A stretch of DNA of 59,402 bases. Origin: Flavobacteriaceae bacterium (GTDB taxonomy: Bacteria > Bacteroidota > Bacteroidia > Flavobacteriales > Flavobacteriaceae). The stretch spans positions 1-59,402 of the forward strand of contig JAHEMY010000005.1 of NCBI GenBank assembly GCA_024643425.1. The letters are read 5' to 3'. The translations under genes were made by a program, and so were the position numbers. Within the stretch, counting starts at the first letter, position 1. Each line of letters starts with the position of its first letter. This document shows positions 1-59,402 of the stretch, in pieces. The notes below the pieces were generated by a model. It saw only the letters and a list, made by a program, of their open reading frames with translations. It was not told the origin of the DNA and ran no database searches.

Positions 1-1017
1 AGCGAGCATCATATAACCCAATTGAGACATGGTAGAATACGCCAAGACTCTTTTAATATCGGTTTGGGTCACGGCAATTATCGCAGCGAATAATGCAGAG
101 AAAGCACCTACATATGCGACTATATTCAAAGCAAACCCATCTTCCACAAAATAATACATGGGGAACAATCGCGCGACTAAGAATACCCCGGCGACCACCA
201 TGGTTGCCGCGTGAATTAAAGCCGAAACAGGAGTGGGTCCTTCCATGGCATCGGGCAACCAAATGTGCAATGGGAACATCGCCGATTTCCCCGCACCTCC
301 TATAAAAATAAGTATGAGTGCCCAAGTAATGGCCGATAAACCCATAAAGGATGTTGCCCCCCAATTTAGGATGGCACTGCCTTCAGGGTTGGTTAAGGAT
401 TGGAAGTCGTAGGTTCCTGTGTAATACCCCATCATCAAAATTCCGATTAGGAATCCTAGGTCAGCAAAACGGGTCACAATAAATGCTTTTTTTGCCGCTG
501 CCACAGCAGTTGGTTTGGTATAATAATACCCAATGAGTAAGTATGAAGAAACCCCGACTAATTCCCAAAACATATAGATCTGGAATAAATTGGTGGCAAG
601 AACTAATCCGTACATTGAAAAAGTAAACAACCCTAGAAATGCATAAAACTTCGTATAGCCTTCATCTCCTTTCATATATCCTTGGCTGTATATATGTACC
701 ATCAAGGAGACTACAGAAACCACAATCAACATCATTACTGAAATGGGATCGATGAGGATTCCCATGTCTATTTGCAGGGTCTCGGTAAAATGCATCCATA
801 CAGTGCTGGAAACAAAAGTCTGATAGACTCCGTCCAATTTTCCATGAACGAAAAAGTATTGATAGGCGGTTACAAACGACAATACCGTTGAGATCAATAG
901 ACCCAACGTTCCAATATACCCGGAAATAGGAGGGTTAATCCTTTTATAGAACACACCCAGCAACAGAAAAACTGCTAAGGGGATCAAGGGAATCGCAAAA
1001 ATGTAGTTCAAGTCCAT
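1..1017 (-). CDS. nuoL: NADH-quinone oxidoreductase subunit L, N-terminal part (runs off left edge)
   Basis: This is the large antiporter-like proton-pumping membrane subunit of complex I. The ATG is at 1017-1015 and 339 codons stay open to the left edge, so about half of the usual 600-plus residues is present. The translation is a chain of hydrophobic helices. It contains the NuoL/Mrp-antiporter signatures around MFWELVGVSSYLLIGYY, the lysine-containing stretch GGAGKSAMFPLHIWLPDAME, and PTPVSALIHAATMV. It is the last visible gene of the nuo operon and follows nuoK with a 4-base gap. Any nuoM and nuoN would lie outside the window. Confidence 0.95.
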   Translation of the reverse strand, partial: MDLNYIFAIPLIPLAVFLLLGVFYKRINPPISGYIGTLGLLISTVLSFVTAYQYFFVHGKLDGVYQTFVSSTVWMHFTETLQIDMGILIDPISVMMLIVVSVVSLMVHIYSQGYMKGDEGYTKFYAFLGLFTFSMYGLVLATNLFQIYMFWELVGVSSYLLIGYYYTKPTAVAAAKKAFIVTRFADLGFLIGILMMGYYTGTYDFQSLTNPEGSAILNWGATSFMGLSAITWALILIFIGGAGKSAMFPLHIWLPDAMEGPTPVSALIHAATMVVAGVFLVARLFPMYYFVEDGFALNIVAYVGAFSALFAAIIAVTQTDIKRVLAYSTMSQLGYMMLA

Positions 1018-1021
1018 AACT

Positions 1022-1339
1022 TTAGTACTTCATGGTTTCAATATCCTTTACTTCAACAGCGCTAATTTGCCGGTAAAGGCTAATAATAATTGAAACCGCC
1101 AATGCTGTTTCGGCTGCTGCCACCGCTATAATGAATATTGCGAAGACGACGCCTTCTAACATGTCGGGATATAAATATTTGTTGATTGCCACAAAATTCA
1201 CCACCGATGAATTGAGAATTAATTCAATGGAAATTAATATGGAAATCAAATTTTTTCGTGTAATGAAGCCATAGACACCAATGAAAAATAAGAGGGTCGT
1301 CACCGTAAAAATCTCATATATACTTACTCCTGGTATCAT
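1022..1339 (-). CDS. nuoK: NADH-quinone oxidoreductase subunit K
   Basis: Small membrane subunit of complex I, 105 aa, the usual family length, with three predicted transmembrane helices. Two membrane-buried glutamates typical of NuoK are visible: one in the ISIELILNSS segment and one in AVAAAETALAVSI. These belong to the central hydrophilic axis that couples quinone reduction to proton pumping. Its start overlaps the end of nuoJ by 4 bases (1336-1339), which suggests translational coupling. Confidence 0.95.
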   Translation of the reverse strand: MIPGVSIYEIFTVTTLLFFIGVYGFITRKNLISILISIELILNSSVVNFVAINKYLYPDMLEGVVFAIFIIAVAAAETALAVSIIISLYRQISAVEVKDIETMKY

Positions 1340-1860
1340 GGTTGTTTGGTTTCAGAATTTGATGTAAGGGTTCCTTTTGCCAGAATGATCGCGCCTACCA
1401 TGACTGCCAATAATAAAATACTAATCACTTCAAAAGGCAAGATGAATCCTCCTTCTTCATAACTCAATAATTTGGAGCCAATGTCGTGGGTAGAAGTTGT
1501 GGTTTGATTCCCAATTACTTGAAAATCGTGCATATAGATGGTGTACAAGAAAACCCCAAGTCCTGCCAAGCATAGCAATCCGGTTGCCAATTGCTTCGGA
1601 AATTTGGCAATCTCCAATTCAAGTTCGATATGGTGAACCAGTAATACCGAAAAGATGATAAGTACCACAATCCCACCTGCATAAACCGTAAGTTGAATGG
1701 CTGCTAAGAAATTGTAATCCATCATAAAATAAACTCCGGCGATACTGCAAAGAACAAACAGCAAATAAATAACCGACCGAAGCATTTTTCTGCTAATCAC
1801 AGAAGCTAATGCGAATACGATGGCAATTATGGCGATTACGTAAAACAGAATTCTTTCCAT
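1336..1860 (-). CDS. nuoJ: NADH-quinone oxidoreductase subunit J
   Basis: Membrane subunit of complex I, 174 aa, with five hydrophobic segments. The segment QLTVYAGGIVVLIIFSVLLV matches the conserved third helix of NuoJ, which contains the pi-bulge region. The C-terminal tail (TLTSNSETKQP) is short and hydrophilic. It lies 4 bases after nuoI and overlaps nuoK by 4 bases, so it is part of one tightly packed operon. Confidence 0.94.
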   Translation of the reverse strand: MERILFYVIAIIAIVFALASVISRKMLRSVIYLLFVLCSIAGVYFMMDYNFLAAIQLTVYAGGIVVLIIFSVLLVHHIELELEIAKFPKQLATGLLCLAGLGVFLYTIYMHDFQVIGNQTTTSTHDIGSKLLSYEEGGFILPFEVISILLLAVMVGAIILAKGTLTSNSETKQP

Positions 1861-1864
1861 AGTA

Positions 1865-2341
1865 TTAATCTTCTACGCCCGCCCTTACTTTGGATCCGGG
1901 TTTATTCAACACTCTCGTTAATTTGGTTCTATCGTATACAGAGTTTTCAAAATTTTGCCCCCATTTTATAGCATCTGTTGGACACGCATCAATGCAGAGT
2001 CCGCACATAGTACACAAGCTTAAGTGGTAGACAAATTTGTCGATCTTTTTCTTTTTCTTTCCGGTCTCCTCGTCGATTCCTCGGTCCCAAATAATTTCGA
2101 TGGAACCGTTGGGACATGCGATTTCACATTTTTGGCATCCTGTGCAGGTATGTTCGTTATTTTCATCGTGAGGCATGATTACTTCACCTCTAAATCGGTC
2201 GAACATTTTTAAGGTGTCACGGTTATCCGGATACTGTTGGGTAATCGCTCCTTTTCGAGATTTTAAAAAATATCCGCCGGTAACCTTCATCCCTGTGAGT
2301 AAGGTTTTGATTCCGTTATATATGTCTGAGAAATAACTCAT
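1865..2341 (-). CDS. nuoI: NADH-quinone oxidoreductase subunit I (2[4Fe-4S])
   Basis: Peripheral-arm ferredoxin-like subunit that carries clusters N6a and N6b. It is 158 aa with two CxxCxxCxxxCP motifs: CTGCQKCEIACP near residues 61-72 and CTMCGLCIDACP near residues 111-122. In canonical complex I this subunit receives electrons from NuoG and passes them to NuoB. Since nuoE, nuoF and nuoG are absent from this operon, NuoI is the likely entry point for electrons from an external donor such as ferredoxin (inference). It sits 5 bases after nuoH. Confidence 0.95.
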   Translation of the reverse strand: MSYFSDIYNGIKTLLTGMKVTGGYFLKSRKGAITQQYPDNRDTLKMFDRFRGEVIMPHDENNEHTCTGCQKCEIACPNGSIEIIWDRGIDEETGKKKKKIDKFVYHLSLCTMCGLCIDACPTDAIKWGQNFENSVYDRTKLTRVLNKPGSKVRAGVED

Positions 2342-2346
2342 AATCG

Positions 2347-3411
2347 TTAAAACTTAAGGGTTAGATTACCCCATACTAAAAGGGCCATCAACACAATATT
2401 CACAAGGTTGATTGGTAACAGGTATTTCCACTCCAAGGTTAAAAGCTGATCGACGCGTAAGCGAGGAAATGTCCATCGAAACCACATCATCAAGAAAACC
2501 AAAACAAAGGTTTTCATGAGAAACCAAAAAACGCCGAGCCAGGGCAAGGATTCGGTAATTCCAAAAGGCGACAACCATCCGCCAAAAAAGACCGTAGTTG
2601 CAATGGCGGCGATAAGAAACATATTAATGAACTCGGCTAAAAAGAAATAGGCGAATTTCATTCCCGAGTATTCCGTGTGGAATCCCGCTCCAAGTTCCGA
2701 TTCGGCCTCTACCATATCAAAAGGTGCTCGATTGGTTTCAGCTGTACCTGCAATCATATAAATCATAAAAGCAATTATGGCCGGAATATGTCCTTGAGCG
2801 ATAAGCCATCCCTCTTTTTGAACTTCAATAATTTCAGAAAGTTGTAAACTTCCGGTAAGTAATATCATGGTAAGCAATGAAAGTCCCACGGAGAGCTCAT
2901 AACTTATGGTCTGGACACCACTTCGCATGGCCCCGATCAAGGCAAATTTGTTGTTGCTGCTCCATCCTCCCAGCAAAATTCCAATAACTCCAATGGAGGA
3001 AACAGCAATCAAGAAAAAGATTCCAATGTTAATATCGAATGCCTGAAATTCTCTTGAAAATGGAATTACGGCAAGCGCCATAAGCGCGGAAATAATTACG
3101 AAATACGGGGCAAGATTATACAGAAACTTATCGGCTCGATCGGTTCCTGTAAGCTCCTTGGAAACTAATTTTAAGGCATCGGCCATGGTTTGCAACAATC
3201 CTTGATACCCAACTCGATTGGGCCCAACACGAAGTTGAAACCAAGCGGCTACCCTTCGCTCTAATAAGACTAAAAACAAACCCAATACGGCAAATATGGT
3301 GAGGTAGACAAGTGCAATAAGTACCATCTCCACGCCACTCGCTACACTGGGATTCATGGCGCTAAAAAGCCACTCGTGAATTGTTTTTGTAATGCTTAAA
3401 GGCACATTCAT
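2347..3411 (-). CDS. nuoH: NADH-quinone oxidoreductase subunit H
   Basis: Membrane subunit at the junction with the peripheral arm; it contributes to the quinone-binding channel. It is 354 aa with about eight transmembrane segments. NuoH signatures are visible: ERRVAAWFQLRVGPNRVGYQ near the N-terminus, and ETNRAPFDMVEAESELGAGF with HTEYSGM in the middle, the acidic loop that lines the E-channel. It starts 10 bases after the nuoD stop. In complete 14-gene operons nuoE, nuoF and nuoG lie in exactly this position, and none is present here. Confidence 0.96.
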   Translation of the reverse strand: MNVPLSITKTIHEWLFSAMNPSVASGVEMVLIALVYLTIFAVLGLFLVLLERRVAAWFQLRVGPNRVGYQGLLQTMADALKLVSKELTGTDRADKFLYNLAPYFVIISALMALAVIPFSREFQAFDINIGIFFLIAVSSIGVIGILLGGWSSNNKFALIGAMRSGVQTISYELSVGLSLLTMILLTGSLQLSEIIEVQKEGWLIAQGHIPAIIAFMIYMIAGTAETNRAPFDMVEAESELGAGFHTEYSGMKFAYFFLAEFINMFLIAAIATTVFFGGWLSPFGITESLPWLGVFWFLMKTFVLVFLMMWFRWTFPRLRVDQLLTLEWKYLLPINLVNIVLMALLVWGNLTLKF

Positions 3412-3421
3412 AATTTTTTAT

Positions 3422-4543
3422 TTAGCGGTCAATATCCGGTATTACCAGATCTAGTGTTGCCATGGTTGCTACCAGATCACCAATCTTTCCTCCTACGGTT
3501 ATATGATTAAGGAGCGACAGGTTTGAAAATCCCGGTGATCTAAATTTTAACCGATAAGGATTCTTCGTTCCTGTGCTTATAATATAAACTCCCAATTCAC
3601 CTCTTGCCGTTTCAACCCTTTGATAGAACTCGCCTTTAGGCAACTTAATCACCGCATTGGTGGCCACGCGATGCTCCCCTTCAGGAATGTTATCAATGAG
3701 TTGTTCGATAATGGATAACGACTCCCACAATTCGGCAATACGCACTTTGTAGCGTGCAAAAGTATCTCCGGCTGTTTCGAGGCATTCATTAAATTTCACT
3801 CGATCTAAGGCACTGTAGGGATGGTGTTTCCTAACATCGCATGAATAACCCGAACCTCTTCCCACAGGGCCGGATGCGCCAAAAGAAATTGCATCTTCTT
3901 TTGAAAGTATTCCTACGCCTTGTGTTCGTTTTTGAAAGATCACATTATCGGTAAGCAGGCGATCGTATTCAGGGATTTTTGTTTTGAAATGTGTTATAAA
4001 AGCTTTCACCCTATTCACGAAATTGGGATGGATATCGTACATCAATCCTCCGGGAACATTATAATTCATCGTGAGCCTTGCCCCGCAGGTTTCTTCCATG
4101 ATATCGTTAATCATTTCACGATCCCTGAATCCATAGAAATAAGTGGTAAGGGCTCCAACATCCATTCCCATCACACCCCACCAAAGACAATGGGAGGAAA
4201 TGCGGGTAAGTTCACCAATAATGGTACGAATTACTTTTACACGATCCGGAATCTCGAGCTCCAATGCATTTTCTACCGCAAGACAAACCGCTTCGTTATT
4301 GATGTTTGCAGAGAGGTAATCCATTCTATCGGTTAAATGAACGATTTGCTGGTAGCTGTCGCGTTCACACATCTTTTCAATGGATCGATGGATATAGCCC
4401 AAGTCGGGTTCCACTTTTTTTATAATTTCCCCGTCAATAGTTAACAACAACCGCAGCACACCATGTGTGGCCGGATGCTGAGGACCCATGTTAATAAAAT
4501 ACTCCTCAGATTTAAAGTTGTTGTTGGCGATGACGGTTTCCAT
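3422..4543 (-). CDS. nuoD: NADH-quinone oxidoreductase subunit D
   Basis: The 49-kDa type subunit that forms the quinone-reduction site with NuoB; it is related to the large subunit of NiFe hydrogenases. It is 373 aa and close to full length. The N-terminal quinone-site motif MGPQHPATHGVLRL, the segment MNYNVPGGLMYD, and the C-terminal LVIPDIDR ending (where the hydrogenase Ni ligands have been lost) are all visible. It is a separate gene, not fused to nuoC, and lies 6 bases after nuoC. Confidence 0.96.
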   Translation of the reverse strand: METVIANNNFKSEEYFINMGPQHPATHGVLRLLLTIDGEIIKKVEPDLGYIHRSIEKMCERDSYQQIVHLTDRMDYLSANINNEAVCLAVENALELEIPDRVKVIRTIIGELTRISSHCLWWGVMGMDVGALTTYFYGFRDREMINDIMEETCGARLTMNYNVPGGLMYDIHPNFVNRVKAFITHFKTKIPEYDRLLTDNVIFQKRTQGVGILSKEDAISFGASGPVGRGSGYSCDVRKHHPYSALDRVKFNECLETAGDTFARYKVRIAELWESLSIIEQLIDNIPEGEHRVATNAVIKLPKGEFYQRVETARGELGVYIISTGTKNPYRLKFRSPGFSNLSLLNHITVGGKIGDLVATMATLDLVIPDIDR

Positions 4544-4549
4544 ATCCGT

Positions 4550-5011
4550 TTATTTAATAATCATATTAATTTCATCCTCATAATCCTTTCGCAAGGGATA
4601 ACCTTCCCATTCTTCGGTCATAAATATGCGTTTCATGTTTGGATGGTTGTTAAATTGAATTCCAAAGAAATCATATACCTCACGCTCATGAAATTCGGCC
4701 GTAGCCCAAATATCCGAGACGGTATCTATGGTTGGGTGTTCACGATCTTCTGTTTGAACCTTTACCACAATGTTATGACGATGGATGGTCGACTCCAAAT
4801 GATAAACCACTCCCAATGCTTGGCCCCAATCTACTCCTGTTAAGCAAAACAGATAGTCGAAATGGGTTTCCGGAGTTTCCTTCAATTTTCGCATCAAATC
4901 ATGGAGCTTCGCAGGGACCACCGTAATCGTAAGAAATTGGGAGCCTTCTTCGGTGCATTCGATTTCAGGAACCCAGGAGGTAATTAGTTGCTGTAGTGCT
5001 TCATTTGTCAT
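4550..5011 (-). CDS. nuoC: NADH-quinone oxidoreductase subunit C
   Basis: The 30-kDa type subunit of the peripheral arm, which stabilises NuoB/NuoD. It is 153 aa. The family signature is clear: the [20 protein letters not shown] segment followed by LRKDYE near the C-terminus. Its start overlaps the end of nuoB by 4 bases (5008-5011). Confidence 0.94.
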
Positions 5012-5583
5012 GATTCCTCTTTGTAATATCCTTCGTCAAATCCTTCAATAGGATTCTTTTTATGTTTTAAACTTTCGGTCCGAATTTTATCCTGCAGCAT
5101 CAACATTCCTTGCAACAAAGCCTCAGGCCTTGGGGGACATCCGGGCACATATACATCAACCGGAATCACATGATCTGCTCCCTTCACCACCGAATAGGAA
5201 TTATAAAAAAACGGTCCTCCCGAAATGGCGCAGGCACCCATAGCAATAACGTACTTAGGTTCGGCCATTTGGTCGTATAGGCGACGCAGCACAGGAGCCA
5301 TTTTATTTACGATGGTCCCTGCAATGATAATTAAATCGGCTTGTCGAGGGGATGGTCTGGCTACTTCAAAACCAAAGCGAGAATAATCGTGTCGTGCCGC
5401 TCCTGTTTGCATCATTTCAATCGCGCAGCAACTGGTCCCAAAATATAAGGACCATAAAGAATTGGCTCGTCCCCAGTTAATAATTTTATCCAAAGATGTC
5501 ACCACAATATTGGCTCCATTTCCTGCGGGAATTACATCACCGGGAAAATCCTCCGGAACTTTATATGTACTATCTACTCCCAT
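5008..5583 (-). CDS. nuoB: NADH-quinone oxidoreductase subunit B
   Basis: Subunit that carries cluster N2, the last Fe-S centre before quinone. All four N2 ligands are present: the tandem cysteines in [10 protein letters not shown], the one in [10 protein letters not shown], and the one in [13 protein letters not shown] prefer the ATG at 5583 (MGVDSTYK), which gives 191 aa. An ATG seven codons upstream at 5604 (MEKRRIE) would lengthen the overlap with nuoA from 10 to 31 bases. Both starts keep all ligands. It belongs to the kor-nuo operon. Confidence 0.95.
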
Positions 5584-5930
5584 TTCAATGCGCCTTTTTT
5601 CCATGCATAGAGCAACCCAAGACCGAGTATCCCTAGGAAGATTATTATTTCAATGAGGGCAACAGATCCAAAAGATTTAAATACCACTGCCCAGGGTACC
5701 AAGAATGCAATTTCCACATCAAAAATGAGAAATAAGATCGCGAAGAGGTAATAGCCCACTTTGAATTGAACCCAAGTAGCACCAATGGTTTTCATTCCAC
5801 TTTCATAGGGTTCTCGTTTTTGAGCATTATCCGATTTGTGAGAGATTAGGTTCGACAAGAAATTGGCGCCCGCTACCAGAACAATTCCGGCTATCAAAAA
5901 CACTAAAATGGCTTCGGTTCCCATGGTCAA
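5574..5930 (-). CDS. nuoA: NADH-quinone oxidoreductase subunit A
   Basis: Membrane subunit of complex I, 118 aa with three transmembrane helices. The conserved loop [20 protein letters not shown] and the second helix [20 protein letters not shown] are typical of NuoA. It begins only 5 bases after the korB stop, so the complex I genes seem to be co-transcribed with the 2-oxoacid:ferredoxin oxidoreductase genes. No separate promoter can fit in the gap. Confidence 0.95.
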
Positions 5931-5935
5931 ATTAA

Positions 5936-6949
5936 TTAATGAACTTCATACGTATCTCCTGAGAAGAACAAATCATCTGTTTTATGGAAGGAAGACTTTG
6001 CTTTCACTTGCTCCATGGATTCATTCTCCCGCTGCTCAAAAGTGATGTCCTTATACATTCTTATAATACCAGTGACGATTGGGTCCTGCATGCGCACCAA
6101 CATTTGGTGTAATGTAGGATCGGATTCTGTGGCGTCATGCACCAAAATATCAGCTTCTGTAACACCGTTCTCTCCAATGGTTGCTACCTCGAGTTTCAAT
6201 TTATTTAGAATTAATCCTTTATTTCGGTCTGTTCCGAAAATCATGGGTTTTCCATGTTCCACATACAGTTGCTTGTCGGCTCTTACGGCCTTGTCGGTAA
6301 ACTGTGAATACGCTCCATCATTGAAAATGGGGCAATTCTGCATGACCTCAATTAAGGATGTCCCTTTAAATTTTTCAGCGTCTATAAAGATCTCTGTCAT
6401 TTCCTTTGGAGTGTTTCCTCCAATGCGCGCAAAAAATCGTGCTTGAGCACCTATTGCCAATTCTCCTGCGGAAAAAGGTGGCTGGGTATTTCCATAGGGA
6501 GACGACTTCGTCTTTTGTCCTACCAGCGATGTTGGTGAAAATTGGCCTTTCGTAAGTCCGTAAATTTTATTGTTAAATAGGATAATATTCAAATCGATGT
6601 TTCGGCGCAAGACATGAATAAAGTGGTTCCCTCCAATTGCCATAGAGTCTCCATCTCCTGTAATGACCCATACACTGAGGTCGTTATTCGCTAATTTCAC
6701 TCCCGAAGCTATCGCTGGAGCTCTCCCGTGGATGCTATGCATCCCATACGTATTCATGTAGTAAGGAAAACGCGAGGAACATCCAATTCCCGATATAAAG
6801 ACGACATCCTTTCGGTCTATTCCCATTTCGGGTAATGCCTTTTGAACTGATCTCAAGATCACATAGTCGTCGCAACCGGGGCACCATCGAACTTCCTGGT
6901 CACTTTCAAAGTCTTTGTAGCTATATTTTTTTTCGGCTGTTGTTTCCAT
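5936..6949 (-). CDS. korB: 2-oxoacid (2-oxoglutarate):ferredoxin oxidoreductase, beta subunit
   Basis: Thiamine-diphosphate and [4Fe-4S] subunit that decarboxylates 2-oxoacids and reduces ferredoxin. It is 337 aa. The four likely cluster cysteines are C23 and C26 (WCPGCDDY), C57 (GIGCSSR) and C206 (QNCPIFN). The TPP motif runs from GDGDSMAIGG (98-107) to FNN (125-127). It belongs to the two-subunit KorAB class without its own ferredoxin domain, so it needs an external ferredoxin. It follows korA by one base and precedes nuoA by 5. 2-Oxoglutarate is the likeliest substrate from family resemblance, but another 2-oxoacid is possible. Confidence 0.93.
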   Translation of the reverse strand: METTAEKKYSYKDFESDQEVRWCPGCDDYVILRSVQKALPEMGIDRKDVVFISGIGCSSRFPYYMNTYGMHSIHGRAPAIASGVKLANNDLSVWVITGDGDSMAIGGNHFIHVLRRNIDLNIILFNNKIYGLTKGQFSPTSLVGQKTKSSPYGNTQPPFSAGELAIGAQARFFARIGGNTPKEMTEIFIDAEKFKGTSLIEVMQNCPIFNDGAYSQFTDKAVRADKQLYVEHGKPMIFGTDRNKGLILNKLKLEVATIGENGVTEADILVHDATESDPTLHQMLVRMQDPIVTGIIRMYKDITFEQRENESMEQVKAKSSFHKTDDLFFSGDTYEVH

Positions 6950-6950
6950 A

Positions 6951-8807
6951 TCACTTGAGTAACTGTTTAAACTTCTCCATCAATTCGGCATTACCAAATG
7001 GCAAGCCTTGTATTTTATTAAATTGAATGAGTTCGATATCGTTAAATTTCATGCGCAATAAATTCGCAAACTGCCCCCCGTTTAACTCACAGACCACAAT
7101 TTTCTTGAATTGCTTTAATAAGGTCTCTGTATTTTTGGGCAATGGGTTGATGTAGTTGAAATGAGCATATCCAATTGAATCATAGCCTTCCTCATTCATA
7201 TGTTTTACGGCAGAGTGAAGGGACCCGTAAGTACCTCCCCATCCTACAACGAGTAAGTCGCCGCTAGTGGCAAATTCAGTAGTAATTTCAGGGATATAGT
7301 CTTGTACCCTTTTAATTTTTTCAGCCCGAATCTTGGTCATATATTCATGATTCTCAGGTACGTAGGACACATTTCCGCTCACGCGATCTTTTTCCAAACC
7401 GCCAACTCGATGCTCCAACCCGGCAGTTCCGGGAATGGCCCAATTTCGAGCTAGGGTCGCATCGTCACGATCGTAGGGATGCCAATTTTCGGTGGCTTTT
7501 GAAATGATTCGGTTATTGATTGGTGGCATATCTTCCGTCGAAAGAATTTTCCAAGGAGCCGAACCATTTGCTATGTACCCATCGGTTAATAAAATCACAG
7601 GGGTCATATGCTCTAAAGCCAGTTTTGAGGCTTCATAAGCATAATTAAAACAATTGGAAGGAGTACTTGCCGCAATCACAATTACCGGGCTTTCTCCATT
7701 TCTACCATACAGTGCCTGCATAAGATCGGATTGTTCTGTTTTTGTGGGGAGCCCTGTAGAAGGTCCACCCCGCTGAACATTTACAATGACTATAGGTAGT
7801 TCAATCATCATGGCGAGTCCGATGGCTTCCCCTTTCAAGGCGAGCCCAGGTCCGGAAGTAGTGGTTATTGCCAAATCGCCTGCAAAGGAAGCTCCAATGG
7901 TAGAAGCAATTCCTGCGATTTCGTCTTCAGCTTGAAATGTTTTAACGCCAAAGTGTTTATGTTTGGCCAGTTCGTGAAGAATATCGGAAGCAGGAGTAAT
8001 TGGATAAGACCCTAAGAACAATTCCAAGCCCGATTTTTCAGCAGCAGCCAAGAAGCCCCATGCCGTTGCAGTGTTTCCCATTATAATGCGGTAGGTTCCC
8101 GGATTCATTTTGGCCGGGGAAATGGTGTATGCATTGGGAATTAACTCTAAGGTCTCTGCATAGTACAAACCGGTATTGAGAACTTTGGTATTGGCCTCTA
8201 TGATGTTGGGTTTGGATGCAAATTTCTTTTCAAAAAATTCAATGGTATGTGCAGGAGAACGATCGTACATCCAGTAGACCATTCCTAAGGCAAACATGTT
8301 TTTGGTTCGAGTAATCGATTTATTATCTAGGCCTTCAATATCCTTTAATGCCTCTTTGGTAAGGGTGGTCATTTCCACTTCGATCACCCTATAATTAGAC
8401 AAACTTCCGTCGTCTAAGGGATTACTTTCGTAGTGGGCCTTTTCTAGATTCTTTTTGGTAAAGGAATCGGTATCCACGATAATGGTGTGGCCCGGCTTCA
8501 CCGCATACAAATTTGTTTTTAGGCCGGCCGGATTCATGGCCACCAATAGATCCACTTCATCTCCGGGAGTGCTTATCTCTACACTACCAATATGAACTTG
8601 AAAACCCGAAACTCCGTACAAGCTTCCTTGAGGAGCCCGAATTTCGGCAGGATAATTAGGAAAGGTTGCAATATCATTTCCAAACATGGCCGAGGTATCC
8701 GAAAATTGAGTTCCGGTTAGCTGCATTCCATCGCCTGAATCTCCAACAAATCGGATGACAACGGATTCCAGTACTTCGGCAAGATTATTCAGTTTTGAAT
8801 TCGCCAT
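6951..8807 (-). CDS. korA: 2-oxoacid (2-oxoglutarate):ferredoxin oxidoreductase, fused gamma-alpha subunit
   Basis: 618 aa, with the N-terminal gamma domain (RFVGDSGDGMQLTGTQFS, about residues 19-36) fused to the alpha/pyrimidine-binding domain that begins near residue 240. The second domain has GSYPITPASDILHEL and the conserved TTTSGPGLALKGEAIGLA. It binds the 2-oxoacid and TPP together with KorB. It is the first gene of the kor-nuo transcription unit. A good Bacteroidota-type -7 element (TATCTTTG, minus strand at 8879-8872) lies about 65 bases upstream. Confidence 0.93.
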   Translation of the reverse strand: MANSKLNNLAEVLESVVIRFVGDSGDGMQLTGTQFSDTSAMFGNDIATFPNYPAEIRAPQGSLYGVSGFQVHIGSVEISTPGDEVDLLVAMNPAGLKTNLYAVKPGHTIIVDTDSFTKKNLEKAHYESNPLDDGSLSNYRVIEVEMTTLTKEALKDIEGLDNKSITRTKNMFALGMVYWMYDRSPAHTIEFFEKKFASKPNIIEANTKVLNTGLYYAETLELIPNAYTISPAKMNPGTYRIIMGNTATAWGFLAAAEKSGLELFLGSYPITPASDILHELAKHKHFGVKTFQAEDEIAGIASTIGASFAGDLAITTTSGPGLALKGEAIGLAMMIELPIVIVNVQRGGPSTGLPTKTEQSDLMQALYGRNGESPVIVIAASTPSNCFNYAYEASKLALEHMTPVILLTDGYIANGSAPWKILSTEDMPPINNRIISKATENWHPYDRDDATLARNWAIPGTAGLEHRVGGLEKDRVSGNVSYVPENHEYMTKIRAEKIKRVQDYIPEITTEFATSGDLLVVGWGGTYGSLHSAVKHMNEEGYDSIGYAHFNYINPLPKNTETLLKQFKKIVVCELNGGQFANLLRMKFNDIELIQFNKIQGLPFGNAELMEKFKQLLK

Positions 8808-8871
8808 AACTATGCATATTTAAACGCGTGAGCACATTAAAAAAGGAACTAGGCACATCGTGCAAGAAAAC

Positions 8872-8879
8872 CAAAGATA
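8872..8879 (-). promoter_or_regulatory. Putative -7 promoter element for the korAB-nuo operon
   Basis: TATCTTTG on the minus strand matches the Bacteroidota -7 consensus TAnnTTTG and leaves a leader of about 60 bases before korA. No clear TTTG -33 box is seen, only TTTC at roughly the right distance. It is the only good promoter candidate before korA, and gaps between the following genes are 0-10 bases. Confidence 0.5.
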
Positions 8880-8974
8880 GATTCCCATTTTAAAAAGAAA
8901 GCTGACTTTTATCACATTTGAAACCCAAAATGAAATTTACATTTACATCCATTAACCAGTAAAACCCTGTAAGG

Positions 8975-9325
8975 ATGGCTATCATGATAACCGATGAATG
9001 CATTAACTGCGATGCCTGTATATCAGAATGTCCGAACAATGCAATCTACGAACCCGATCAAGAATGGTCGTATTCCGACGAAACCGCCCTTAGTGGCACA
9101 GTGACAACTCCCTATGGAAAAGAAGTGGATGCTGAAGCAGAAAACGAACCTATTTCCGATGAGTTTTACTTTATTGTAGCCGATAAGTGTACGGAATGTA
9201 AAGGATTTCACGACGAGCCACAGTGTGCCTCTGTTTGCCCTGTAGATTGTTGTGTTCCGGATACCAATCACGTGGAAGCCGAAGATTTTCTTTTGAAAAA
9301 GAAAGCTTGGTTACACGGGGAATAA
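8975..9325 (+). CDS. 2[4Fe-4S] ferredoxin (Alvin/YfhL-like)
   Basis: Low-potential electron carrier, 116 aa. The first cluster motif is C9-C12-C15-C19 (CINCDACISECP). The second is the spaced form CTEC(KGFHDEPQ)CASVCP, with C72, C75, C84 and C88 plus C92/C93, as in Allochromatium vinosum-type and YfhL ferredoxins. An acidic insert of about 35 residues (31-65) separates the halves. It is divergent from korAB-nuo and precedes nifJ, so it is the obvious candidate to shuttle electrons from KOR and PFOR to the truncated complex I (inference from context). Confidence 0.92.
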   Translation: MAIMITDECINCDACISECPNNAIYEPDQEWSYSDETALSGTVTTPYGKEVDAEAENEPISDEFYFIVADKCTECKGFHDEPQCASVCPVDCCVPDTNHVEAEDFLLKKKAWLHGE

Positions 9326-9354
9326 TAGAAACCAATCATTCAACCTGACCTTTT

Positions 9355-9387
9355 GAAAAGCGGGCTAATTCGTTAGCCCCGCTTTTC
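9355..9387 (+). terminator. Rho-independent terminator after the ferredoxin gene
   Basis: A 14-bp stem from GAAAAGCGGGCTAA pairs with TTAGC(C)CCGCTTTTC with one bulged C and a TTCG loop. A short T-rich tail (CTATTTTCTT) follows. It separates the ferredoxin from nifJ, so nifJ probably has its own promoter. Confidence 0.8.
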
Positions 9388-9487
9388 TATTTTCTTCATC
9401 TCCTAAAATAAAGTATGGTTTGGATCGAATAGCATCCAACCATCTTTCCAAGTACCTGATAATCTTGTTTTTTACTCCTAAAAAATG

Positions 9488-9500
9488 ATATGCGTCATAT
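9488..9500. promoter_or_regulatory. Palindromic operator candidate upstream of nifJ
   Basis: ATATG-CGT-CATAT is a perfect 5-bp inverted repeat with a 3-base spacer, 70 bases before the nifJ start. The 245-base gap between ferredoxin and nifJ holds only the ferredoxin terminator and this site. It could bind a dimeric regulator; the regulator is unknown and the repeat is short, so chance is possible. Confidence 0.25.
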
Positions 9501-9570
9501 ATTTTCACGGGTACTATTTCTACTTTCAACTACTTATTCTAACTCGATTTTTTAACAAAACCCAAGTGTT

Positions 9571-12500
9571 ATGGAAAAAGATTTCCAAAAGCTTATCTGC
9601 GATGCGAATGAAGCGGTCGCCAGAGTAGCTCACAAAACCAATGAAGTCTGTGCGATTTACCCAATCACACCTGCTTCTCCGATGGGTGAACATGTTGATG
9701 TTTATAGTTCCAAAGGACAGAAAAATATATGGGGAGACATCCCTAGAATTGTGGAAATGCAAAGTGAAGGAGGGGCTGCCGGAGCTGTTCACGGATCCTT
9801 ACTTGGCGGTGCTTTAACCACCACGTTCACAGCGTCCCAAGGACTCCTTCTCATGATTCCTAACATGTACAAAATTGCAGGGGAATTACAGCCCACTGTG
9901 ATTCACGTGGCCTCAAGAACGGTGGCCACCCATGCTTTATCCATATTTGGAGACCATTCCGATGTTATGGCAGCCCGACAAACAGGTTTTGCCTTATTAT
10001 TTGGTGGATCCGTACAAGAAGCACAGGATTTTGCACTCATTACTCAAGTAGCCACCTTAAAATCAAGGATTCCATTCCTTAATATTTTTGACGGATTTAG
10101 AACTTCCCATGAAATATCGAAAATCGATGCTATTTCTGATGCAACCATAGAGGCAATGATGCCGGAAGATAAAATTATGGAGCATAAAAAACGATCCTTG
10201 GATCCAGATCATCCTACTATTAAAGGAACTTCTCAAAATCCGGATGTGTTCTTTCAAGCACGGGAAGCGGCCAACCAATATTATGAAAAGGTCCCTGGCA
10301 TCGTAAAAGAGACCATGGACGAATTTTACGCACATACAGGTCGCAGGTACCTCCCTTTCCAATACATAGGTCATCCGGAAGCGGAAAAAGTAATAATCAT
10401 AATGGGAAGCGGACAAGGCCCTGTTATTGAAGCGGTGGATACCATGGTGAAAAATGGTGAAAAAGTAGGAGCTATTTTAGTTCGACTATACCGTCCGTTC
10501 TCGGTAAAACATTTTATTGAAGCATTACCAAAAAGTGTAACTAAGGTGGCGGTTCTTGACCGAACCAAAGAACCCGGAAGTGCCGGAGAACCCTTGTACC
10601 TCGATGTAGTTACTGCATTTGTAGAAAGTGAAAGAACCACGCCAAAAATTATTGGTGGGCGTTACGGGCTCTCTTCAAAAGAATTTGATCCTGCGATGGT
10701 GAAAGCCATTTTTGATGAGTTGGACAAAGAAAAACCTAAAAATCATTTTACCATAGGTATTAATGATGATGTGTCGCATACCAGTTTAACAATTGGTGAT
10801 CGACTTCATACCGTTAAAACAACTTTTAACTGTATGTTCTATGGATTGGGATCTGATGGTACGGTTGGAGCCAATAAAAACTCCATTAAAATTATCGGAG
10901 AAACCACCGATAACTACGTACAAGGTTACTTTGTATACGACTCGAAAAAAGCCGGGGCACAAACCGTATCGCACCTTCGATTCGGACCCGAACCCATTCA
11001 TTCGACTTATTTAATTCATCAAGCCGATTTCATTGCTTGTCATCAATTTAATTTCATAGAAAAATACGACCTCTTAAAAAACATAAAAAAAGGAGGAACT
11101 TTCTTATTGAATGCTCCTTTCTCAAAAGATGAGATTTGGGATCGACTGCCTATGAAAATGCAGGAAGAAATTATTGAAAACCAATTGGATTTCTATGTGA
11201 TCGATGCCACGGCAGTGGCGCAAAAGGCCAAGCTTGGAAAACGAACCAATACTGTCTTGCAAACCTGTTTCTTCGCAATTTCAGGGGTACTTCCTAAAGA
11301 AGAAGCAATCCAAAAAATTAAGGATGCTATCGTGAAATCCTATGCCTATAAGGGAGATAAGGTAGTGAAGATGAATTTCCAAGCCGTAGACACTGCGTTA
11401 GCCAATTTGGAGAAAGTAGACTACCCCGATGTTGTCACAAGCCATGAAGCATTAAAGCCTGTCATGCATTCTGAATCCGATCCTTTCGTTCAAGAAGTGT
11501 TGGGTAAAATATTAGCAGGGCAAGGGGATAGCCTTCCTGTAAGTGCCTTCCCAATTGACGGAACATTTCCTACGGGAACTACCCAATTTGAAAAACGAGG
11601 CATTGCCGATTTCATTCCAGTTTGGGACGATACCGCACTTTGTACGCAATGCAACAAATGTGTTGCCATTTGTCCGCATGCCGCCATTAGAGCAAAAGTG
11701 GTTCCCAATTCAGAATTAGTGGGAGCACCGAATTCACTTAAAACGGCCCCTGCCATTGGCCGACCTTTTACCAGTGAAACCGATTCGTACATCTTACAGG
11801 TTTCCCCTGAAGATTGCACCGGTTGCGATTTATGTGTCGCCGTTTGTCCTGCTGAGAGTAAAGAAATTGCCAATTTCAAGGCCATCAACATGCATAAGAA
11901 ACTGGAGGTAGAAGTCGAAGAGGATGTGAACTGGGATTATTTTGCTCAATTGTCTAATTACGACAGAACGGCCCTTCAGATTACAAACATGAAAGGATCG
12001 CAATTTCTTGAGCCATTGTTTGAATTTTCAGGAGCTTGTTCCGGATGTGGAGAGACCCCTTATATTAAATTGTTGACCCAATTGTATGGTGATAGCATGT
12101 TAATAGCGAATGCAACCGGATGTTCTTCCATTTATGGAGGAAATCTTCCAACAACTCCTTATAAGAAAAATGATGCCGGCCGTGGACCAGCTTGGGCAAA
12201 TTCGTTGTTTGAGGATAATGCGGAATTTGGTTTGGGAATGAAACTCGCATTAACTAAAAAGCAAGAAATCGCTGTGAGTTTACTCCAATCTTTAGAAAAA
12301 GAAGTTGGATCGGACCTTGTTGAAGCTATTTTAAATAATGCTGAAGAAAACGAATCACAAAAAGCAACCAAGAATTCAGATATTGAACGTTTGAAAGAAC
12401 GACTTCAAGGTCTGCTATCGAATAAGAGTGCTAAGAAATTGAATGAGCTCACCGAATACCTACGAAAAAAAGCAGTTTGGATTGTTGGGGGTGATGGTTG

Positions 12501-13104
12501 GGCTTACGATATTGGATATGGCGGTGTAGATCACGTCTTGGCTTCCGGTGAGGACATAAATATCATGGTATTGGATACTGAAGTGTATTCAAATACCGGT
12601 GGACAGACATCGAAAGCAACCCCATTGGGTGCGAGTGCCAAATTTTCGGTATCAGGAAAACGAACCGGTAAAAAAAGTTTGGCGTTGCAGGCAGTTTCCT
12701 ATCAGAATGTCTATGTAGCCCAGGTTGCCATTGGCGCCAAAGATATACAAACCCTTAAGGCCATTGAAGAGGCAGCAGCCTATCCGGGGCCTTCAATCAT
12801 CATCGCATATTCACATTGTGGAGAACATGGATATGATTTAAAAAACGGAGCCTTACAACAAGCCAAAGCAGTCGAAACAGGTTATTGGCCGTTGTTTAGA
12901 TTCGACCCTTCAAAACCGAAAGGCAAAAAGTTCAAATTAGACTCTAAAGAACCAAGTGCACCGCTTCGCGATTTTATGTACAACGAAACTCGTTTTACAC
13001 GCGTAGTGAAAGAAGATGCTAAGCTTGGGGAGGCTCTGTTGAATCAAGCCCAAGAAGAAGTGCAGTCGAAATGGGAACGTCTCGAACTTTATCGGGACAT
13101 GTAA
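9571..13104 (+). CDS. nifJ: Pyruvate:ferredoxin (flavodoxin) oxidoreductase
   Basis: Single-chain enzyme that converts pyruvate and CoA to acetyl-CoA, CO2 and reduced ferredoxin. At 1177 aa it is full length. Visible in order: the N-terminal YPITPASPMGEHVD motif; the gamma-like domain; two 4Fe-4S motifs (CTQCNKCVAICP from residue 691 and CTGCDLCVAVCP from 749); the cysteines of GACSGCGETPY and ATGCSSIYGGN near residues 826 and 851 that hold the proximal cluster; and the TPP segment VGGDGWAYDIG with EVYSNTGGQTSKATP. No frameshift is seen. It gives the cell a second source of reduced ferredoxin beside KorAB. Confidence 0.97.
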   Translation: MEKDFQKLICDANEAVARVAHKTNEVCAIYPITPASPMGEHVDVYSSKGQKNIWGDIPRIVEMQSEGGAAGAVHGSLLGGALTTTFTASQGLLLMIPNMYKIAGELQPTVIHVASRTVATHALSIFGDHSDVMAARQTGFALLFGGSVQEAQDFALITQVATLKSRIPFLNIFDGFRTSHEISKIDAISDATIEAMMPEDKIMEHKKRSLDPDHPTIKGTSQNPDVFFQAREAANQYYEKVPGIVKETMDEFYAHTGRRYLPFQYIGHPEAEKVIIIMGSGQGPVIEAVDTMVKNGEKVGAILVRLYRPFSVKHFIEALPKSVTKVAVLDRTKEPGSAGEPLYLDVVTAFVESERTTPKIIGGRYGLSSKEFDPAMVKAIFDELDKEKPKNHFTIGINDDVSHTSLTIGDRLHTVKTTFNCMFYGLGSDGTVGANKNSIKIIGETTDNYVQGYFVYDSKKAGAQTVSHLRFGPEPIHSTYLIHQADFIACHQFNFIEKYDLLKNIKKGGTFLLNAPFSKDEIWDRLPMKMQEEIIENQLDFYVIDATAVAQKAKLGKRTNTVLQTCFFAISGVLPKEEAIQKIKDAIVKSYAYKGDKVVKMNFQAVDTALANLEKVDYPDVVTSHEALKPVMHSESDPFVQEVLGKILAGQGDSLPVSAFPIDGTFPTGTTQFEKRGIADFIPVWDDTALCTQCNKCVAICPHAAIRAKVVPNSELVGAPNSLKTAPAIGRPFTSETDSYILQVSPEDCTGCDLCVAVCPAESKEIANFKAINMHKKLEVEVEEDVNWDYFAQLSNYDRTALQITNMKGSQFLEPLFEFSGACSGCGETPYIKLLTQLYGDSMLIANATGCSSIYGGNLPTTPYKKNDAGRGPAWANSLFEDNAEFGLGMKLALTKKQEIAVSLLQSLEKEVGSDLVEAILNNAEENESQKATKNSDIERLKERLQGLLSNKSAKKLNELTEYLRKKAVWIVGGDGWAYDIGYGGVDHVLASGEDINIMVLDTEVYSNTGGQTSKATPLGASAKFSVSGKRTGKKSLALQAVSYQNVYVAQVAIGAKDIQTLKAIEEAAAYPGPSIIIAYSHCGEHGYDLKNGALQQAKAVETGYWPLFRFDPSKPKGKKFKLDSKEPSAPLRDFMYNETRFTRVVKEDAKLGEALLNQAQEEVQSKWERLELYRDM

Positions 13105-13130
13105 AATGTTAAACGCTAAATTCACAAAAC

Positions 13131-13505
13131 ATGAACGACCAATCGCGTGAATTTTTTGATAAGGCCTATGCCAAACTAAGCGAAGCAAATAAAGAACTTT
13201 ATCGCCCGGAAGAAGACATTGTCTCATTCTTGGTGTGTAAAAATGCTCAATTTGCTGTCGAGAATTACCTCAAGGGGTATCTTCTGAAAAATGGTATTGA
13301 CGTTGCGCCTTACAAAACCATCGACACCCTCTACAAAGAATGTGTCCGCATTAACAAGCGCTTTGAGAAAGTAAATTTGAATGAGTTTACTTGTCAACGC
13401 ATTGAAAGCGGAGCCAAGTATTGCAATGAAGTTCCTAAAGTGAGCCACTGCTTTCATGCAGCCAATCACTTAGATACTTTCTTGCGAGAGGAAAATGTTC
13501 TTTAG
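13131..13505 (+). CDS. HEPN-domain-like protein
   Basis: A 124-aa, mainly helical soluble protein that starts 26 bases after nifJ and is probably co-transcribed. The segment KNAQFAVENYLKGYLLKNGI followed by TIDTLYKECVRINKRFE resembles HEPN domains (paired helices with an AxE-x-YLK-like surface). The RNase signature Rx4-6H of toxic HEPN proteins is not obvious, and no nucleotidyltransferase (MNT) partner lies beside it. The role is unknown. Proximity to nifJ suggests an accessory function, but this is only context. Confidence 0.6.
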   Translation: MNDQSREFFDKAYAKLSEANKELYRPEEDIVSFLVCKNAQFAVENYLKGYLLKNGIDVAPYKTIDTLYKECVRINKRFEKVNLNEFTCQRIESGAKYCNEVPKVSHCFHAANHLDTFLREENVL

Positions 13506-13551
13506 AAAAGGGATTAACGTCCTTGTATGTCCCTAAGATTCATTAGGGCAG

Positions 13552-13590
13552 GTTCACCCATGCTTAAGAAAACATGGGTGAACTTTTTTT
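13552..13590 (+). terminator. Strong terminator after the nifJ unit
   Basis: GTTCACCCATG (13552-13562) pairs with CATGGGTGAAC (13573-13583), an 11-bp perfect stem with a 10-base loop, followed by TTTTTTT. A second hairpin, CCCTAA(GATTCA)TTAGGG, lies just before it at 13531-13548. The T-tract orientation shows that it serves the plus strand. Confidence 0.88.
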
Positions 13591-13600
13591 AAACTTAATG

Positions 13601-13840
13601 CTAACTTAAATTGACTACTTTTTCAATTTGTGGAGCATGCTTTTTTATGGTCATTTCCACACCGCTTTTTAGGGTCATTTGATTGACCGAACAACCCACG
13701 CAAGCACCCTGTAATTGGACTGTCACCGTTTTTCCTTCTTCAATGGAAATCAAAGAAATATCTCCTCCGTCACTTTGAAGAAAGGGACGTATTTCCTCAA
13801 GCGCTGCCTCTACTTTTCCTGTTAATTCTTGATCTGTCAT
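13601..13840 (-). CDS. NifU C-terminal-domain (Nfu-type) iron-sulfur scaffold/carrier protein
   Basis: A 79-aa stand-alone Nfu domain that can hold a labile [4Fe-4S] cluster between two monomers and pass it to client enzymes. The CxxC pair is visible in GACVGCSVNQMTLK, preceded by the FLQSDGGDISLI motif typical of the family. It follows the Mrp gene by 2 bases, so the two act as an Fe-S delivery unit, close to the Fe-S-rich KOR, PFOR and complex I genes. Confidence 0.93.
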   Translation of the reverse strand: MTDQELTGKVEAALEEIRPFLQSDGGDISLISIEEGKTVTVQLQGACVGCSVNQMTLKSGVEMTIKKHAPQIEKVVNLS

Positions 13841-13842
13841 TG

Positions 13843-14982
13843 TTATTTTTTTACGGCACTACATCCTGCCATGGTCGTTATTTTAATTGCTTCCGTTGGA
13901 GGGAGGTTTTCATTTCTCAACACGGTTTGTTCTACCACTTTCTTGGTCACTTCTTCAAAGGCATGTCCAACAGGAGAATTTGTCTGCAAGGCTGCGGGAT
14001 GACCCACATCGCCGGATTCTCGTATGCTTTGAACCAAAGGAATTTCACCCAAAAATGGAATCTCTAGATCTTCTGCTAAATTTTTAGCGCCTTCTTTGCC
14101 AAAGATGAAATATTTATTCTCAGGTAATTCTTCTGGTGTGAAATACGCCATATTTTCAATGATTCCCAATACAGGAACTTGGATATTTTCCTGTTGAAAC
14201 ATGGCCACCCCTTTACGCGCATCGGCCAAAGCCACATTTTGCGGGGTGCTTACTACCACCGCACCGGTTATAGGAAGCGACTGCATGATGCTTAAGTGAA
14301 TATCTCCGGTTCCCGGAGGCAAGTCTAAAAGCATAAAATCGAGGGTCCCCCAATCTGCATCAAAAATAAGTTGATTGAGTGCTTTCGCTGCCATGGGTCC
14401 TCTCCAAATTACCGCTTGATTTGGTTTTGTGAAAAAACCAATGGATAAAACCTTTATACCGTAATTCTCGACTGGTTTCATTTTACTCTTACCATCCACT
14501 TGAACCGACAAGGGTCGTTCGGCAGCAACATCAAACATAATGGGAATGGAAGGTCCATAAATGTCGGCATCCAAAATCCCTACTTTGAAACCCATCTTCG
14601 CAAGGGTTACCGCCAAGTTTGCAGTTACCGTAGATTTTCCAACACCTCCCTTACCAGAGGCTACAGCGATAATGTTTTGAATTCCGGGAATGTGTTTCCC
14701 CTTTATTAAGTTTGGATTTTCTGGTTTTTGAGGTGCCTCAACTTTTATGTTCACAATGACCTCCGCCTCAGAAGAAACCTGCTCTAAGATTACTTTTTGC
14801 ACATCGGCTTCTGCCCGCTTTTTAATATGCATGGCCGGAGTGGCCATTTTCAAATCGACGATCACCTCATTGGCAAAAGTTACCACATTCACAACCGCCC
14901 CGCTCTCAACCATATTCTTTCCTTCTCCGGGAAGAGAAATGGTTTCCAAGGCTTTTAAAATATCCTGTTTACTGAATTTCAT
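13843..14982 (-). CDS. mrp: Mrp/Nbp35-family P-loop ATPase, Fe-S cluster carrier
   Basis: 379 aa. An N-terminal DUF59/MIP18-like domain (about 1-85) precedes a deviant-Walker ATPase with GKGGVGKST at residues 110-118 and LDADIYGPSIPIMF after it. Later motifs include WRGPMAAKALNQL and LLDLPPGTGDIHL. The family carries [4Fe-4S] clusters to apoproteins. The CxxC pair that E. coli Mrp places after the ENM segment is missing here (ENMAYFTPEELPENKY), and the only C-terminal cysteine is in MAGCSAVKK. A -7 box (TATATTTG) is about 30 bases upstream. Confidence 0.93.
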   Translation of the reverse strand: MKFSKQDILKALETISLPGEGKNMVESGAVVNVVTFANEVIVDLKMATPAMHIKKRAEADVQKVILEQVSSEAEVIVNIKVEAPQKPENPNLIKGKHIPGIQNIIAVASGKGGVGKSTVTANLAVTLAKMGFKVGILDADIYGPSIPIMFDVAAERPLSVQVDGKSKMKPVENYGIKVLSIGFFTKPNQAVIWRGPMAAKALNQLIFDADWGTLDFMLLDLPPGTGDIHLSIMQSLPITGAVVVSTPQNVALADARKGVAMFQQENIQVPVLGIIENMAYFTPEELPENKYFIFGKEGAKNLAEDLEIPFLGEIPLVQSIRESGDVGHPAALQTNSPVGHAFEEVTKKVVEQTVLRNENLPPTEAIKITTMAGCSAVKK

Positions 14983-15010
14983 GCTCGATATTTAGAATTA
15001 TTCTAAAGTG

Positions 15011-15018
15011 CAAATATA
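15011..15018 (-). promoter_or_regulatory. Putative -7 promoter element for mrp-nfu
   Basis: TATATTTG followed by CAC on the minus strand matches TAnnTTTG and leaves a leader of 20-25 bases before the mrp ATG. No convincing -33 box was identified. Confidence 0.5.
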
Positions 15019-15086
15019 CAGGGAAAACTTGGTTTTCTGAAGCGCAACAATTGAAATGATTTATAGCGAAATAACGATAAGAAACC

Positions 15087-15422
15087 TTACGATTTCAATT
15101 CGAGGGTAGGATCCCAAAACAGCTTCTCAAAATCTTGAATTTGATTGTCGATAACCACAACTCCTTCACTTTCCAAAAGTTGCTGCATAAGATTAGTCCC
15201 CGAAAAATGATGTTTCCCGGTTAAAAGGCCTAATCGATTCACAACACGGTGTGCTGGGACATCGTCTTGATTGTGCGATGCATTCATGGCCCAACCCACC
15301 ATGCGTGCACTTCCTGCAGCCCCCAGATAACGGGCAATAGCTCCGTAACTCGTGACCCTTCCATAAGGAATGACCTTAGCCACTTCATATACTTTTTGGA
15401 AAAAACCTAAGTCTTTAGCCAT
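15087..15422 (-). CDS. Alkyltransferase-like protein (ATL), MGMT family without the acceptor cysteine
   Basis: 111 aa, the size of the C-terminal DNA-binding domain of O6-alkylguanine-DNA alkyltransferase. The helix-turn-helix and arginine finger (GSARMVGWAMNAS) are present. The active-site PCHR motif reads PAHR (residues 56-59), so the methyl-accepting cysteine is replaced by alanine. Such ATL proteins bind O6-alkylguanine and flag it for nucleotide-excision repair instead of repairing it directly. Its start overlaps the LysE-family stop as TAATG, so the two are translationally coupled. Confidence 0.88.
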   Translation of the reverse strand: MAKDLGFFQKVYEVAKVIPYGRVTSYGAIARYLGAAGSARMVGWAMNASHNQDDVPAHRVVNRLGLLTGKHHFSGTNLMQQLLESEGVVVIDNQIQDFEKLFWDPTLELKS

Positions 15423-16048
15423 TACAAATGCTGGAAGATTTTAAAAAAGGTAATTACGGAAATAATTGCTGTTATCATTCCAATGAGGTAATTCATATTA
15501 ATGGTAAACATGCGTTCTCCACGTTCTTTGGTGAAAAACTGCGCATAGATAAAAAGCATCATAAACGTTCCTAGACCTGAAGCGATCACTGCAAACCACA
15601 ATGACATTTGATCGAAAGAAAACCATCCAAAGGACGCAAAAGTAATGCTCACATATACCCAATAAGGCAAAGGCAATAAATTTAAGGCGCCTAGCAAGAT
15701 TCCGTAAAAAAATCGGTTGGTTTTAGAACGTTCCATTTCCTTAGGAATTTCTCTCCGCGTATCTCTGGCAATAAAAAAGAAATACAACGTAAGACAAATA
15801 AATATGCCCAAAGCAACCTTTTGCAGGGTATCGACTACTTCGGGATGGCGGTCTAAATAACGGGCAAAGATTAGTGCAATAAACGTCTGGAAACAAACTG
15901 TAACACAAACTCCGGCGGAGAATAACAAAGCAGTTTTTCGTCCTTGTTTCATGCTTATTTTAGCGGCCGTCATGTTCAGCAAGCCAGGTGGAATTACTCC
16001 AATGGCAGCGGCTAGAAACCCGATGGCGAAATTTGCAAATAAAGACAT
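15422..16048 (-). CDS. LysE-family transporter
   Basis: A 208-aa inner-membrane protein with about six hydrophobic segments. The N-terminal AAIGVIPPGLLNMTAAKISM resembles the LysE/RhtB amino-acid exporter signature. The substrate cannot be inferred. It lies 31 bases after trmB on the same strand and is translationally coupled to the downstream ATL gene. Confidence 0.78.
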   Translation of the reverse strand: MSLFANFAIGFLAAAIGVIPPGLLNMTAAKISMKQGRKTALLFSAGVCVTVCFQTFIALIFARYLDRHPEVVDTLQKVALGIFICLTLYFFFIARDTRREIPKEMERSKTNRFFYGILLGALNLLPLPYWVYVSITFASFGWFSFDQMSLWFAVIASGLGTFMMLFIYAQFFTKERGERMFTINMNYLIGMITAIISVITFFKIFQHL

Positions 16049-16079
16049 GTAGGTTGGTTTGCTTGGGGAAGATACATAA

Positions 16080-16760
16080 TTATTTGGAAGCCAATTGAAA
16101 TCTTAGGTAGGTGATTTTCTTGCCCTCTTCCAAATATTGTCCTTCATAAAAGGTCTGAATCGAGGTAACTTCCTCAGGAGCACCAGTACTTCCGTACACA
16201 TCGTGGTGCGCGTACAGTATTTTTTCATTTAAACCGTGTAGGAGACCAAGGGTATAGCCATGCATAAATTCGCTGTCGGTTTTTAAGTGAATAAGACCTC
16301 CGGGTTTTAAGACTTTTCTGTATTTATTAAGAAACTCAACATTGGTAAGTCGGTGTTTGGTGCGTTTGTATTTTATTTGAGGATCGGGAAAGGTAATCCA
16401 TATTTCATCTACTTCGCCTTCATCAAAACACAGGTCGATTAATTCGATTTGAGTTCTCAGAAAACCTACATTAGAAAGGCCCTCCTCCAAAGCAGTTTTA
16501 GCGCCTCTCCAGAAACGAGCTCCTTTGATATCGATCCCCAAAAAGTTCTTTTCCGCATATTTTTGAGCCAGATTTACCGAATATTCGCCCTTTCCGCAAC
16601 CAAGTTCAAGGACCAAAGGATGGTCGTTTTTAAAAAATGCTTCCTTCCAAGCTCCTTTGTAATCAAATTGTCCTTTTTGCAAGTTCTCCCGCTCCGGCTG
16701 GATTACATTGGCAAAGGTTTCATTCTCTTTAAATCGCTTTAATTTGTTTTTGCTTCCCAA
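16080..16760 (-). CDS. trmB: tRNA (guanine-N7-)-methyltransferase
   Basis: A 226-aa SAM-dependent enzyme that makes m7G46 in the variable loop of tRNAs. The SAM-binding motif VLELGCGKGEYSVNLAQ, the FLGIDIKGARFWRGA segment, and the TrmB signature WITFPDPQIKYKRTKHRLTN are clear. It is divergent from the glycosyltransferase at 16874 and heads a trmB-lysE-ATL run. Confidence 0.95.
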   Translation of the reverse strand: MGSKNKLKRFKENETFANVIQPERENLQKGQFDYKGAWKEAFFKNDHPLVLELGCGKGEYSVNLAQKYAEKNFLGIDIKGARFWRGAKTALEEGLSNVGFLRTQIELIDLCFDEGEVDEIWITFPDPQIKYKRTKHRLTNVEFLNKYRKVLKPGGLIHLKTDSEFMHGYTLGLLHGLNEKILYAHHDVYGSTGAPEEVTSIQTFYEGQYLEEGKKITYLRFQLASK

Positions 16761-16823
16761 ATCTTAATGGTTCTTTAAATTTTCGGTAAAATTACGGAAA
16801 TATATAGCTGGGGAAAGAATGGT

Positions 16824-16831
16824 TACTTTTG
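16824..16831 (+). promoter_or_regulatory. Putative -7 element for the glycosyltransferase gene
   Basis: TACTTTTG matches TAnnTTTG. Transcription would begin near 16838, so the possible TTG codon at 16829 would fall inside the promoter. This supports a start further downstream (16874). Confidence 0.45.
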
Positions 16832-16873
16832 TTTTTAAGGAATTATTACAAGCAACACCGAATTTCGATTCAT

Positions 16874-17935
16874 TTGAACACTAAAAAGAACATATTGGTT
16901 GCACCGCTGCACTGGGGACTGGGTCACGCCACACGTTGTATCCCAATTATAAATGCCTTGCTTAAAAAGAACTATGAAGTCACTATCGGAAGTGATGGTG
17001 CTGCCCTTGAATTACTTCGGAAAGAATTTCCCGAGTTGCCATGGGTTGCATTGCCAAGCTATGAGATTAATTATCCTAGAAATAGCACATTTTTTAAATT
17101 AAAACTTCTTTTGAAGTTGCCTGAGATTAAAAAGGTGATGGCTCAGGAGAAAAAGATAGTAAAGAAGCTTATTGCGGAAGGAAGCATCCAAGGCATTATT
17201 AGCGACAACCGGCTGGGGGTGCGAAGTAAAAAGGTTCCTTCTGTTTTTATTACCCATCAATTGAATGTACTGAGTGGTAACACTTCTTTTTTTAGCAGTA
17301 AGCTGCATCAACGCATCATAAAGAAATTTGACCTTTGCTGGGTTCCCGATCTGGAAGGCACAATCAATTTGAGCGGAATATTAGGGCATCCAAAAAAAAT
17401 AAATTTTCCGGTAAAGTATATAGGTCCGTTAAGCAGAATGACTCGAAAAGAGGTCCCCATGAAGTTTGATGTTTTGGTTTTATTATCCGGCCCGGAACCT
17501 CAACGCACCTTATTGGAGGTGAAAATGCTAGAGGTGTTTCTCGCTTCCGAAAAAAAAGTATTTCTGGTGCGTGGCGTGGTAGAAGCAAGCAAGGAAATCT
17601 ATCGAAAAGACAATATCACGATTGCAAATTTCTTGCAAACCAAAGATCTTGAAACCATAATAAATTCGAGCGATGTAGTGGTGAGCAGGTCGGGATATAC
17701 CACCATTATGGATCTTGCTGCCATGGAAAAAGATGCGTTTTTTATTCCAACCCCGGGCCAGTATGAACAAAAGTACCTGGCAAAAGAATTAAAAAATAAA
17801 GGGATCGTTCCTTCTTGCTCCCAAAAAGATTTTAGCTTAGAAAAACTACATGAAATTCCCTTGTATGCGGGCTTGAAACATTTGAAAATGCCTGCTCAAT
17901 TTGATGGATTATTTGGACTTTTCGAGGGTGAATGA
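16874..17935 (+). CDS. MurG-like (GT-B fold) glycosyltransferase
   Basis: About 353 aa if the TTG at 16874 is the start (MNTKKNILVAPLHWG). No ATG is available near the N-terminus, and an upstream TTG at 16829 lies within the promoter element. The protein has the glycine-rich N-terminal LHWGLGHATRCIPIINALLK motif and a C-terminal nucleotide-sugar region (SRSGYTTIMDLAAMEKDAFF and PTPGQYEQKYLAKEL) like the GT28/MurG group. The sugar and acceptor are unknown. Its 3' end overlaps the convergent histidine kinase gene by 27 bases. Confidence 0.82.
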   Translation: MNTKKNILVAPLHWGLGHATRCIPIINALLKKNYEVTIGSDGAALELLRKEFPELPWVALPSYEINYPRNSTFFKLKLLLKLPEIKKVMAQEKKIVKKLIAEGSIQGIISDNRLGVRSKKVPSVFITHQLNVLSGNTSFFSSKLHQRIIKKFDLCWVPDLEGTINLSGILGHPKKINFPVKYIGPLSRMTRKEVPMKFDVLVLLSGPEPQRTLLEVKMLEVFLASEKKVFLVRGVVEASKEIYRKDNITIANFLQTKDLETIINSSDVVVSRSGYTTIMDLAAMEKDAFFIPTPGQYEQKYLAKELKNKGIVPSCSQKDFSLEKLHEIPLYAGLKHLKMPAQFDGLFGLFEGE

Positions 17936-18952
17936 AAATTCGGAACCTACGCCAAACTGACTTTCAACATAGATTTTCTCCTTGTGAGCTTCAACTAGAT
18001 GTTTCACGATGGACAATCCTAATCCACTTCCTCCAACCCGGCGATTTCCGCTTTTATCTACACGATAAAACCGTTCGAAAAGACGTGGAATATTTTCCTT
18101 TTCAATTCCTTCTCCGTTATCGGTAACGCGAACGATGATCTTGTTCTTTATTAAATTTTCAGCACTCACTTCGGTGGTGCCGTCTTCTTTGCCATATTTT
18201 ATGGAGTTTTCCACCAAATTCGTAAGCACTTGTTGAATCCGTTCACGATCTGCATAAACCATGATACTTTCTGTATAATCTAAATCAAACGTGAGGGTAA
18301 TATTTTTCTTGGCGGCCTTCATTTCCAACAAATCGAACACATTCTGCACCAGTTCAATAATGTTGAAATCCTCTTTGTACAATACTAAATCACCCACTTC
18401 CAGCTTGGTAATCATATCCAAATCCTTCACGATATAAATGAGGCGCTCAACTCCTTTGTTGGCCCGCTGTAGGTACTTTTTACGAACCGTTTTGTCCTTC
18501 ATCGCACCATCCAGAAGTGTGAGAATATATCCCTGAACTGTGAACAAAGGTGTTTTAAGTTCATGGGAGACATTGCCCATAAATTCTTTTCGATAGTTCT
18601 CTCGATCGATTAAGGTTTCGATTTCCATCTTTTTATCTTCGGCAAAGCGTTCTACTTCGCGTGTAAGTGTTGCCATGTCGGTGGTGATGCGCTTTTTGTC
18701 GAAGGTACTCGCATCCAATAGCTTCACATCGTTGTAAATTTTCTTTACCTGATTGTAGATAAATTTTTCAACGCGATGTTGTATGATGAAAAAGGAAACA
18801 AGGTAACAGGCCACAAAAAATATTGCCATAAAGCCATAGTTTATCTCACCTTGCGTATAAAAAAAAACTCCCAACAAGATCGTTAGGAATAGTGTAATAA
18901 ACGTCGAGGTAAACCCTGCAAACTTATATGTCTTCTTAAATATTTTGGCCAT
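17909..18952 (-). CDS. Sensor histidine kinase, PhoR-like
   Basis: A 347-aa membrane kinase with two transmembrane helices at residues 12-32 and 39-57 and almost no periplasmic loop between them, so it probably senses a membrane or protein signal. The phospho-acceptor is H130 in GNVSHELKTPL. The N box (LVENSIKYG), G1 (VTDNGEGI) and G2 (GGSGLGLSIVKHLVEAH) follow. Its ATG overlaps the response regulator stop as TAATG, so the two form a cognate pair. The input signal is not known; PhoR is a resemblance, not an assignment. Confidence 0.9.
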   Translation of the reverse strand: MAKIFKKTYKFAGFTSTFITLFLTILLGVFFYTQGEINYGFMAIFFVACYLVSFFIIQHRVEKFIYNQVKKIYNDVKLLDASTFDKKRITTDMATLTREVERFAEDKKMEIETLIDRENYRKEFMGNVSHELKTPLFTVQGYILTLLDGAMKDKTVRKKYLQRANKGVERLIYIVKDLDMITKLEVGDLVLYKEDFNIIELVQNVFDLLEMKAAKKNITLTFDLDYTESIMVYADRERIQQVLTNLVENSIKYGKEDGTTEVSAENLIKNKIIVRVTDNGEGIEKENIPRLFERFYRVDKSGNRRVGGSGLGLSIVKHLVEAHKEKIYVESQFGVGSEFSFTLEKSK

Positions 18953-19635
18953 TAAACAACAAACTTATACCCCACTCCTTTTACCGTTTTAAATCGATCG
19001 TCCCCAATCTTTTCCCGAAGCTTCCTAATATGAACATCGATGGTGCGTCCCCCAACGACCACTTCATTTCCCCAAACCGTATCCAAAATATCTTCCCGCT
19101 TGAATACTTTTCCCGGTTTTGAAGCCAATAATGCAAGCAATTCGAATTCCTTTCGAGGCAAAATAATTTCTTCTTTGCCTTTAATTATTTTATACTCTTC
19201 ACGGTTGATTACCAGATTTCCTAATTTGATGTTACTATCAACGATTTCCGGTTCCTTGAACCTTCGAAGTAAAGCTTTGACCTTACTTACCAGTACTTTT
19301 GGTTTTATGGGCTTGGTGATGTAATCGTCGGCACCAGCTTCAAATCCTGCTACTTGAGAATAATCTTCCCCACGAGCGGTAAGAAACGTAATGATGGTTT
19401 CAGAAAGTTCAGGGATGGCACGTATTTTTTCACACGCTTCAATTCCGTCCATTTCAGGCATCATCACATCCAAAACAATAAGGTGGGGTTGCTGTTTTTT
19501 TGCCTCCGCTACTGCTTTAACACCGTTCTCGGCAGTAAAAATTTGATAGCCTTCAGCAGAAAGGTTATATCCTATTATTTCTAATATGTCCGGTTCATCG
19601 TCAACGAGCAGAATTTTTATGTCTTTCTTCTTCAT
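18952..19635 (-). CDS. OmpR/PhoB-family response regulator
   Basis: 227 aa: a receiver domain (acidic pocket D12-D13, phospho-acceptor D56 in IVLDVMMPEMDG, threonine in ITFLTARG, lysine in DYITKPIKP) followed by a winged-helix DNA-binding domain with VVGGRTIDVHIRKLREKIG. It partners the downstream histidine kinase. Upstream are a -7-like box (TATCTTTA, 19665-19658) and 11-bp-spaced direct repeats that look like a PhoB/OmpR operator, suggesting autoregulation. Confidence 0.93.
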   Translation of the reverse strand: MKKKDIKILLVDDEPDILEIIGYNLSAEGYQIFTAENGVKAVAEAKKQQPHLIVLDVMMPEMDGIEACEKIRAIPELSETIITFLTARGEDYSQVAGFEAGADDYITKPIKPKVLVSKVKALLRRFKEPEIVDSNIKLGNLVINREEYKIIKGKEEIILPRKEFELLALLASKPGKVFKREDILDTVWGNEVVVGGRTIDVHIRKLREKIGDDRFKTVKGVGYKFVV

Positions 19636-19657
19636 TATTTGTGTTTTTCTGAAAGGT

Positions 19658-19665
19658 TAAAGATA
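19658..19665 (-). promoter_or_regulatory. -7-like promoter element of the two-component operon
   Basis: TATCTTTA on the minus strand differs from TAnnTTTG at one base. The implied leader is about 20 bases. The repeat array at 19698-19741 lies just upstream, where an OmpR-family activator would contact polymerase. Confidence 0.35.
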
Positions 19666-19697
19666 CATTTTAATAAGAATCACCTGCTTCAAGATCA

Positions 19698-19741
19698 ATA
19701 TTGTTAACGATTAAGTAACATTATTAAAACAATTTATGAAA
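19698..19741 (-). promoter_or_regulatory. 11-bp-periodic direct repeats, candidate response-regulator operator
   Basis: Read on the minus strand, four successive 11-base units begin TTTCA, GTTTT, GTTAC and GTTAA (starting at 19741, 19730, 19719 and 19708). OmpR/PhoB regulators bind head-to-tail to repeats with exactly this spacing. The last three share GTT. The array ends about 33 bases before the -7-like box of the response-regulator gene. Confidence 0.35.
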
Positions 19742-20121
19742 ATTACTTGAAATACCGTTGTGTAGTTTGCTTTCAATCTAAAAAAGAATGCCTTTACAAT
19801 AATCTTACACGAAAACTTAACCCAATCAATACATACTTAGGAAAATAGGAAGTGGTTTTGGAGGTTCTAATTTATAAATGGACATAAGCTTCTCATTAAA
19901 AATTGGCACATTATTTCTCAAATTCTAATTTCCTTAGCTACATTAGCAAGTACTCTTGGGCACTTTCTATTTGTATGCGTGTCCCATCGCAACGATGTTT
20001 TCTAAACAACTTCCCTTCACCGTTATTCTCAAACCTTTTTAGGTTTGAATGATGGTGCTATTCTACATTGGGAGTGATGACAAGAATTACAAATTATTCT
20101 TAATCCTCTAAAATTTACTTT
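19742..20121. other. Intergenic region between the two-component operon and a T9SS cargo gene
   Basis: No convincing gene is seen. Apart from the operator and promoter candidates described for the response regulator, it holds one small hairpin, CAAACCT(TTTT)AGGTTTG at 20030-20047, without a clear T-tract. The promoter of the plus-strand gene at 20122 should be here, but I see no good TAnnTTTG match. Confidence 0.5.
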
Positions 20122-21051
20122 ATGAAAACATTTCAATTCATGATTTTTTTAATCATTGTTCAGTCGGCTGCAGGTCAGATTGCAAGCACCAGCTTTGAAG
20201 AACCTTTGTCAATTTCAGGCTCCTATACCGACACTGGCGACCCTAGCATGGCGCATAGTTTATTGGACAATTCGAACGAACCTTTGGTTAATTGGGTGAG
20301 TGCTGGTGGCGAACTTGGTTATCAAGCATATTATGTTCCTTACGATTCTCCCGGAGTTGGCCTTACCGATGGTGATCCTGTGGGTGTTTCCGATTCGGTA
20401 GCAACCATTGGAAATTATTCGGATGGTGCACAGGGGTATCGCATGAGCGATTGTGATGGAAACTTTATTCTCGAATTTGAACCGGTAGATCTTAGCGGAG
20501 TTACAAACCCGCAAGTATTTATCGATTTCTTTATCGCCGCTACAGGCTATGAAGGCGACGGCACTGAAAATGCTTCTGGATCCGATAGGTTGCGGATTTA
20601 TGTGAAAGACCTAAGCCTAGGTACCGAAGTTGACGTGCTTGACACTACCGGAAACGACATCAACGATCTGGGCATCGAGGATTCTTGGATTACGGGAATG
20701 GCCCTATTAAACGAAAATAGTCAAGTTCAATTGGTGATCGAAGCACGCAATAATTCGGCTGCCGAGGCCTTTTTCTTCGACAATGTTCGTTTCGAAGGGA
20801 CCCTGGCCAATACGACTTTTAACAATCCGGAAATTAGTATTTATCCTAACCCGGTGAAGGATATTCTCATTGTTCAATCTAACTCAAAAGAAACAAAAGA
20901 AATAACGATTTATGATATTTTGGGCAAGATGATTTGGTCGAAAACCACTCAAGAAGACATCCTGTATTTAGATCCTTGGAGCAGTGGTTTGTACTTTATT
21001 AAAATTAAACAAGGCAAGCATATCACCACCCAAAAGCTAGTGGTTCAATAA
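20122..21051 (+). CDS. Secreted protein with T9SS type A sorting domain
   Basis: 309 aa. A signal peptide (MKTFQFMIFLIIVQSAAGQ) precedes an extracellular beta-rich region of about 210 residues that I cannot assign to an enzyme family; it is rich in Asp, Gly, Ser and Thr. The C-terminal about 75 residues are a T9SS sorting domain (ISIYPNPVKDILIVQS, then ITIYDILGKMIW and the ending KHITTQKLVVQ). The protein should be exported by the Sec and type IX systems and anchored or released at the cell surface. A terminator follows at 21071-21098. Confidence 0.88.
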   Translation: MKTFQFMIFLIIVQSAAGQIASTSFEEPLSISGSYTDTGDPSMAHSLLDNSNEPLVNWVSAGGELGYQAYYVPYDSPGVGLTDGDPVGVSDSVATIGNYSDGAQGYRMSDCDGNFILEFEPVDLSGVTNPQVFIDFFIAATGYEGDGTENASGSDRLRIYVKDLSLGTEVDVLDTTGNDINDLGIEDSWITGMALLNENSQVQLVIEARNNSAAEAFFFDNVRFEGTLANTTFNNPEISIYPNPVKDILIVQSNSKETKEITIYDILGKMIWSKTTQEDILYLDPWSSGLYFIKIKQGKHITTQKLVVQ

Positions 21052-21070
21052 CCGGCAGGCATGAAAATCT

Positions 21071-21098
21071 TAAAGCTTTCATTTCGGTGGAAGCTTTA
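21071..21098 (+). terminator. Terminator after the T9SS cargo gene
   Basis: TAAAGCTTTC pairs with GGAAGCTTTA (10 bp with one G-U) around an 8-base loop, followed by a T-rich stretch (TTATTTGTGTATTTTTG). Confidence 0.6.
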
Positions 21099-21135
21099 TT
21101 ATTTGTGTATTTTTGATACATAGTTCGTTTGAAAC

Positions 21136-22109
21136 ATGCTAGAAAATGGAATTTTCGAAGTAAAGGATCGGTCTTCGTTCGAAAGACGTGCTCTAAACAC
21201 TTTTAACTATCAGTACCACCAAGTGCCTGTTTACCAAGAATACTGTAATTTTCTTGGGAAGAATCCCGATTCGGTAAAAGTTATTGACGACATCCCTTAC
21301 TTACCTATTCAGTTTTTTAAAACGCACCAAGTTCTATCTTCAGAAAAAAAACCTTCCGTAATTTTTACTAGCAGCGGCACTACGGGAAGTAGTGTAAGCA
21401 AACACTTTGTCGCCGAAGAATCCCTATACCGTAAAAGCTATTTACAAGGGTTTGAACATTTTTACGGTGCTATTGAAAATTGGACCATTCTTGCTTTATT
21501 ACCTTCTTATTTAGAGCGAAGTGGTTCATCATTGGTCGTGATGGTAGATGATTTGATTCAACGAACAAACAAGCCTTCCAGCGGTTTTTACCTGCATAAC
21601 CTTGAAGCCTCGCCCATCAGCTTATCGATCTTGATAACCAAGGAGAAAAAATTTTACTGATTGGAGTCTCCTATGCCTTGTTAGATCTTATAGAACTGAC
21701 TTCATTCCAGCTTAAAAATACCGTTATCATGGAGACCGGAGGGATGAAAGGAAAGCGAAAAGAACTCATTAAAGAAGCCCTTCACATGCGGCTTCAACAA
21801 GGTTTTGGCACTACCCAAGTTCACAGCGAATACGGGATGACCGAATTACTTTCACAAGCCTATTCGAAAGGAGATGGTGTTTTTCATTGTCCTCCTTGGA
21901 TGCGAGTTAGTACGCGGGACCCGGAAGATCCCTTCACTCGTGTAATGAATAAAACAGGAGGGATTAATGTAATCGACCTCGCCAATCTTTACTCCTGTTC
22001 TTTTATTGCCACTCAAGATTTAGGACGTGTCGATGCAGATGGTAATTTTCAAATTTTAGGTAGGTTTGATCATAGTGACCTACGGGGTTGTAATTTGATG
22101 GTCTTATAA
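21136..22109 (+). pseudogene. LuxE/acyl-protein-synthetase-like acyltransferase, interrupted by a frameshift near 21608
   Basis: Two overlapping frames together encode one protein of about 324 aa. The first (from ATG 21136) has the adenylation-type P-loop VIFTSSGTTGSSVSKHFVAE and reads in frame to HNLEA, then ends at 21660. The second frame is open from 21606 and continues in register with LAHQLIDLDNQGEKILLIG, then METGGMKGKRKE and HSEYGMTELLSQAYS to the stop at 22109. Loss of one base at about 21608 in GAAGCCTCGCCC explains the shift. No long homopolymer is there, so a real mutation and a sequencing error are both possible. The rest of the coding sequence is intact. The next gene starts within its stop (TAATG). 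Confidence 0.85.
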
Positions 22110-23143
22110 TGACTGAACAACAAAATACAAACAATGGATGTCTTTGGCCCTTTTTATTTGGCCTGTTTAGCTTTCTTGGAACCACCTTGCTTACAGCATT
22201 TACAGACCTCGGACTTATACTTTCGTTTATAATCTCCATCCTTGTTTCCGTATTTGTGACCATCAAGATCCTTGGGCCGGCAAAGATCTCCTCTCTTTTT
22301 AAGAATATCCTTCTAATTTTTCTACTGGTGTTTGCTGTACGATTTATCCTCCTTTCGCTTTTAGAATTTGCCAGAACCACCCTAAAAGAAGATCGAAGCA
22401 TGAACTTGGAAGAAGGGGTTGAAAAGGCTTTTATTTATGAAAATAACGATACCATCATAGTCTATTCTAGCCATCATATTTGGAAGGATAATTACGGGCA
22501 TCAGTACAACGGGAACCTTACTGTTAGAGAAAAAGATTTTATTCGGCTTTATAATTATTTAGACTCTTACCGTCCGAAGGATGTGACTAATTTTTGGGGG
22601 AAACTCTATGCCCACATGGATAAGACCGATAGCCCAAGTTTGGATCTAGTGCTCGATACCTTTGCCACAATACATGCAAAACACCAATTGAACCAAATGG
22701 AGTTTGCAGAAATGGTTATTAGTTGTATCCAAGATATTCCTTACTCCTTTGTATTTCAAACAGAATGCTTCCCCCCGGATCAATACGAAGAATCCATTCG
22801 TGAATTACTTTTGGAATGCCCCGAATGCTGCATCGGAAACAAAATGTTTGGCATACAAAATCCCGTCTCCTTTATTCAAAATCTCAAAGGGGATTGCGAT
22901 ACGCGTACCGTGCTTATCTACTCCATCCTAAAATATTTCGATTACGACGTCGCCATATTAAATAGTGACTTTTACCGACATTCAATTATCGGTCTCAATT
23001 TGCCCTCTTCCGGTGAATATCTCATGCACCACGGAAAAAAATATGCGGTTTGGGAAACCACAGCAAAATATTATACCGTTGGTCAGTTACCGGCTAACTT
23101 TGATGATATCACCCATTGGAATGTAATACTAACCAGTAAATAA
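22109..23143 (+). CDS. Membrane protein with transglutaminase-like domain
   Basis: 344 aa. Two or three transmembrane helices occupy residues 10-92. The soluble part (about 110-340) carries a transglutaminase-like core: the catalytic cysteine in LKGDCDTRTVLIYSIL, a histidine in DFYRHSIIGL, and an acidic residue in YAVWETTAKYY. The triad is therefore Cys-His-Glu/Asp by position, but the third residue is uncertain. Activity could be a cysteine peptidase or a cross-linking reaction. Its ATG overlaps the acyltransferase stop (TAATG) and the DUF350 gene follows after 7 bases, so the three form an operon. Confidence 0.72.
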   Translation: MTEQQNTNNGCLWPFLFGLFSFLGTTLLTAFTDLGLILSFIISILVSVFVTIKILGPAKISSLFKNILLIFLLVFAVRFILLSLLEFARTTLKEDRSMNLEEGVEKAFIYENNDTIIVYSSHHIWKDNYGHQYNGNLTVREKDFIRLYNYLDSYRPKDVTNFWGKLYAHMDKTDSPSLDLVLDTFATIHAKHQLNQMEFAEMVISCIQDIPYSFVFQTECFPPDQYEESIRELLLECPECCIGNKMFGIQNPVSFIQNLKGDCDTRTVLIYSILKYFDYDVAILNSDFYRHSIIGLNLPSSGEYLMHHGKKYAVWETTAKYYTVGQLPANFDDITHWNVILTSK

Positions 23144-23150
23144 TACGATT

Positions 23151-23666
23151 ATGAACAAGCAACTCTTCACGCTAGCCCTTTTTGAAATTGTCCTTTCCAT
23201 TGTAATCACGGTGGTGATTATCTATGTTTCTTACAGTATTTTACACCGACTTTTCTTTAAGAATTTAAGCCTAAAAGGCAATAATATTTCTTTTACCATT
23301 TTTACCTCAGGAATCGTAATGAGTATTGGCATGATACTAAGTGAAATACTGCCATCCATCACAAACGTGGTACGGTTGGCGACTACGCAAGCCGAATCCA
23401 TTGAACTAACCACCATTATTCTGTATTCAGGTATTTACTTGTTTATTGGGTTTGTAGTTGCCATAGTAATAAATGCGGCGGTTTTTATGCTTTTTTCCCT
23501 ACTCACGAGGGGCATTGATGAGTTCAAGGCCATCCAAGAAAATAATATTTCGGTCGCGATATTGGTCGCAACAACGCTTGTGAGTATAACCCTCATTGTA
23601 AAAGAAAGTATTGCTTTGCTTATTAGCTCTTTGGTTCCTTATCCGGAAGTATCAAACTTTTTATAA
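23151..23666 (+). CDS. DUF350-family membrane protein
   Basis: 171 aa with four hydrophobic helices in two similar pairs, as in DUF350: one near 8-30, one starting about 48 (SFTIFTSGIVMSIGMILSEIL), one at 90-118 and one at 132-158. The function of DUF350 is not established. It is the last gene of the acyltransferase/transglutaminase-like unit and is followed by a bidirectional terminator. Confidence 0.68.
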   Translation: MNKQLFTLALFEIVLSIVITVVIIYVSYSILHRLFFKNLSLKGNNISFTIFTSGIVMSIGMILSEILPSITNVVRLATTQAESIELTTIILYSGIYLFIGFVVAIVINAAVFMLFSLLTRGIDEFKAIQENNISVAILVATTLVSITLIVKESIALLISSLVPYPEVSNFL

Positions 23667-23759
23667 AGGGTGTAAGTTAAGAATGGAGATTACGACCAAA
23701 TTAATGTTATGAAAAGGGATCTACTCCCTTTATGTTCATAATTGGTTGGTTAGTTAGTT

Positions 23760-23785
23760 GAAAACCTCGTTTCTGCGAGGTTTTC
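23760..23785. terminator. Bidirectional terminator between the DUF350 gene and tyrS
   Basis: GAAAACCTCG pairs with CGAGGTTTTC (10 bp) around TTTCTG, with A/T-rich flanks on both sides. It lies between convergent genes and can serve both. Confidence 0.82.
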
Positions 23786-23790
23786 TCTAT

Positions 23791-25089
23791 TTAATCGATA
23801 AACTTTAGAATAAAGTAATTCTTCTTTCCGCGTTGGAGTAGTACAAACTGATTGTTGATCAAGTCGCTGTTTGAAATTGAATAATCCTCTGAAACTTTTT
23901 CCTTGTTGACGGAAATTGAGTTTTCTTTCAAAGCGCGTCGTGCTTCACCATTGGATTTTAGAAAATTAGATTTTTCAGCGAGCGCAGCAATCACATCGAG
24001 TCCTGAGGCTATCTCATTTCGGCTCAATTCAGCCTGAGGCACTCCTTCAAAAACATCCAAAAATGTTTCCTCATTTAATTTTTTCAAATCGTCTGAAGTA
24101 GATTTCCCGAATAGAATTTCTGAAGCACTCACCGCATTTTCAAACTCTTGTTCACTGTGGACGGTGATGGTTACCTCTTGCGCCAATCGCTTTTGAAGCA
24201 CTCTCAAATGCGGTGCCTCTTGATGCTCCAACACTAAAGCTTCTATGGTTTGCCGATCTAAAAAAGTGAATATCTTAATGTATTTTTCTGCGTCTTCATC
24301 ACTTGTATTCAACCAATATTGATAAAATTTATAGGGAGAAGTTCGTTTTGGATCGAGCCAAACGTTTCCTCCTTCACTCTTTCCAAATTTACTTCCATCG
24401 CTTTTAGTGATTAGAGGACAAGTAAGCGCGTATCCTTTCCCGCCTCCTATTCGGCGAATAAGTTCTGTTCCTGTGGTGATGTTTCCCCATTGATCGCTAC
24501 CTCCCATTTGCAAGGTGCAACTTTGGTTCTGATATAGGTGCAAGAAGTCGTAGCCTTGCACCAACTGATAGGTGAATTCGGTAAACGACATGCCATCATT
24601 CCCTTCTCCGGAAATTCGATTCTTCACCGAATCTTTGGCCATCATATAATTAACCGTGATATGTTTTCCCACTTCGCGAATGAAATCCAAGAAGCTAAAA
24701 TTTTTCATCCAGTCGTAGTTGTTAAGCAACTTCGCCTGATTATCGGCTCCCGATGAAAAGTCTAAGAATTGTGACAGTTGATTCTTTACACATTCTTGGT
24801 TATGACGTAATGTAGGTTCATCCAATAAATTTCGTTCACTCGATTTTCCGGAAGGATCGCCAATCATTCCGGTAGCTCCTCCCACCAAAGCGATAGGTTG
24901 GTGACCACATCTTTGAAAATGTGCCAAAAGCATAATTGGCACCAAATTTCCTATGTGCAGGGAGTCGGCTGTTGGATCAAATCCTACATAGGCACTTCGC
25001 ATGGTCTCATTAAGATGTGCTTCCGTATCGGGCATCACATCGTGAATCATTCCTCTCCAGGTAAGCTCTTCAACAAAATTTTTCGGCAT
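23791..25089 (-). CDS. tyrS: Tyrosyl-tRNA synthetase
   Basis: Class I aminoacyl-tRNA synthetase that charges tRNA-Tyr. It is about 432 aa from the ATG at 25089 ([13 protein letters not shown]); an ATG at 25095 is also possible. The apparent TTG at 25107 is part of the promoter. Signature motifs: the HIGH variant in [17 protein letters not shown] in [12 protein letters not shown], and a C-terminal S4-like domain ([15 protein letters not shown]). Transcription seems to start only about 10 bases before the ATG. Confidence 0.96.
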
Positions 25090-25104
25090 TGTCATAAATT
25101 TTGA

Positions 25105-25112
25105 CAAAGATA
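25105..25112 (-). promoter_or_regulatory. -7 promoter element of tyrS
   Basis: A perfect TATCTTTG on the minus strand. The predicted transcription start near 25098 leaves 0-10 untranslated bases, depending on which ATG (25095 or 25089) is used. Confidence 0.5.
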
Positions 25113-25150
25113 GGAGGATGGTATTAAAGGGGAAAGTTTCGGGAGAAAAA

Positions 25151-26296
25151 CTATTGCTTCACAAAGTTTTTAAAGAATACGCCTTTCGAGGTTTTAAAGC
25201 CAAGCGTATAAAAACCTTCCGGCAGCATAGAAATATCAAGCGATTCTGCTGTGTTACGCTCTAAAAGAATTCTTCCCGCCGCATCAACCAGCATCAAAGA
25301 AATTAAATCTTCATTCCCAGAAAAATACAGCACCTCTTTCGCCGGATTAGGATAAACAATCCATGTAGCTTCGTCATTTTCAGAGACGCCTAAAAGGCAA
25401 TTCTCGCTAAAAATGGTCGTTTCATCTTTACGCCAAAACGATTGTCCTTCAGAAAATTCGGCATCATCCACTTGGATGCAGCCTAATCCAGGGTTTTCTT
25501 CAGCATTAAAATACTGCACATTCAAATTCGACCCAGTTTGAAAGTTTAGGGTTTCAAGCTGGTTTCCTTTACAGACTAAGTAATTTAGATTTTCAAGATA
25601 GGAAACATCCAAATTTTGGATAACATTGTTGGAACAATCCAGATAACTAAGCAAAGGATTTTCAACCAAATCAATAGTACTAAGGTCGTTATTATTAAAA
25701 TAGAGCTTCTCAAGAAGTTCATTCTCACTCACATTTAAGCTGCTTAATTGATTCGAAGAAACATTCAAGTTTTTAAGTGCCTGGTTTTGGGTTACGTCAA
25801 TCTCTGAAAAAAGATTGTGGGTGCACCAAAGGCGTTCCAAGTTTGGATTTCCACTTAAATCCAAGTCCACCAAATCATTAAACTCGCAATTAATTATTTC
25901 TAAGGCTGAATTTTGTGAGACATTCAGACTGGTGAGGTTATTAAAAAAACAATTAAGCTCTCGAAGTTGCAAATTTTGAGAAAAGTCCAACGCTGTCAAA
26001 GAATTCTGATTACAACTTAGAATAATCAAATTTGTAAAGGCTTCGATGCCTTCCAAACTTTCAATCGCTTCCGCACGCACATACAGACGTTCTATTTGCA
26101 GGGCTTCGGAAGTTTGTATCTCACCGTCGCTATTGAAATCGGCAGAGCGGTCCGGAATGCCATCTTCATCAATATCCACTACATCTTTAAACAACAGTGC
26201 ATTCTTAAATTGGACATCCGGAATCGTAACAATTTGGGACCACGCACCTCCTCCTATTCCAAGAAAAAAGAGCACTAAAATTCTAAGATTGAACAT
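25151..26296 (-). CDS. Secreted leucine-rich-repeat protein with T9SS sorting domain
   Basis: About 381 aa from the ATG at 26296, which places a signal peptide ([21 protein letters not shown]) at the very N-terminus; a start 25 codons upstream would bury it. Residues about 70-300 hold some ten LRR units of the LxxLDVSxNxxL type with cysteine in some units ([16 protein letters not shown]). The C-terminal sorting domain starts at [16 protein letters not shown] and ends [10 protein letters not shown]. It is likely a cell-surface adhesion or binding protein. An aspartate-rich segment ([20 protein letters not shown]) precedes the repeats. Confidence 0.88.
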
Positions 26297-26390
26297 ATTA
26301 TTCTTGTTTAAAGCTCTTAAAGATAAGCATAAATATATTTTGATTAACGTTTTGTCTAAAATATTAAACACTTTTTTTGAAAGATTAGTT

Positions 26391-26398
26391 TACCTTCG
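26391..26398 (+). promoter_or_regulatory. -7-like element abutting an epimerase start
   Basis: TACCTTCG matches the relaxed TAnnTTyG form. It ends only 4 bases before the ATG at 26403, so transcription would begin at or next to the start codon and the mRNA may be leaderless. Confidence 0.35.
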
Positions 26399-26402
26399 TT
26401 AT

Positions 26403-27404
26403 ATGATTTTAGTTACCGGAGGTACTGGCTTGGTAGGAGCTCATTTATTGTTTCATCTCTTACAAGAACACGAAACTGTGCGAGCAACCCATCGCAATTC
26501 GAGCAATTTGGATGCTGTAAAAGAAGTTTTTTCCTTTTATACATCCGAGGCGGATACCCTTTTTGCCAGAATCGATTGGGTGGAAGCTAATATTACCAAG
26601 ATTCCTGAATTGACTCAAGCATTTCATGGAATTACCAAGGTTTATCATTGTGCCGCATTTATAAGTTTTGATCCTAAGCATTTTCGCGCGCTTAAAAAAG
26701 CGAATATTGAAGGCACGGCAAATGTGGTTAATCTGTGCTTAGACTTTAAGGTTGAAAAGTTGTGTTACGTTAGTTCGATTGCTACTATAGGTCATGCGCT
26801 ATCCGGAAAACCTGCTTCGGAAATAGACCCTTGGAATCCAGAAGATGCGCATAGTGTTTATTCCATTACGAAATACGGTGCCGAAATGGAAGTTTGGCGA
26901 GGAATTCAAGAAGGGTTGAAAGCAGTGATTGTAAATCCGGGAGTGATTCTAGGAGAAGGTTTTTGGAATTCAGGCAGCGGCGCGATTGTCAAACGAGCGT
27001 CGCAAGGGACTTCTTTTTATACAAAAGGAAGTACAGGATTTGTGGATGTATTGGACGTGGTGGGCTGTATGATGAAATTAATGAATGGTCCCATTTCGAA
27101 TGAAAATTACATCCTAGTTTCAGAAAATCTAAGTTTCGAAGCCCTAATGACTAAATTTTCCAAGGCTTTCGGACACAAAGCCCCTCAATATAGAGTCCCA
27201 ATCCAATTCCTCTACTTCCTGAACTTTTTAGATTTTGTCTCTGCAAAAATCTTTCGTACTAAAAGAAAGCTATTACGAGCAACCATTCGGTCAATGTTCA
27301 CTGCTTCTGAATACAGCGCTCAAAAAATAAAGCAGGAATTGGGATACTCCTTTAATCCCATGGATGAAACCATAAAACGAATTGCAAAGAAGTACGCCAA
27401 CTAA
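26403..27404 (+). CDS. NAD-dependent epimerase/dehydratase (extended SDR)
   Basis: 333 aa from the ATG at 26403. The Rossmann motif LVTGGTGLVGAHLLFHLL starts at residue 3, and the catalytic tyrosine/lysine is in SVYSITKYGAEMEV. It resembles dihydroflavonol-4-reductase-like SDRs that act on sugars or hydroxyl-ketone substrates; the substrate is unknown. The frame is open further upstream but that part overlaps the divergent LRR gene antisense. The stop overlaps the stop of the convergent DUF4296 gene. Confidence 0.88.
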   Translation: MILVTGGTGLVGAHLLFHLLQEHETVRATHRNSSNLDAVKEVFSFYTSEADTLFARIDWVEANITKIPELTQAFHGITKVYHCAAFISFDPKHFRALKKANIEGTANVVNLCLDFKVEKLCYVSSIATIGHALSGKPASEIDPWNPEDAHSVYSITKYGAEMEVWRGIQEGLKAVIVNPGVILGEGFWNSGSGAIVKRASQGTSFYTKGSTGFVDVLDVVGCMMKLMNGPISNENYILVSENLSFEALMTKFSKAFGHKAPQYRVPIQFLYFLNFLDFVSAKIFRTKRKLLRATIRSMFTASEYSAQKIKQELGYSFNPMDETIKRIAKKYAN

Positions 27405-27847
27405 TTTTTAGCTGGTTCAATTAATTGGATTGGCGTTGCTGAATCTTTTACCTCTCTTCGCACCTCTCGTGCGCGGTCCAAACTGTCTTTTTGAAGTTTC
27501 GCCTTCTCTTGAATAATGGAATCTAAGGTGGCTTTTTGCTCGCTTAATTCTTTTTCCACCTCATTAAGGATCTCCATATACTCATTTATCTGGGAAGCGT
27601 AATAGGTGTTGCTTTGTGCGAAGCTCAAACTGTCGATATTGAATTTGTTGTAAATAACAGAATCTAATTGAACCCCCGAATCTCTGAGAGTCCGATTATT
27701 GATACTTCGGGCTGCATTCCCGGTATAAGCTGAAACCAGAATTTGCACCATTTTGTCCTTTGGAATGAGTTGTTCCGGTTTTTCCGGTCGAATTACATTC
27801 TGACAAGCGCACAATACAACTACTATGAGGATTCCGTAAACTTTCAT
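27401..27847 (-). CDS. DUF4296 lipoprotein
   Basis: 148 aa, with a lipoprotein signal (MKVYGILIVVVLCACQN; probable lipidated Cys15). The DUF4296 core starts at PEQLIPKDKMVQILVSAY, and a charged coiled-coil-like C-terminus (about 95-135) follows. The family occurs in Bacteroidota and its function is unknown. The ATG overlaps the dihydroorotase stop by 4 bases, so they are co-translated. Confidence 0.8.
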   Translation of the reverse strand: MKVYGILIVVVLCACQNVIRPEKPEQLIPKDKMVQILVSAYTGNAARSINNRTLRDSGVQLDSVIYNKFNIDSLSFAQSNTYYASQINEYMEILNEVEKELSEQKATLDSIIQEKAKLQKDSLDRAREVRREVKDSATPIQLIEPAKN

Positions 27848-29190
27848 GCTCTGTTGAAGGTTAGACGCTCTCCATGTGTTCTATTTGGGAAATGCCCATT
27901 CTCGTAAGCGATTCGGCCATTAATTAAAGTATGAGTCACTCGTGATTTAAAAATAGAGCCTTCAAAAGGGGACCATCCACATTTGTACAAAATATTGCTT
28001 TTGTTCACGGTCCAAGGAGCATTCAAATCGACCAATACCAGATCTGCTTTGTACCCTGCACGTATGTATCCGCGCTCCTTTATTTCAAATAAAATTGCAG
28101 GATTATGCGCAAATTTCTCTACAATAGTTTCTAACGAAATTTGACCTTTGTGATGCATTTCCAATAACGCTACTAAAGCATGTTGAACAAGTGGACCGCC
28201 AGAAGGCGCCTTGGTATATACTTGGTTCTTTTCGTCGAGCGTATGAGGAGCATGATCCGTAGCAATTACGTCGATGCGATTGTCAAGCAAGGCTTTCCAT
28301 AAGCCGTCTTTATCTTTTTGGGTCTTTACCGCCGGATTCCATTTAATTTTACTCCCTTTCGTTTGATAATCTCTATCGGTAAACCAAAGGTGATGAATAC
28401 AAACTTCAGCCGTTATTTTTTTGCTTGATAAAGCTTTTTTCTTATCAAATAAATGAGTCTCTTTTTCGGTCGATAAATGGAATACATGTAATCGCGCACC
28501 TGTTTTCTTTGCAAGCTTTATTGCATTCGAACTTGACAGATAACATGCCTCTTCACTTCTTATGATTGGATGCATTTCCATAGGAATATCATCCCCATAC
28601 TCCTGCATGTATTTTTCTAAATTCTTTTTAATGGTACCTTCATCTTCACAGTGTACAGAAATCAATAGCTTGGATTTACTAAAAATTTCTTCCAACACCT
28701 TTGGGTCATCGACCAACATATTTCCTGTAGAAGATCCCAAGAACAATTTGAGCCCTGCCACTTTTGTGGGATCCACTTTTAAAATTTCACTTAAATTATC
28801 GTTGGTTCCACCGAACATAAAGGAATAATTTGCCCAAGAAGTTTCTTTTGCAATTGTAAACTTGTCTTCCAGCAATGCTATGGTTGTTGCCTGAGGAACG
28901 GTATTAGGCATTTCAATAAACGAGGTAATACCCCCAGCGACCGCAGCTTTAGACTCCGATTCGATGGTTGCTTTATGTGTTAATCCGGGTTCTCTGAAAT
29001 GCACTTGATCGTCAATCATTCCAGGAAGCAGGAATAACCCATCAGCTTCAATAATCTTTGTCTGTGAGGATTTTGCACTAATGGAGGTCGCAATTTCTAA
29101 GATGCGATCACCTTCCACCAAAACATCTCCTTGAAAGATGCTTCCTTCATTAACAATATTGGCATTTTTTATTAATACCGATTCCTTCAT
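27844..29190 (-). CDS. pyrC: Dihydroorotase
   Basis: Zinc amidohydrolase that closes carbamoyl-aspartate to dihydroorotate in pyrimidine synthesis. 448 aa. Metal-binding HFREPG is in DDQVHFREPGLTHKA, the probable carboxylated lysine is in GLKLFLGSSTG, and the last metal ligand is in VIATDHAPHTLDEK. It is the second gene of a GT2-pyrC-DUF4296 operon; neighbours overlap by 4 bases on both sides. Confidence 0.93.
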   Translation of the reverse strand: MKESVLIKNANIVNEGSIFQGDVLVEGDRILEIATSISAKSSQTKIIEADGLFLLPGMIDDQVHFREPGLTHKATIESESKAAVAGGITSFIEMPNTVPQATTIALLEDKFTIAKETSWANYSFMFGGTNDNLSEILKVDPTKVAGLKLFLGSSTGNMLVDDPKVLEEIFSKSKLLISVHCEDEGTIKKNLEKYMQEYGDDIPMEMHPIIRSEEACYLSSSNAIKLAKKTGARLHVFHLSTEKETHLFDKKKALSSKKITAEVCIHHLWFTDRDYQTKGSKIKWNPAVKTQKDKDGLWKALLDNRIDVIATDHAPHTLDEKNQVYTKAPSGGPLVQHALVALLEMHHKGQISLETIVEKFAHNPAILFEIKERGYIRAGYKADLVLVDLNAPWTVNKSNILYKCGWSPFEGSIFKSRVTHTLINGRIAYENGHFPNRTHGERLTFNRA

Positions 29191-29918
29191 ATTTCAAGTC
29201 GTTTAAATAAACTTTTTATTTTCATGCTTATGACGCCAAAAATCGCTTCGGAAATAATCCCTGCACTCATCTTGGATTCTCCTCTAGTCCTGTCGGTGAA
29301 AACCACCGGAACTTCAACAATTTTAAAGTCACTTAGGTACGCTTTGTATTTCATTTCAATTTGAAATGCATAACCCACAAATTGGATTCGGTCCAAATTT
29401 ATTCTTTCAAGCACCTTTCGATGATAACAAATAAACCCGGCCGTGGTGTCAAAAACATTCATACCGGTCACCAATCGAACATAGCGTGATGCTCCCCAAG
29501 ACAATAAAACTCGACTCATTGGCCAATTTACAACGTTGACCCCTGTTTTATAGCGCGAACCAATAGCAAGGTCATACCCTTCCTTATCACACGCATTATA
29601 AAGCCGAATCAAATCGTTTGGATTATGAGAAAAATCTGCATCCATTTCGAATACATACCGATAGTCCCGCTCCAAGGCCCATTTAAAACCAGCAATATAT
29701 GCGGTTCCAAGACCAGATTTCCCCTTCCGCTCTAATAAATGCAAGCGATCAGAAAAGGATTCTTGTAGCTCCTTCACTTTTAACCCCGTCAAATCCGGAG
29801 AATTATCATCTACCACTAAGACATGAAAATTCCGTTGGAGCGAAAATACATTTCGCAACAACTTTTCGATGTTCTCAATTTCGTTATATGTTGGTATGAC
29901 AATTAGGGCTCCGGTCAT
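29187..29918 (-). CDS. Polyprenol-phosphate glycosyltransferase (DPM1-like GT2)
   Basis: 243 aa, soluble GT-A enzyme without a C-terminal membrane domain. The motifs ALIVIPTYNEIENIEKLLR, LVVDDNSPDLTG and FEMDADFSHNPNDLIRLY match dolichol/polyprenol-monophosphomannose synthases, which transfer a sugar from a nucleotide donor to a lipid phosphate for later use in protein or envelope glycosylation. The sugar is not certain. A -7 box lies at 29940-29933. Confidence 0.9.
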   Translation of the reverse strand: MTGALIVIPTYNEIENIEKLLRNVFSLQRNFHVLVVDDNSPDLTGLKVKELQESFSDRLHLLERKGKSGLGTAYIAGFKWALERDYRYVFEMDADFSHNPNDLIRLYNACDKEGYDLAIGSRYKTGVNVVNWPMSRVLLSWGASRYVRLVTGMNVFDTTAGFICYHRKVLERINLDRIQFVGYAFQIEMKYKAYLSDFKIVEVPVVFTDRTRGESKMSAGIISEAIFGVISMKIKSLFKRLEI

Positions 29919-29932
29919 GCTCCCATTTTGAA

Positions 29933-29940
29933 CAAATGTA
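29933..29940 (-). promoter_or_regulatory. -7 element of the GT2-pyrC-DUF4296 operon
   Basis: TACATTTG on the minus strand fits TAnnTTTG. Only 14 bases separate it from the ATG, so the leader would be very short. Confidence 0.4.
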
Positions 29941-30075
29941 CCCTTTTTTTAATTATTGGTTTACCAGTAATTTTGCTAATTAAGAAAAATTTATTCCCCA
30001 GGCTCACTTCCTTTTTTTGACTCAAAAAACTATTGTATCGTAAAATTTTCAATTACTTTTAAGCACTTAGCGGCT

Positions 30076-30729
30076 ATGGAACTTGAACTTAGAAATCTTG
30101 ATCAAAACCATTGGATCACCCTTATTTACGTAGGAGTGTTTGTGCTGTTGGCAGTCACTCGCAGTCTTTATCCAAGAAGGTTTCATGAGTTTTTTATGCT
30201 TCCGGTAACCGATAAGTATTTCGCCCTGGAAGGGAAGAATTACGAAATAGGACATCCTTTTAATTTCTTACTTTTTTCGGTACAGACACTGTCCTTTTCT
30301 ATTTTTATTTATCTATGCATTCAAAATTCAAGCTCCCAAACGACCGTGCAAAATCCGTGGTTGTTTATTCAAATTATCACAGGATTCCTCGTTTTTGTAA
30401 TCTTTAAATTCTACTTTGAGAAATTAATGGCCCACGTTCTTAATTTCGAGACATTTATGACTGGCTATCTTTATGAAAAATTAAGTTATGCCAATTTAAT
30501 AGCGTTGTACTTAATTATTTTTAATCTCATCCTTACCTATTCGGTTTCTTTGAATATGCAGATCATTAAAATTACGATTTACATTCTTTTGATCTTTCAG
30601 GCTATATCCATCATTTCCAGTATTAAAAGAAACAACACTGTAATTTTTAAAAATATCTTCTATTTTATTTTGTATCTTTGCGCACTTGAAATTGCACCCT
30701 ATATTATACTGTATAACGTATTCGTGTAA
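30076..30729 (+). CDS. DUF4271 membrane protein
   Basis: 217 aa with five or six transmembrane helices. It resembles DUF4271, a Bacteroidota family that often sits beside uroporphyrinogen-III synthase genes, as it does here. Function unknown. It lies 25 bases upstream of hemD, but a good promoter element for hemD lies within its 3' end, so the two may be only partly co-transcribed. Confidence 0.75.
   Translation: MELELRNLDQNHWITLIYVGVFVLLAVTRSLYPRRFHEFFMLPVTDKYFALEGKNYEIGHPFNFLLFSVQTLSFSIFIYLCIQNSSSQTTVQNPWLFIQIITGFLVFVIFKFYFEKLMAHVLNFETFMTGYLYEKLSYANLIALYLIIFNLILTYSVSLNMQIIKITIYILLIFQAISIISSIKRNNTVIFKNIFYFILYLCALEIAPYIILYNVFV
30673..30680 (+). promoter_or_regulatory. Internal -7 element for hemD
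   Basis: TATCTTTG followed by CGC, a very typical flavobacterial promoter form, lies in the last 60 bases of the DUF4271 gene and 75 bases before the hemD ATG. No clear -33 box. Confidence 0.4.
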
Positions 30730-30754
30730 TTAGGGTTTAGATAAAATGTAGTCT

Positions 30755-31504
30755 ATGAAGGTGAAAACTATTTTGGTATCTCAACCAGAACCTAAAGTTG
30801 AAAATTCCCCCTATTTTGAATTGATTGATAAACAAAAGGTTAAGATTGATTTCCGACCTTTTATTCACGTTGAGGGAGTTTCCAGCAAAGATGTTCGAAC
30901 CCAAAAAGTAGACCTGACAAAATACTCGGCCATTATTCTCACCAGTAGAAATTCTGTGGACCACTTTTTTAGAATTGCAGAAGAATTGCGATTCAAAGTG
31001 CCGGACACGATGAAATATTTCTGTCAAAGTGAAGCCGTTGCATATTACCTTCAAAAATATGTCGTGTATCGCAAGAGAAAAATTTATGTAGGGAAACGAA
31101 CCTTCACCGAACTTTCTCCACTTATCAAAAAATATAAAAACGAAGCATTTTTACTGCCTTCTTCAGATAAACTTAAACCGGAAGTGCCGGATGTTTTAAA
31201 TGAATTAGGAGTAACCTGGAAACAAGCTACTTTTTACAAAACGGTAGTGAGCGATTTATCCGATCTTCGTGATGTATACTATGACATCTTGGTGTTTTTT
31301 AGTCCTAGCGGAATTCAATCGCTATTAGAAAACTTTCCTGATTTCAAACAAAATGAAACGCGTATTGCCGTGTTTGGAAATACGACCATTAAGGCAGCGA
31401 CCGATAATGGATTGCGCGTAGATATTAAAGCTCCTACTCCGGAAACTCCTTCCATGACCATGGCATTGGAGAAATACATAAAAGAAGTGAACGGAAAGAA
31501 ATAG
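30755..31504 (+). CDS. hemD: Uroporphyrinogen-III synthase
   Basis: Closes and inverts ring D of hydroxymethylbilane to give uroporphyrinogen III, the precursor of haem. 249 aa. The family is poorly conserved; the segments AIILTSRNSVDHFFRI, ILVFFSPSGIQSLLE and FGNTTIKAATDNGL with a C-terminal TPETPSMTMALEKYI fit HemD. A strong terminator follows. Confidence 0.88.
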   Translation: MKVKTILVSQPEPKVENSPYFELIDKQKVKIDFRPFIHVEGVSSKDVRTQKVDLTKYSAIILTSRNSVDHFFRIAEELRFKVPDTMKYFCQSEAVAYYLQKYVVYRKRKIYVGKRTFTELSPLIKKYKNEAFLLPSSDKLKPEVPDVLNELGVTWKQATFYKTVVSDLSDLRDVYYDILVFFSPSGIQSLLENFPDFKQNETRIAVFGNTTIKAATDNGLRVDIKAPTPETPSMTMALEKYIKEVNGKK

Positions 31505-31524
31505 TTCTTTTCCCAAACAATATC

Positions 31525-31558
31525 AAAAAAGGCGGTTTTTTACAAAACCGCCTTTTTT
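31525..31558. terminator. Bidirectional terminator between hemD and pckA
   Basis: GGCGGTTTT (31531-31539) pairs with AAAACCGCC (31544-31552) around TTAC. The stem is flanked by A6 upstream and T8 downstream, so it works on both strands for these convergent genes. Confidence 0.9.
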
Positions 31559-31580
31559 TTTAATCGAAATACATCTTAAT

Positions 31581-33188
31581 TTACACCAAAGGACCTCCTG
31601 AAAGGATTGCCTCACTGGCATACTCTTCGAACTTTTTAAAGTTTTCTTTGAACGAATCGGCAAGTTTCTGAGCTGTCTTGTAATAGCCTTCATCGTTGTT
31701 CCATGTCTGTCTTGGGCTCAATACAGAAGTTGGCACATTCGGACATGTCCTTGGCTGATGCACTCCAAATACAGAATGCACGTGATAATTATCTTTATTA
31801 GCCTCTTCCAACGAACCGTCCATGGCTGCCGTAATCATGGCTCTTGTATATTTTAGTTTCATACGTGATCCAACGCCATAAGGTCCTCCGGTCCAACCGG
31901 TGTTTACCAACCAAACATTAACCCCCGATTTCTGCATCTTTTCACTTAACATTTCAGCATACACGGTTGGATGTAAAGGCATAAATGGAGCGCCAAAACA
32001 AGCAGAAAAACTTGGAACAGGTTCATCGATACCGGCTTCCGTCCCTGCAACTTTAGCCGTATAGCCACTAATAAAGTGGTATGCAGCCTGCCCCGGGGTA
32101 AGCTTTGAAATTGGAGGCAACACACCAAAAGCGTCTGCTGTTAAGAAAAATATATTTTTTGGATTTCTTCCGATGGAAGGGACTTGAATATTATCAATGT
32201 GATCCAATGGATAACTTACACGTGTGTTTTGCGTAATCGAAACATCTGCAAAATCAACTTCTCCTTTATCGTCCATAATCACGTTCTCTAGGATAGCCCC
32301 AGGCTTGATAGCGCGATAAATGTCAGGCTCATTTTCTTCCGAAAGATTGATCACTTTCGCATAACACCCTCCTTCAAAATTAAATACCGTATTCTCTTCT
32401 GTCCATCCGTGTTCGTCGTCACCAATTAGTTTTCGGTTTGGATCTGCCGATAAAGTGGTTTTTCCCGTTCCTGATAATCCAAAGAAAATCGCGGTGTCTC
32501 CATCTTCCCCAACATTGGCAGAACAGTGCATAGGAAGCGTATTTTTAAAGACCGGTAGAATAAAATTCAATGCAGAAAAAATTCCTTTTTTGATTTCACC
32601 GGTATAACCGGTTCCTCCGATAATGGCTATTTTCTTGGTGAAATTTAAAATCGCAAAATTATGTTGTCTCGTTCCATCACGTTCAGGGTCTGCCATAAAT
32701 CCGGGGGCATTTACAATAAGCCACTCTGGGTTAAAATTGACAAGATCCTTTTGCTCTGGTCTCAAGAACATATTGTAGGCAAATAAATTACTCCATGGGT
32801 ATTCATTTACCACCCGAATATTTAATTGATAATTAGGATCTGCACACGCATAACAATCTCGAACATAGACTTCTTTTTCAGATAGATAATCCACTACACG
32901 GTTATAAAGCGCATCGAATTTATCCACATCGAAAGGAATGTTGATATTCCCCCACCAAACGCGATCTTCGGTAATAGCATCTTTTACAATAAAACGATCT
33001 TTTGGTGATCTTCCTGTGAATTCCCCTGTATTAACAGCCAAAGCTCCACTACTTGCTTCTAATCCTTGACCTTTTTCTAATGTTTCTTGATGTAATTGCT
33101 CTGAACTAAGCTGATACTTCACTTGGGCATTTTTTATTCCATAAGCCTCAAGCGAAATCGTTTTCGTAACTTGATCGTTATCTACCAT
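31581..33188 (-). CDS. pckA: Phosphoenolpyruvate carboxykinase (ATP)
   Basis: Converts oxaloacetate and ATP to PEP and CO2 for gluconeogenesis, or runs in the CO2-fixing direction. 535 aa, normal length. The kinase P-loop GLSGTGKTTLSADP and the metal-binding LIGDDEHGWTE are visible. Substrate-binding FTGRSPKDRFIV is near residue 55, and MPLHPTVYAEML, NTGWTGGPYGVGSRM and RAMITAAMDGSL follow. It stands alone between the hemD terminator and its own promoter. Confidence 0.97.
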   Translation of the reverse strand: MVDNDQVTKTISLEAYGIKNAQVKYQLSSEQLHQETLEKGQGLEASSGALAVNTGEFTGRSPKDRFIVKDAITEDRVWWGNINIPFDVDKFDALYNRVVDYLSEKEVYVRDCYACADPNYQLNIRVVNEYPWSNLFAYNMFLRPEQKDLVNFNPEWLIVNAPGFMADPERDGTRQHNFAILNFTKKIAIIGGTGYTGEIKKGIFSALNFILPVFKNTLPMHCSANVGEDGDTAIFFGLSGTGKTTLSADPNRKLIGDDEHGWTEENTVFNFEGGCYAKVINLSEENEPDIYRAIKPGAILENVIMDDKGEVDFADVSITQNTRVSYPLDHIDNIQVPSIGRNPKNIFFLTADAFGVLPPISKLTPGQAAYHFISGYTAKVAGTEAGIDEPVPSFSACFGAPFMPLHPTVYAEMLSEKMQKSGVNVWLVNTGWTGGPYGVGSRMKLKYTRAMITAAMDGSLEEANKDNYHVHSVFGVHQPRTCPNVPTSVLSPRQTWNNDEGYYKTAQKLADSFKENFKKFEEYASEAILSGGPLV

Positions 33189-33210
33189 AACTGTATGATT
33201 GTTGTGACTG

Positions 33211-33218
33211 CAAAAATA
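33211..33218 (-). promoter_or_regulatory. -7 element of pckA
   Basis: TATTTTTG followed by CAG on the minus strand matches TAnnTTTG, 22 bases before the ATG. Confidence 0.45.
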
Positions 33219-33262
33219 AAAAAACGAAATGGGATATCTTACCTAAAAGGATAATTTTCTCG

Positions 33263-33655
33263 TTACTTTAACTTATAGATTCCGTAACATAAACAAATCC
33301 AACCCCCAATAAATAAAAGTCCTCCGAGCGGAGTTATCGGACCTATTATTTTTGATGAAATAGGCAGAAAATCTTTCAAAACTAACAGGTAAATAGAACC
33401 TGAAAACAATACGATTCCCCCTACAAAAAACCGAAATACCCATCGCAACGTCACTTCCGATAGCGGCTTAGCAAAACTCAAAACCAGAAGCGCCAAGACA
33501 TGAAACATTTGATACCGCACTCCGGTCTCAAATGTTTGTATTGAAGCATCGTCCACCAATTGCTTTAAACCATGTGCTCCAAATGCTCCTATCGCAATGG
33601 TTAAGGCTCCTAAAAATGCTGCTGTAACTCCAATTTTTTTGTTCAATTTGTTCAT
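33263..33655 (-). CDS. DUF423 family membrane protein
   Basis: About 130 aa from the ATG at 33655 (MNKLNKKIGV); a start five codons upstream is possible. Four hydrophobic helices. The segments ALTIAIGAFGAHGLKQ and ETGVRYQMFHVLALL are signatures of DUF423 (YwdK/YgdD type). Function unknown. It is divergent from the saccharopine-dehydrogenase-like gene. Confidence 0.85.
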   Translation of the reverse strand: MNKLNKKIGVTAAFLGALTIAIGAFGAHGLKQLVDDASIQTFETGVRYQMFHVLALLVLSFAKPLSEVTLRWVFRFFVGGIVLFSGSIYLLVLKDFLPISSKIIGPITPLGGLLFIGGWICLCYGIYKLK

Positions 33656-33675
33656 AAGTTCACAATCCAATTTAG

Positions 33676-33683
33676 TACTTTCG
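33676..33683 (+). promoter_or_regulatory. -7-like element of the saccharopine-dehydrogenase-like gene
   Basis: TACTTTCG (TAnnTTyG form) lies 42 bases before the ATG at 33726 and in the divergent gap. Transcription from here would exclude the upstream in-frame extension. Confidence 0.4.
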
Positions 33684-33725
33684 TTCCATTCAAAAATTCC
33701 TTACAAATTTAAAGAAATCATTGGG

Positions 33726-35096
33726 ATGCGTCATATTTTAATTATTGGAGCCGGTCGGTCTACCACAAGTTTAATTAAATACTTACTGGAAAAATCTTCC
33801 GCAGAAAATCTCTTCCTTACCATCGGAGATATTTCAGAAGAACACGCCAAAAAACTCACGAAAGGCCATCCTAATGCCCAAGGCATCTATTTTGATGTTT
33901 TTAATGCCAAGCAACGCGCCGAACTCATTCAAAAACACGACCTCATAATCTCCATGCTCCCCGCAAGCATGCACATTGAAGCCGCGAACGATTGTCTCAA
34001 ATTTGGCAAATCGATGGTGACTGCTTCGTATGTGAGCAACGAAATGCAGGCTTTGGATGAAGAAGTTAAGAAACGCGGACTTGTTTTCATGAATGAAATT
34101 GGCGTGGATCCCGGTATCGATCACATGAGCGCCATGCAAGTGATTGACCGAATTCGGGAAAAAGGCGGCAAGATGCTTTTGTTTGAATCGTTTACCGGAG
34201 GACTCATCGCTCCTGAAAGCGACGACAATTTATGGCATTATAAGTTCACCTGGAACCCAAGAAATGTGGTGGTGGCCGGACAAGGTGGTGCTGCCGAGTT
34301 TATCCAAGAAGGGACTTATAAATACATTCCCTACCACCGATTATTTCGCAGAACTGAATTTCTGGACGTAGAAGGCTTTGGACGTTTTGAAGCCTACGCC
34401 AACAGAAACTCATTGAAATACCGAAGCATCTACGGACTAGACGACATTCTTACGTTGTACCGTGGAACCATGCGCCATGTAGGATTCAGTAAGGCATGGA
34501 ATATGTTTGTTCAATTAGGAATGACCGACGATAGCTATACCATTCCAGATTCTGAAAATCTTTCCTATCGAGCCTTCATCAATTTATTCTTACCCTACTC
34601 GCCCACCGATTCCGTTGAATTAAAATTAAGACATAACTTGAAAATCGATCAGGACGATCTAATGTGGGGAAAACTAGAAGAACTAGATATCTTCAATCCA
34701 AATAAGACCATAGGGATTAAAGATGCTACCCCTGCCATGGCCCTTCAAAAAATCTTAATGGACAAGTGGACCCTGAAACCTGAAGACAAAGACATGATTG
34801 TGATGTATCATAAATTTGGGTATGAATTAAACGGTGAAAGAAAACAAATCGACAGCAGCATGGTCCTGACTGGTGACGACCAGACTTATACGGCTATGGC
34901 AAAGACTGTTGGACTTCCTGTAGCCATTGCTGCCCTTAAAATATTAAACAAAGAAATTACAACGCCGGGCGTTCAAATTCCTATTTCCAAAGAAGTTTAC
35001 GGCCCTATTCTGGAAGAGTTGGAAGGCTATGGAATTGTTTTCAAAGAAAAGTTTACCAAATACTTGGGATACAATCCAAACAACGTTGCCGGATAG
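33726..35096 (+). CDS. Saccharopine dehydrogenase-like protein
   Basis: 456 aa. The ATG at 33726 places the Rossmann motif HILIIGAGRSTTSLIKYLL at the N-terminus; an open frame continues upstream but overlaps the divergent DUF423 gene. Family features: MLPASMHIEAANDCLKFGKS, then VTASYVSNEM and FMNEIGVDPGIDHMSAMQ. The C-terminal substrate domain is complete. In bacteria such enzymes take part in lysine catabolism (saccharopine pathway) or in related C-N bond chemistry; no neighbour resolves the substrate. Confidence 0.88.
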   Translation: MRHILIIGAGRSTTSLIKYLLEKSSAENLFLTIGDISEEHAKKLTKGHPNAQGIYFDVFNAKQRAELIQKHDLIISMLPASMHIEAANDCLKFGKSMVTASYVSNEMQALDEEVKKRGLVFMNEIGVDPGIDHMSAMQVIDRIREKGGKMLLFESFTGGLIAPESDDNLWHYKFTWNPRNVVVAGQGGAAEFIQEGTYKYIPYHRLFRRTEFLDVEGFGRFEAYANRNSLKYRSIYGLDDILTLYRGTMRHVGFSKAWNMFVQLGMTDDSYTIPDSENLSYRAFINLFLPYSPTDSVELKLRHNLKIDQDDLMWGKLEELDIFNPNKTIGIKDATPAMALQKILMDKWTLKPEDKDMIVMYHKFGYELNGERKQIDSSMVLTGDDQTYTAMAKTVGLPVAIAALKILNKEITTPGVQIPISKEVYGPILEELEGYGIVFKEKFTKYLGYNPNNVAG

Positions 35097-35100
35097 TAAA

Positions 35101-35125
35101 AAAGCCACTTTAATAAAGTGGCTTT
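35101..35125. terminator. Bidirectional terminator after the saccharopine-dehydrogenase-like gene
   Basis: AAAGCCACTTT pairs with AAAGTGGCTTT (11 bp) around AAT, between convergent genes. T-rich sequence follows on the plus strand. Confidence 0.8.
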
Positions 35126-35148
35126 CTAATTTTTTAAAGAATATCTAT

Positions 35149-35838
35149 CTAGCGACGGTCTAAGAACATCATAATGAAATATAGCAAGGTTGCTAATGAA
35201 CCAATAGCAGCAACCACATAAGTTCGCGCAGCCCATTTCAAAGCATCTTTTGCCCCTGAAAGTTCTTGTTGCGTGACCATGTTTTTATCCTCGAGCCAAA
35301 CCAGTGCTCTTTTACTGGCATCAAATTCTACAGGAAGCGTAATAAAAGCAAATAAGGTGGTCATTGCAAAGAGGATAATTCCAATAAGAAATAATGTCTG
35401 CCCAAGAAGTGATCCTGAAGCGGCTAGAACCAGCCCCGCCATGATTACAAAATTTGATAATTTACTCGCCACACCAACCATAGGAACAATGGCCGAACGC
35501 ATTTTTAACCAACTATAGGCTTTTGCGTGTTGCACCGCATGACCACATTCGTGCGCAGCTACAGCCGCAGCGGCTGCATTGCGCTGTTGGTAAACACCTT
35601 CGCTTAAGTTTACGGTTTTATTGGCCGGATTGTAATGGTCTGTTAACATCCCGGGCGTTGAAATTACCTGAACATCGGTAATACCATTATCTGAAAGCAT
35701 TTTCTCGGCAATTTCTTTTCCACTCATTCCATTTTGAAGATGCACCTTGGAGTATTTAGTAAACTTACTTTTAAGTTTATTACTCACATACATGCTAATC
35801 AGGAACACAAGTCCTGCCATGACATAATATCCAATCAT
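35149..35838 (-). CDS. Neutral zinc metallopeptidase, YugP family
   Basis: 229 aa membrane-bound peptidase. The zinc site HExxH is in AAVAAHECGHAVQHAKAYSW near residue 100, with an N-terminal transmembrane helix and two or three helices after the site. The EFDASKRAL segment near residue 175 is conserved in the family. Targets are unknown; a role in membrane-protein turnover is likely. Alone between the terminator at 35101 and the SemiSWEET gene. Confidence 0.85.
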   Translation of the reverse strand: MIGYYVMAGLVFLISMYVSNKLKSKFTKYSKVHLQNGMSGKEIAEKMLSDNGITDVQVISTPGMLTDHYNPANKTVNLSEGVYQQRNAAAAAVAAHECGHAVQHAKAYSWLKMRSAIVPMVGVASKLSNFVIMAGLVLAASGSLLGQTLFLIGIILFAMTTLFAFITLPVEFDASKRALVWLEDKNMVTQQELSGAKDALKWAARTYVVAAIGSLATLLYFIMMFLDRR

Positions 35839-35914
35839 TGATATAAAATTAGGGTTACACTAATATAATAACAAAAATGTTGCCAATTAATAGGTCTGAC
35901 ATTTCGGCAAGTTG

Positions 35915-36178
35915 TTACCGCCGGTATTTAATTTTAAAAAAGAGTAAAATAAAAGCCAGTATGGCAGTAATCACATTAGCTAGGATTACAGCAATACTTT
36001 CGATCAAAATTCCATACACCAACCACAATACAATTCCTACGAAAAAAAATGCGTACATACTAAGCGATAAGCCGTCCACATTTTTGGTTTTCCAGGTTTT
36101 ATATACCTGCGGAAAGAAGGCTCCCGTAGTTAGCGTCGCTGCAATAAGGCCAATTACCTCGGTGGTATCAATTACCAT
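35915..36178 (-). CDS. SemiSWEET-type sugar transporter
   Basis: 87 aa with three helices, the minimal unit that dimerises to make a transport pore. The PQ motif is in GAFFPQVYKTWKTKNVDGLS, and the second half-site is in VLWLVYGILIESIAVILAN. The substrate is probably a sugar. Its ATG overlaps the leuS stop (TAATG), so translation depends on leuS, an unusual partnership. Confidence 0.87.
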   Translation of the reverse strand: MVIDTTEVIGLIAATLTTGAFFPQVYKTWKTKNVDGLSLSMYAFFFVGIVLWLVYGILIESIAVILANVITAILAFILLFFKIKYRR

Positions 36179-39003
36179 TATCCTACAATGTTGATAATTT
36201 TTCCGGGAACCACAATCACCTTTTTAGGAGTTCTCCCTTGCAGTTGTTCTTGCGTTTTTTCATGCGCCATAACCGCCGTTTCTATTTCCGAAACGCTAAG
36301 GTCTAAGGACAATTCCAATTTAAAACGCATTTTCCCATTGAATGATACTGGGTATTCCTTGCTGCTTTCAACCAAATGCTTCGCATCAAATTTTGGGAAT
36401 GCCACTGTTGAAATACTTGTGTCATGACCCAATAAGTTCCAAAGTTCTTCAGCAATGTGAGGCGCATAAGGTGCTATTAAAATCGCAAGCGGCTCCAGCA
36501 CTTCTCGTTGGTTGCATTTTTGCGCAGTGAGTTCGTTCACGGCAATCATAAAGGTTGAAACTGAAGTGTTGAAACTAAAGTTTTCAATATCTTCTTCTAC
36601 CTTTTTAATGGTTTTATGAAGCGTCTTTAACGCATCTTTACTTGCCGATTCCTCAACCACAAAGAAGGCATCTTCACTTCCTGAATGATACAATTTCCAG
36701 AGTTTCTTTAAGAAATTATGCACCCCTGTAATCCCTGCTGTACTCCAAGGTTTTGCCTGTTCTAAGGGTCCTAGGAACATTTCATACATCCGCAAGGTAT
36801 CCGCGCCGTATTGCTCGCAAATATCATCCGGGTTCACCACATTGTATTTGGATTTGGACATTTTTTCCACCTCTCTAGACACCTTAAAAGTACCGTCGGT
36901 TTCTGTGATGAATGTAGCATCCTTAAATTCCGGACGCCAATTTTTAAAGGCTTCAATGTCTAATTCATTTTGAAGGTTCACCATGGAAACATCGGCATGA
37001 ATGGGTTGCACCGGGCGACCTTCAATTTGACCTTTACTAACCAACGTATTCTCCCCCTCTATCCTATGCACAAAGGCACTCTCTCCTAAAATCATCCCCT
37101 GATTGATCAATTTCTTTACGGGCTCATCCACGCTAAAGAACCCACGATCGAACATGAATTTGGTCCAAAATCTGCTGTACAACAAATGACCTGTAGCATG
37201 TTCGCTTCCCCCCAAATACAAATCGACTTTCTGCCAATACTGCAACGCCTCTTTCGAAGCAAACTCAGTATTATTCTTTGAATCCATATATCGGAACATA
37301 TAACAGCTACTTCCTGCCCAACCCGGCATCGTATTCAACTCAAGAGGAAATACGATTTCATTATCGATCAACTTATTATGAACGACTTCATTCTTATTTG
37401 TGTCCCAAGCCCATACATCGGCTCGACCCAAAGGAGGTTCTCCATCTTCGGTTGGAAGGTATTTCTCTACTTCCGGCAGGGTCAATGGCAAATGCTTTGC
37501 ATCGATCATCTGCGGAAGTCCACTTTTATAATAGACAGGGAAAGGTTCACCCCAATAGCGCTGTCTACTAAATACCGCATCTCTTAATCGGTAATTGATC
37601 TTTCCGGAACCTTGATTTTTCGCTTCTAAAGCTTCAATGACTTTTTGGGTGGCTTCAGCATACCCTAGTCCATTAATGAACTCACTATTTGCAATGATGG
37701 TATTTTCTTTATCGGCATAGGCTTCTTCACTAATATCGATTCCTTCAAAAATATTGGGAATGGGAAGGTTGAAGTGTTTCGCAAAATCGTAATCCCGCTG
37801 ATCCCCACATGGAACGGCCATTACTGCCCCGGTTCCATATCCTGCCAATACATAATCTCCAATCCAGATAGGAATAAGGGCTCCGGTAAAAGGGTGTTCG
37901 GCAAAAGCGCCGGTAAACACTCCTGAAATTGTCTTTACATCGGCCATACGCTCGCGCTCACTGCGTTTCGCACTCGCTTCGACATAGCTTTGTACTGCTT
38001 TTTTTTGTGCTTCCGTAGTAATTAGATTCACAAAATCATGCTCTGGAGCCAAGGTCATAAAGCTCACCCCGAAAATGGTGTCGGGACGCGTAGTAAAGAC
38101 CTCTACGTAGTTATCGAAATTATTTATTTTGAATCGAACCGTCGCCCCTTTAGAGCGTCCAATCCAATTGGTTTGCGAGTCTTTCAATGGCTGTGGCCAA
38201 TCGATGGTATCCAACCCATCCAACAGGCGTTGAGCATAAGCCGTGATTCGCATGCTCCATTGTTTCATCTTTTTTCGCACCACAGCATAACCTCCCCGTT
38301 CGGAAACCCCATTCACAATTTCATCGTTGGCAAGAACAGTACCCAGTTGCGGACACCAGTTCACTTCCGTTTCCGCCAAATAGGTAAGTCGGTATTGTAA
38401 AAGTATCTTTTGTTGTTCTTCAAAGGAAAACGATTGCCACTGTTCTGCTGAAAATTGAACTACATCTTCATCACAAACAGCTTGCACTTCTCGATTCCCT
38501 TCTGCGGCAAAAAGAGCGATCAAATCGTCAATGGGACGCGCTTTATCTAGAGTTTTATCGTACCAACTTTCAAAAAGTTGAATGAAAATCCATTGAGTCC
38601 ATTTGTAATAAGCCGGATCTGAAGTTCGTACTTCACGACTCCAATCGAAGCTAAACCCTATTTTATCGAGCTGCTCACGATAGCGCGCAATATTTTCTTC
38701 GGTAGTTTTTCGAGGGTGCTGTCCGGTTTGAATGGCGTATTGCTCTGCAGGAAGTCCAAAACTATCGTACCCCTGTGGGTGCAACACATTGAAGCCTTTG
38801 TGTCGTTTATATCGTGCATAGATATCACTTGCGATATATCCTAGCGGGTGACCCACATGCAGTCCTGCTCCCGATGGATAGGGAAACATATCAAGGACGT
38901 AATACTTAGGATTGCTACTATGGTTTTTGGCCTGAAACGTTTGGTGCGCTGCCCAATATTTTTGCCATTTAGCTTCGATGCTATTAAAGTGATACTTACT
39001 CAT
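36178..39003 (-). CDS. leuS: Leucyl-tRNA synthetase
   Basis: About 941 aa from the ATG at 39003 (MSKYHFNSIEAKWQKYW); a start 10 codons upstream is less likely. Signature HIGH (GLHVGHPLGYIASDIY) and KMSKS (VEKMSKSKYNVVNPDD) are intact, with the editing domain between them (TTRPDTIFGVSFM). The C-terminal domain ends in VIVVPGKIINIVG. A -7 box lies 45 bases upstream and the stop overlaps the SemiSWEET start. Confidence 0.97.
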   Translation of the reverse strand: MSKYHFNSIEAKWQKYWAAHQTFQAKNHSSNPKYYVLDMFPYPSGAGLHVGHPLGYIASDIYARYKRHKGFNVLHPQGYDSFGLPAEQYAIQTGQHPRKTTEENIARYREQLDKIGFSFDWSREVRTSDPAYYKWTQWIFIQLFESWYDKTLDKARPIDDLIALFAAEGNREVQAVCDEDVVQFSAEQWQSFSFEEQQKILLQYRLTYLAETEVNWCPQLGTVLANDEIVNGVSERGGYAVVRKKMKQWSMRITAYAQRLLDGLDTIDWPQPLKDSQTNWIGRSKGATVRFKINNFDNYVEVFTTRPDTIFGVSFMTLAPEHDFVNLITTEAQKKAVQSYVEASAKRSERERMADVKTISGVFTGAFAEHPFTGALIPIWIGDYVLAGYGTGAVMAVPCGDQRDYDFAKHFNLPIPNIFEGIDISEEAYADKENTIIANSEFINGLGYAEATQKVIEALEAKNQGSGKINYRLRDAVFSRQRYWGEPFPVYYKSGLPQMIDAKHLPLTLPEVEKYLPTEDGEPPLGRADVWAWDTNKNEVVHNKLIDNEIVFPLELNTMPGWAGSSCYMFRYMDSKNNTEFASKEALQYWQKVDLYLGGSEHATGHLLYSRFWTKFMFDRGFFSVDEPVKKLINQGMILGESAFVHRIEGENTLVSKGQIEGRPVQPIHADVSMVNLQNELDIEAFKNWRPEFKDATFITETDGTFKVSREVEKMSKSKYNVVNPDDICEQYGADTLRMYEMFLGPLEQAKPWSTAGITGVHNFLKKLWKLYHSGSEDAFFVVEESASKDALKTLHKTIKKVEEDIENFSFNTSVSTFMIAVNELTAQKCNQREVLEPLAILIAPYAPHIAEELWNLLGHDTSISTVAFPKFDAKHLVESSKEYPVSFNGKMRFKLELSLDLSVSEIETAVMAHEKTQEQLQGRTPKKVIVVPGKIINIVG

Positions 39004-39048
39004 ATTCGATACAAAATTCAAGGCCTCTTTCAAAAGTTAAGACCGCGG

Positions 39049-39056
39049 CAAATTTA
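39049..39056 (-). promoter_or_regulatory. -7 element of leuS
   Basis: TAAATTTG on the minus strand matches TAnnTTTG and gives a leader of about 40 bases before the preferred ATG at 39003. That also argues against the ATG at 39033 being essential. Confidence 0.4.
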
Positions 39057-39229
39057 AGCCTATTGTACGAAATGCCTAATAAGATTTCCAGAAAGTATTG
39101 TACTTTGCCTTTGGGCATTCAGTCTTCCGCTTTATAAAATATGTTTACAGACTAAAGAGAAAAGTTTAAACGTTAGGTATTCGTAGAAGTAAAAAACCTT
39201 GTATTTTTACGTCACCAAAGACACCCTTC

Positions 39230-40108
39230 ATGGCCGCTTCCTTTGAAAAATATCAGAAACGTCGTTTAATTTCCTCCTATATTTCGGTGGTGATAAGCAT
39301 CTCGCTCGTATTGTTTTTATTGGGCTTACTGGGCTTATTGGTGTTAAATACTAAAAAAGTTGCGGATCATTTTAAGGAAAAGATCGCTTTGACTGTTTTC
39401 TTGAAAGACACTGCCAAACAGGTCGAAATTGATCAGCTACAACAAAGCTTAGCCTTAGCCGAATACACTAAAAGTGCCACTTTCGTTTCAAAAGAACAAG
39501 CGGCAGAGGAGCACAGTGCCACCATAGGAGAAAATTTTATGGAATTTTTAGGATACAATCCGTTGCAAAATAGCATCGATGTGTATTTATTAGCAGATTT
39601 TGTGTCACCCACCAAGCTGGAAGAGATTCAGTCTGAAATTATCACAAAGGATTTTGTCGATGAAGTAATTTACGATAAGCCATTAATCGTTCTGCTGAAC
39701 GATAACATTACCAAGATTAGTTTTTGGGTGTTAATTATTAGTGCACTCTTCCTATTCATTGCAGTTTTATTGATCAACAGCTCGATTCGACTTTCGGTAT
39801 ATGCAAAGCGATTTACTATAAAAACCATGCAAATGGTAGGGGCGACCAAGAGCTTTATTCGGCGACCCTTTATTTGGAGGAGCATTAAATTAGGAATGCT
39901 TGGATCGGTGGTAGCGATTATTGGAATTGCAGGAATACTGTTCTATTTAGACAAGTATTTTCCACAAATGAAATTCATGCAAGACCGCTTATTAATTGGA
40001 GCGCTATTCTTATTTGTGTTTGGAATGGGAGTACTCATTTCATGGCTTAGTACCTTCTTCGCCACGCAGCGTTTCTTGAACTTGCGAACCGACGAACTCT
40101 ATTATTGA
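39230..40108 (+). CDS. ftsX: Cell-division ABC transporter permease FtsX
   Basis: 292 aa. One transmembrane helix near residues 20-42, a periplasmic domain of about 120 residues, and three C-terminal helices give the four-helix FtsX topology. The segment AVLLINSSIRLSVYAKRFTIKTMQMVGATKSFIRRPF is the conserved FtsX region before helix 3 (only its position matters here: about 180-215). With FtsE it links septal peptidoglycan hydrolases to the divisome; ftsE is not nearby, which is common in Bacteroidota. Confidence 0.93.
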   Translation: MAASFEKYQKRRLISSYISVVISISLVLFLLGLLGLLVLNTKKVADHFKEKIALTVFLKDTAKQVEIDQLQQSLALAEYTKSATFVSKEQAAEEHSATIGENFMEFLGYNPLQNSIDVYLLADFVSPTKLEEIQSEIITKDFVDEVIYDKPLIVLLNDNITKISFWVLIISALFLFIAVLLINSSIRLSVYAKRFTIKTMQMVGATKSFIRRPFIWRSIKLGMLGSVVAIIGIAGILFYLDKYFPQMKFMQDRLLIGALFLFVFGMGVLISWLSTFFATQRFLNLRTDELYY

Positions 40109-40143
40109 TAAAAAATGTAACTTCGGAACCTCAACAAAAGGCT

Positions 40144-40404
40144 ATGGGAGAGAAAAAAAGAAAAGAAGAATCGCAGGATAACGGATTTATCTTCGAAAAG
40201 AAGAATTATACTTTTATGCTTATTGGCGCTGCTTTTATTGCCCTCGGGTTTATTTTGATGGCAGGTGGTGGCAGCGATGACCCTACTATTTTTAACCCTG
40301 AAATTTATAGCTGGAGACGAATCCGACTAGCGCCCGCGCTTATTCTTATTGGATTTGGTTTTGAAGTCTACGCAATCCTGGTCAACCCTCATAAAGAAGA
40401 CTAA
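40144..40404 (+). CDS. DUF3098 membrane protein
   Basis: 86 aa from the ATG at 40144, which is preceded by AAAAGG; a TTG that overlaps the ftsX stop would add 13 residues. A charged N-terminus is followed by two transmembrane helices (TFMLIGAAFIALGFILMAGG and LAPALILIGFGFEVYAILV). The DUF3098 family has no known function but is recurrently found between ftsX and uppP in Bacteroidota, so it may serve envelope growth. Confidence 0.85.
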   Translation: MGEKKRKEESQDNGFIFEKKNYTFMLIGAAFIALGFILMAGGGSDDPTIFNPEIYSWRRIRLAPALILIGFGFEVYAILVNPHKED

Positions 40405-40407
40405 CCC

Positions 40408-41193
40408 ATGAATACTTGGGAAGCTATCGTACTAGCTATCATTGAAGGAATCACTGAATTTTTACCGGTTTCCTCGACAGGCCATATGATTGTGGCATCC
40501 TCCTTTTTTGGGATTGCTCAAGAAGATTTTACCAAACTCTTTACCATCGTCATTCAGTTAGGGACCATTATGAGTGTGGTGGTATTGTATTTCAAACGAT
40601 TTTTCCAATCGATGAATTTCTATTACAAACTCTTTGTCGCCTTCCTCCCCGCTGTATTTCTAGGCTTATTGCTTAGTGATTTTATTGATGGTTTGCTTGA
40701 AAACCCGATCACTGTGGCTGTTTCACTTATTATTGGTGGTTTTGTTTTATTAAAAGTTGACGATTGGTTTGGCGATGGTGAAGAAACGGAAATCTCCTAT
40801 GCTACCGCGCTAAAAATTGGCTTCTTTCAATGCCTTGCTATGATTCCCGGGGTTTCGCGCAGTGGTGCAAGTATTGTAGGGGGAATGACACAAAAACTCT
40901 CTCGTACTGTCGCTGCAGAATTTTCGTTCTTTTTGGCGATACCTACCATGTTAGGAGCTACGGTTAAAAAATCCTATGATTACTATGAAGCGGGTTTTCA
41001 GCTATCCTCAGAACAAGTTAATTTATTGATTATAGGAAATGTGGTTGGCTTCGTAGTTGCTATGATTGCCATCAAATCGTTTATCACCTACCTCAGCAAA
41101 CACGGATTTAAAATTTTTGGCTACTACCGAATCATCGCTGGTGTTTTGGTTTTATTGATCCACTTTTTTGTCCAAAAGCTTACTGTGATTTAA
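40408..41193 (+). CDS. uppP: Undecaprenyl-diphosphatase
   Basis: Removes a phosphate from undecaprenyl pyrophosphate to recycle the lipid carrier for peptidoglycan and polysaccharide synthesis. 261 aa, about eight helices. The two catalytic motifs are [15 protein letters not shown] near residue 14 and [14 protein letters not shown] near residue 148. Its stop overlaps the truB ATG (TAATG). Confidence 0.96.
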
Positions 41194-41885
41194 TGACTGC
41201 TGAAGATTACAAAGAAGGACAACTAATCCTTATCGACAAGCCGTTAGAATGGACTTCTTTTCAAGTAGTGAATAAAGTGCGCTGGCTCATTCGGAAACAA
41301 TTTCAATTAAAAAAAATTAAAGTAGGTCATGCAGGGACACTCGATCCTTTAGCCACGGGTTTACTTATTTTATGTACCGGAAAGTTCACCAAGCAAATTG
41401 ATACCTATCAAGCTCAGGTTAAAGAATATACCGGAACATTTACTTTGGGGGCTACTACTCCTTCCTACGACCTTGAAACCGAAATTGATCAACACTTCGA
41501 TATTTCATCCATCACTGAAGCACAGATTCACGAGGCATCCAAAGGTTTTGTTGGCGAAATCGAGCAACAACCTCCTGTTTTTTCAGCATTGAAAAAAGAC
41601 GGAAAGCGCCTGTATGAATACGCTCGTAGCGGTCAGGAGGTATCCATACCGACCAGAAAAATAAACATAACAAACTTTGAGATTACCAGAATAGAGCTCC
41701 CTGAAGTTGACTTTCGTGTGGTTTGTAGCAAAGGCACTTACATTCGATCCCTAGCGCACGATTTTGGAAAAGCACTGAATAACGGAGCATATCTTTCTGC
41801 CTTGCGACGCACTAAAATTGGTGATTTCTCAGTAACAGATGCCATAGGGGTTGAAACCTTTGAAAACAACTTAAAGAACGTATAA
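41193..41885 (+). CDS. truB: tRNA pseudouridine(55) synthase
   Basis: 230 aa. The catalytic aspartate is in VGHAGTLDPLATGLL, with KPLEWTSFQVV upstream and the substrate-binding SKGTYIRSLAHDFG further on. It converts U55 in the T-loop of tRNAs. The C-terminal PUA domain is absent, a short form often seen in Bacteroidota. Coupled to uppP by TAATG. Confidence 0.95.
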   Translation: MTAEDYKEGQLILIDKPLEWTSFQVVNKVRWLIRKQFQLKKIKVGHAGTLDPLATGLLILCTGKFTKQIDTYQAQVKEYTGTFTLGATTPSYDLETEIDQHFDISSITEAQIHEASKGFVGEIEQQPPVFSALKKDGKRLYEYARSGQEVSIPTRKINITNFEITRIELPEVDFRVVCSKGTYIRSLAHDFGKALNNGAYLSALRRTKIGDFSVTDAIGVETFENNLKNV

Positions 41886-41945
41886 AAAAGCGTTAAACCT
41901 TTAAATACAGAGGTTTATTACTGTGAAATTTCCTTCTTTTGTAAT

Positions 41946-42644
41946 GTGAATTTTAAGTATTCCTATAAAGCCTTTCTCATTACCAGCCTTTTGGTTGGCA
42001 ACTTGATTTTGTTATTGGTTTCGGTGAAGCTCAATAAACGCATGGCTCCTGAAGAAGAAACGATGGCGGTGGAATATGCTGAAATTATCCCTGAAGAAGA
42101 GCTTGCGCTAGCCGATGAAGTTGAAAAGGTTGAAATAAAAACCAATACTGCTTACAACGAAGCTGAAAAATTTATCAAAGAAATTGAAAACGATCGAAAC
42201 GGCACGTTTGAAGAGAATGAACCTCTTGAATCGGAAACCTACGATATCACCAGTAGTAGTAACATGGACTTCAGTAAAGCGCAAGACAAACTGGAAGAAG
42301 TAAAAGAAAAGCTCTCTCAATCCCCGGCAAAACAGAAAACCAAGCGCACGCAATCGGTGAATCGAAAAACCACTATTACATACCGACTGGTAGATCGAAA
42401 AGCAATGGATTTACCAAATCCGGTATATACCTGTGATGCGGGAGGAAAAATTGTTATCTCGATTGAAGTGAATGCTTCAGGAAAGGTCACACGAGCAACC
42501 TACAACCAAACCCTTTCTACGACAACCAATGGCTGTTTGATTGACGCTGCATTGTCCTATGCTAAGGAATCCCGTTTTAATACCAAAGCGGAAAAACCAG
42601 AGCAGTTAGGAACCATTTCTTACCTTTTCCCCGGGCAAGAATAA
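41946..42644 (+). CDS. Membrane-anchored protein with TonB-like C-terminal fold
   Basis: 232 aa with a GTG start (41946), since the overlapping ATG reads straight into a stop. One N-terminal transmembrane helix (AFLITSLLVGNLILLLVSV), a long acidic, coiled-coil-like segment (about 35-140), and a C-terminal domain with ITYRLVDRKAMDLPNPVY and GKIVISIEVNASGKVTRATY that resembles TonB/energy-transducer C-terminal domains. There is no Pro-rich spacer. It follows truB after 60 bases and could be in the same transcript. The function is not known; energy transduction is only a possibility. Confidence 0.6.
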   Translation: MNFKYSYKAFLITSLLVGNLILLLVSVKLNKRMAPEEETMAVEYAEIIPEEELALADEVEKVEIKTNTAYNEAEKFIKEIENDRNGTFEENEPLESETYDITSSSNMDFSKAQDKLEEVKEKLSQSPAKQKTKRTQSVNRKTTITYRLVDRKAMDLPNPVYTCDAGGKIVISIEVNASGKVTRATYNQTLSTTTNGCLIDAALSYAKESRFNTKAEKPEQLGTISYLFPGQE

Positions 42645-42671
42645 ATTCGTAAATTTCGAAAAACAAACGAT

Positions 42672-43232
42672 ATGATCACACGATGTGAATGGTGTGGTAA
42701 CGACCCACTTTATATCGCTTATCACGACGAAGAATGGGGCGTACCGGTGAAAGACGATGCTACCCTATTTGAATTCTTGACCCTTGAAACTTTTCAAGCC
42801 GGTCTAAGCTGGATAACGGTTTTAAGAAAACGGGATCATTTTAGAAAAGCATTCGATCAATTCGATTATCGAAAGATAGCCCAATACGACGAATCAAAAT
42901 TTGAATCGCTCTTAACAGATTCAGGAATTATTAGGAATCGCCTAAAAATAAAAGCAGCAATCACCAATGCTCAGGCTTTCATGGAAGTTCAGAAGGAATT
43001 TGGAAGTTTTAGCAACTACATTTGGGGATTTATCGATCATGAACCCATTAAAAATAGGCATCAATCCACAAATCAATTACCAGCAAATACGCCCTTAAGC
43101 GATGCAATAAGCAAAGACTTAAAAAAACGTGGATTTAAGTTTGTGGGAACTACCGTGGTGTATGCACACATGCAAGCCACAGGTATGGTGAACGACCATC
43201 TTACCAGTTGCTTCCGTTATGCAGAAGTATAA
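42672..43232 (+). CDS. tag: DNA-3-methyladenine glycosylase I
   Basis: 186 aa, constitutive base-excision repair enzyme. The zinc ligands are recognisable: C5 and H18 near the N-terminus (CEWCGNDPLYIAYHDEEWG) and His/Cys in GMVNDHLTSCFRY at the C-terminus. FEFLTLETFQAGLSW is the conserved helix-hairpin region. Its stop directly abuts that of the convergent deiminase gene, leaving no space for a terminator. Confidence 0.95.
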   Translation: MITRCEWCGNDPLYIAYHDEEWGVPVKDDATLFEFLTLETFQAGLSWITVLRKRDHFRKAFDQFDYRKIAQYDESKFESLLTDSGIIRNRLKIKAAITNAQAFMEVQKEFGSFSNYIWGFIDHEPIKNRHQSTNQLPANTPLSDAISKDLKKRGFKFVGTTVVYAHMQATGMVNDHLTSCFRYAEV

Positions 43233-44972
43233 TTATAACTTAATTACTTTTCGATTAACCGTTCCAAATTCTCCCGCGAAGCTTATGAATAAGGTTCCGC
43301 TCCAAGATGGATTTAGATCTATGGAAAGCACTCCGTTGGCCACCTCTAGCTGAGATGAAAACAAAGTCTGACCTAAGAGATTATGGATCGATACCTGTAC
43401 ACTTCCTTCAATTTGTTTCAAACTGAAATTTACAGTCCCTGTCGTTGGGTTGGGATAGGCTCCCGAAATACTTTGTTCGGCCCAATCGCCCGCAGATAGA
43501 CTTGAAACATCGATGGTCCAATATCCCTCAGGGGCAACGATAGGTCGTGCCAAAACTTTCCCTGAATTTGCCACAGCTTCAATATAGTACTCCACATTGA
43601 TGTTCTCGTTTGGTATAGGCAATACCGCCGACCATTGGTCTTCTCCTTCGTCACTCATGACGACTTCACTATACGTTGACTGACCTTCCTGCCGCCAAAA
43701 TAAGGTCGCATTATTAATTCCCGAAATATGTTTGATCATTGCATTTAATAGAATCGTAGATCCGGCATTGGCTTCAGCTACCGGCTGATGCACAATCCAC
43801 AGAGGCTCTTCAACCCCAATGGTATGGGAGATACAATGGATCGCCCCTAGCGAGGCAATAATATTTTCTCCCGGATTATCTACATCAATTCCTACAATAT
43901 TATACCCCGGTAACATTTCTTGCCACTGTGCCAATGCTGGCTCATCTACTTCAGGACGATAGGTGGGAACCATTACCGTACCATTTACAAATATTGCATT
44001 CGTGTACGTACGATACGACCCTCCTGTATCCGGATAATTCCCATTGACGCTTGGTGGTGCAGGGATCCATTTCACTTTATAAGGGGTTCCAAAAACCGAC
44101 GGGTAATTATTTAATACATATTCGATATTGGCTTCGATTTGAGGTCCGTCGGCAACACCATCAGGATACTCGCTTACCAATAAGGTTTCTTCATCTAGCA
44201 GTTTCATATGCATGTCGATATGATGAATCACATCATAGGGCAACACCGGCATTTTGATGTAATTATCGATTCCCATATAGGCATTCATAATGCCATCTAT
44301 TTGTTCTTCCGTCTTTGCTGAAACGCCATAAGGATTTCCCGGAGCGTTTTCATCTAAAATTAATTCAGAAGCAAATGCATTCCCCATTCCATCACTCATA
44401 AAATTACCTCCAGTATTTACCAAATCGTTGGTGCCGGTGTCGGTAATATAGATTGGAATACCCACTAAGGCAGCATGCGCTGAAGGCATAACATCGTCGT
44501 TAGGTCGCGGTCTGTTATAGATCCAATCGGTAAGCGCCAATTCACCCACATCGTCAGAATAAATAGTATTCCCGGCATAATCTCGAATCCAAATACTGTC
44601 CCAGTCCTCATCCATAAAGGTGATGTTGGTCAAGTCTATTCCATTGGAAGTGAGGTAGCTGGATACAGAAGCTTCATTTTGTGTAGTGATAATCACCTTG
44701 CATTCTTCAATGGCCGCCTCTACAATTTGCCGAAGAATATTTGGATAACTGGGCACCCATGTAATTAACAAGTATTCTACTTCTTCCCATTCGGCCATGG
44801 TGCGCACAGGCCCGGCCGGTGGATCGGTGACACGATTTCCCGTAAATTGAAATTCTGAAAGGATTGACTTTTCAGATTCAGTAAGACCTTTCGGTAAAGG
44901 TTCTTGTGAATACGCTAAACCTGCAGTGAATAATAAGGCTACAACAAGAGTGGATTTAAAGAAATGTTTCAT
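43233..44972 (-). CDS. Secreted agmatine/peptidylarginine deiminase family protein with T9SS domain
   Basis: 579 aa. Signal peptide (MKHFFKSTLVVALLFTAGLAYS), then a guanidino-group-modifying catalytic domain of about 340 residues. Catalytic elements of the Porphyromonas-type PAD/agmatine deiminase family are visible: Asp in WIRDYAGN, His in IHHIDMHMKLLD, Cys in GAIHCISHTIG. An Ig-like domain (about 410-495) and a C-terminal sorting domain (SISGAYPNPTTGTVNFSL to NRKVIKL) follow. Secretion by T9SS suggests that it acts on extracellular agmatine or on protein arginines; the substrate cannot be decided from sequence. Confidence 0.88.
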   Translation of the reverse strand: MKHFFKSTLVVALLFTAGLAYSQEPLPKGLTESEKSILSEFQFTGNRVTDPPAGPVRTMAEWEEVEYLLITWVPSYPNILRQIVEAAIEECKVIITTQNEASVSSYLTSNGIDLTNITFMDEDWDSIWIRDYAGNTIYSDDVGELALTDWIYNRPRPNDDVMPSAHAALVGIPIYITDTGTNDLVNTGGNFMSDGMGNAFASELILDENAPGNPYGVSAKTEEQIDGIMNAYMGIDNYIKMPVLPYDVIHHIDMHMKLLDEETLLVSEYPDGVADGPQIEANIEYVLNNYPSVFGTPYKVKWIPAPPSVNGNYPDTGGSYRTYTNAIFVNGTVMVPTYRPEVDEPALAQWQEMLPGYNIVGIDVDNPGENIIASLGAIHCISHTIGVEEPLWIVHQPVAEANAGSTILLNAMIKHISGINNATLFWRQEGQSTYSEVVMSDEGEDQWSAVLPIPNENINVEYYIEAVANSGKVLARPIVAPEGYWTIDVSSLSAGDWAEQSISGAYPNPTTGTVNFSLKQIEGSVQVSIHNLLGQTLFSSQLEVANGVLSIDLNPSWSGTLFISFAGEFGTVNRKVIKL

Positions 44973-45033
44973 AAAGCTATTTAAAAGTGCTACAATGTAC
45001 GGAAATCACGTATTTTATTTTACTGTTTCACCA

Positions 45034-45672
45034 TCAACTTAAATACGTCAAAAAATTAGTGCGAGAAATTTCTTCTGCTCCTAAAGAATTGAGATGGTCG
45101 GTATACAGTTGACAATCGATTAATTTATAGTGATCCTTTTTCAAAGCTTGAATTAAGTAATAAAATCCAACTTTTGAAGCGTCCGACATTGTGCTAAACA
45201 TACTTTCTCCACAAAAGATCTTCTTTTCGGGAAGATCAATTCCATACAATCCTCCAACAAGCAAACCATCGTTACAAACTTCAACAGATTTAGCATGACC
45301 CAGCTCATGCAAACGTAAGTAAGCGTCCATCATTTCATCGGTAATCCAGGTGCCTCTTTGGCCGTTTCTTTTAATGGATGCGCAATGCGCTAAAACTTCC
45401 GGAAACTTTTGATTAAAACTAATTTCAAATACCTCGTCCCTTATCGTTTTTCGCAAACTCTTAGAAACTTTAAAGCGTTCCGGAAACAAAACCATTCTGG
45501 GGTCCGGACTCCACCACAAAATTGGATCACCATCTTCATACCACGGAAATATCCCCGAACGATACGCAAGCAGTAATCGTTCCGGAGAGAGGTCGCCTCC
45601 AATAGCCAATAAGCCTTGTTCTGTGGCGTTCGACACGTGTGGAAAGGAAAGCGCTTTTGAAAGGTAATGCAT
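45034..45672 (-). CDS. aat: Leucyl/phenylalanyl-tRNA--protein transferase
   Basis: Adds Leu or Phe to N-terminal Arg/Lys of proteins, creating an N-degron for ClpS/ClpAP. 212 aa. The motif GIFPWYEDGDPILWWSPDPRMVLFP near residue 40 and the C-terminal EVCNDGLLVGGLYGIDL and FCGESMFSTMSDASK match the family. The 195-base gap upstream has no further gene, only a terminator for the next operon. Confidence 0.96.
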   Translation of the reverse strand: MHYLSKALSFPHVSNATEQGLLAIGGDLSPERLLLAYRSGIFPWYEDGDPILWWSPDPRMVLFPERFKVSKSLRKTIRDEVFEISFNQKFPEVLAHCASIKRNGQRGTWITDEMMDAYLRLHELGHAKSVEVCNDGLLVGGLYGIDLPEKKIFCGESMFSTMSDASKVGFYYLIQALKKDHYKLIDCQLYTDHLNSLGAEEISRTNFLTYLS

Positions 45673-45830
45673 TGTTATTCAGGCTAGAAAAAATGTTAAA
45701 ATGATTTTTTTAGTTTGAAAAATCCGAAATATTAAAGAAATTTAAAAGCTTTTTTGACACCAGCTAGATTATTTGTTCATCATTGTTTATTTTTTTTGAA
45801 TCCGTCAAGAAAGTCACCTAACCCAAAACT

Positions 45831-45866
45831 AACCTCGCTTGTTCGTTCGATAAGCGAGGTTTTTAT
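45831..45866. terminator. Terminator hairpin downstream of atoE
   Basis: AACCTCGCTT pairs with AAGCGAGGTT (10 bp) around an 11-base loop. Plus-strand T-tract (TTTTTATTTTA) is better than the minus-strand tail (AGTTTTGGG). It lies just after the minus-strand atoE stop; no plus-strand gene ends here. Confidence 0.65.
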
Positions 45867-45867
45867 T

Positions 45868-47244
45868 TTACCATAAAAGCAACCCTAGAATAAAAACACC
45901 GGCTCCTAAAAACATGAGGAGTATCGTGTATGGCAAGATTTCCTTTGCCTTTAATTTAGTAATACCCAGTAAGGGTAATGCCCAAAATGGTTGTAACATA
46001 TTTGTTAGCTGATCCCCATACGCTAAAGCCATAATTGCCTTTGGTAAAGGAACTCCCAGTTTTAAGGCAGATTCAATAACAATGGGGCCTTGTATGGCCC
46101 ATTGCCCCCCACCACTCGGAACAAATATATTGACGATTCCTGCACTGAGAAAGGTATAAAGCGGCAAGGTGGTCTCGTTAGCAATGGAAACAAAGAAGTC
46201 TGAAATTTGAATTACCATTCCACTATCACGCATAATTCCCATAATCCCAAAATACAACGGAAACTGAATTAATATCCCTGAAGCACCTTTTATTGCCTCT
46301 TCTAAGGCATTCAAAAAATTTGTAAAATTGCCGTGTAAGAGCAACCCCAATCCAAGCATTAAAAAATTAAGCATGTTGGGGGTAATGATCAACTCAGATA
46401 AGGCTCCGTGGTATTGATAGATAAACGCTATTAGAATAAGCAAGCCAAAACCAATCCCCATAATTTTGGAATGATCAAGGCGTTCTGCACCTTTCAACGC
46501 TTGCGTCTTCTCAATGGAAGCCTTATATATTGGCAAATTAGTAGGCGTATCGGAAGCCTTTTTTCCAATTTGTCTCAAAACAACAGGAATTAGAATCAAT
46601 AATATTCCAAAGAGCAGTAAATTTTGAGTGCTAAATACGGTCTCACTATAAGGGATATAATCCGGGAGTTTTGAAACCATAGCTTCGTTTCCCACCCCCT
46701 CCATAAAACTTTTAAGATGTCCGCTTTCGCTTACCTTTGCCGGTGCCGATCCGCTAATTCCTCCATGCCATAACATCAATCCCACGTAGCCCGAAGCTCC
46801 AACTAACGGATAGTTAATTGAAAACCCTCGTTCTTGCGCTGCTTCAGCCACTTTCCGGGCTAAGATGGCTCCAAAAATAAGCCCGAGGCCCCAGTTAAAA
46901 AAAGACACAAGCAAGGTGGTAAAACTCACCAAAACAACTGCATTTTGAGTGTTCGAAACTAAATTCGTGAGTTTCTGAATCAAGCGATTCATAGGGGTGC
47001 TAAGCACTAAAATATGTCCGAGCACCAAAATCAACATCATTTGATAAGCAAAAACCAAAAGGCTATTGTTCCAAATACCTCCTTCCCAATAAGTGAGGAC
47101 TGTTAGAAAGTGATTGCCATCTTCCGGAGCAGGGGTAAAAAACAATGCCAACAAGATTGTGATTACTGTGAGGATAATCGCAATAGCAAAAGGAGATGGC
47201 AAAAACCTTTTAAAAAAAACTTCTACAACTTTAGATAGGTTCAT
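45868..47244 (-). CDS. Short-chain fatty acid transporter, AtoE family
   Basis: 458 aa with about 12 transmembrane segments. The family region SFFNWGLGLIFGAILARKVA and GIVNIFVPSGGGQWAIQGPI are characteristic of AtoE. It probably imports short-chain fatty acids such as acetate or butyrate. A terminator hairpin ends 14 bases before its ATG, so it either has a leaderless promoter within the T-rich gap or depends on read-through from the DUF3127 gene. Confidence 0.88.
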   Translation of the reverse strand: MNLSKVVEVFFKRFLPSPFAIAIILTVITILLALFFTPAPEDGNHFLTVLTYWEGGIWNNSLLVFAYQMMLILVLGHILVLSTPMNRLIQKLTNLVSNTQNAVVLVSFTTLLVSFFNWGLGLIFGAILARKVAEAAQERGFSINYPLVGASGYVGLMLWHGGISGSAPAKVSESGHLKSFMEGVGNEAMVSKLPDYIPYSETVFSTQNLLLFGILLILIPVVLRQIGKKASDTPTNLPIYKASIEKTQALKGAERLDHSKIMGIGFGLLILIAFIYQYHGALSELIITPNMLNFLMLGLGLLLHGNFTNFLNALEEAIKGASGILIQFPLYFGIMGIMRDSGMVIQISDFFVSIANETTLPLYTFLSAGIVNIFVPSGGGQWAIQGPIVIESALKLGVPLPKAIMALAYGDQLTNMLQPFWALPLLGITKLKAKEILPYTILLMFLGAGVFILGLLLW

Positions 47245-47258
47245 GGATTAAAAATAAA

Positions 47259-47281
47259 AAATCCCACTCAAGGCGGGATTT
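47259..47281 (-). terminator. Terminator after the DUF3127 gene
   Basis: On the minus strand AAATCCC pairs with GGGATTT (7 bp, 9-base loop) and is followed by TTTTTATTTTT. It ends 14 bases before the atoE start, so it could also act as an attenuator. Confidence 0.7.
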
Positions 47282-47296
47282 ATTTACACGATTTTA

Positions 47297-47671
47297 TTAA
47301 AAGGGTAAATCGTCATGATCTTCATCGTTCACATTCGAAATTGGTTCGAAAGCGTCCTCGGGTGGCATTGGTGGCATTTTCCCAGAAACTGATTCCTGTA
47401 AATTCTCAATGCGCCATCCTTGGATCGAATTAAAATATTTTGTTTCGCCTTGTGGATTCACCCATTCACGGCCGCGAAGGTTAATCCCCACCTTAACCGT
47501 CTGTCCCACTTGACAACTATTTAGCAAATCGGTTTTGTCTTGAACAAACTCAATCATGATATGCTGAGGATACTGCTCTTCAGTAGTCACTACCAATTCT
47601 CTTTTTCTAAACCCATTACTACCAAAAGTTTGAGTTTCACCAATTAATTTAATTTTTCCTTGTACTTCCAT
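47297..47671 (-). CDS. DUF3127 protein (single-stranded-DNA-binding-like OB fold)
   Basis: 124 aa from the ATG at 47671 (MEVQGKIKLIGETQTFGSNG), which begins after the upstream flavoprotein stop; an upstream codon would add 12 residues. The beta-rich core (KRELVVTTEEQYPQHIMIEF and KVGINLRGREWVNPQGET) and an acidic tail ending DDLPF resemble SSB proteins, whose acidic C-termini recruit partners. Function is unassigned. A terminator follows. Confidence 0.82.
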   Translation of the reverse strand: MEVQGKIKLIGETQTFGSNGFRKRELVVTTEEQYPQHIMIEFVQDKTDLLNSCQVGQTVKVGINLRGREWVNPQGETKYFNSIQGWRIENLQESVSGKMPPMPPEDAFEPISNVNDEDHDDLPF

Positions 47672-47676
47672 TTCTT

Positions 47677-48513
47677 CTAATTTTCTGAATTCAATAATAT
47701 ATTCCATGCGCTTTCCACATCCCCCGATTCGAGTAATGCATGCGCTTTTTTATGCAGTTCTTGATTGCCGGTTGCCTTTTTTTCAGCAGCTTCCGGTAAA
47801 CTTTCAATATTGGCAAGTTGCCCCAGGTCGTTTCCGGAAAGCACCTTACTTTCACGTATTACTTTCGGTAAAGCATCAACCCCAATTCCTAATGTACGTA
47901 ATGGTTTTGGCACTTCAAACATCCCGTCTTTAGCACGAGAATACCAATTACCTCCCATCCTAGCGACGGCATCAATTTTTAGCGGATCGATGGCTCCTTC
48001 ATGATCCAAGATTTCTTCATTGATATGAACGCGCACCACTTGTGCAATCACCAAATTTCCGGCACCCCCTTCATCCCCCATTGAAATCACATCCTTAACA
48101 ATACATTCCATTTGAACCGGTGATTCACCTACCCGAGGTGGCTTTACCACTTCTGACGGAACTTCGGTAAATCCGGCTTTTACAAATTCATTGACTCCCT
48201 TGGGATATTCCGTGGAAGAAAGACTCATTTGCTGAACCATATCATAGCTCACGATATTGATGACCACTTCTTTCGTCTCCAGTACATTTTCCAACGTGTG
48301 TTTGATGGTATTACCACGAACCCGTCGAGCCGGTGAAAACACTAAAATTGGTGGATTCGCGCTAAATACGTTAAAAAAACTATAGGGCGACAAATTCACA
48401 TTGCCTTCAGAATCAATGGTACTTGCAAAGCATATCGGTCTTGGAGCAACGGCACCTAATAAATAGCCGTGCAATTTTGCCGTCGTTATTTCGTTTGGAT
48501 CGATACTCAACAT
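47677..48513 (-). CDS. Flavin reductase family protein
   Basis: About 278 aa from the ATG at 48513; a GTG two codons upstream is possible. The FMN-binding flavin-reductase-like fold is shown by VAPRPICFASTIDSEGNVNLSPYSFFN and PILVFSPARRVRGNTIKHTL; the region around 60-120 fits NADH:flavin oxidoreductases. The C-terminal 60 residues (SLPEAAEKKATGNQELHKKA and on) are helical and not typical of the family. It is divergent from the histidine kinase at 48610. Confidence 0.87.
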   Translation of the reverse strand: MLSIDPNEITTAKLHGYLLGAVAPRPICFASTIDSEGNVNLSPYSFFNVFSANPPILVFSPARRVRGNTIKHTLENVLETKEVVINIVSYDMVQQMSLSSTEYPKGVNEFVKAGFTEVPSEVVKPPRVGESPVQMECIVKDVISMGDEGGAGNLVIAQVVRVHINEEILDHEGAIDPLKIDAVARMGGNWYSRAKDGMFEVPKPLRTLGIGVDALPKVIRESKVLSGNDLGQLANIESLPEAAEKKATGNQELHKKAHALLESGDVESAWNILLNSEN

Positions 48514-48609
48514 GGCCACAAAGGTATTGTAATTGTGACGGTCTTAAAAACGACTTGACACAATAATATTAACATAATTCCATTATATTTAAACTGAAAT
48601 TCTTCTCGT

Positions 48610-49764
48610 ATGCCCAATAAAACGATCCTCACGCGTTGGTTCTTTATTTTATCATCGGTGCTAATAATTAGCCTGATTCTTTTTAATACCTACCAATTCT
48701 TCAATCAACTTAAGGATAACGAGCGCAACAAAATGAAGATTTGGGCCGCGGCCTTCGAGGAATTCCAACAGGTAGACCTTACCAACAAAGATTGGAATAG
48801 CGAGTTGATTTTGAACGTTCTTCAAAGCAACACAACAACCCCAATGATTTTACATACGCTTAAAGAAGACAAGTACGATGTAAATAATTTAGATTCGGCA
48901 GCCATTTCAAATCCGGTAAAACGACTTGAATTAATTGAGGAGTTCTCTTCAGAATACAACCCCATCGAAGTAAAATATAAAGAAGAAGTACTTCAAATTA
49001 TCTATTATGGAAACTCGCCGATTATTAACAAAATTAAATATTACCCGGCTGCACTTATCGTAATTATTGTGCTGTTCTTTTTATCCGTTTATTTCTTTTA
49101 CCAAACGTCAAAATCGGCCGAACAGAATAAACTTTGGGCCGGAATGGCTAAAGAAACGGCACACCAAATAGGAACGCCCCTTTCCTCTTTAGTGGGATGG
49201 GCCGAAATTTTAAAATCGGAACAAGTGAATCCCGAGTATATCGTAGAAATTGAAAAAGATATATCGCGATTAGAAACCATCACCGAACGTTTTTCAAAAA
49301 TTGGATCCATTCCAAAATTGGAAGAAACTGAGTTGGTTGCGATAACACAAGCATCCTATGAATATCTAAAAAACAGAACCTCCAAATTGATCCATTTTGA
49401 GATAAAAGTACCAAATGAAAAAATCCTTGTAAATTTGAATCCACAACTATTTAGTTGGACCATTGAAAATTTAGTAAAGAATGGAATTGATGCCATGAAA
49501 GGTCAAGGAACAATTTCGCTGGAAATAAGCACCCATAACAAGAAAGCCATTGTTCGTATAAGTGATACCGGCAAAGGCATACCGAAAAAGGACTTTAAAA
49601 AGATTTTTATTCCCGGTTTTACCACCAAAAAAAGAGGTTGGGGACTTGGATTATCCCTCTCAAGACGTATTATTGAGGTGTATCATAAGGGAAAAATTTA
49701 TGTTTCCAAAAGTGTCAAAAATGAAGGAACTACCATTGAAATCGATTTACCTCAATTAAACTGA
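48610..49764 (+). CDS. Orphan membrane sensor histidine kinase
   Basis: 384 aa. Transmembrane helices at about 9-27 and 146-164 enclose a periplasmic sensing domain of about 115 residues with no family resemblance. The phospho-acceptor H185 lies in KETAHQIGTPLSSLVGW, a variant form of the HisKA motif. The ATPase domain has LVKNGIDAMKGQG (N), ISDTGKGIPK (G1), FTTKKRGWGLGLSLS (G2). No response regulator is adjacent, so its partner is elsewhere. The stop overlaps the next ATG (TGATG). Confidence 0.9.
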   Translation: MPNKTILTRWFFILSSVLIISLILFNTYQFFNQLKDNERNKMKIWAAAFEEFQQVDLTNKDWNSELILNVLQSNTTTPMILHTLKEDKYDVNNLDSAAISNPVKRLELIEEFSSEYNPIEVKYKEEVLQIIYYGNSPIINKIKYYPAALIVIIVLFFLSVYFFYQTSKSAEQNKLWAGMAKETAHQIGTPLSSLVGWAEILKSEQVNPEYIVEIEKDISRLETITERFSKIGSIPKLEETELVAITQASYEYLKNRTSKLIHFEIKVPNEKILVNLNPQLFSWTIENLVKNGIDAMKGQGTISLEISTHNKKAIVRISDTGKGIPKKDFKKIFIPGFTTKKRGWGLGLSLSRRIIEVYHKGKIYVSKSVKNEGTTIEIDLPQLN

Positions 49765-50108
49765 TGGACATTCATAAACATCTTTTGCACAGTGCAAAAA
49801 TCAATAACAATTGCCCGGAATGTTTTTTAACGGAAGGGCTGGAATTTAGTTTTTCTCAAACTGAAAAAGAAACCCAATTATATAAAAAGGCAAGTGAAAA
49901 AATAGAGGAAGTTCTTTATTGTCATAATTGTAAAAATGTAATTTACCCGGTAAATTGGAACGACGACATTGAACGTGTCTATTCCTACCACAAAAAGCTC
50001 GCACGATCCATTCCTCATGGGTATCGTTTAAAATCTCTTGCTTACCTGATAATTATTTTGGATGTTTTGGTTCTAGGATTAATTATTTTCCTTCTCGTTC
50101 GGAACTAG
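49764..50108 (+). CDS. Small zinc-ribbon-like membrane protein
   Basis: 114 aa. Two CxxC pairs (CPEC near residue 17 and CHNC near residue 53) could bind one zinc ion, and a C-terminal helix (SLAYLIIILDVLVLGLIIFLLV) anchors it. It is translationally coupled to the histidine kinase, so it may modulate that kinase or its signal (inference). Its 3' end overlaps the convergent HIT gene by 4 bases. No known family was recognised. Confidence 0.72.
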   Translation: MDIHKHLLHSAKINNNCPECFLTEGLEFSFSQTEKETQLYKKASEKIEEVLYCHNCKNVIYPVNWNDDIERVYSYHKKLARSIPHGYRLKSLAYLIIILDVLVLGLIIFLLVRN

Positions 50109-50494
50109 AGATTCCGTTGAATTTTTGACGCCAAGGATTCCATTTGATCGTGATCAAGGCTTATTTTGTGCTGAAAGGTCATTTCTTTCATTTCATTCAA
50201 AGGAATTAAATGTACATGCACATGAGGCACTTCCAACCCAATTACCGACATCCCGATGCGCTTGCAAGGCACCGTTTTTTCTAAAGCTTTTGCCACCTTT
50301 CGGCTAAACTCCATTAAATCCATATAAACGGCTTCATCCAAATCGAATATTTTATTGACTTCTGTTTTCGGGACGCATAAGGTATGTCCCATCGCATTTG
50401 GATTGATGTCTAAAAACGCAATGAATTGGTCATCCTCTGCCACTTTGTAACAGGGAATTTCACCATTGATAATTTTCGTGAAGATGGAAGCCAT
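50105..50494 (-). CDS. HIT-family nucleotide-binding protein
   Basis: 129 aa, HINT-like purine nucleoside phosphoramidase. The catalytic HxHxHxx motif is in PHVHVHLIPLNEM, with IFTKIINGEIPCYKVAEDD at the N-terminus. Three bases after greA on the same strand, likely in its transcript. Confidence 0.93.
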   Translation of the reverse strand: MASIFTKIINGEIPCYKVAEDDQFIAFLDINPNAMGHTLCVPKTEVNKIFDLDEAVYMDLMEFSRKVAKALEKTVPCKRIGMSVIGLEVPHVHVHLIPLNEMKEMTFQHKISLDHDQMESLASKIQRNL

Positions 50495-50496
50495 AG

Positions 50497-50973
50497 TTAA
50501 ACGCGGCTTATTTCAATGATTTCAAATTTCATCGTTCCATTAGGTACTTGTATTTCGGCAAACTCTCCCACTTTCTTACCTAAGAGTCCTTTTCCAATGG
50601 GTGAATCGACAGAAATCTTTCCTGTTTTTAAATCGGCTTCACTTTGTGCCACCAATTTGTAGGTCATTTCCATCCCATTCATCTGATTTTTTATTTTCAC
50701 TGTAGAATGCACCAAAACCTTGGAATTATCCAGTTGTGACTCATCAATTAAACGAGCATTGGCTAAAGTTTCTTCCATTTTAGAGATTCGCAATTCAAGC
50801 AGGCCTTGTGCTTCCTTTGCTGCATCATATTCAGCATTTTCACTCAAATCTCCTTTATCCCTGGCATCGGCAATCGCTTGCGAAGCTCTAGGGCGTTCAA
50901 CATCCTTTAAATGATTAAGCTCGTCCCTTAATTTTTTTAATCCTTCTGCAGTGTAATATGATACTTTACTCAT
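50497..50973 (-). CDS. greA: Transcription elongation factor GreA
   Basis: Stimulates the intrinsic transcript cleavage of stalled RNA polymerase. 158 aa from the ATG at 50973 (MSKVSYYTAEGLKKL); the open frame continues 60 codons upstream but is unlike GreA. The coiled coil with the acidic tip (DARDKGDLSENAEYDAAKEA) and the C-terminal FKBP-like domain (VDSPIGKGLLGKKVGEFAEI) are clear. Upstream lie a -7 element and a terminator-like hairpin in the leader. Confidence 0.96.
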   Translation of the reverse strand: MSKVSYYTAEGLKKLRDELNHLKDVERPRASQAIADARDKGDLSENAEYDAAKEAQGLLELRISKMEETLANARLIDESQLDNSKVLVHSTVKIKNQMNGMEMTYKLVAQSEADLKTGKISVDSPIGKGLLGKKVGEFAEIQVPNGTMKFEIIEISRV

Positions 50974-51037
50974 AACTTCATCGTTTAATGTAATGCGCTT
51001 CCCTTTGTTTTTTCTTTGTAGACTCGTTTTGGGAATT

Positions 51038-51062
51038 AAAAAAATCCCATGCGCGACGGGAT
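51038..51062 (-). terminator. Terminator-like hairpin in the greA leader
   Basis: On the minus strand ATCCCGT-CGCGC-ATGGGAT forms a 7-bp stem (one G-U) and is followed by seven T residues, 65 bases before the greA ATG. No gene ends upstream on this strand within reach, so it is either a leader attenuator or the remnant of one. The sequence is also inside the 5' region of the plus-strand lipoprotein promoter area. Confidence 0.5.
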
Positions 51063-51068
51063 CTAAAG

Positions 51069-51076
51069 CAAATATA
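51069..51076 (-). promoter_or_regulatory. -7 element of greA
   Basis: TATATTTG on the minus strand matches TAnnTTTG and lies just upstream of the leader hairpin. Predicted transcription would begin at or next to the hairpin. Confidence 0.42.
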
Positions 51077-51134
51077 AGAAAAAAATAACATGTGATGGAT
51101 TTGTTGTAATTTCGTCTATTCAATTTTTTAAAAC

Positions 51135-51572
51135 ATGAAGAACCTCTTCGCATTATTTGCCATACTCGTTTTAGCTTGGGGCTGCGGGAAAAACGACGAT
51201 AATAACGTCAATAATAACAACCCTTATCTAACGCCGCCTATTGTAAATTTAAACCTCAACTTAAATTTACCGGAGTATAATCCTTTGAAGTTTCCTGGGA
51301 ATTCTGTGTTCTTAAATCAGCAAGGAATTAAAGGGATCATCATCTACAATGTGAATAATACATTATATACGGCCTTCGATCTTACCGATCCAAATCACAT
51401 TCCGAATGCATGTTCAAGAATGACGGTGGAAGGAGTAATCGCTACTTGTACGTGTGACGATGAAAATTCATACGACATTGTAACGGGGCAGCATCAAAAC
51501 AATACGCAGTCGTATCCAATGCTTCAATACCGGATACAACGAAATGGCGACAATATCACTGTCAACAATTAA
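51135..51572 (+). CDS. Lipoprotein with Rieske-like cysteine pattern
   Basis: 145 aa. Lipobox LAWGC (lipidated Cys17), then an Asn-rich linker. The core has FDLTDPNHIPNACSRM and GVIATCTCDDENSYDIV: a loop spacing (C93...C105, C107) reminiscent of Rieske [2Fe-2S] proteins but without the two His ligands, so a cluster is unlikely. Probably outer-membrane or periplasmic. Function unknown. Its stop overlaps that of the convergent TonB-dependent receptor. Confidence 0.7.
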   Translation: MKNLFALFAILVLAWGCGKNDDNNVNNNNPYLTPPIVNLNLNLNLPEYNPLKFPGNSVFLNQQGIKGIIIYNVNNTLYTAFDLTDPNHIPNACSRMTVEGVIATCTCDDENSYDIVTGQHQNNTQSYPMLQYRIQRNGDNITVNN

Positions 51573-53788
51573 AACCTTAAGGTAGCACCCACCAAGAAAT
51601 TGAATTTTGCTTGAGGATAATATCCTGCACCTTCAATAGTGGTAATGGTTCCCGGATTCGAAAAATCGTCATCATAGGTATAAAAATATCCGTTCGAAAC
51701 ATATTCAGTGTTGAAGATGTTATTCAATAAGGCCGAAAGGACCAATTGCCCTCCAAAAGGAAGTTTATCGAAGGTATAATTCACATTAAAATCGTTAACA
51801 AAATAGGCCTCTAACTTTGAGGTATCACTGTCGATATTGCCCATATACTGCTCCCCAACATACTTTGATAGCAGTGCCATTTGAAGATGTTCAATTGGTT
51901 TAAACTCCAAAATATTTCCCGCAACAATTCCCGGAGAAAATGAAATATTAGTTTTTCCAAGGTTGGTCAAACTTCCGTCAATAGAGGTAATAAAATCCAC
52001 ATTTTTATTGTCGCTTAAAGCAACATTGGGTCGTACACTCCATTTTTCTGAGAGTTTAATCGACGCGTCCAATTCCAGTCCGATGCGATAACTTTTCCCA
52101 CTCGTAGCTCGAATAGGCGCACCAACATTATCCAACGCACCGGTTAACACCAACTGATCTCTGTAATTCATGAAGTAGGCGTTCGAATTTAATTGAAACC
52201 CTTCCGTTAAAAACCTCCAACCCAATTCAAAATCGCTCAATTTTTCGGCTGTAAATACACCTTGTTCAAAATCACTTCTTCTAGGTTCCCGATGCGCAAC
52301 TCCATAGGAAAAATAAAAGCTGTGATCTTTATTCAATTGATAACTTATCCCTGCTTTCGGGTTAAAGAATTCGTAGGTTCTTTTTTCGTTTAATGGCACT
52401 ACTTCCGAAGTGAGTCCGGATGTTTTATAGTTAATAAAACGCCCCTGTACATCGGCAAAGAATCCCCATTCCTTGTTTAATTGAAATGATGCTTTGGTAA
52501 ATAAAGTAGCTTCATTCTTGTCTCCATTTCCGGAATAATAGCGATCCCCCGGTTCACTATCTCCTGCAAAACGCGCCCAAATTACTTCACCAAAATGATC
52601 CCCTCCATAATAACTATAATACACTCCAGAAGAAACATCCCAGCGATCCTTTTTATAATTTACATGCATATTGGCGGCATAGAAATTATTGTTAAGCCAC
52701 CGTCTTCGCACTAAATCGGAGGTTTCGATAGTCTCCCCACCAATCACGACAGGTTCTATTCCATAAAATTCGAGCAATGCATCACTGGTAAAAAGCACAT
52801 TATTCGTATACCACTCGTCTACATACTCTTCAAAATAACCGCGACCATGGGTGTAATTTAAAGAAAGGTTCGCACTCCAAACAGCATCAAAACGATGGTT
52901 TACAATGAATTGATAATGATCTTGATCGTAATTATCTACTTGATTTTCGTAAAATCCTTCAAAGTTCCCCTCTTCATCAAACTTAATTCCTGCAGGGTTA
53001 TACGTTCGATCAGATTCTAAGGTAGCTGCATCAATTCCATACCAGGATTGATAGGTAATTTCTTTTCCTCCAAAGGCCAACGCTTTAATTTGGGTGTTCT
53101 TTGTTTTATAAATTCCTTGAAGGAAATACGATTTCAAATCGGATGATGCCCGGTCGATATACCCCTCCGAAGTAATCTTTGAAAGTCGTCCTGAAAATTC
53201 AAAATGATCTTTTAATAAACCTGTGCTAAATTTTGCGGTGTGCTTCCAAGTTTCAAACGACCCATAGCTATTTGCAAATTCGGCAAAGCCTTCTTTTTCA
53301 ACTGCACTACTTAAAAGATTTATACTCGCTCCGAAGGCTCCGGAGCCATTGGAAGAGGTCCCCACGCCACGCTGCAATTGCAAACTCTCTACAGAAGAAG
53401 CAAAATCAGGCAAATCTACCCAGAACGTCCCTTGGCTTTCTGAATCGTTGAACGGAATTCCATTAATGGTTACATTGACCCGTGTTGCGTCGCTCCCTCG
53501 CACCCTTATCCCCGTGTAGCCCACACCAGCTCCAGCATCACTAGTGGTTACGACTGCAGGGAGGTAGTTCAAAAGCAGGGGTAAGTCTTGACCCAAATTT
53601 CGTTGAGCAATCTCCTCTTTTCCTAAATTAGAGTGGGTAATGGGGGAAGTAGCTTTCACCCGGATGGCCTTTAACAACACTTCATCCAGGGTTTCTACCT
53701 CTGTAGTGTCGATAGTTACAGGCTGCTCTTGGGAATGAATCGCGCTTGTGATCCAAACCAGAGCTAATGAAAGAATTAACTTTTTCAT
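51569..53788 (-). CDS. TonB-dependent outer-membrane receptor, likely for thiamine
   Basis: 739 aa. Signal peptide (MKKLILSLALVWITSAIHS), plug domain (about 40-170, with RVRGSDATRVNVTINGIPFN and GVGTSSNGSGAFGASINLLS), then a 22-strand barrel ending in an aromatic residue (FLVGATLRF). A TPP riboswitch in its 5' leader ties it to thiamine status, so the cargo is most likely thiamine, TPP or a precursor rather than iron. No siderophore-receptor features dominate. The 3' end overlaps the convergent lipoprotein gene by 4 bases. Confidence 0.9.
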   Translation of the reverse strand: MKKLILSLALVWITSAIHSQEQPVTIDTTEVETLDEVLLKAIRVKATSPITHSNLGKEEIAQRNLGQDLPLLLNYLPAVVTTSDAGAGVGYTGIRVRGSDATRVNVTINGIPFNDSESQGTFWVDLPDFASSVESLQLQRGVGTSSNGSGAFGASINLLSSAVEKEGFAEFANSYGSFETWKHTAKFSTGLLKDHFEFSGRLSKITSEGYIDRASSDLKSYFLQGIYKTKNTQIKALAFGGKEITYQSWYGIDAATLESDRTYNPAGIKFDEEGNFEGFYENQVDNYDQDHYQFIVNHRFDAVWSANLSLNYTHGRGYFEEYVDEWYTNNVLFTSDALLEFYGIEPVVIGGETIETSDLVRRRWLNNNFYAANMHVNYKKDRWDVSSGVYYSYYGGDHFGEVIWARFAGDSEPGDRYYSGNGDKNEATLFTKASFQLNKEWGFFADVQGRFINYKTSGLTSEVVPLNEKRTYEFFNPKAGISYQLNKDHSFYFSYGVAHREPRRSDFEQGVFTAEKLSDFELGWRFLTEGFQLNSNAYFMNYRDQLVLTGALDNVGAPIRATSGKSYRIGLELDASIKLSEKWSVRPNVALSDNKNVDFITSIDGSLTNLGKTNISFSPGIVAGNILEFKPIEHLQMALLSKYVGEQYMGNIDSDTSKLEAYFVNDFNVNYTFDKLPFGGQLVLSALLNNIFNTEYVSNGYFYTYDDDFSNPGTITTIEGAGYYPQAKFNFLVGATLRF

Positions 53789-53875
53789 TCGTAAAACAAT
53801 TACGAATAAAAGGGGTCATTATTCTCGGTTATTAAATGGTTTATGCGCCTTACGGAAATAAATCTCCAGCTCGCC

Positions 53876-53923
53876 AGCTTTTGCCAGGCTAAGAATTTCT
53901 GATGGATTTTCTTTTGCCAGGCT
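53876..53923 (-). repeat. Two-copy 13-bp direct repeat in the riboswitch expression region
   Basis: AGCCTGGCAAAAG occurs at 53923-53911 and again at 53890-53878 on the minus strand (33 bases apart), between the TPP aptamer and the receptor start. The two copies could compete for the same pairing partner. Confidence 0.6.
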
Positions 53924-53924
53924 T

Positions 53925-53997
53925 CCTAAACAGCATTACCTGTTCCAGGTTCAATGGGTATAATCTCAGCCAATAATTTCTATCAGCACCCCTTTTG
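53925..53997 (-). promoter_or_regulatory. TPP (THI-box) riboswitch
   Basis: On the minus strand the core AGGGGTGCT...GGCTGAGATTATACCC...GAACCTGGAACAGGTAATGCTG (in pieces) matches the THI-element consensus. P2 is GGGGT/ACCC, P3 is GCTGATA/TATTGGC with a small loop, and the P5 hairpin is CCTG-GAA-CAGG. The CTGAGA pyrimidine-sensor motif and the TAATGC pyrophosphate-helix motif are present. P1 is weak. It lies 140-210 bases upstream of the TonB-dependent receptor, so thiamine pyrophosphate should repress the receptor. Confidence 0.9.
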
Positions 53998-54020
53998 AGA
54001 TGTGCGACAAAGGTATAGAA

Positions 54021-54425
54021 TTAATCAATTTTTGGCGGCCTTCGGCTTGCTTTTTTTAAAGCATTATTTTGCTTCGCCTTTAATCGTTTCTCAATCACCG
54101 ATTTGGACGGCTTGGTTTTTTTCCTTGCCTTGGGCACTTTTAAGTTTTCCAAAAGCAACTCCAAAAGTCGTTCTACAACCAATTTTTTATTGCGGTGCTG
54201 GCTTCGAGTTTCGTCGCATTGCAGTATCAATATCCCGTCTGATGAAATTCGAGACGCTAATTTTTTTTCCAGGCGATTCTTTTCTTCGAGGCGTAAGCCT
54301 TCTGAGTCCTGAATATTAAAACTAAGTTCTATTTTGGAAGCTGTTTTGTTTACGTGCTGTCCTCCCGGGCCGCTGCTTCTAACCGCCTTAAATTGTAGTT
54401 CTTTTAAAATCTGGTCCGAATCCAT
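54021..54425 (-). CDS. arfB: Peptide-release-factor-family peptidyl-tRNA hydrolase (ArfB/ICT1-like)
   Basis: 134 aa, rescues stalled ribosomes by hydrolysing peptidyl-tRNA. The GGQ motif is in SGPGGQHVNKTASKIEL. The basic C-terminal tail (KKTKPSKSVIEKRLKAKQNN) plugs the empty mRNA channel. Its ATG overlaps the DUF4301 stop. It separates the vitamin-transport cluster from the riboswitch. Confidence 0.92.
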   Translation of the reverse strand: MDSDQILKELQFKAVRSSGPGGQHVNKTASKIELSFNIQDSEGLRLEEKNRLEKKLASRISSDGILILQCDETRSQHRNKKLVVERLLELLLENLKVPKARKKTKPSKSVIEKRLKAKQNNALKKASRRPPKID

Positions 54426-55951
54426 TAGGCATTGGGTCGGTGTTCTTTTTTTAGCAGGTCGTTTACCGTTTTAACCGGATTGAATGTAATCAAGGGGACT
54501 TCCACAAAAAGGGTATGCCATTTGGCCATAGAGCCGTTCCACAAGCCCGGAAGCTCTAAAGCCTTTATAGGCTTACCATTTTCATATTTTCGAGAAATAA
54601 ACCCAGTATTTGGATCTCTGTAAGACACTAAATCGAATTTATTTCCTTGATAATCGCGAACGCCACAGACTAAATCTACAGGATTAAAATGGGTTGCTTC
54701 TTGTAAAAATGATTTCTGGCGTTCATCGGATTGGTTAATTTGTGAAGCTTCTACGATTTGAAGAGAGGTAAAGCCTTCTTCATCACGCACCCAGAAAGGA
54801 CCACCCCCAGGTGCACCGGTATTTTGTACAACGCCGCAAACACGAATTGGACGGTTGAGCAATTCAATCAAGTCCGATTTTCCACTTGGAATATCCTTGA
54901 CATTTAATTCGTTCCAAACAAAGGAATGCATTTCCCTCATGCGTTCCAAGCTAACATCTTCTTCCAATTCTTTTAAATAATTAAACATTCGTTTTTGAAC
55001 GCTCAATAGTTTTCCGGCCAATACCTTTTTATGAAATGCGATTTTCTCTGCGTATTCTTGTGCGGCTACATTATCGATATTCTTAATGAAAATCAAATCG
55101 GCGTCGATCTCATTGAAATTATCTAGCAATGCCCCATGGCCGGATGGTCGGAAAACCAACATTCCTTTTTCATCACGAAAAGGCAAATTATTGTCGGTTA
55201 CGGCCAGGGTATTGGTTTCTTTTTTCTGAAAGGAATATGAAATGTGAAATTTCTTTTTCGTCTTTCGACTTACTCGGCTTTTGATTTTTTCAAATTCTTC
55301 TTTGAACAAATCCAAGTGCTCTTCAGAGAACGTAAAATGCAAGTAAACATCGTCCCCGACAGCAGCGTAAAATGCAGTTTCATAAAGTTGCTCTTCAAAG
55401 GCTGTTACCGCATGCTTTTTATATTTGTGAAACGGAATTAACCCCTTGGGAAGGTTTCCGTAATTAAGCCCTTCTTCATTCAACAGGGCCTTCGCCAAAA
55501 GATGAAATCGCGCTCCTTTTGACGATTTTTTGTATTGAGGGTATAAAGATCTTATTTGGGCACGCACTGCTGTGGTAAAGGCAAAATCTTTAATGCCATT
55601 GAAAAATCGATCCACCTGATTTCCATCTTGATTTTTAATGTACGAACGATACGATTCTTTTTCCGGATCAAACTGATCTAAAAATTCATGAAGAAATTTA
55701 AACATCCGAGTGGCCGCGCCTGAAGCTGGGACAAATTTTACGATGTCCAGGGAATCCATATGCGATTCGTAATAATCGGCGAGGGATTGTTCTTCAGATT
55801 TTTTGACAACCTGGATGCCGTTTCCTACAGTAGCGGTGGTTACAATATCGACAAAAGGAATTCCGCGAGTGAATATTTCCAAATGCTTCACCACCTTATT
55901 GATGGTCAAGTCTGTTGCTTTAATTTGTTCAATATCCTTCTCGGTGAGCAT
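54425..55951 (-). CDS. DUF4301 family protein
   Basis: 508 aa. The segment VPASGAATRMFKFL near residue 78 resembles the GxGxRM loop of nucleotidyltransferases. Later landmarks are LAVTDNNLPFRDEKGMLVFR and CGVVQNTGAPGGGPFWVRDE. The family is typical of Bacteroidota and has no established role; a sugar- or nucleotide-transferase activity is only an idea. It follows the NadR-like kinase by one base, which suggests a place in the same pathway or transcript. Confidence 0.8.
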   Translation of the reverse strand: MLTEKDIEQIKATDLTINKVVKHLEIFTRGIPFVDIVTTATVGNGIQVVKKSEEQSLADYYESHMDSLDIVKFVPASGAATRMFKFLHEFLDQFDPEKESYRSYIKNQDGNQVDRFFNGIKDFAFTTAVRAQIRSLYPQYKKSSKGARFHLLAKALLNEEGLNYGNLPKGLIPFHKYKKHAVTAFEEQLYETAFYAAVGDDVYLHFTFSEEHLDLFKEEFEKIKSRVSRKTKKKFHISYSFQKKETNTLAVTDNNLPFRDEKGMLVFRPSGHGALLDNFNEIDADLIFIKNIDNVAAQEYAEKIAFHKKVLAGKLLSVQKRMFNYLKELEEDVSLERMREMHSFVWNELNVKDIPSGKSDLIELLNRPIRVCGVVQNTGAPGGGPFWVRDEEGFTSLQIVEASQINQSDERQKSFLQEATHFNPVDLVCGVRDYQGNKFDLVSYRDPNTGFISRKYENGKPIKALELPGLWNGSMAKWHTLFVEVPLITFNPVKTVNDLLKKEHRPNA

Positions 55952-55952
55952 G

Positions 55953-56516
55953 CTATGTAGGTTTCAAACTTTTTAAGAGGTTGACGGCTTTATCGAAACG
56001 TTCTTCCCGATTTCCGGTAAGTTTTTCATAAGGAAGATTAGCTTCCTTTAATTCTGTTTCAAACATACAAAATAGTGTCGACCTGTCATAAGGCCTATCT
56101 CGCAAATCGTCTGCTTCCCAAGGGATATCGATGTCTGTTAAAAGATAAAAATCGTAATGGTTTTTCTCTGTGGCAGTTACAATCTCTTGAGGGCAGCCCT
56201 TTGGATCGTAATAATTGCAATACACTTTCAATTCTCTGAGGTTGGTATCGCAAAAAAGAAACTGATTTGCCTTCTCCAGAGCTGCATTCTCCAAATCCAT
56301 TTGTCCATATGCTATGGACATAACATCATTTGGTTCGATTGCTTTTTCAAAACGGTCCCATTTTTCTTGAAGATACTCACGCATAAATTCCGGAACCCAT
56401 TTCGTGTTGAAATGTTCAGCCAATTGCCTCGCCAAGGTAGTCTTTCCAGTCGATTCGGGGCCAAAAAGTACAATCCTTAAGCAATCTGTGTCTTGCTGTT
56501 CAAGAGTTTTTTCCAT
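55953..56516 (-). CDS. NadR-like P-loop kinase
   Basis: 187 aa. The Walker A motif IVLFGPESTGKTTLARQLAEHF and the region FCDTNLRELKVYCNYY, with LTDIDIPWEADDLRDRP, match the ribosylnicotinamide-kinase domain of NadR; there is no adenylyltransferase domain. It overlaps pnuC by 40 bases. It may phosphorylate the imported vitamin and so trap it: nicotinamide riboside by homology, thiamine by context (thiamine-binding protein and TPP riboswitch nearby). Confidence 0.85.
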   Translation of the reverse strand: MEKTLEQQDTDCLRIVLFGPESTGKTTLARQLAEHFNTKWVPEFMREYLQEKWDRFEKAIEPNDVMSIAYGQMDLENAALEKANQFLFCDTNLRELKVYCNYYDPKGCPQEIVTATEKNHYDFYLLTDIDIPWEADDLRDRPYDRSTLFCMFETELKEANLPYEKLTGNREERFDKAVNLLKSLKPT

Positions 56517-57109
56517 GCAAAATATCCATATATGGCTATAAAGGTAAAGATCAAATATTGGAAACTGGTAAAGGTGAAGCCCTTATAAAAATAAAGTGGC
56601 ACTGAAATGATATCACCAACAATCCAATAGATCCAGTTCTCAATTTTTCGTTTTGCCATAAGCCACATTCCCACAAAGAAAATGGCCGTGGTTAACGTAT
56701 CTACATAAGCCGTCCAATGATTCCATTTGTCAAAAGCACTGTAAACGATAAACACAAAGATGAGGGTCAATATAAAAATGAATACAGAATACCCTTTCTC
56801 TTTCTTAGTTGTTTTGGCAATGGGTGTTGTGTGTGTGGCATCTACCTTTCGGGTCCAAATATACCACCCATACACACTCATTATAAAGTAATAAGCATTG
56901 ATCATCATATCCCCCAGCAAGGACCATTTCAGCAATAAATACACGAAAATGGCGGTGCTAATCATTCCTGTTGGGAATACCCAAACATTATTTTCTTTCG
57001 AAAACCAAACCGACAAAAAGCCAAAGAGTACTGCAATTATTTCAAGAGCGATATCGATGGTGTCGTAGTTGGCATATTGCCCAAAGAAAAACTCAAAAAT
57101 GGGGTTCAT
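56477..57109 (-). CDS. PnuC/PnuT-family vitamin transporter
   Basis: 210 aa, seven predicted helices. The tryptophan-rich family signature NVWVFPTGMIST near the N-terminus and IENWIYWIVGDIISVPLY near the C-terminus identify PnuC. Members import nicotinamide riboside, thiamine (PnuT) or riboflavin by facilitated diffusion. The adjacent thiamine-binding protein and TPP riboswitch favour thiamine; the NadR-like kinase leaves nicotinamide riboside possible. It overlaps its neighbours by 17 and 40 bases. Confidence 0.88.
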   Translation of the reverse strand: MNPIFEFFFGQYANYDTIDIALEIIAVLFGFLSVWFSKENNVWVFPTGMISTAIFVYLLLKWSLLGDMMINAYYFIMSVYGWYIWTRKVDATHTTPIAKTTKKEKGYSVFIFILTLIFVFIVYSAFDKWNHWTAYVDTLTTAIFFVGMWLMAKRKIENWIYWIVGDIISVPLYFYKGFTFTSFQYLIFTFIAIYGYFAWKKLLNSKTQIA

Positions 57110-57353
57110 AGTCGCTTCGATCCGATTTTACCATTTTTAGAAAGATCAACCCACGATCTATAGCTTCAAGAGCTGTTTTCATCTCCGTCTGAAGCACCTT
57201 CATCACCACATCGTAATCCCCATAAACTTGTGTACTTAGAGGATTCTCAATAATGGTAAGTCCACTATTCCTTAGTGCCTTTATAAAATTAATAATAGCA
57301 GGTTCGTAATTGTCTTGCAGGGGTGTTAAGGTTAATTCAACAGAAATTTTCAT
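57093..57353 (-). CDS. Thiamine-binding protein of the MTH1187/YkoF family
   Basis: 86 aa, ferredoxin-like fold. The motifs VELTLTPLQDNYEPAI, SGLTIIENPLSTQVYG and DYDVVMKVLQTEM match the family, in which members bind thiamine or related pyrimidines. No transport domain. Overlaps the transporter start by 17 bases and the GGGP synthase stop by 4. In context it could buffer cytoplasmic thiamine or deliver it to the kinase. Confidence 0.8.
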   Translation of the reverse strand: MKISVELTLTPLQDNYEPAIINFIKALRNSGLTIIENPLSTQVYGDYDVVMKVLQTEMKTALEAIDRGLIFLKMVKSDRSDYEPHF

Positions 57354-58078
57354 AACGAGATATGGTTTTGTCCTTCAGTGGTCTTTTCAAAAGCGGTCCC
57401 CATCACAATTAGATCGGCTCCGGCTTCGTAGGCCAGGTGTTTTTGCTCTTCGGTTCTTATTCCTCCTCCAACAATTAAAGGAATGGTGATGTCTTTCTTA
57501 ACTGCAGAAATAACGACAGGAGCTACCGGATTTAGTGCGCCACTACCTGCTTCCAAATAAATGAGTTTTGCCCCCATCAGTTCCCCGGCCTTCGCAGTAT
57601 CCACAATAATTTGGAGATCACTTTGTCGAAGCGGATTTGTGTGAGTGACACGGGATACAGCGGAAGAATTCCCTCCATCGATAAGCAAATAACCCGTTGG
57701 AATCACTTCGATAGGATTTTCACGAAAGAATCGTACCGATTTTCGTTGTTGTCCAATTAAATAATCCGGATTGTCCCCCGAGAGCAGGCTTAAAAATAAT
57801 ACCCCGTCGGCAATTGGAGTTAGTTGTTTGTAGTCTCCCGGAAATAAAATGATTGGTTTTGCCGTATATAATTTCAATTCGCGCACTAAAGCATCCGTCA
57901 TTCCTTTGGGAACTGTACTGCCTCCAACAAACAAATGACTTACTTCTTTTGGCAGATTTCTTAAAAAACGGGGCGTATCTGAAAGATCGAATTTCTCAGG
58001 GTCGAGCAAAATTGCCAGGAGTTTTTTATTCTGAAGGAAGGCATTGTGCAGGTCGTTATGGATTTTGGATGCTTTCAT
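57350..58078 (-). CDS. Geranylgeranylglyceryl-phosphate synthase family protein
   Basis: 242 aa, TIM-barrel prenyltransferase that couples an isoprenoid diphosphate to glycerol-1-phosphate. The phosphate-binding segments are visible: VGGSTVPKGMTDALVREL, YLEAGSGALNPVAPVVI and VGGGIRTEEQKHLAYEAGADLIVMGTAFE. The family is best known for archaeal membrane lipids; a group occurs in Bacteroidota, where the final product is not well established. Overlaps the thiamine-binding gene by 4 bases. Confidence 0.92.
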   Translation of the reverse strand: MKASKIHNDLHNAFLQNKKLLAILLDPEKFDLSDTPRFLRNLPKEVSHLFVGGSTVPKGMTDALVRELKLYTAKPIILFPGDYKQLTPIADGVLFLSLLSGDNPDYLIGQQRKSVRFFRENPIEVIPTGYLLIDGGNSSAVSRVTHTNPLRQSDLQIIVDTAKAGELMGAKLIYLEAGSGALNPVAPVVISAVKKDITIPLIVGGGIRTEEQKHLAYEAGADLIVMGTAFEKTTEGQNHISL

Positions 58079-58084
58079 TGGGTT

Positions 58085-58717
58085 TTAGGACATAATTCTT
58101 GCATAAGCACAGGTGAATCCTTCAAATTCGTCAAAGCCAATATCGTATTGCTGTTCTTTGGATAGGTAGCTCACCGTTGCGGTAGTTTTCATGTCGTCCA
58201 ATTCAAAATCTTCAACATAGATATGTTTTAAAAAGCTCACTCCTTTTTCAGCAAAACTCTTATAAAGACTCTCTTTAGCTCCCCAAACCATGGTTAATTT
58301 TCGAACCAGAGCATCTTCATTGGCTAGGGTTCTATATTCTTCAATGGGGGTGAATTTGTTTGCGATTTTTAAAATTTTTGAACGCTGCATTTCAATGTCT
58401 ATTCCCACTTCAATCGAACTCACAATGATCGCAGAAAAGGTATAGGAATGGGTGATAGAAATCTTTTTATCGTCTCTTAAATGAGGCTTTCCTTTTTCAT
58501 CGTAGAACAAATCAAAATCGGAGTATCCCATTTCTTTCAACAAATGACGCACACTCATAAATCCTCTTCGATGAAGATCACTCTTCATTTTGGTTACGCG
58601 AAGCCTACAATGATCGGTGAGTGGTGTATCCTTCGAAAGCCATTCGTAAGGTTCTTCAATCTTCCAAATCAGCAGTTTGGTCTCCGAGTCAATAGTTATA
58701 GTTTTGTAAAGAGGCAT
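58085..58717 (-). CDS. 4'-phosphopantetheinyl transferase superfamily protein
   Basis: 210 aa, Sfp-like. The magnesium-binding [15 protein letters not shown] and the catalytic [17 protein letters not shown] are present. It activates carrier proteins of fatty-acid or polyketide/peptide synthesis by adding the phosphopantetheine arm of CoA. It lies 6 bases before the GGGP synthase, first in the operon, and is divergent from ahcY. Confidence 0.9.
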
Positions 58718-58737
58718 ATAAATTCGAGGATATTCCG

Positions 58738-58745
58738 TACTTTTG
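58738..58745 (+). promoter_or_regulatory. -7 element of ahcY
   Basis: TACTTTTG followed by TGC matches TAnnTTTG and leaves a leader of about 38 bases. Confidence 0.45.
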
Positions 58746-58789
58746 TGCTCAAATTTTTAAGAAAATTCATAACATTCAAATATACTAAT

Positions 58790-59402
58790 ATGTCTACGAA
58801 AACCGCGACTTACGTGCCTTTTAAAGTAAAAGATCTTTCCCTAGCTGAATGGGGTAGAAAGGAAATTGAGTTGGCAGAAGCCGAAATGCCGGGGTTAATG
58901 TCCTTGCGTGAAGAATACAAAAATGAGCAACCTTTGAAAGGAGCTCGAATTGCAGGTTGTTTGCACATGACCATACAAACAGCTGTTTTAATTGAAACAC
59001 TTATCGAATTAGGGGCTGAGGTTACCTGGAGTTCTTGTAATATTTTTTCAACCCAAGACCAAGCGGCAGCTGCTATTGCTGCAGCAGGTATTCCTGTGTA
59101 TGCTTGGAAAGGAATGACCGAAGAAGAATTTGACTGGTGTATCGAGCAGACCTTGTTCTTTGGCGAAGATCGCAAGCCTTTGAACATGATCTTGGACGAT
59201 GGTGGGGATTTAACCAATATGGTCTTTGACCGTTATCCTGAATTGGCTTCCGGAATTAAAGGATTAAGTGAAGAAACTACAACAGGAGTACACCGTTTGT
59301 ACGAACGTATGGAGAACGGAACTTTGGTCATGCCGGCCATCAATGTGAACGACAGCGTTACAAAATCAAAATTCGATAATAAATACGGTTGTAAAGAAAG
59401 TG
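58790..59402 (+). CDS. ahcY: Adenosylhomocysteinase, N-terminal part (runs off right edge)
   Basis: Hydrolyses S-adenosylhomocysteine to adenosine and homocysteine and so relieves inhibition of methyltransferases. The first 204 codons are present. The substrate-binding [20 protein letters not shown], the [19 protein letters not shown] stretch and LILDDGG-like [13 protein letters not shown] are conserved; [14 protein letters not shown] and [16 protein letters not shown] follow. The NAD-binding domain lies beyond the window. Confidence 0.97.

Follow-up and report, generated by a model that had tools for sequence, protein, structure and literature searches.

What donates electrons to a complex I that lacks the NADH module is stated as an open question in a passage of PMC11238625. 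We address it here through a locus in a 59,402-nucleotide stretch of DNA from a member of the Flavobacteriaceae (contig JAHEMY010000005.1; hereafter the window, meaning the whole stretch), in which genes for two 2-oxoacid:ferredoxin oxidoreductases and a ferredoxin adjoin those of such a complex. We propose, with a probability of roughly 0.7, that the locus is a conserved flavobacterial low-oxygen ferredoxin:quinone respiratory module under a common regulator. Pyruvate:ferredoxin oxidoreductase (PFOR), acting on pyruvate, and KorAB, acting most likely on 2-oxoglutarate, would reduce a dedicated 2[4Fe-4S] ferredoxin, and its electrons would pass into the peripheral arm of complex I. The complex would in turn reduce quinone and pump ions, the quinol would feed the terminal oxidases, and Na+-NQR would take the NADH from pyruvate dehydrogenase (PDH), 2-oxoglutarate dehydrogenase (OGDH) and the rest. 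The features of the locus are as follows, with the basis of each assignment in brackets.

1–1017, minus strand: nuoL, cut by the contig end (translation)
1022–1339, minus strand: nuoK (translation and gene order)
1336–1860, minus strand: nuoJ (translation and gene order)
1865–2341, minus strand: nuoI, with two 4Fe-4S motifs (translation, gene order and Cys motifs)
2347–3411, minus strand: nuoH (PF00146)
3422–4543, minus strand: nuoD, with nuoH directly next and no nuoE, nuoF or nuoG between (PF00346)
4550–5011, minus strand: nuoC (PF00329)
5008–5604, minus strand: nuoB (PF01058)
5574–5930, minus strand: nuoA (PF00507)
5936–6949, minus strand: korB, TPP-binding beta subunit (TIGR02177, TPP_enzyme_C)
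6951–8807, minus strand: korA, fused gamma/alpha 2-oxoacid:ferredoxin oxidoreductase (TIGR03710; best solved relative 6n2n)
8903–8914, no strand: Crp/Fnr-type palindrome TGACTTTTATCA between fdx and korA
8975–9325, plus strand: fdx, 2[4Fe-4S] ferredoxin of the YfhL family, PFOR/KOR-linked paralogue (NF033683, Cys positions)
About 9356–9387, plus strand: intrinsic terminator in the fdx–PFOR gap (G+C-rich hairpin, then a T-run)
9486–9497, no strand: Crp/Fnr-type palindrome TGATATGCGTCA, preceding the PFOR -7-like box by 23 bp
9571–13104, plus strand: class A PFOR (TIGR02176, Cys ligands, structure alignment)
13131–13505, plus strand: HEPN-like protein with five conserved Cys, candidate PFOR accessory (Pfam HEPN, model, Foldseek, conservation)

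The ORF positions place the ferredoxin and PFOR genes on the plus strand, divergent from korA-korB-nuoA..L on the minus strand, and together with the profile scores they agree with an earlier sequence-only reading, in which a ferredoxin and a full-length PFOR adjoin an opposite-strand kor–nuo operon. The ORF at 13131–13505 and the two Crp/Fnr-type sites had been overlooked in that reading. Because the arrangement recurs across 80 named loci found through KorA, it is not a matter of chance: fdx diverges from korA in 75 of the 80, and a PFOR gene, whole or partial, lies behind fdx in 46 (five of these are partial, four of them contig ends and one, L023, an apparent remnant).

The PFOR of 1177 aa scores 1740 bits against TIGR02176 (cut-off 911) over profile positions 3–1163 of 1167, can be aligned over its whole length to the solved PFORs 6cin and 1b0p, and carries the Pfam domains POR_N and TPP_enzyme_C. 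Its ligand set for three [4Fe-4S] clusters is complete (Cys 691/694/697/701, 749/752/755/759, 823/826/851 and 1083), with two CX2CX2CX3CP motifs at 691–701 and 749–759; the C-terminal extension that is protective in Desulfovibrio africanus PFOR is absent. KorA is a fused alpha/gamma subunit (647 bits against TIGR03710, cut-off 483); the best NCBIfam match of KorB, TIGR02177, reaches 238 bits, under the cut-off of 262, and its TPP_enzyme_C domain scores over the cut-off. The substrate of KorAB is most likely 2-oxoglutarate; genes named sucA/sucB-like for their likeness to OGDH genes lie near kor in three loci (L029, L050 and L051). The ferredoxin (116 aa, ten Cys) scores 95.1 bits against the NCBIfam YfhL-family model NF033683 (cut-off 86) and has the second cluster motif of YfhL-family and Alvin-type ferredoxins, CX2CX8CX3CP, at Cys 72, 75, 84 and 88. 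A second paralogue, 68% identical, is encoded elsewhere in the genome (G000:C168:5828-6169).

Of the predicted 11-subunit complex I, subunits A, B, C, D and H were recognised by Pfam, whereas I, J, K and a portion of L were named from their translations rather than by profile scan; the genes for M and N would fall past the end of the contig. The spacing between nuoD and nuoH is 10 bp in the window and at most 472 bp in all 55 named loci with both genes. With the NuoF profile standing for the NADH module, the sole match in the genome (96% complete) is a NuoF-like protein at 376 bits, below the cut-off of 558.65, encoded beside a probable formate dehydrogenase. That protein could serve a different arrangement, in which the neighbours form no joint circuit: PFOR and KOR would provide ferredoxin for biosynthesis, and the complex I without NuoEFG would be fed by the formate dehydrogenase NuoF-like subunit, flavodoxin or another donor. 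According to a passage of PMC11238625, Moparthi and Hagerhall did not find a donor conserved in all bacteria with the 11-subunit complex. However, NuoF-family matches of any score occur in just 34 of 149 family genomes and are missing from several that carry nuo (for example, G006, G034, G088, G091, G109, G112 and G117).

The distribution of the genes across the family argues further against separate roles. In a sample of 149 Flavobacteriaceae genera, a sink, meaning a pump that oxidises ferredoxin and is either Rnf or a complex I lacking NuoF, was present in all 25 genomes with PFOR-A, as against 3 of 124 others (Fisher value 2e-25, which overstates independence, the genomes of a family being related). 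The sink was nuo only in 13, rnf only in 8 and both in 4, whereas the second PFOR class, PFOR-B, was unlinked to it (1/18). The PFOR/KOR-linked ferredoxin paralogue was found in 24 of the 25 PFOR-A genomes and in none of the 124 others, and the same ferredoxin gene is common to the nuo and Rnf arrangements; in G112, PFOR-A, kor and nuo lie on separate contigs and the dedicated ferredoxin is absent. Since PFOR-A always had a sink in this sample, and since Rnf, an established partner of ferredoxin, can be that sink, we consider an unconnected set of neighbours very improbable.

Rnf takes the place of nuo beside korAB in some other genera. Among 88 loci, korA lies within 12 kb of nuo in 65 and of Rnf genes in 8, and in 6 kor has neither within the sequence covered. 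Mapping the rnf label onto the KorA tree takes six changes, two of them forced by well-supported branches. RnfC over the cut-off was not found in the genome of the window, and two genera have, ahead of rnfCDGEA, a PFOR-like protein of 1647 aa with a ferredoxin domain at its end. Rnf (ferredoxin:NAD+ oxidoreductase) is, like the proposed role of complex I here, a ferredoxin-oxidising ion pump and would fill the same position in the module, although it is a different complex that reduces NAD+ and not quinone. The parts of the module are separable, because partial sets exist: fused KorA with neither PFOR-A nor a sink (G030, G089 and G140), PFOR-A without fused KorA over the cut-off in two rnf genomes (G095 and G105), and a sink without PFOR-A (G031, G101 and G116).

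The sequence-only reading held that a strong terminator in the fdx–nifJ gap gives PFOR its own control. The terminator itself was confirmed, the gap (9326–9570) giving a more stable fold than any of 200 shuffled versions (z -3.65); in seven loci (Gramella/Christiangramia, Salegentibacter and Salinimicrobium) fdx and PFOR are just 21–35 bp apart. Behind the terminator PFOR has its own promoter, but probably with a regulator common to kor and fdx, since it carries the same kind of Crp/Fnr-type site. The palindrome TGACTTTTATCA stands 23 bp from both the kor -7 box CAAAGATA (8872–8879, minus-strand reading) and the fdx -7-like box TACATTTA (8938–8945), and TGATATGCGTCA precedes the PFOR -7-like box TACTTTCA (9521–9528). 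A passage of PMC9723704 places the -7 box of Flavobacterium psychrophilum at -12 to -5. We defined the architecture as a Crp/Fnr-type palindrome 22–24 bp from a -7-like box, which centres it at about -41.5, the class-II distance of an FNR regulon. Exact TAnnTTTG boxes are the minority (19 for fdx at 22–23 bp and one for PFOR at 23 bp), most being the looser TAnnTT, and by itself the palindrome shows no enrichment across the window (6 occurrences against an expected 4.3).

The full architecture, by contrast, gave 167 matches in 24.4 kb of target gaps and 57 in 1494.8 kb elsewhere. It was present in 66 of 75 fdx–korA regions of relatives (missing in 9), in 38 of 38 long PFOR gaps, in 6 of 9 rnf operon promoters (missing in 3), in both fusion operons, in the one lone nuo operon and in none of five PFOR-B cases; one of three kor promoters outside the PFOR-A group lacked it. 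It also precedes the cbb3-oxidase operon (ccoNO) in four of four genomes. Because it was the fdx–korA alignment that first revealed the motif, the independent tests are PFOR, rnf and ccoNO only. A Crp/Fnr-family activator would turn on kor–nuo, fdx and PFOR jointly from these sites. Its most likely identity is an FNR-like protein whose gene lies close to the cbb3 operon: three genes near ccoNO were scanned, and their best NCBIfam match is Fnr at 100–103 bits, below the cut-off of 228. The FNR-like gene and the cbb3 operon were located in relatives, not in the genome of the window.

The core TGAN6TCA is common to CRP, FNR and DNR sites, so the palindrome could also be a CRP-type carbon-starvation or DNR-type nitrogen-oxide site, with the module answering carbon or NO instead of oxygen; a passage of PMC8510549 puts a Flavobacteriales Crp/Fnr homologue in a MalR-like, carbon-sensing group. 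The recurrence of the architecture before ccoNO, near genes that best match Fnr, speaks against this, and we regard it as rather unlikely. We favour the low-oxygen module: it would share a regulon with the cbb3 oxidase and so is probably used at low oxygen, and the cbb3 oxidase of F. psychrophilum is up on oxygen limitation, according to a passage of PMC9723704.

PFOR had seemed an oddity against an aerobic background, and a look for dehydrogenase genes had been suggested. A search covering E1 and E2 found PDH E1alpha, E1beta and E2 and OGDH E1 and E2 in the genome, which also encodes NQR; across the family, COX1 is present in 149 of 149 genomes and NQRA in 147. PFOR and KOR are therefore an additional route, probably a branch for low oxygen, and not an anomaly. 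In this form the low-potential circuit that had been suggested is supported, at the level of gene content and promoters, by the co-occurrence, the nuo/Rnf exchange and the common promoter site.

That the oxidative direction is already covered by PDH and OGDH also suits a module running in reverse, in which complex I or Rnf would draw on the ion-motive force to make reduced ferredoxin, while PFOR and KOR would fix CO2 anaplerotically by synthesising pyruvate and 2-oxoglutarate. Both enzymes are reversible in principle, and the window holds a gene for PEP carboxykinase (31581–33188), reversible too. For Lutibacter profundi, a passage of the genome paper (PMC5219744) says that its PFOR may work in this reverse direction. 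A promoter architecture in common with cbb3 operons nevertheless fits a respiratory role better, which makes the reverse direction improbable in our judgement.

The ferredoxin:quinone module can be set beside known systems. An 11-subunit complex of a strict anaerobe likewise comprises NuoABCDHIJKLMN without NuoEFG, with PFOR and ferredoxin among the donors proposed; that proposal came from protein co-expression, and the ferredoxin genes lie away from the PFOR gene, whereas the flavobacterial genes are linked, include their own ferredoxin paralogue, show the Rnf exchange and occur in a family with COX1 in all 149 genomes sampled. The Nuo of epsilonproteobacteria (Campylobacter, Helicobacter) keeps altered NuoE/F-like subunits and uses flavodoxin; there too a 2-oxoacid:acceptor oxidoreductase feeds a complex I whose normal NADH module is missing, but the flavobacterial locus is without all three subunits and encodes a 2[4Fe-4S] ferredoxin next door. 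This OOR/flavodoxin-fed Nuo is mentioned in a passage of PMC11238625. Within the Flavobacteriaceae, Lutibacter profundi LP1 similarly combines PDH and PFOR, has complex I and NQR and several oxidases including cbb3, and its complex I is labelled NADH dehydrogenase (passages of PMC5219744). In 12 of 13 other Lutibacter loci no more than 84 bp separates nuoD from nuoH, which leaves no space for nuoE, nuoF or nuoG, the thirteenth being without such a pair; the label may be wrong for the 11-subunit complex I of Flavobacteriaceae. The exchange of nuo and Rnf beside one PFOR/KOR/ferredoxin set amounts to a natural experiment on the donor of complex I, and the comparison of relatives suggests what the donor of a complex without the NADH module is. 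The exchange, the exclusive ferredoxin paralogue and the common promoter signature make that donor directly testable in cultured relatives. If the module works as proposed, ferredoxin would take over from NADH, as oxygen falls, in part of the central carbon oxidation of oxygen-respiring members of the family.

A possible, if doubtful, addition is the HEPN-like protein as a new PFOR partner, a toxin-family fold without the RNase motif whose cysteines might bind metal or Fe–S or form disulfides, guarding or repairing the oxygen-sensitive enzyme; such a partner would let an anaerobe's enzyme work in an oxygen-respiring bacterium. The window protein scores 22.0 bits against Pfam HEPN (cut-off 22), a match at E≤1 is seen for 36 of the 38 members of its family, and Foldseek searches with the model returned HEPN proteins as best matches, the first three at probabilities of 0.99–1.00 but E values of about 0.1–0.24 (0.098 at the lowest). 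We rejected an RNase toxin of the HEPN type, as 36 of 38 members lack the catalytic RX4-6H motif and the remaining two show nothing closer than RGFLLDH at residue 48. The predicted fold would be that of 1wol, sacsin HEPN (3o10) and HEPN-MNT toxins, from which the PFOR-linked protein differs in five conserved cysteines (36, 71, 88, 98 and 107), an RPEED motif and the lack of a recognised nucleotidyltransferase beside its gene. The ORF starts 26 bp behind PFOR, and the gene occupies this position in 22 of the 25 PFOR-A genomes.

The ferredoxin and PFOR genes adjoin an operon running korA-korB-nuoA-B-C-D-H-I-J-K-L on the minus strand, divergent from both. The ORFs and a bulged hairpin terminator in the ferredoxin–PFOR gap bear out the arrangement described in the sequence-only reading:

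8975-9325, + strand, 2[4Fe-4S] ferredoxin (fdx)
9571-13104, + strand, class-A pyruvate:ferredoxin oxidoreductase (PFOR)

A 124-aa ORF starts 26 bp 3′ of PFOR, and beyond it, on the opposite strand, lie nfuA-like and mrp-like genes for Fe–S assembly. Because nuoD and nuoH are only 10 bp apart, nuoE, nuoF and nuoG are missing from the operon; the same spacing is at most 472 bp in all 55 loci holding both genes. The genome (2.74 Mb in 201 contigs, completeness 96%, contamination 3.8%; the window is contig C169) contains a single NuoF-family match, a 455-aa frame truncated where contig C119 ends, and 3′ of it a molybdopterin protein of 911 aa whose N terminus resembles NuoG; this pair is probably an NAD-type formate dehydrogenase. 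We rejected an assignment of nuo as an NADH dehydrogenase, as no NuoF over the cut-off was found in the genome. A recent acquisition of PFOR, or a binning error, was also rejected: the locus with the nearest KorA relative (L007, Flavobacteriaceae bacterium Ww87, 88% identical) is identical to the window in gene content and order from o17909 through nuoK, and both it and other loci keep this order and have additional genes beyond it on the distal side. By its KorA the window falls within the Flavobacteriaceae. At 43233-44972 the window also encodes a peptidyl-arginine deiminase domain of the Porphyromonas type, joined to a C-terminal sorting domain for T9SS.

We searched an evenly drawn set of Flavobacteriaceae, 149 genomes from 149 genera, the same set in every search. 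PFOR exceeded the cut-off in 43 of them and fell into two classes. Class A, defined by a single-piece score above 1700 bits, comprised 24 genomes with the gene in one piece (1701-1756 bits) plus G091, which scored 1399 bits in sum and was assigned there by the kor, fdx and HEPN genes around it (L127); class B, the remaining genomes over the cut-off, comprised 18 genomes without class A (summed 1047-1428 bits). Our genome and G131 have a second PFOR, and both were entered under A only. In G091 a stop codon splits the gene (L127:8819-12180) about 99 residues in, reflecting either a pseudogene or an assembly error. Fused KorA was over the cut-off in 26 genomes, NuoD was found in 18, RnfC was over the cut-off in 15 and NuoF in one (G111); a NuoF-like match in G044 (477 bits) fell under it. 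We defined a ferredoxin-oxidising sink as NuoD without NuoF over the cut-off, or RnfC over the cut-off, with G111 and its true NuoF entered as no sink. A sink was present in all 25 class A genomes (nuo only in 13, rnf only in 8, both in 4), whereas it occurred in 3 of the 124 others and in 1 of the 18 with class B only. KorA followed the same division (23/25 versus 3/124), and the three exceptions all lacked a sink. Two of the three genomes with a sink and no class-A PFOR (G031 and G116) carry a PFOR–ferredoxin–Rnf operon; for the third, G101 (L119), the stretch read holds just rnfC-like and rnfD-like genes. The Fisher value of 2e-25 is no true probability, because kindred genomes are counted as independent, and the contrast between classes A and B within one family is the more useful control. 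The class-B PFOR of our own genome (L092:221-6349, contig C154; 1152 aa) is 41% identical to its class-A PFOR and is preceded by an OsmC-like gene and by one for a cNMP-binding/PAS/sigma54-activator regulator. An OsmC-like gene lies upstream in all five class-B loci read (L092, L129-L132), and no ferredoxin sink was found near the four from other genera.

The ferredoxin itself separates along the same line. Every one of the 149 genomes has a match to the window ferredoxin, just a weak one in G112 (E 1e-28). Matches with 75-91% identity occur in 24 genomes, the window counted, all of them with class-A PFOR, so that 24 of the 25 class A genomes have this linked type (all but G112), against 0 of the 124 others. 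The remaining matches, among those listed, are 61-70% identical; our genome has such a second copy on contig C168 (68%), and G100 and G127 have the linked type alone.

We then compared 88 loci: 80 found through KorA, the window and seven more. The ferredoxin is divergent from korA in 75 of the 80 KorA-found loci, and a whole or partial PFOR stands behind it in 46. Within 12 kb of korA (n = 88), 65 loci have nuo, 8 have rnf, 6 have neither (with at least 8 kb of downstream sequence at hand) and 9 could not be judged. In five loci (L016, L030, L036, L067 and L082) an rnf operon converges on korB with at most one gene between, and L048 looks alike but is cut by a contig end. Where a fused KorA over the cut-off is lacking, in G095 and G105, rnf adjoins fdx–PFOR (L120, L121). 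On the best KorA gene tree, in which the long rows L117, L124 and L126 are unsure in placement, the rnf label changes six times, and well-supported branches by themselves force at least two changes. Rnf is a ferredoxin:NAD+ oxidoreductase. Its occupation of the nuo position is the strongest hint that this nuo may likewise take ferredoxin. The G031 and G116 operons are as follows:

L114:4321-13959 (G031), PFOR-like fusion and rnfCDGEA
L115:4378-13605 (G116), PFOR-like fusion and rnfCDGEA

In both, the protein directly before rnfC-D-G-E-A is PFOR-like, 1647 aa long and ends in a ferredoxin domain (domain scan on G031); rnfB was not found in the stretch read. Three loci, L029, L050 (Aquimarina) and L051 (Lutibacter sp. 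B1), have korAB near genes resembling sucA/sucB (2-oxoglutarate dehydrogenase; named by likeness) and not near nuo or rnf, a hint that the substrate of KorAB may be 2-oxoglutarate. Two records, L009 (titled Chlorobiota) and L037 (Piscirickettsiaceae), carry the flavobacterial locus and nest among Flavobacteriaceae on the KorA tree; they are probably mislabelled or misbinned.

Alignment of the fdx–korA gaps revealed a conserved block consisting of a palindrome, TGAYN4RTCA, flanked by one −7-like box (TAnnTT) per direction. Of the 76 gaps, 68 contain the palindrome (against a mean of 0.59 and at most 3 in dinucleotide-shuffled sets), and 72 the looser TGAN6TCA. As the motif had been chosen in these gaps, tests were made elsewhere. 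All 39 fdx–PFOR gaps longer than 100 bp contain the palindrome, against a shuffled mean of 0.64 and maximum of 4, and TAnnTT follows exactly 23 bp after it in every one, each other spacer tested (15-31 bp) giving at most one occurrence. None of the seven short fdx–PFOR gaps has it; the divergent regions of these loci hold two or three palindromes each, one of which stands 23 bp from the −7 box of kor in six of the seven. Mapping in Flavobacterium psychrophilum placed its −7 box between −12 and −5 (PMC9723704). With a 23-bp spacer, the palindrome is thus centred at −41.5. This is the usual position of a class-II Crp/Fnr activator.

A combined test (palindrome, 22-24 bp, TAnnTT) gave 167 matches in 24.4 kb of target gaps versus 57 in 1494.8 kb elsewhere across 80 loci, the latter set taking in the rnf promoters. 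It was positive in 66 of 75 divergent gaps, 38/38 PFOR gaps, 6/9 rnf promoters, both PFOR–ferredoxin–rnf operons (G031, G116), the lone nuo operon (1/1) and two of three kor loci without class-A PFOR, and in none of five class-B PFOR promoters. In the window, the architecture is limited to 8903-8914 (both directions) and 9486-9497, and about 126 kb of the genome's other contigs hold two occurrences; the bare palindrome is not enriched in the window (6 versus 4.3 expected). A sigma-70 style scan, the wrong promoter type for Bacteroidota, found 10 promoters versus 10.7 expected. The circuit proposed from sequence alone, from PFOR and KOR through ferredoxin to complex I, is supported by the co-occurrence of class A with a sink, the linked ferredoxin, the nuo/rnf exchange and the common promoter architecture, from which we infer that ferredoxin would pass electrons to complex I. 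What feeds electrons to an 11-subunit complex I has been called an unanswered question, and for D. hafniense the candidates include PFOR/ferredoxin (PMC11238625). Our searches of an open-access library brought up no paper that, judged by title and the start of the abstract, describes the flavobacterial module, the Rnf exchange or the promoter site.

The same architecture precedes ccoNO in all four cbb3 oxidase operons taken from genomes without class-A PFOR. In these stretches (L134-L137) it also occurs at genes resembling universal stress proteins (4/4; named by eye) and in the promoter region next to a ccoI-like gene (3/4), perhaps reflecting a wider low-oxygen regulon in Flavobacteriaceae that would include genomes lacking PFOR-A. 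An Fnr/Crp-like gene lies close to ccoNO in 4/4 stretches; the three regulators scanned match NCBIfam Fnr best, at 100-103 bits, under the cut-off of 228, and of the known FNR cysteines presumably just the N-terminal CX2C is kept (by eye). In F. psychrophilum, cbb3 is reported to rise on oxygen limitation (PMC9723704). Given the ccoNO architecture, the nearby Fnr/Crp-like genes and this response, the regulator is likely to be an oxygen-responsive Fnr type, with candidate genes found in the ccoNO stretches of other genomes, and the module would be under oxygen control.

PFOR had appeared at odds with the aerobic background of the window. A check for pyruvate and 2-oxoglutarate dehydrogenase genes (E1 and E2 searched) found both in our genome: PDH E1alpha and E2 on C170 with E1beta on C21, and OGDH E1 and E2 on C29, besides two more E2 proteins. 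Across the family, NQRA is present in 147 of 149 genomes, ours included, and COX1 in all 149, with two matches in ours. We rejected PFOR as a stand-in for an absent PDH; the presence of PDH and OGDH counts against replacement, not against the circuit. With NADH-linked oxidation and oxygen respiration both encoded, PFOR and KOR are an additional branch linked to ferredoxin. PFOR as an oddity is not supported; the contrast is best explained by a branch that would be used at low oxygen. From Lutibacter profundi, PDH and PFOR are reported together, with NQR and a complex I termed NADH dehydrogenase (PMC5219744).

The 124-aa ORF (13131-13505, + strand) belongs to a family following PFOR. Relatives occur in 23 of the 149 genomes, directly behind class-A PFOR in 22; the exception, in G031, is distant (30% identical, retaining three of five conserved cysteines by eye) and directly precedes the PFOR–ferredoxin fusion, a position at which no such ORF was found in G116 (L115). 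Among 40 loci with room to show it, 35 have the ORF 8-134 bp behind full-length PFOR. Cys36, Cys71, Cys88 and Cys107 are invariant, Cys98 is present in 37 of 38 members, and P26, E28 and D29 are also kept. The window ORF matches Pfam HEPN at the cut-off (22.0 bits), and 36 of 38 members have a HEPN match at E ≤ 1; the family profile had no match among PDB sequences (best E 0.26). Its AlphaFold2 model (mean pLDDT 80.3; below 50 at residues 87-99, which include Cys88 and Cys98) has HEPN structures as its closest matches, and since these stand at E of about 0.1 or higher, a HEPN fold is likely, short of proof. We rejected a HEPN–MNT toxin: 36 of 38 members lack the RX4-6H motif that marks HEPN RNases, the other two have a match only within the second helix, no such partner is among the adjacent ORFs, and PADLOC gave no match. 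The open-access searches brought up no paper linking a HEPN-type protein with PFOR in its title or the opening of its abstract. Five loci with full-length PFOR have no HEPN match (L019, L021, L036, L070 and L082). Two Seonamhaeicola loci retain an intact ORF with PFOR missing (L039:8802-9173 and L043:8806-9177), which counts against a pure PFOR role, and L022, also without PFOR, holds just the 3′ part of the gene around 9316-9522. The PFOR of D. africanus has an oxygen-protective C-terminal extension. The window PFOR aligns to residues 5-1162 of that 1231-residue enzyme (1b0p) and therefore lacks the extension, for which, speculatively, the small HEPN-like protein might compensate.
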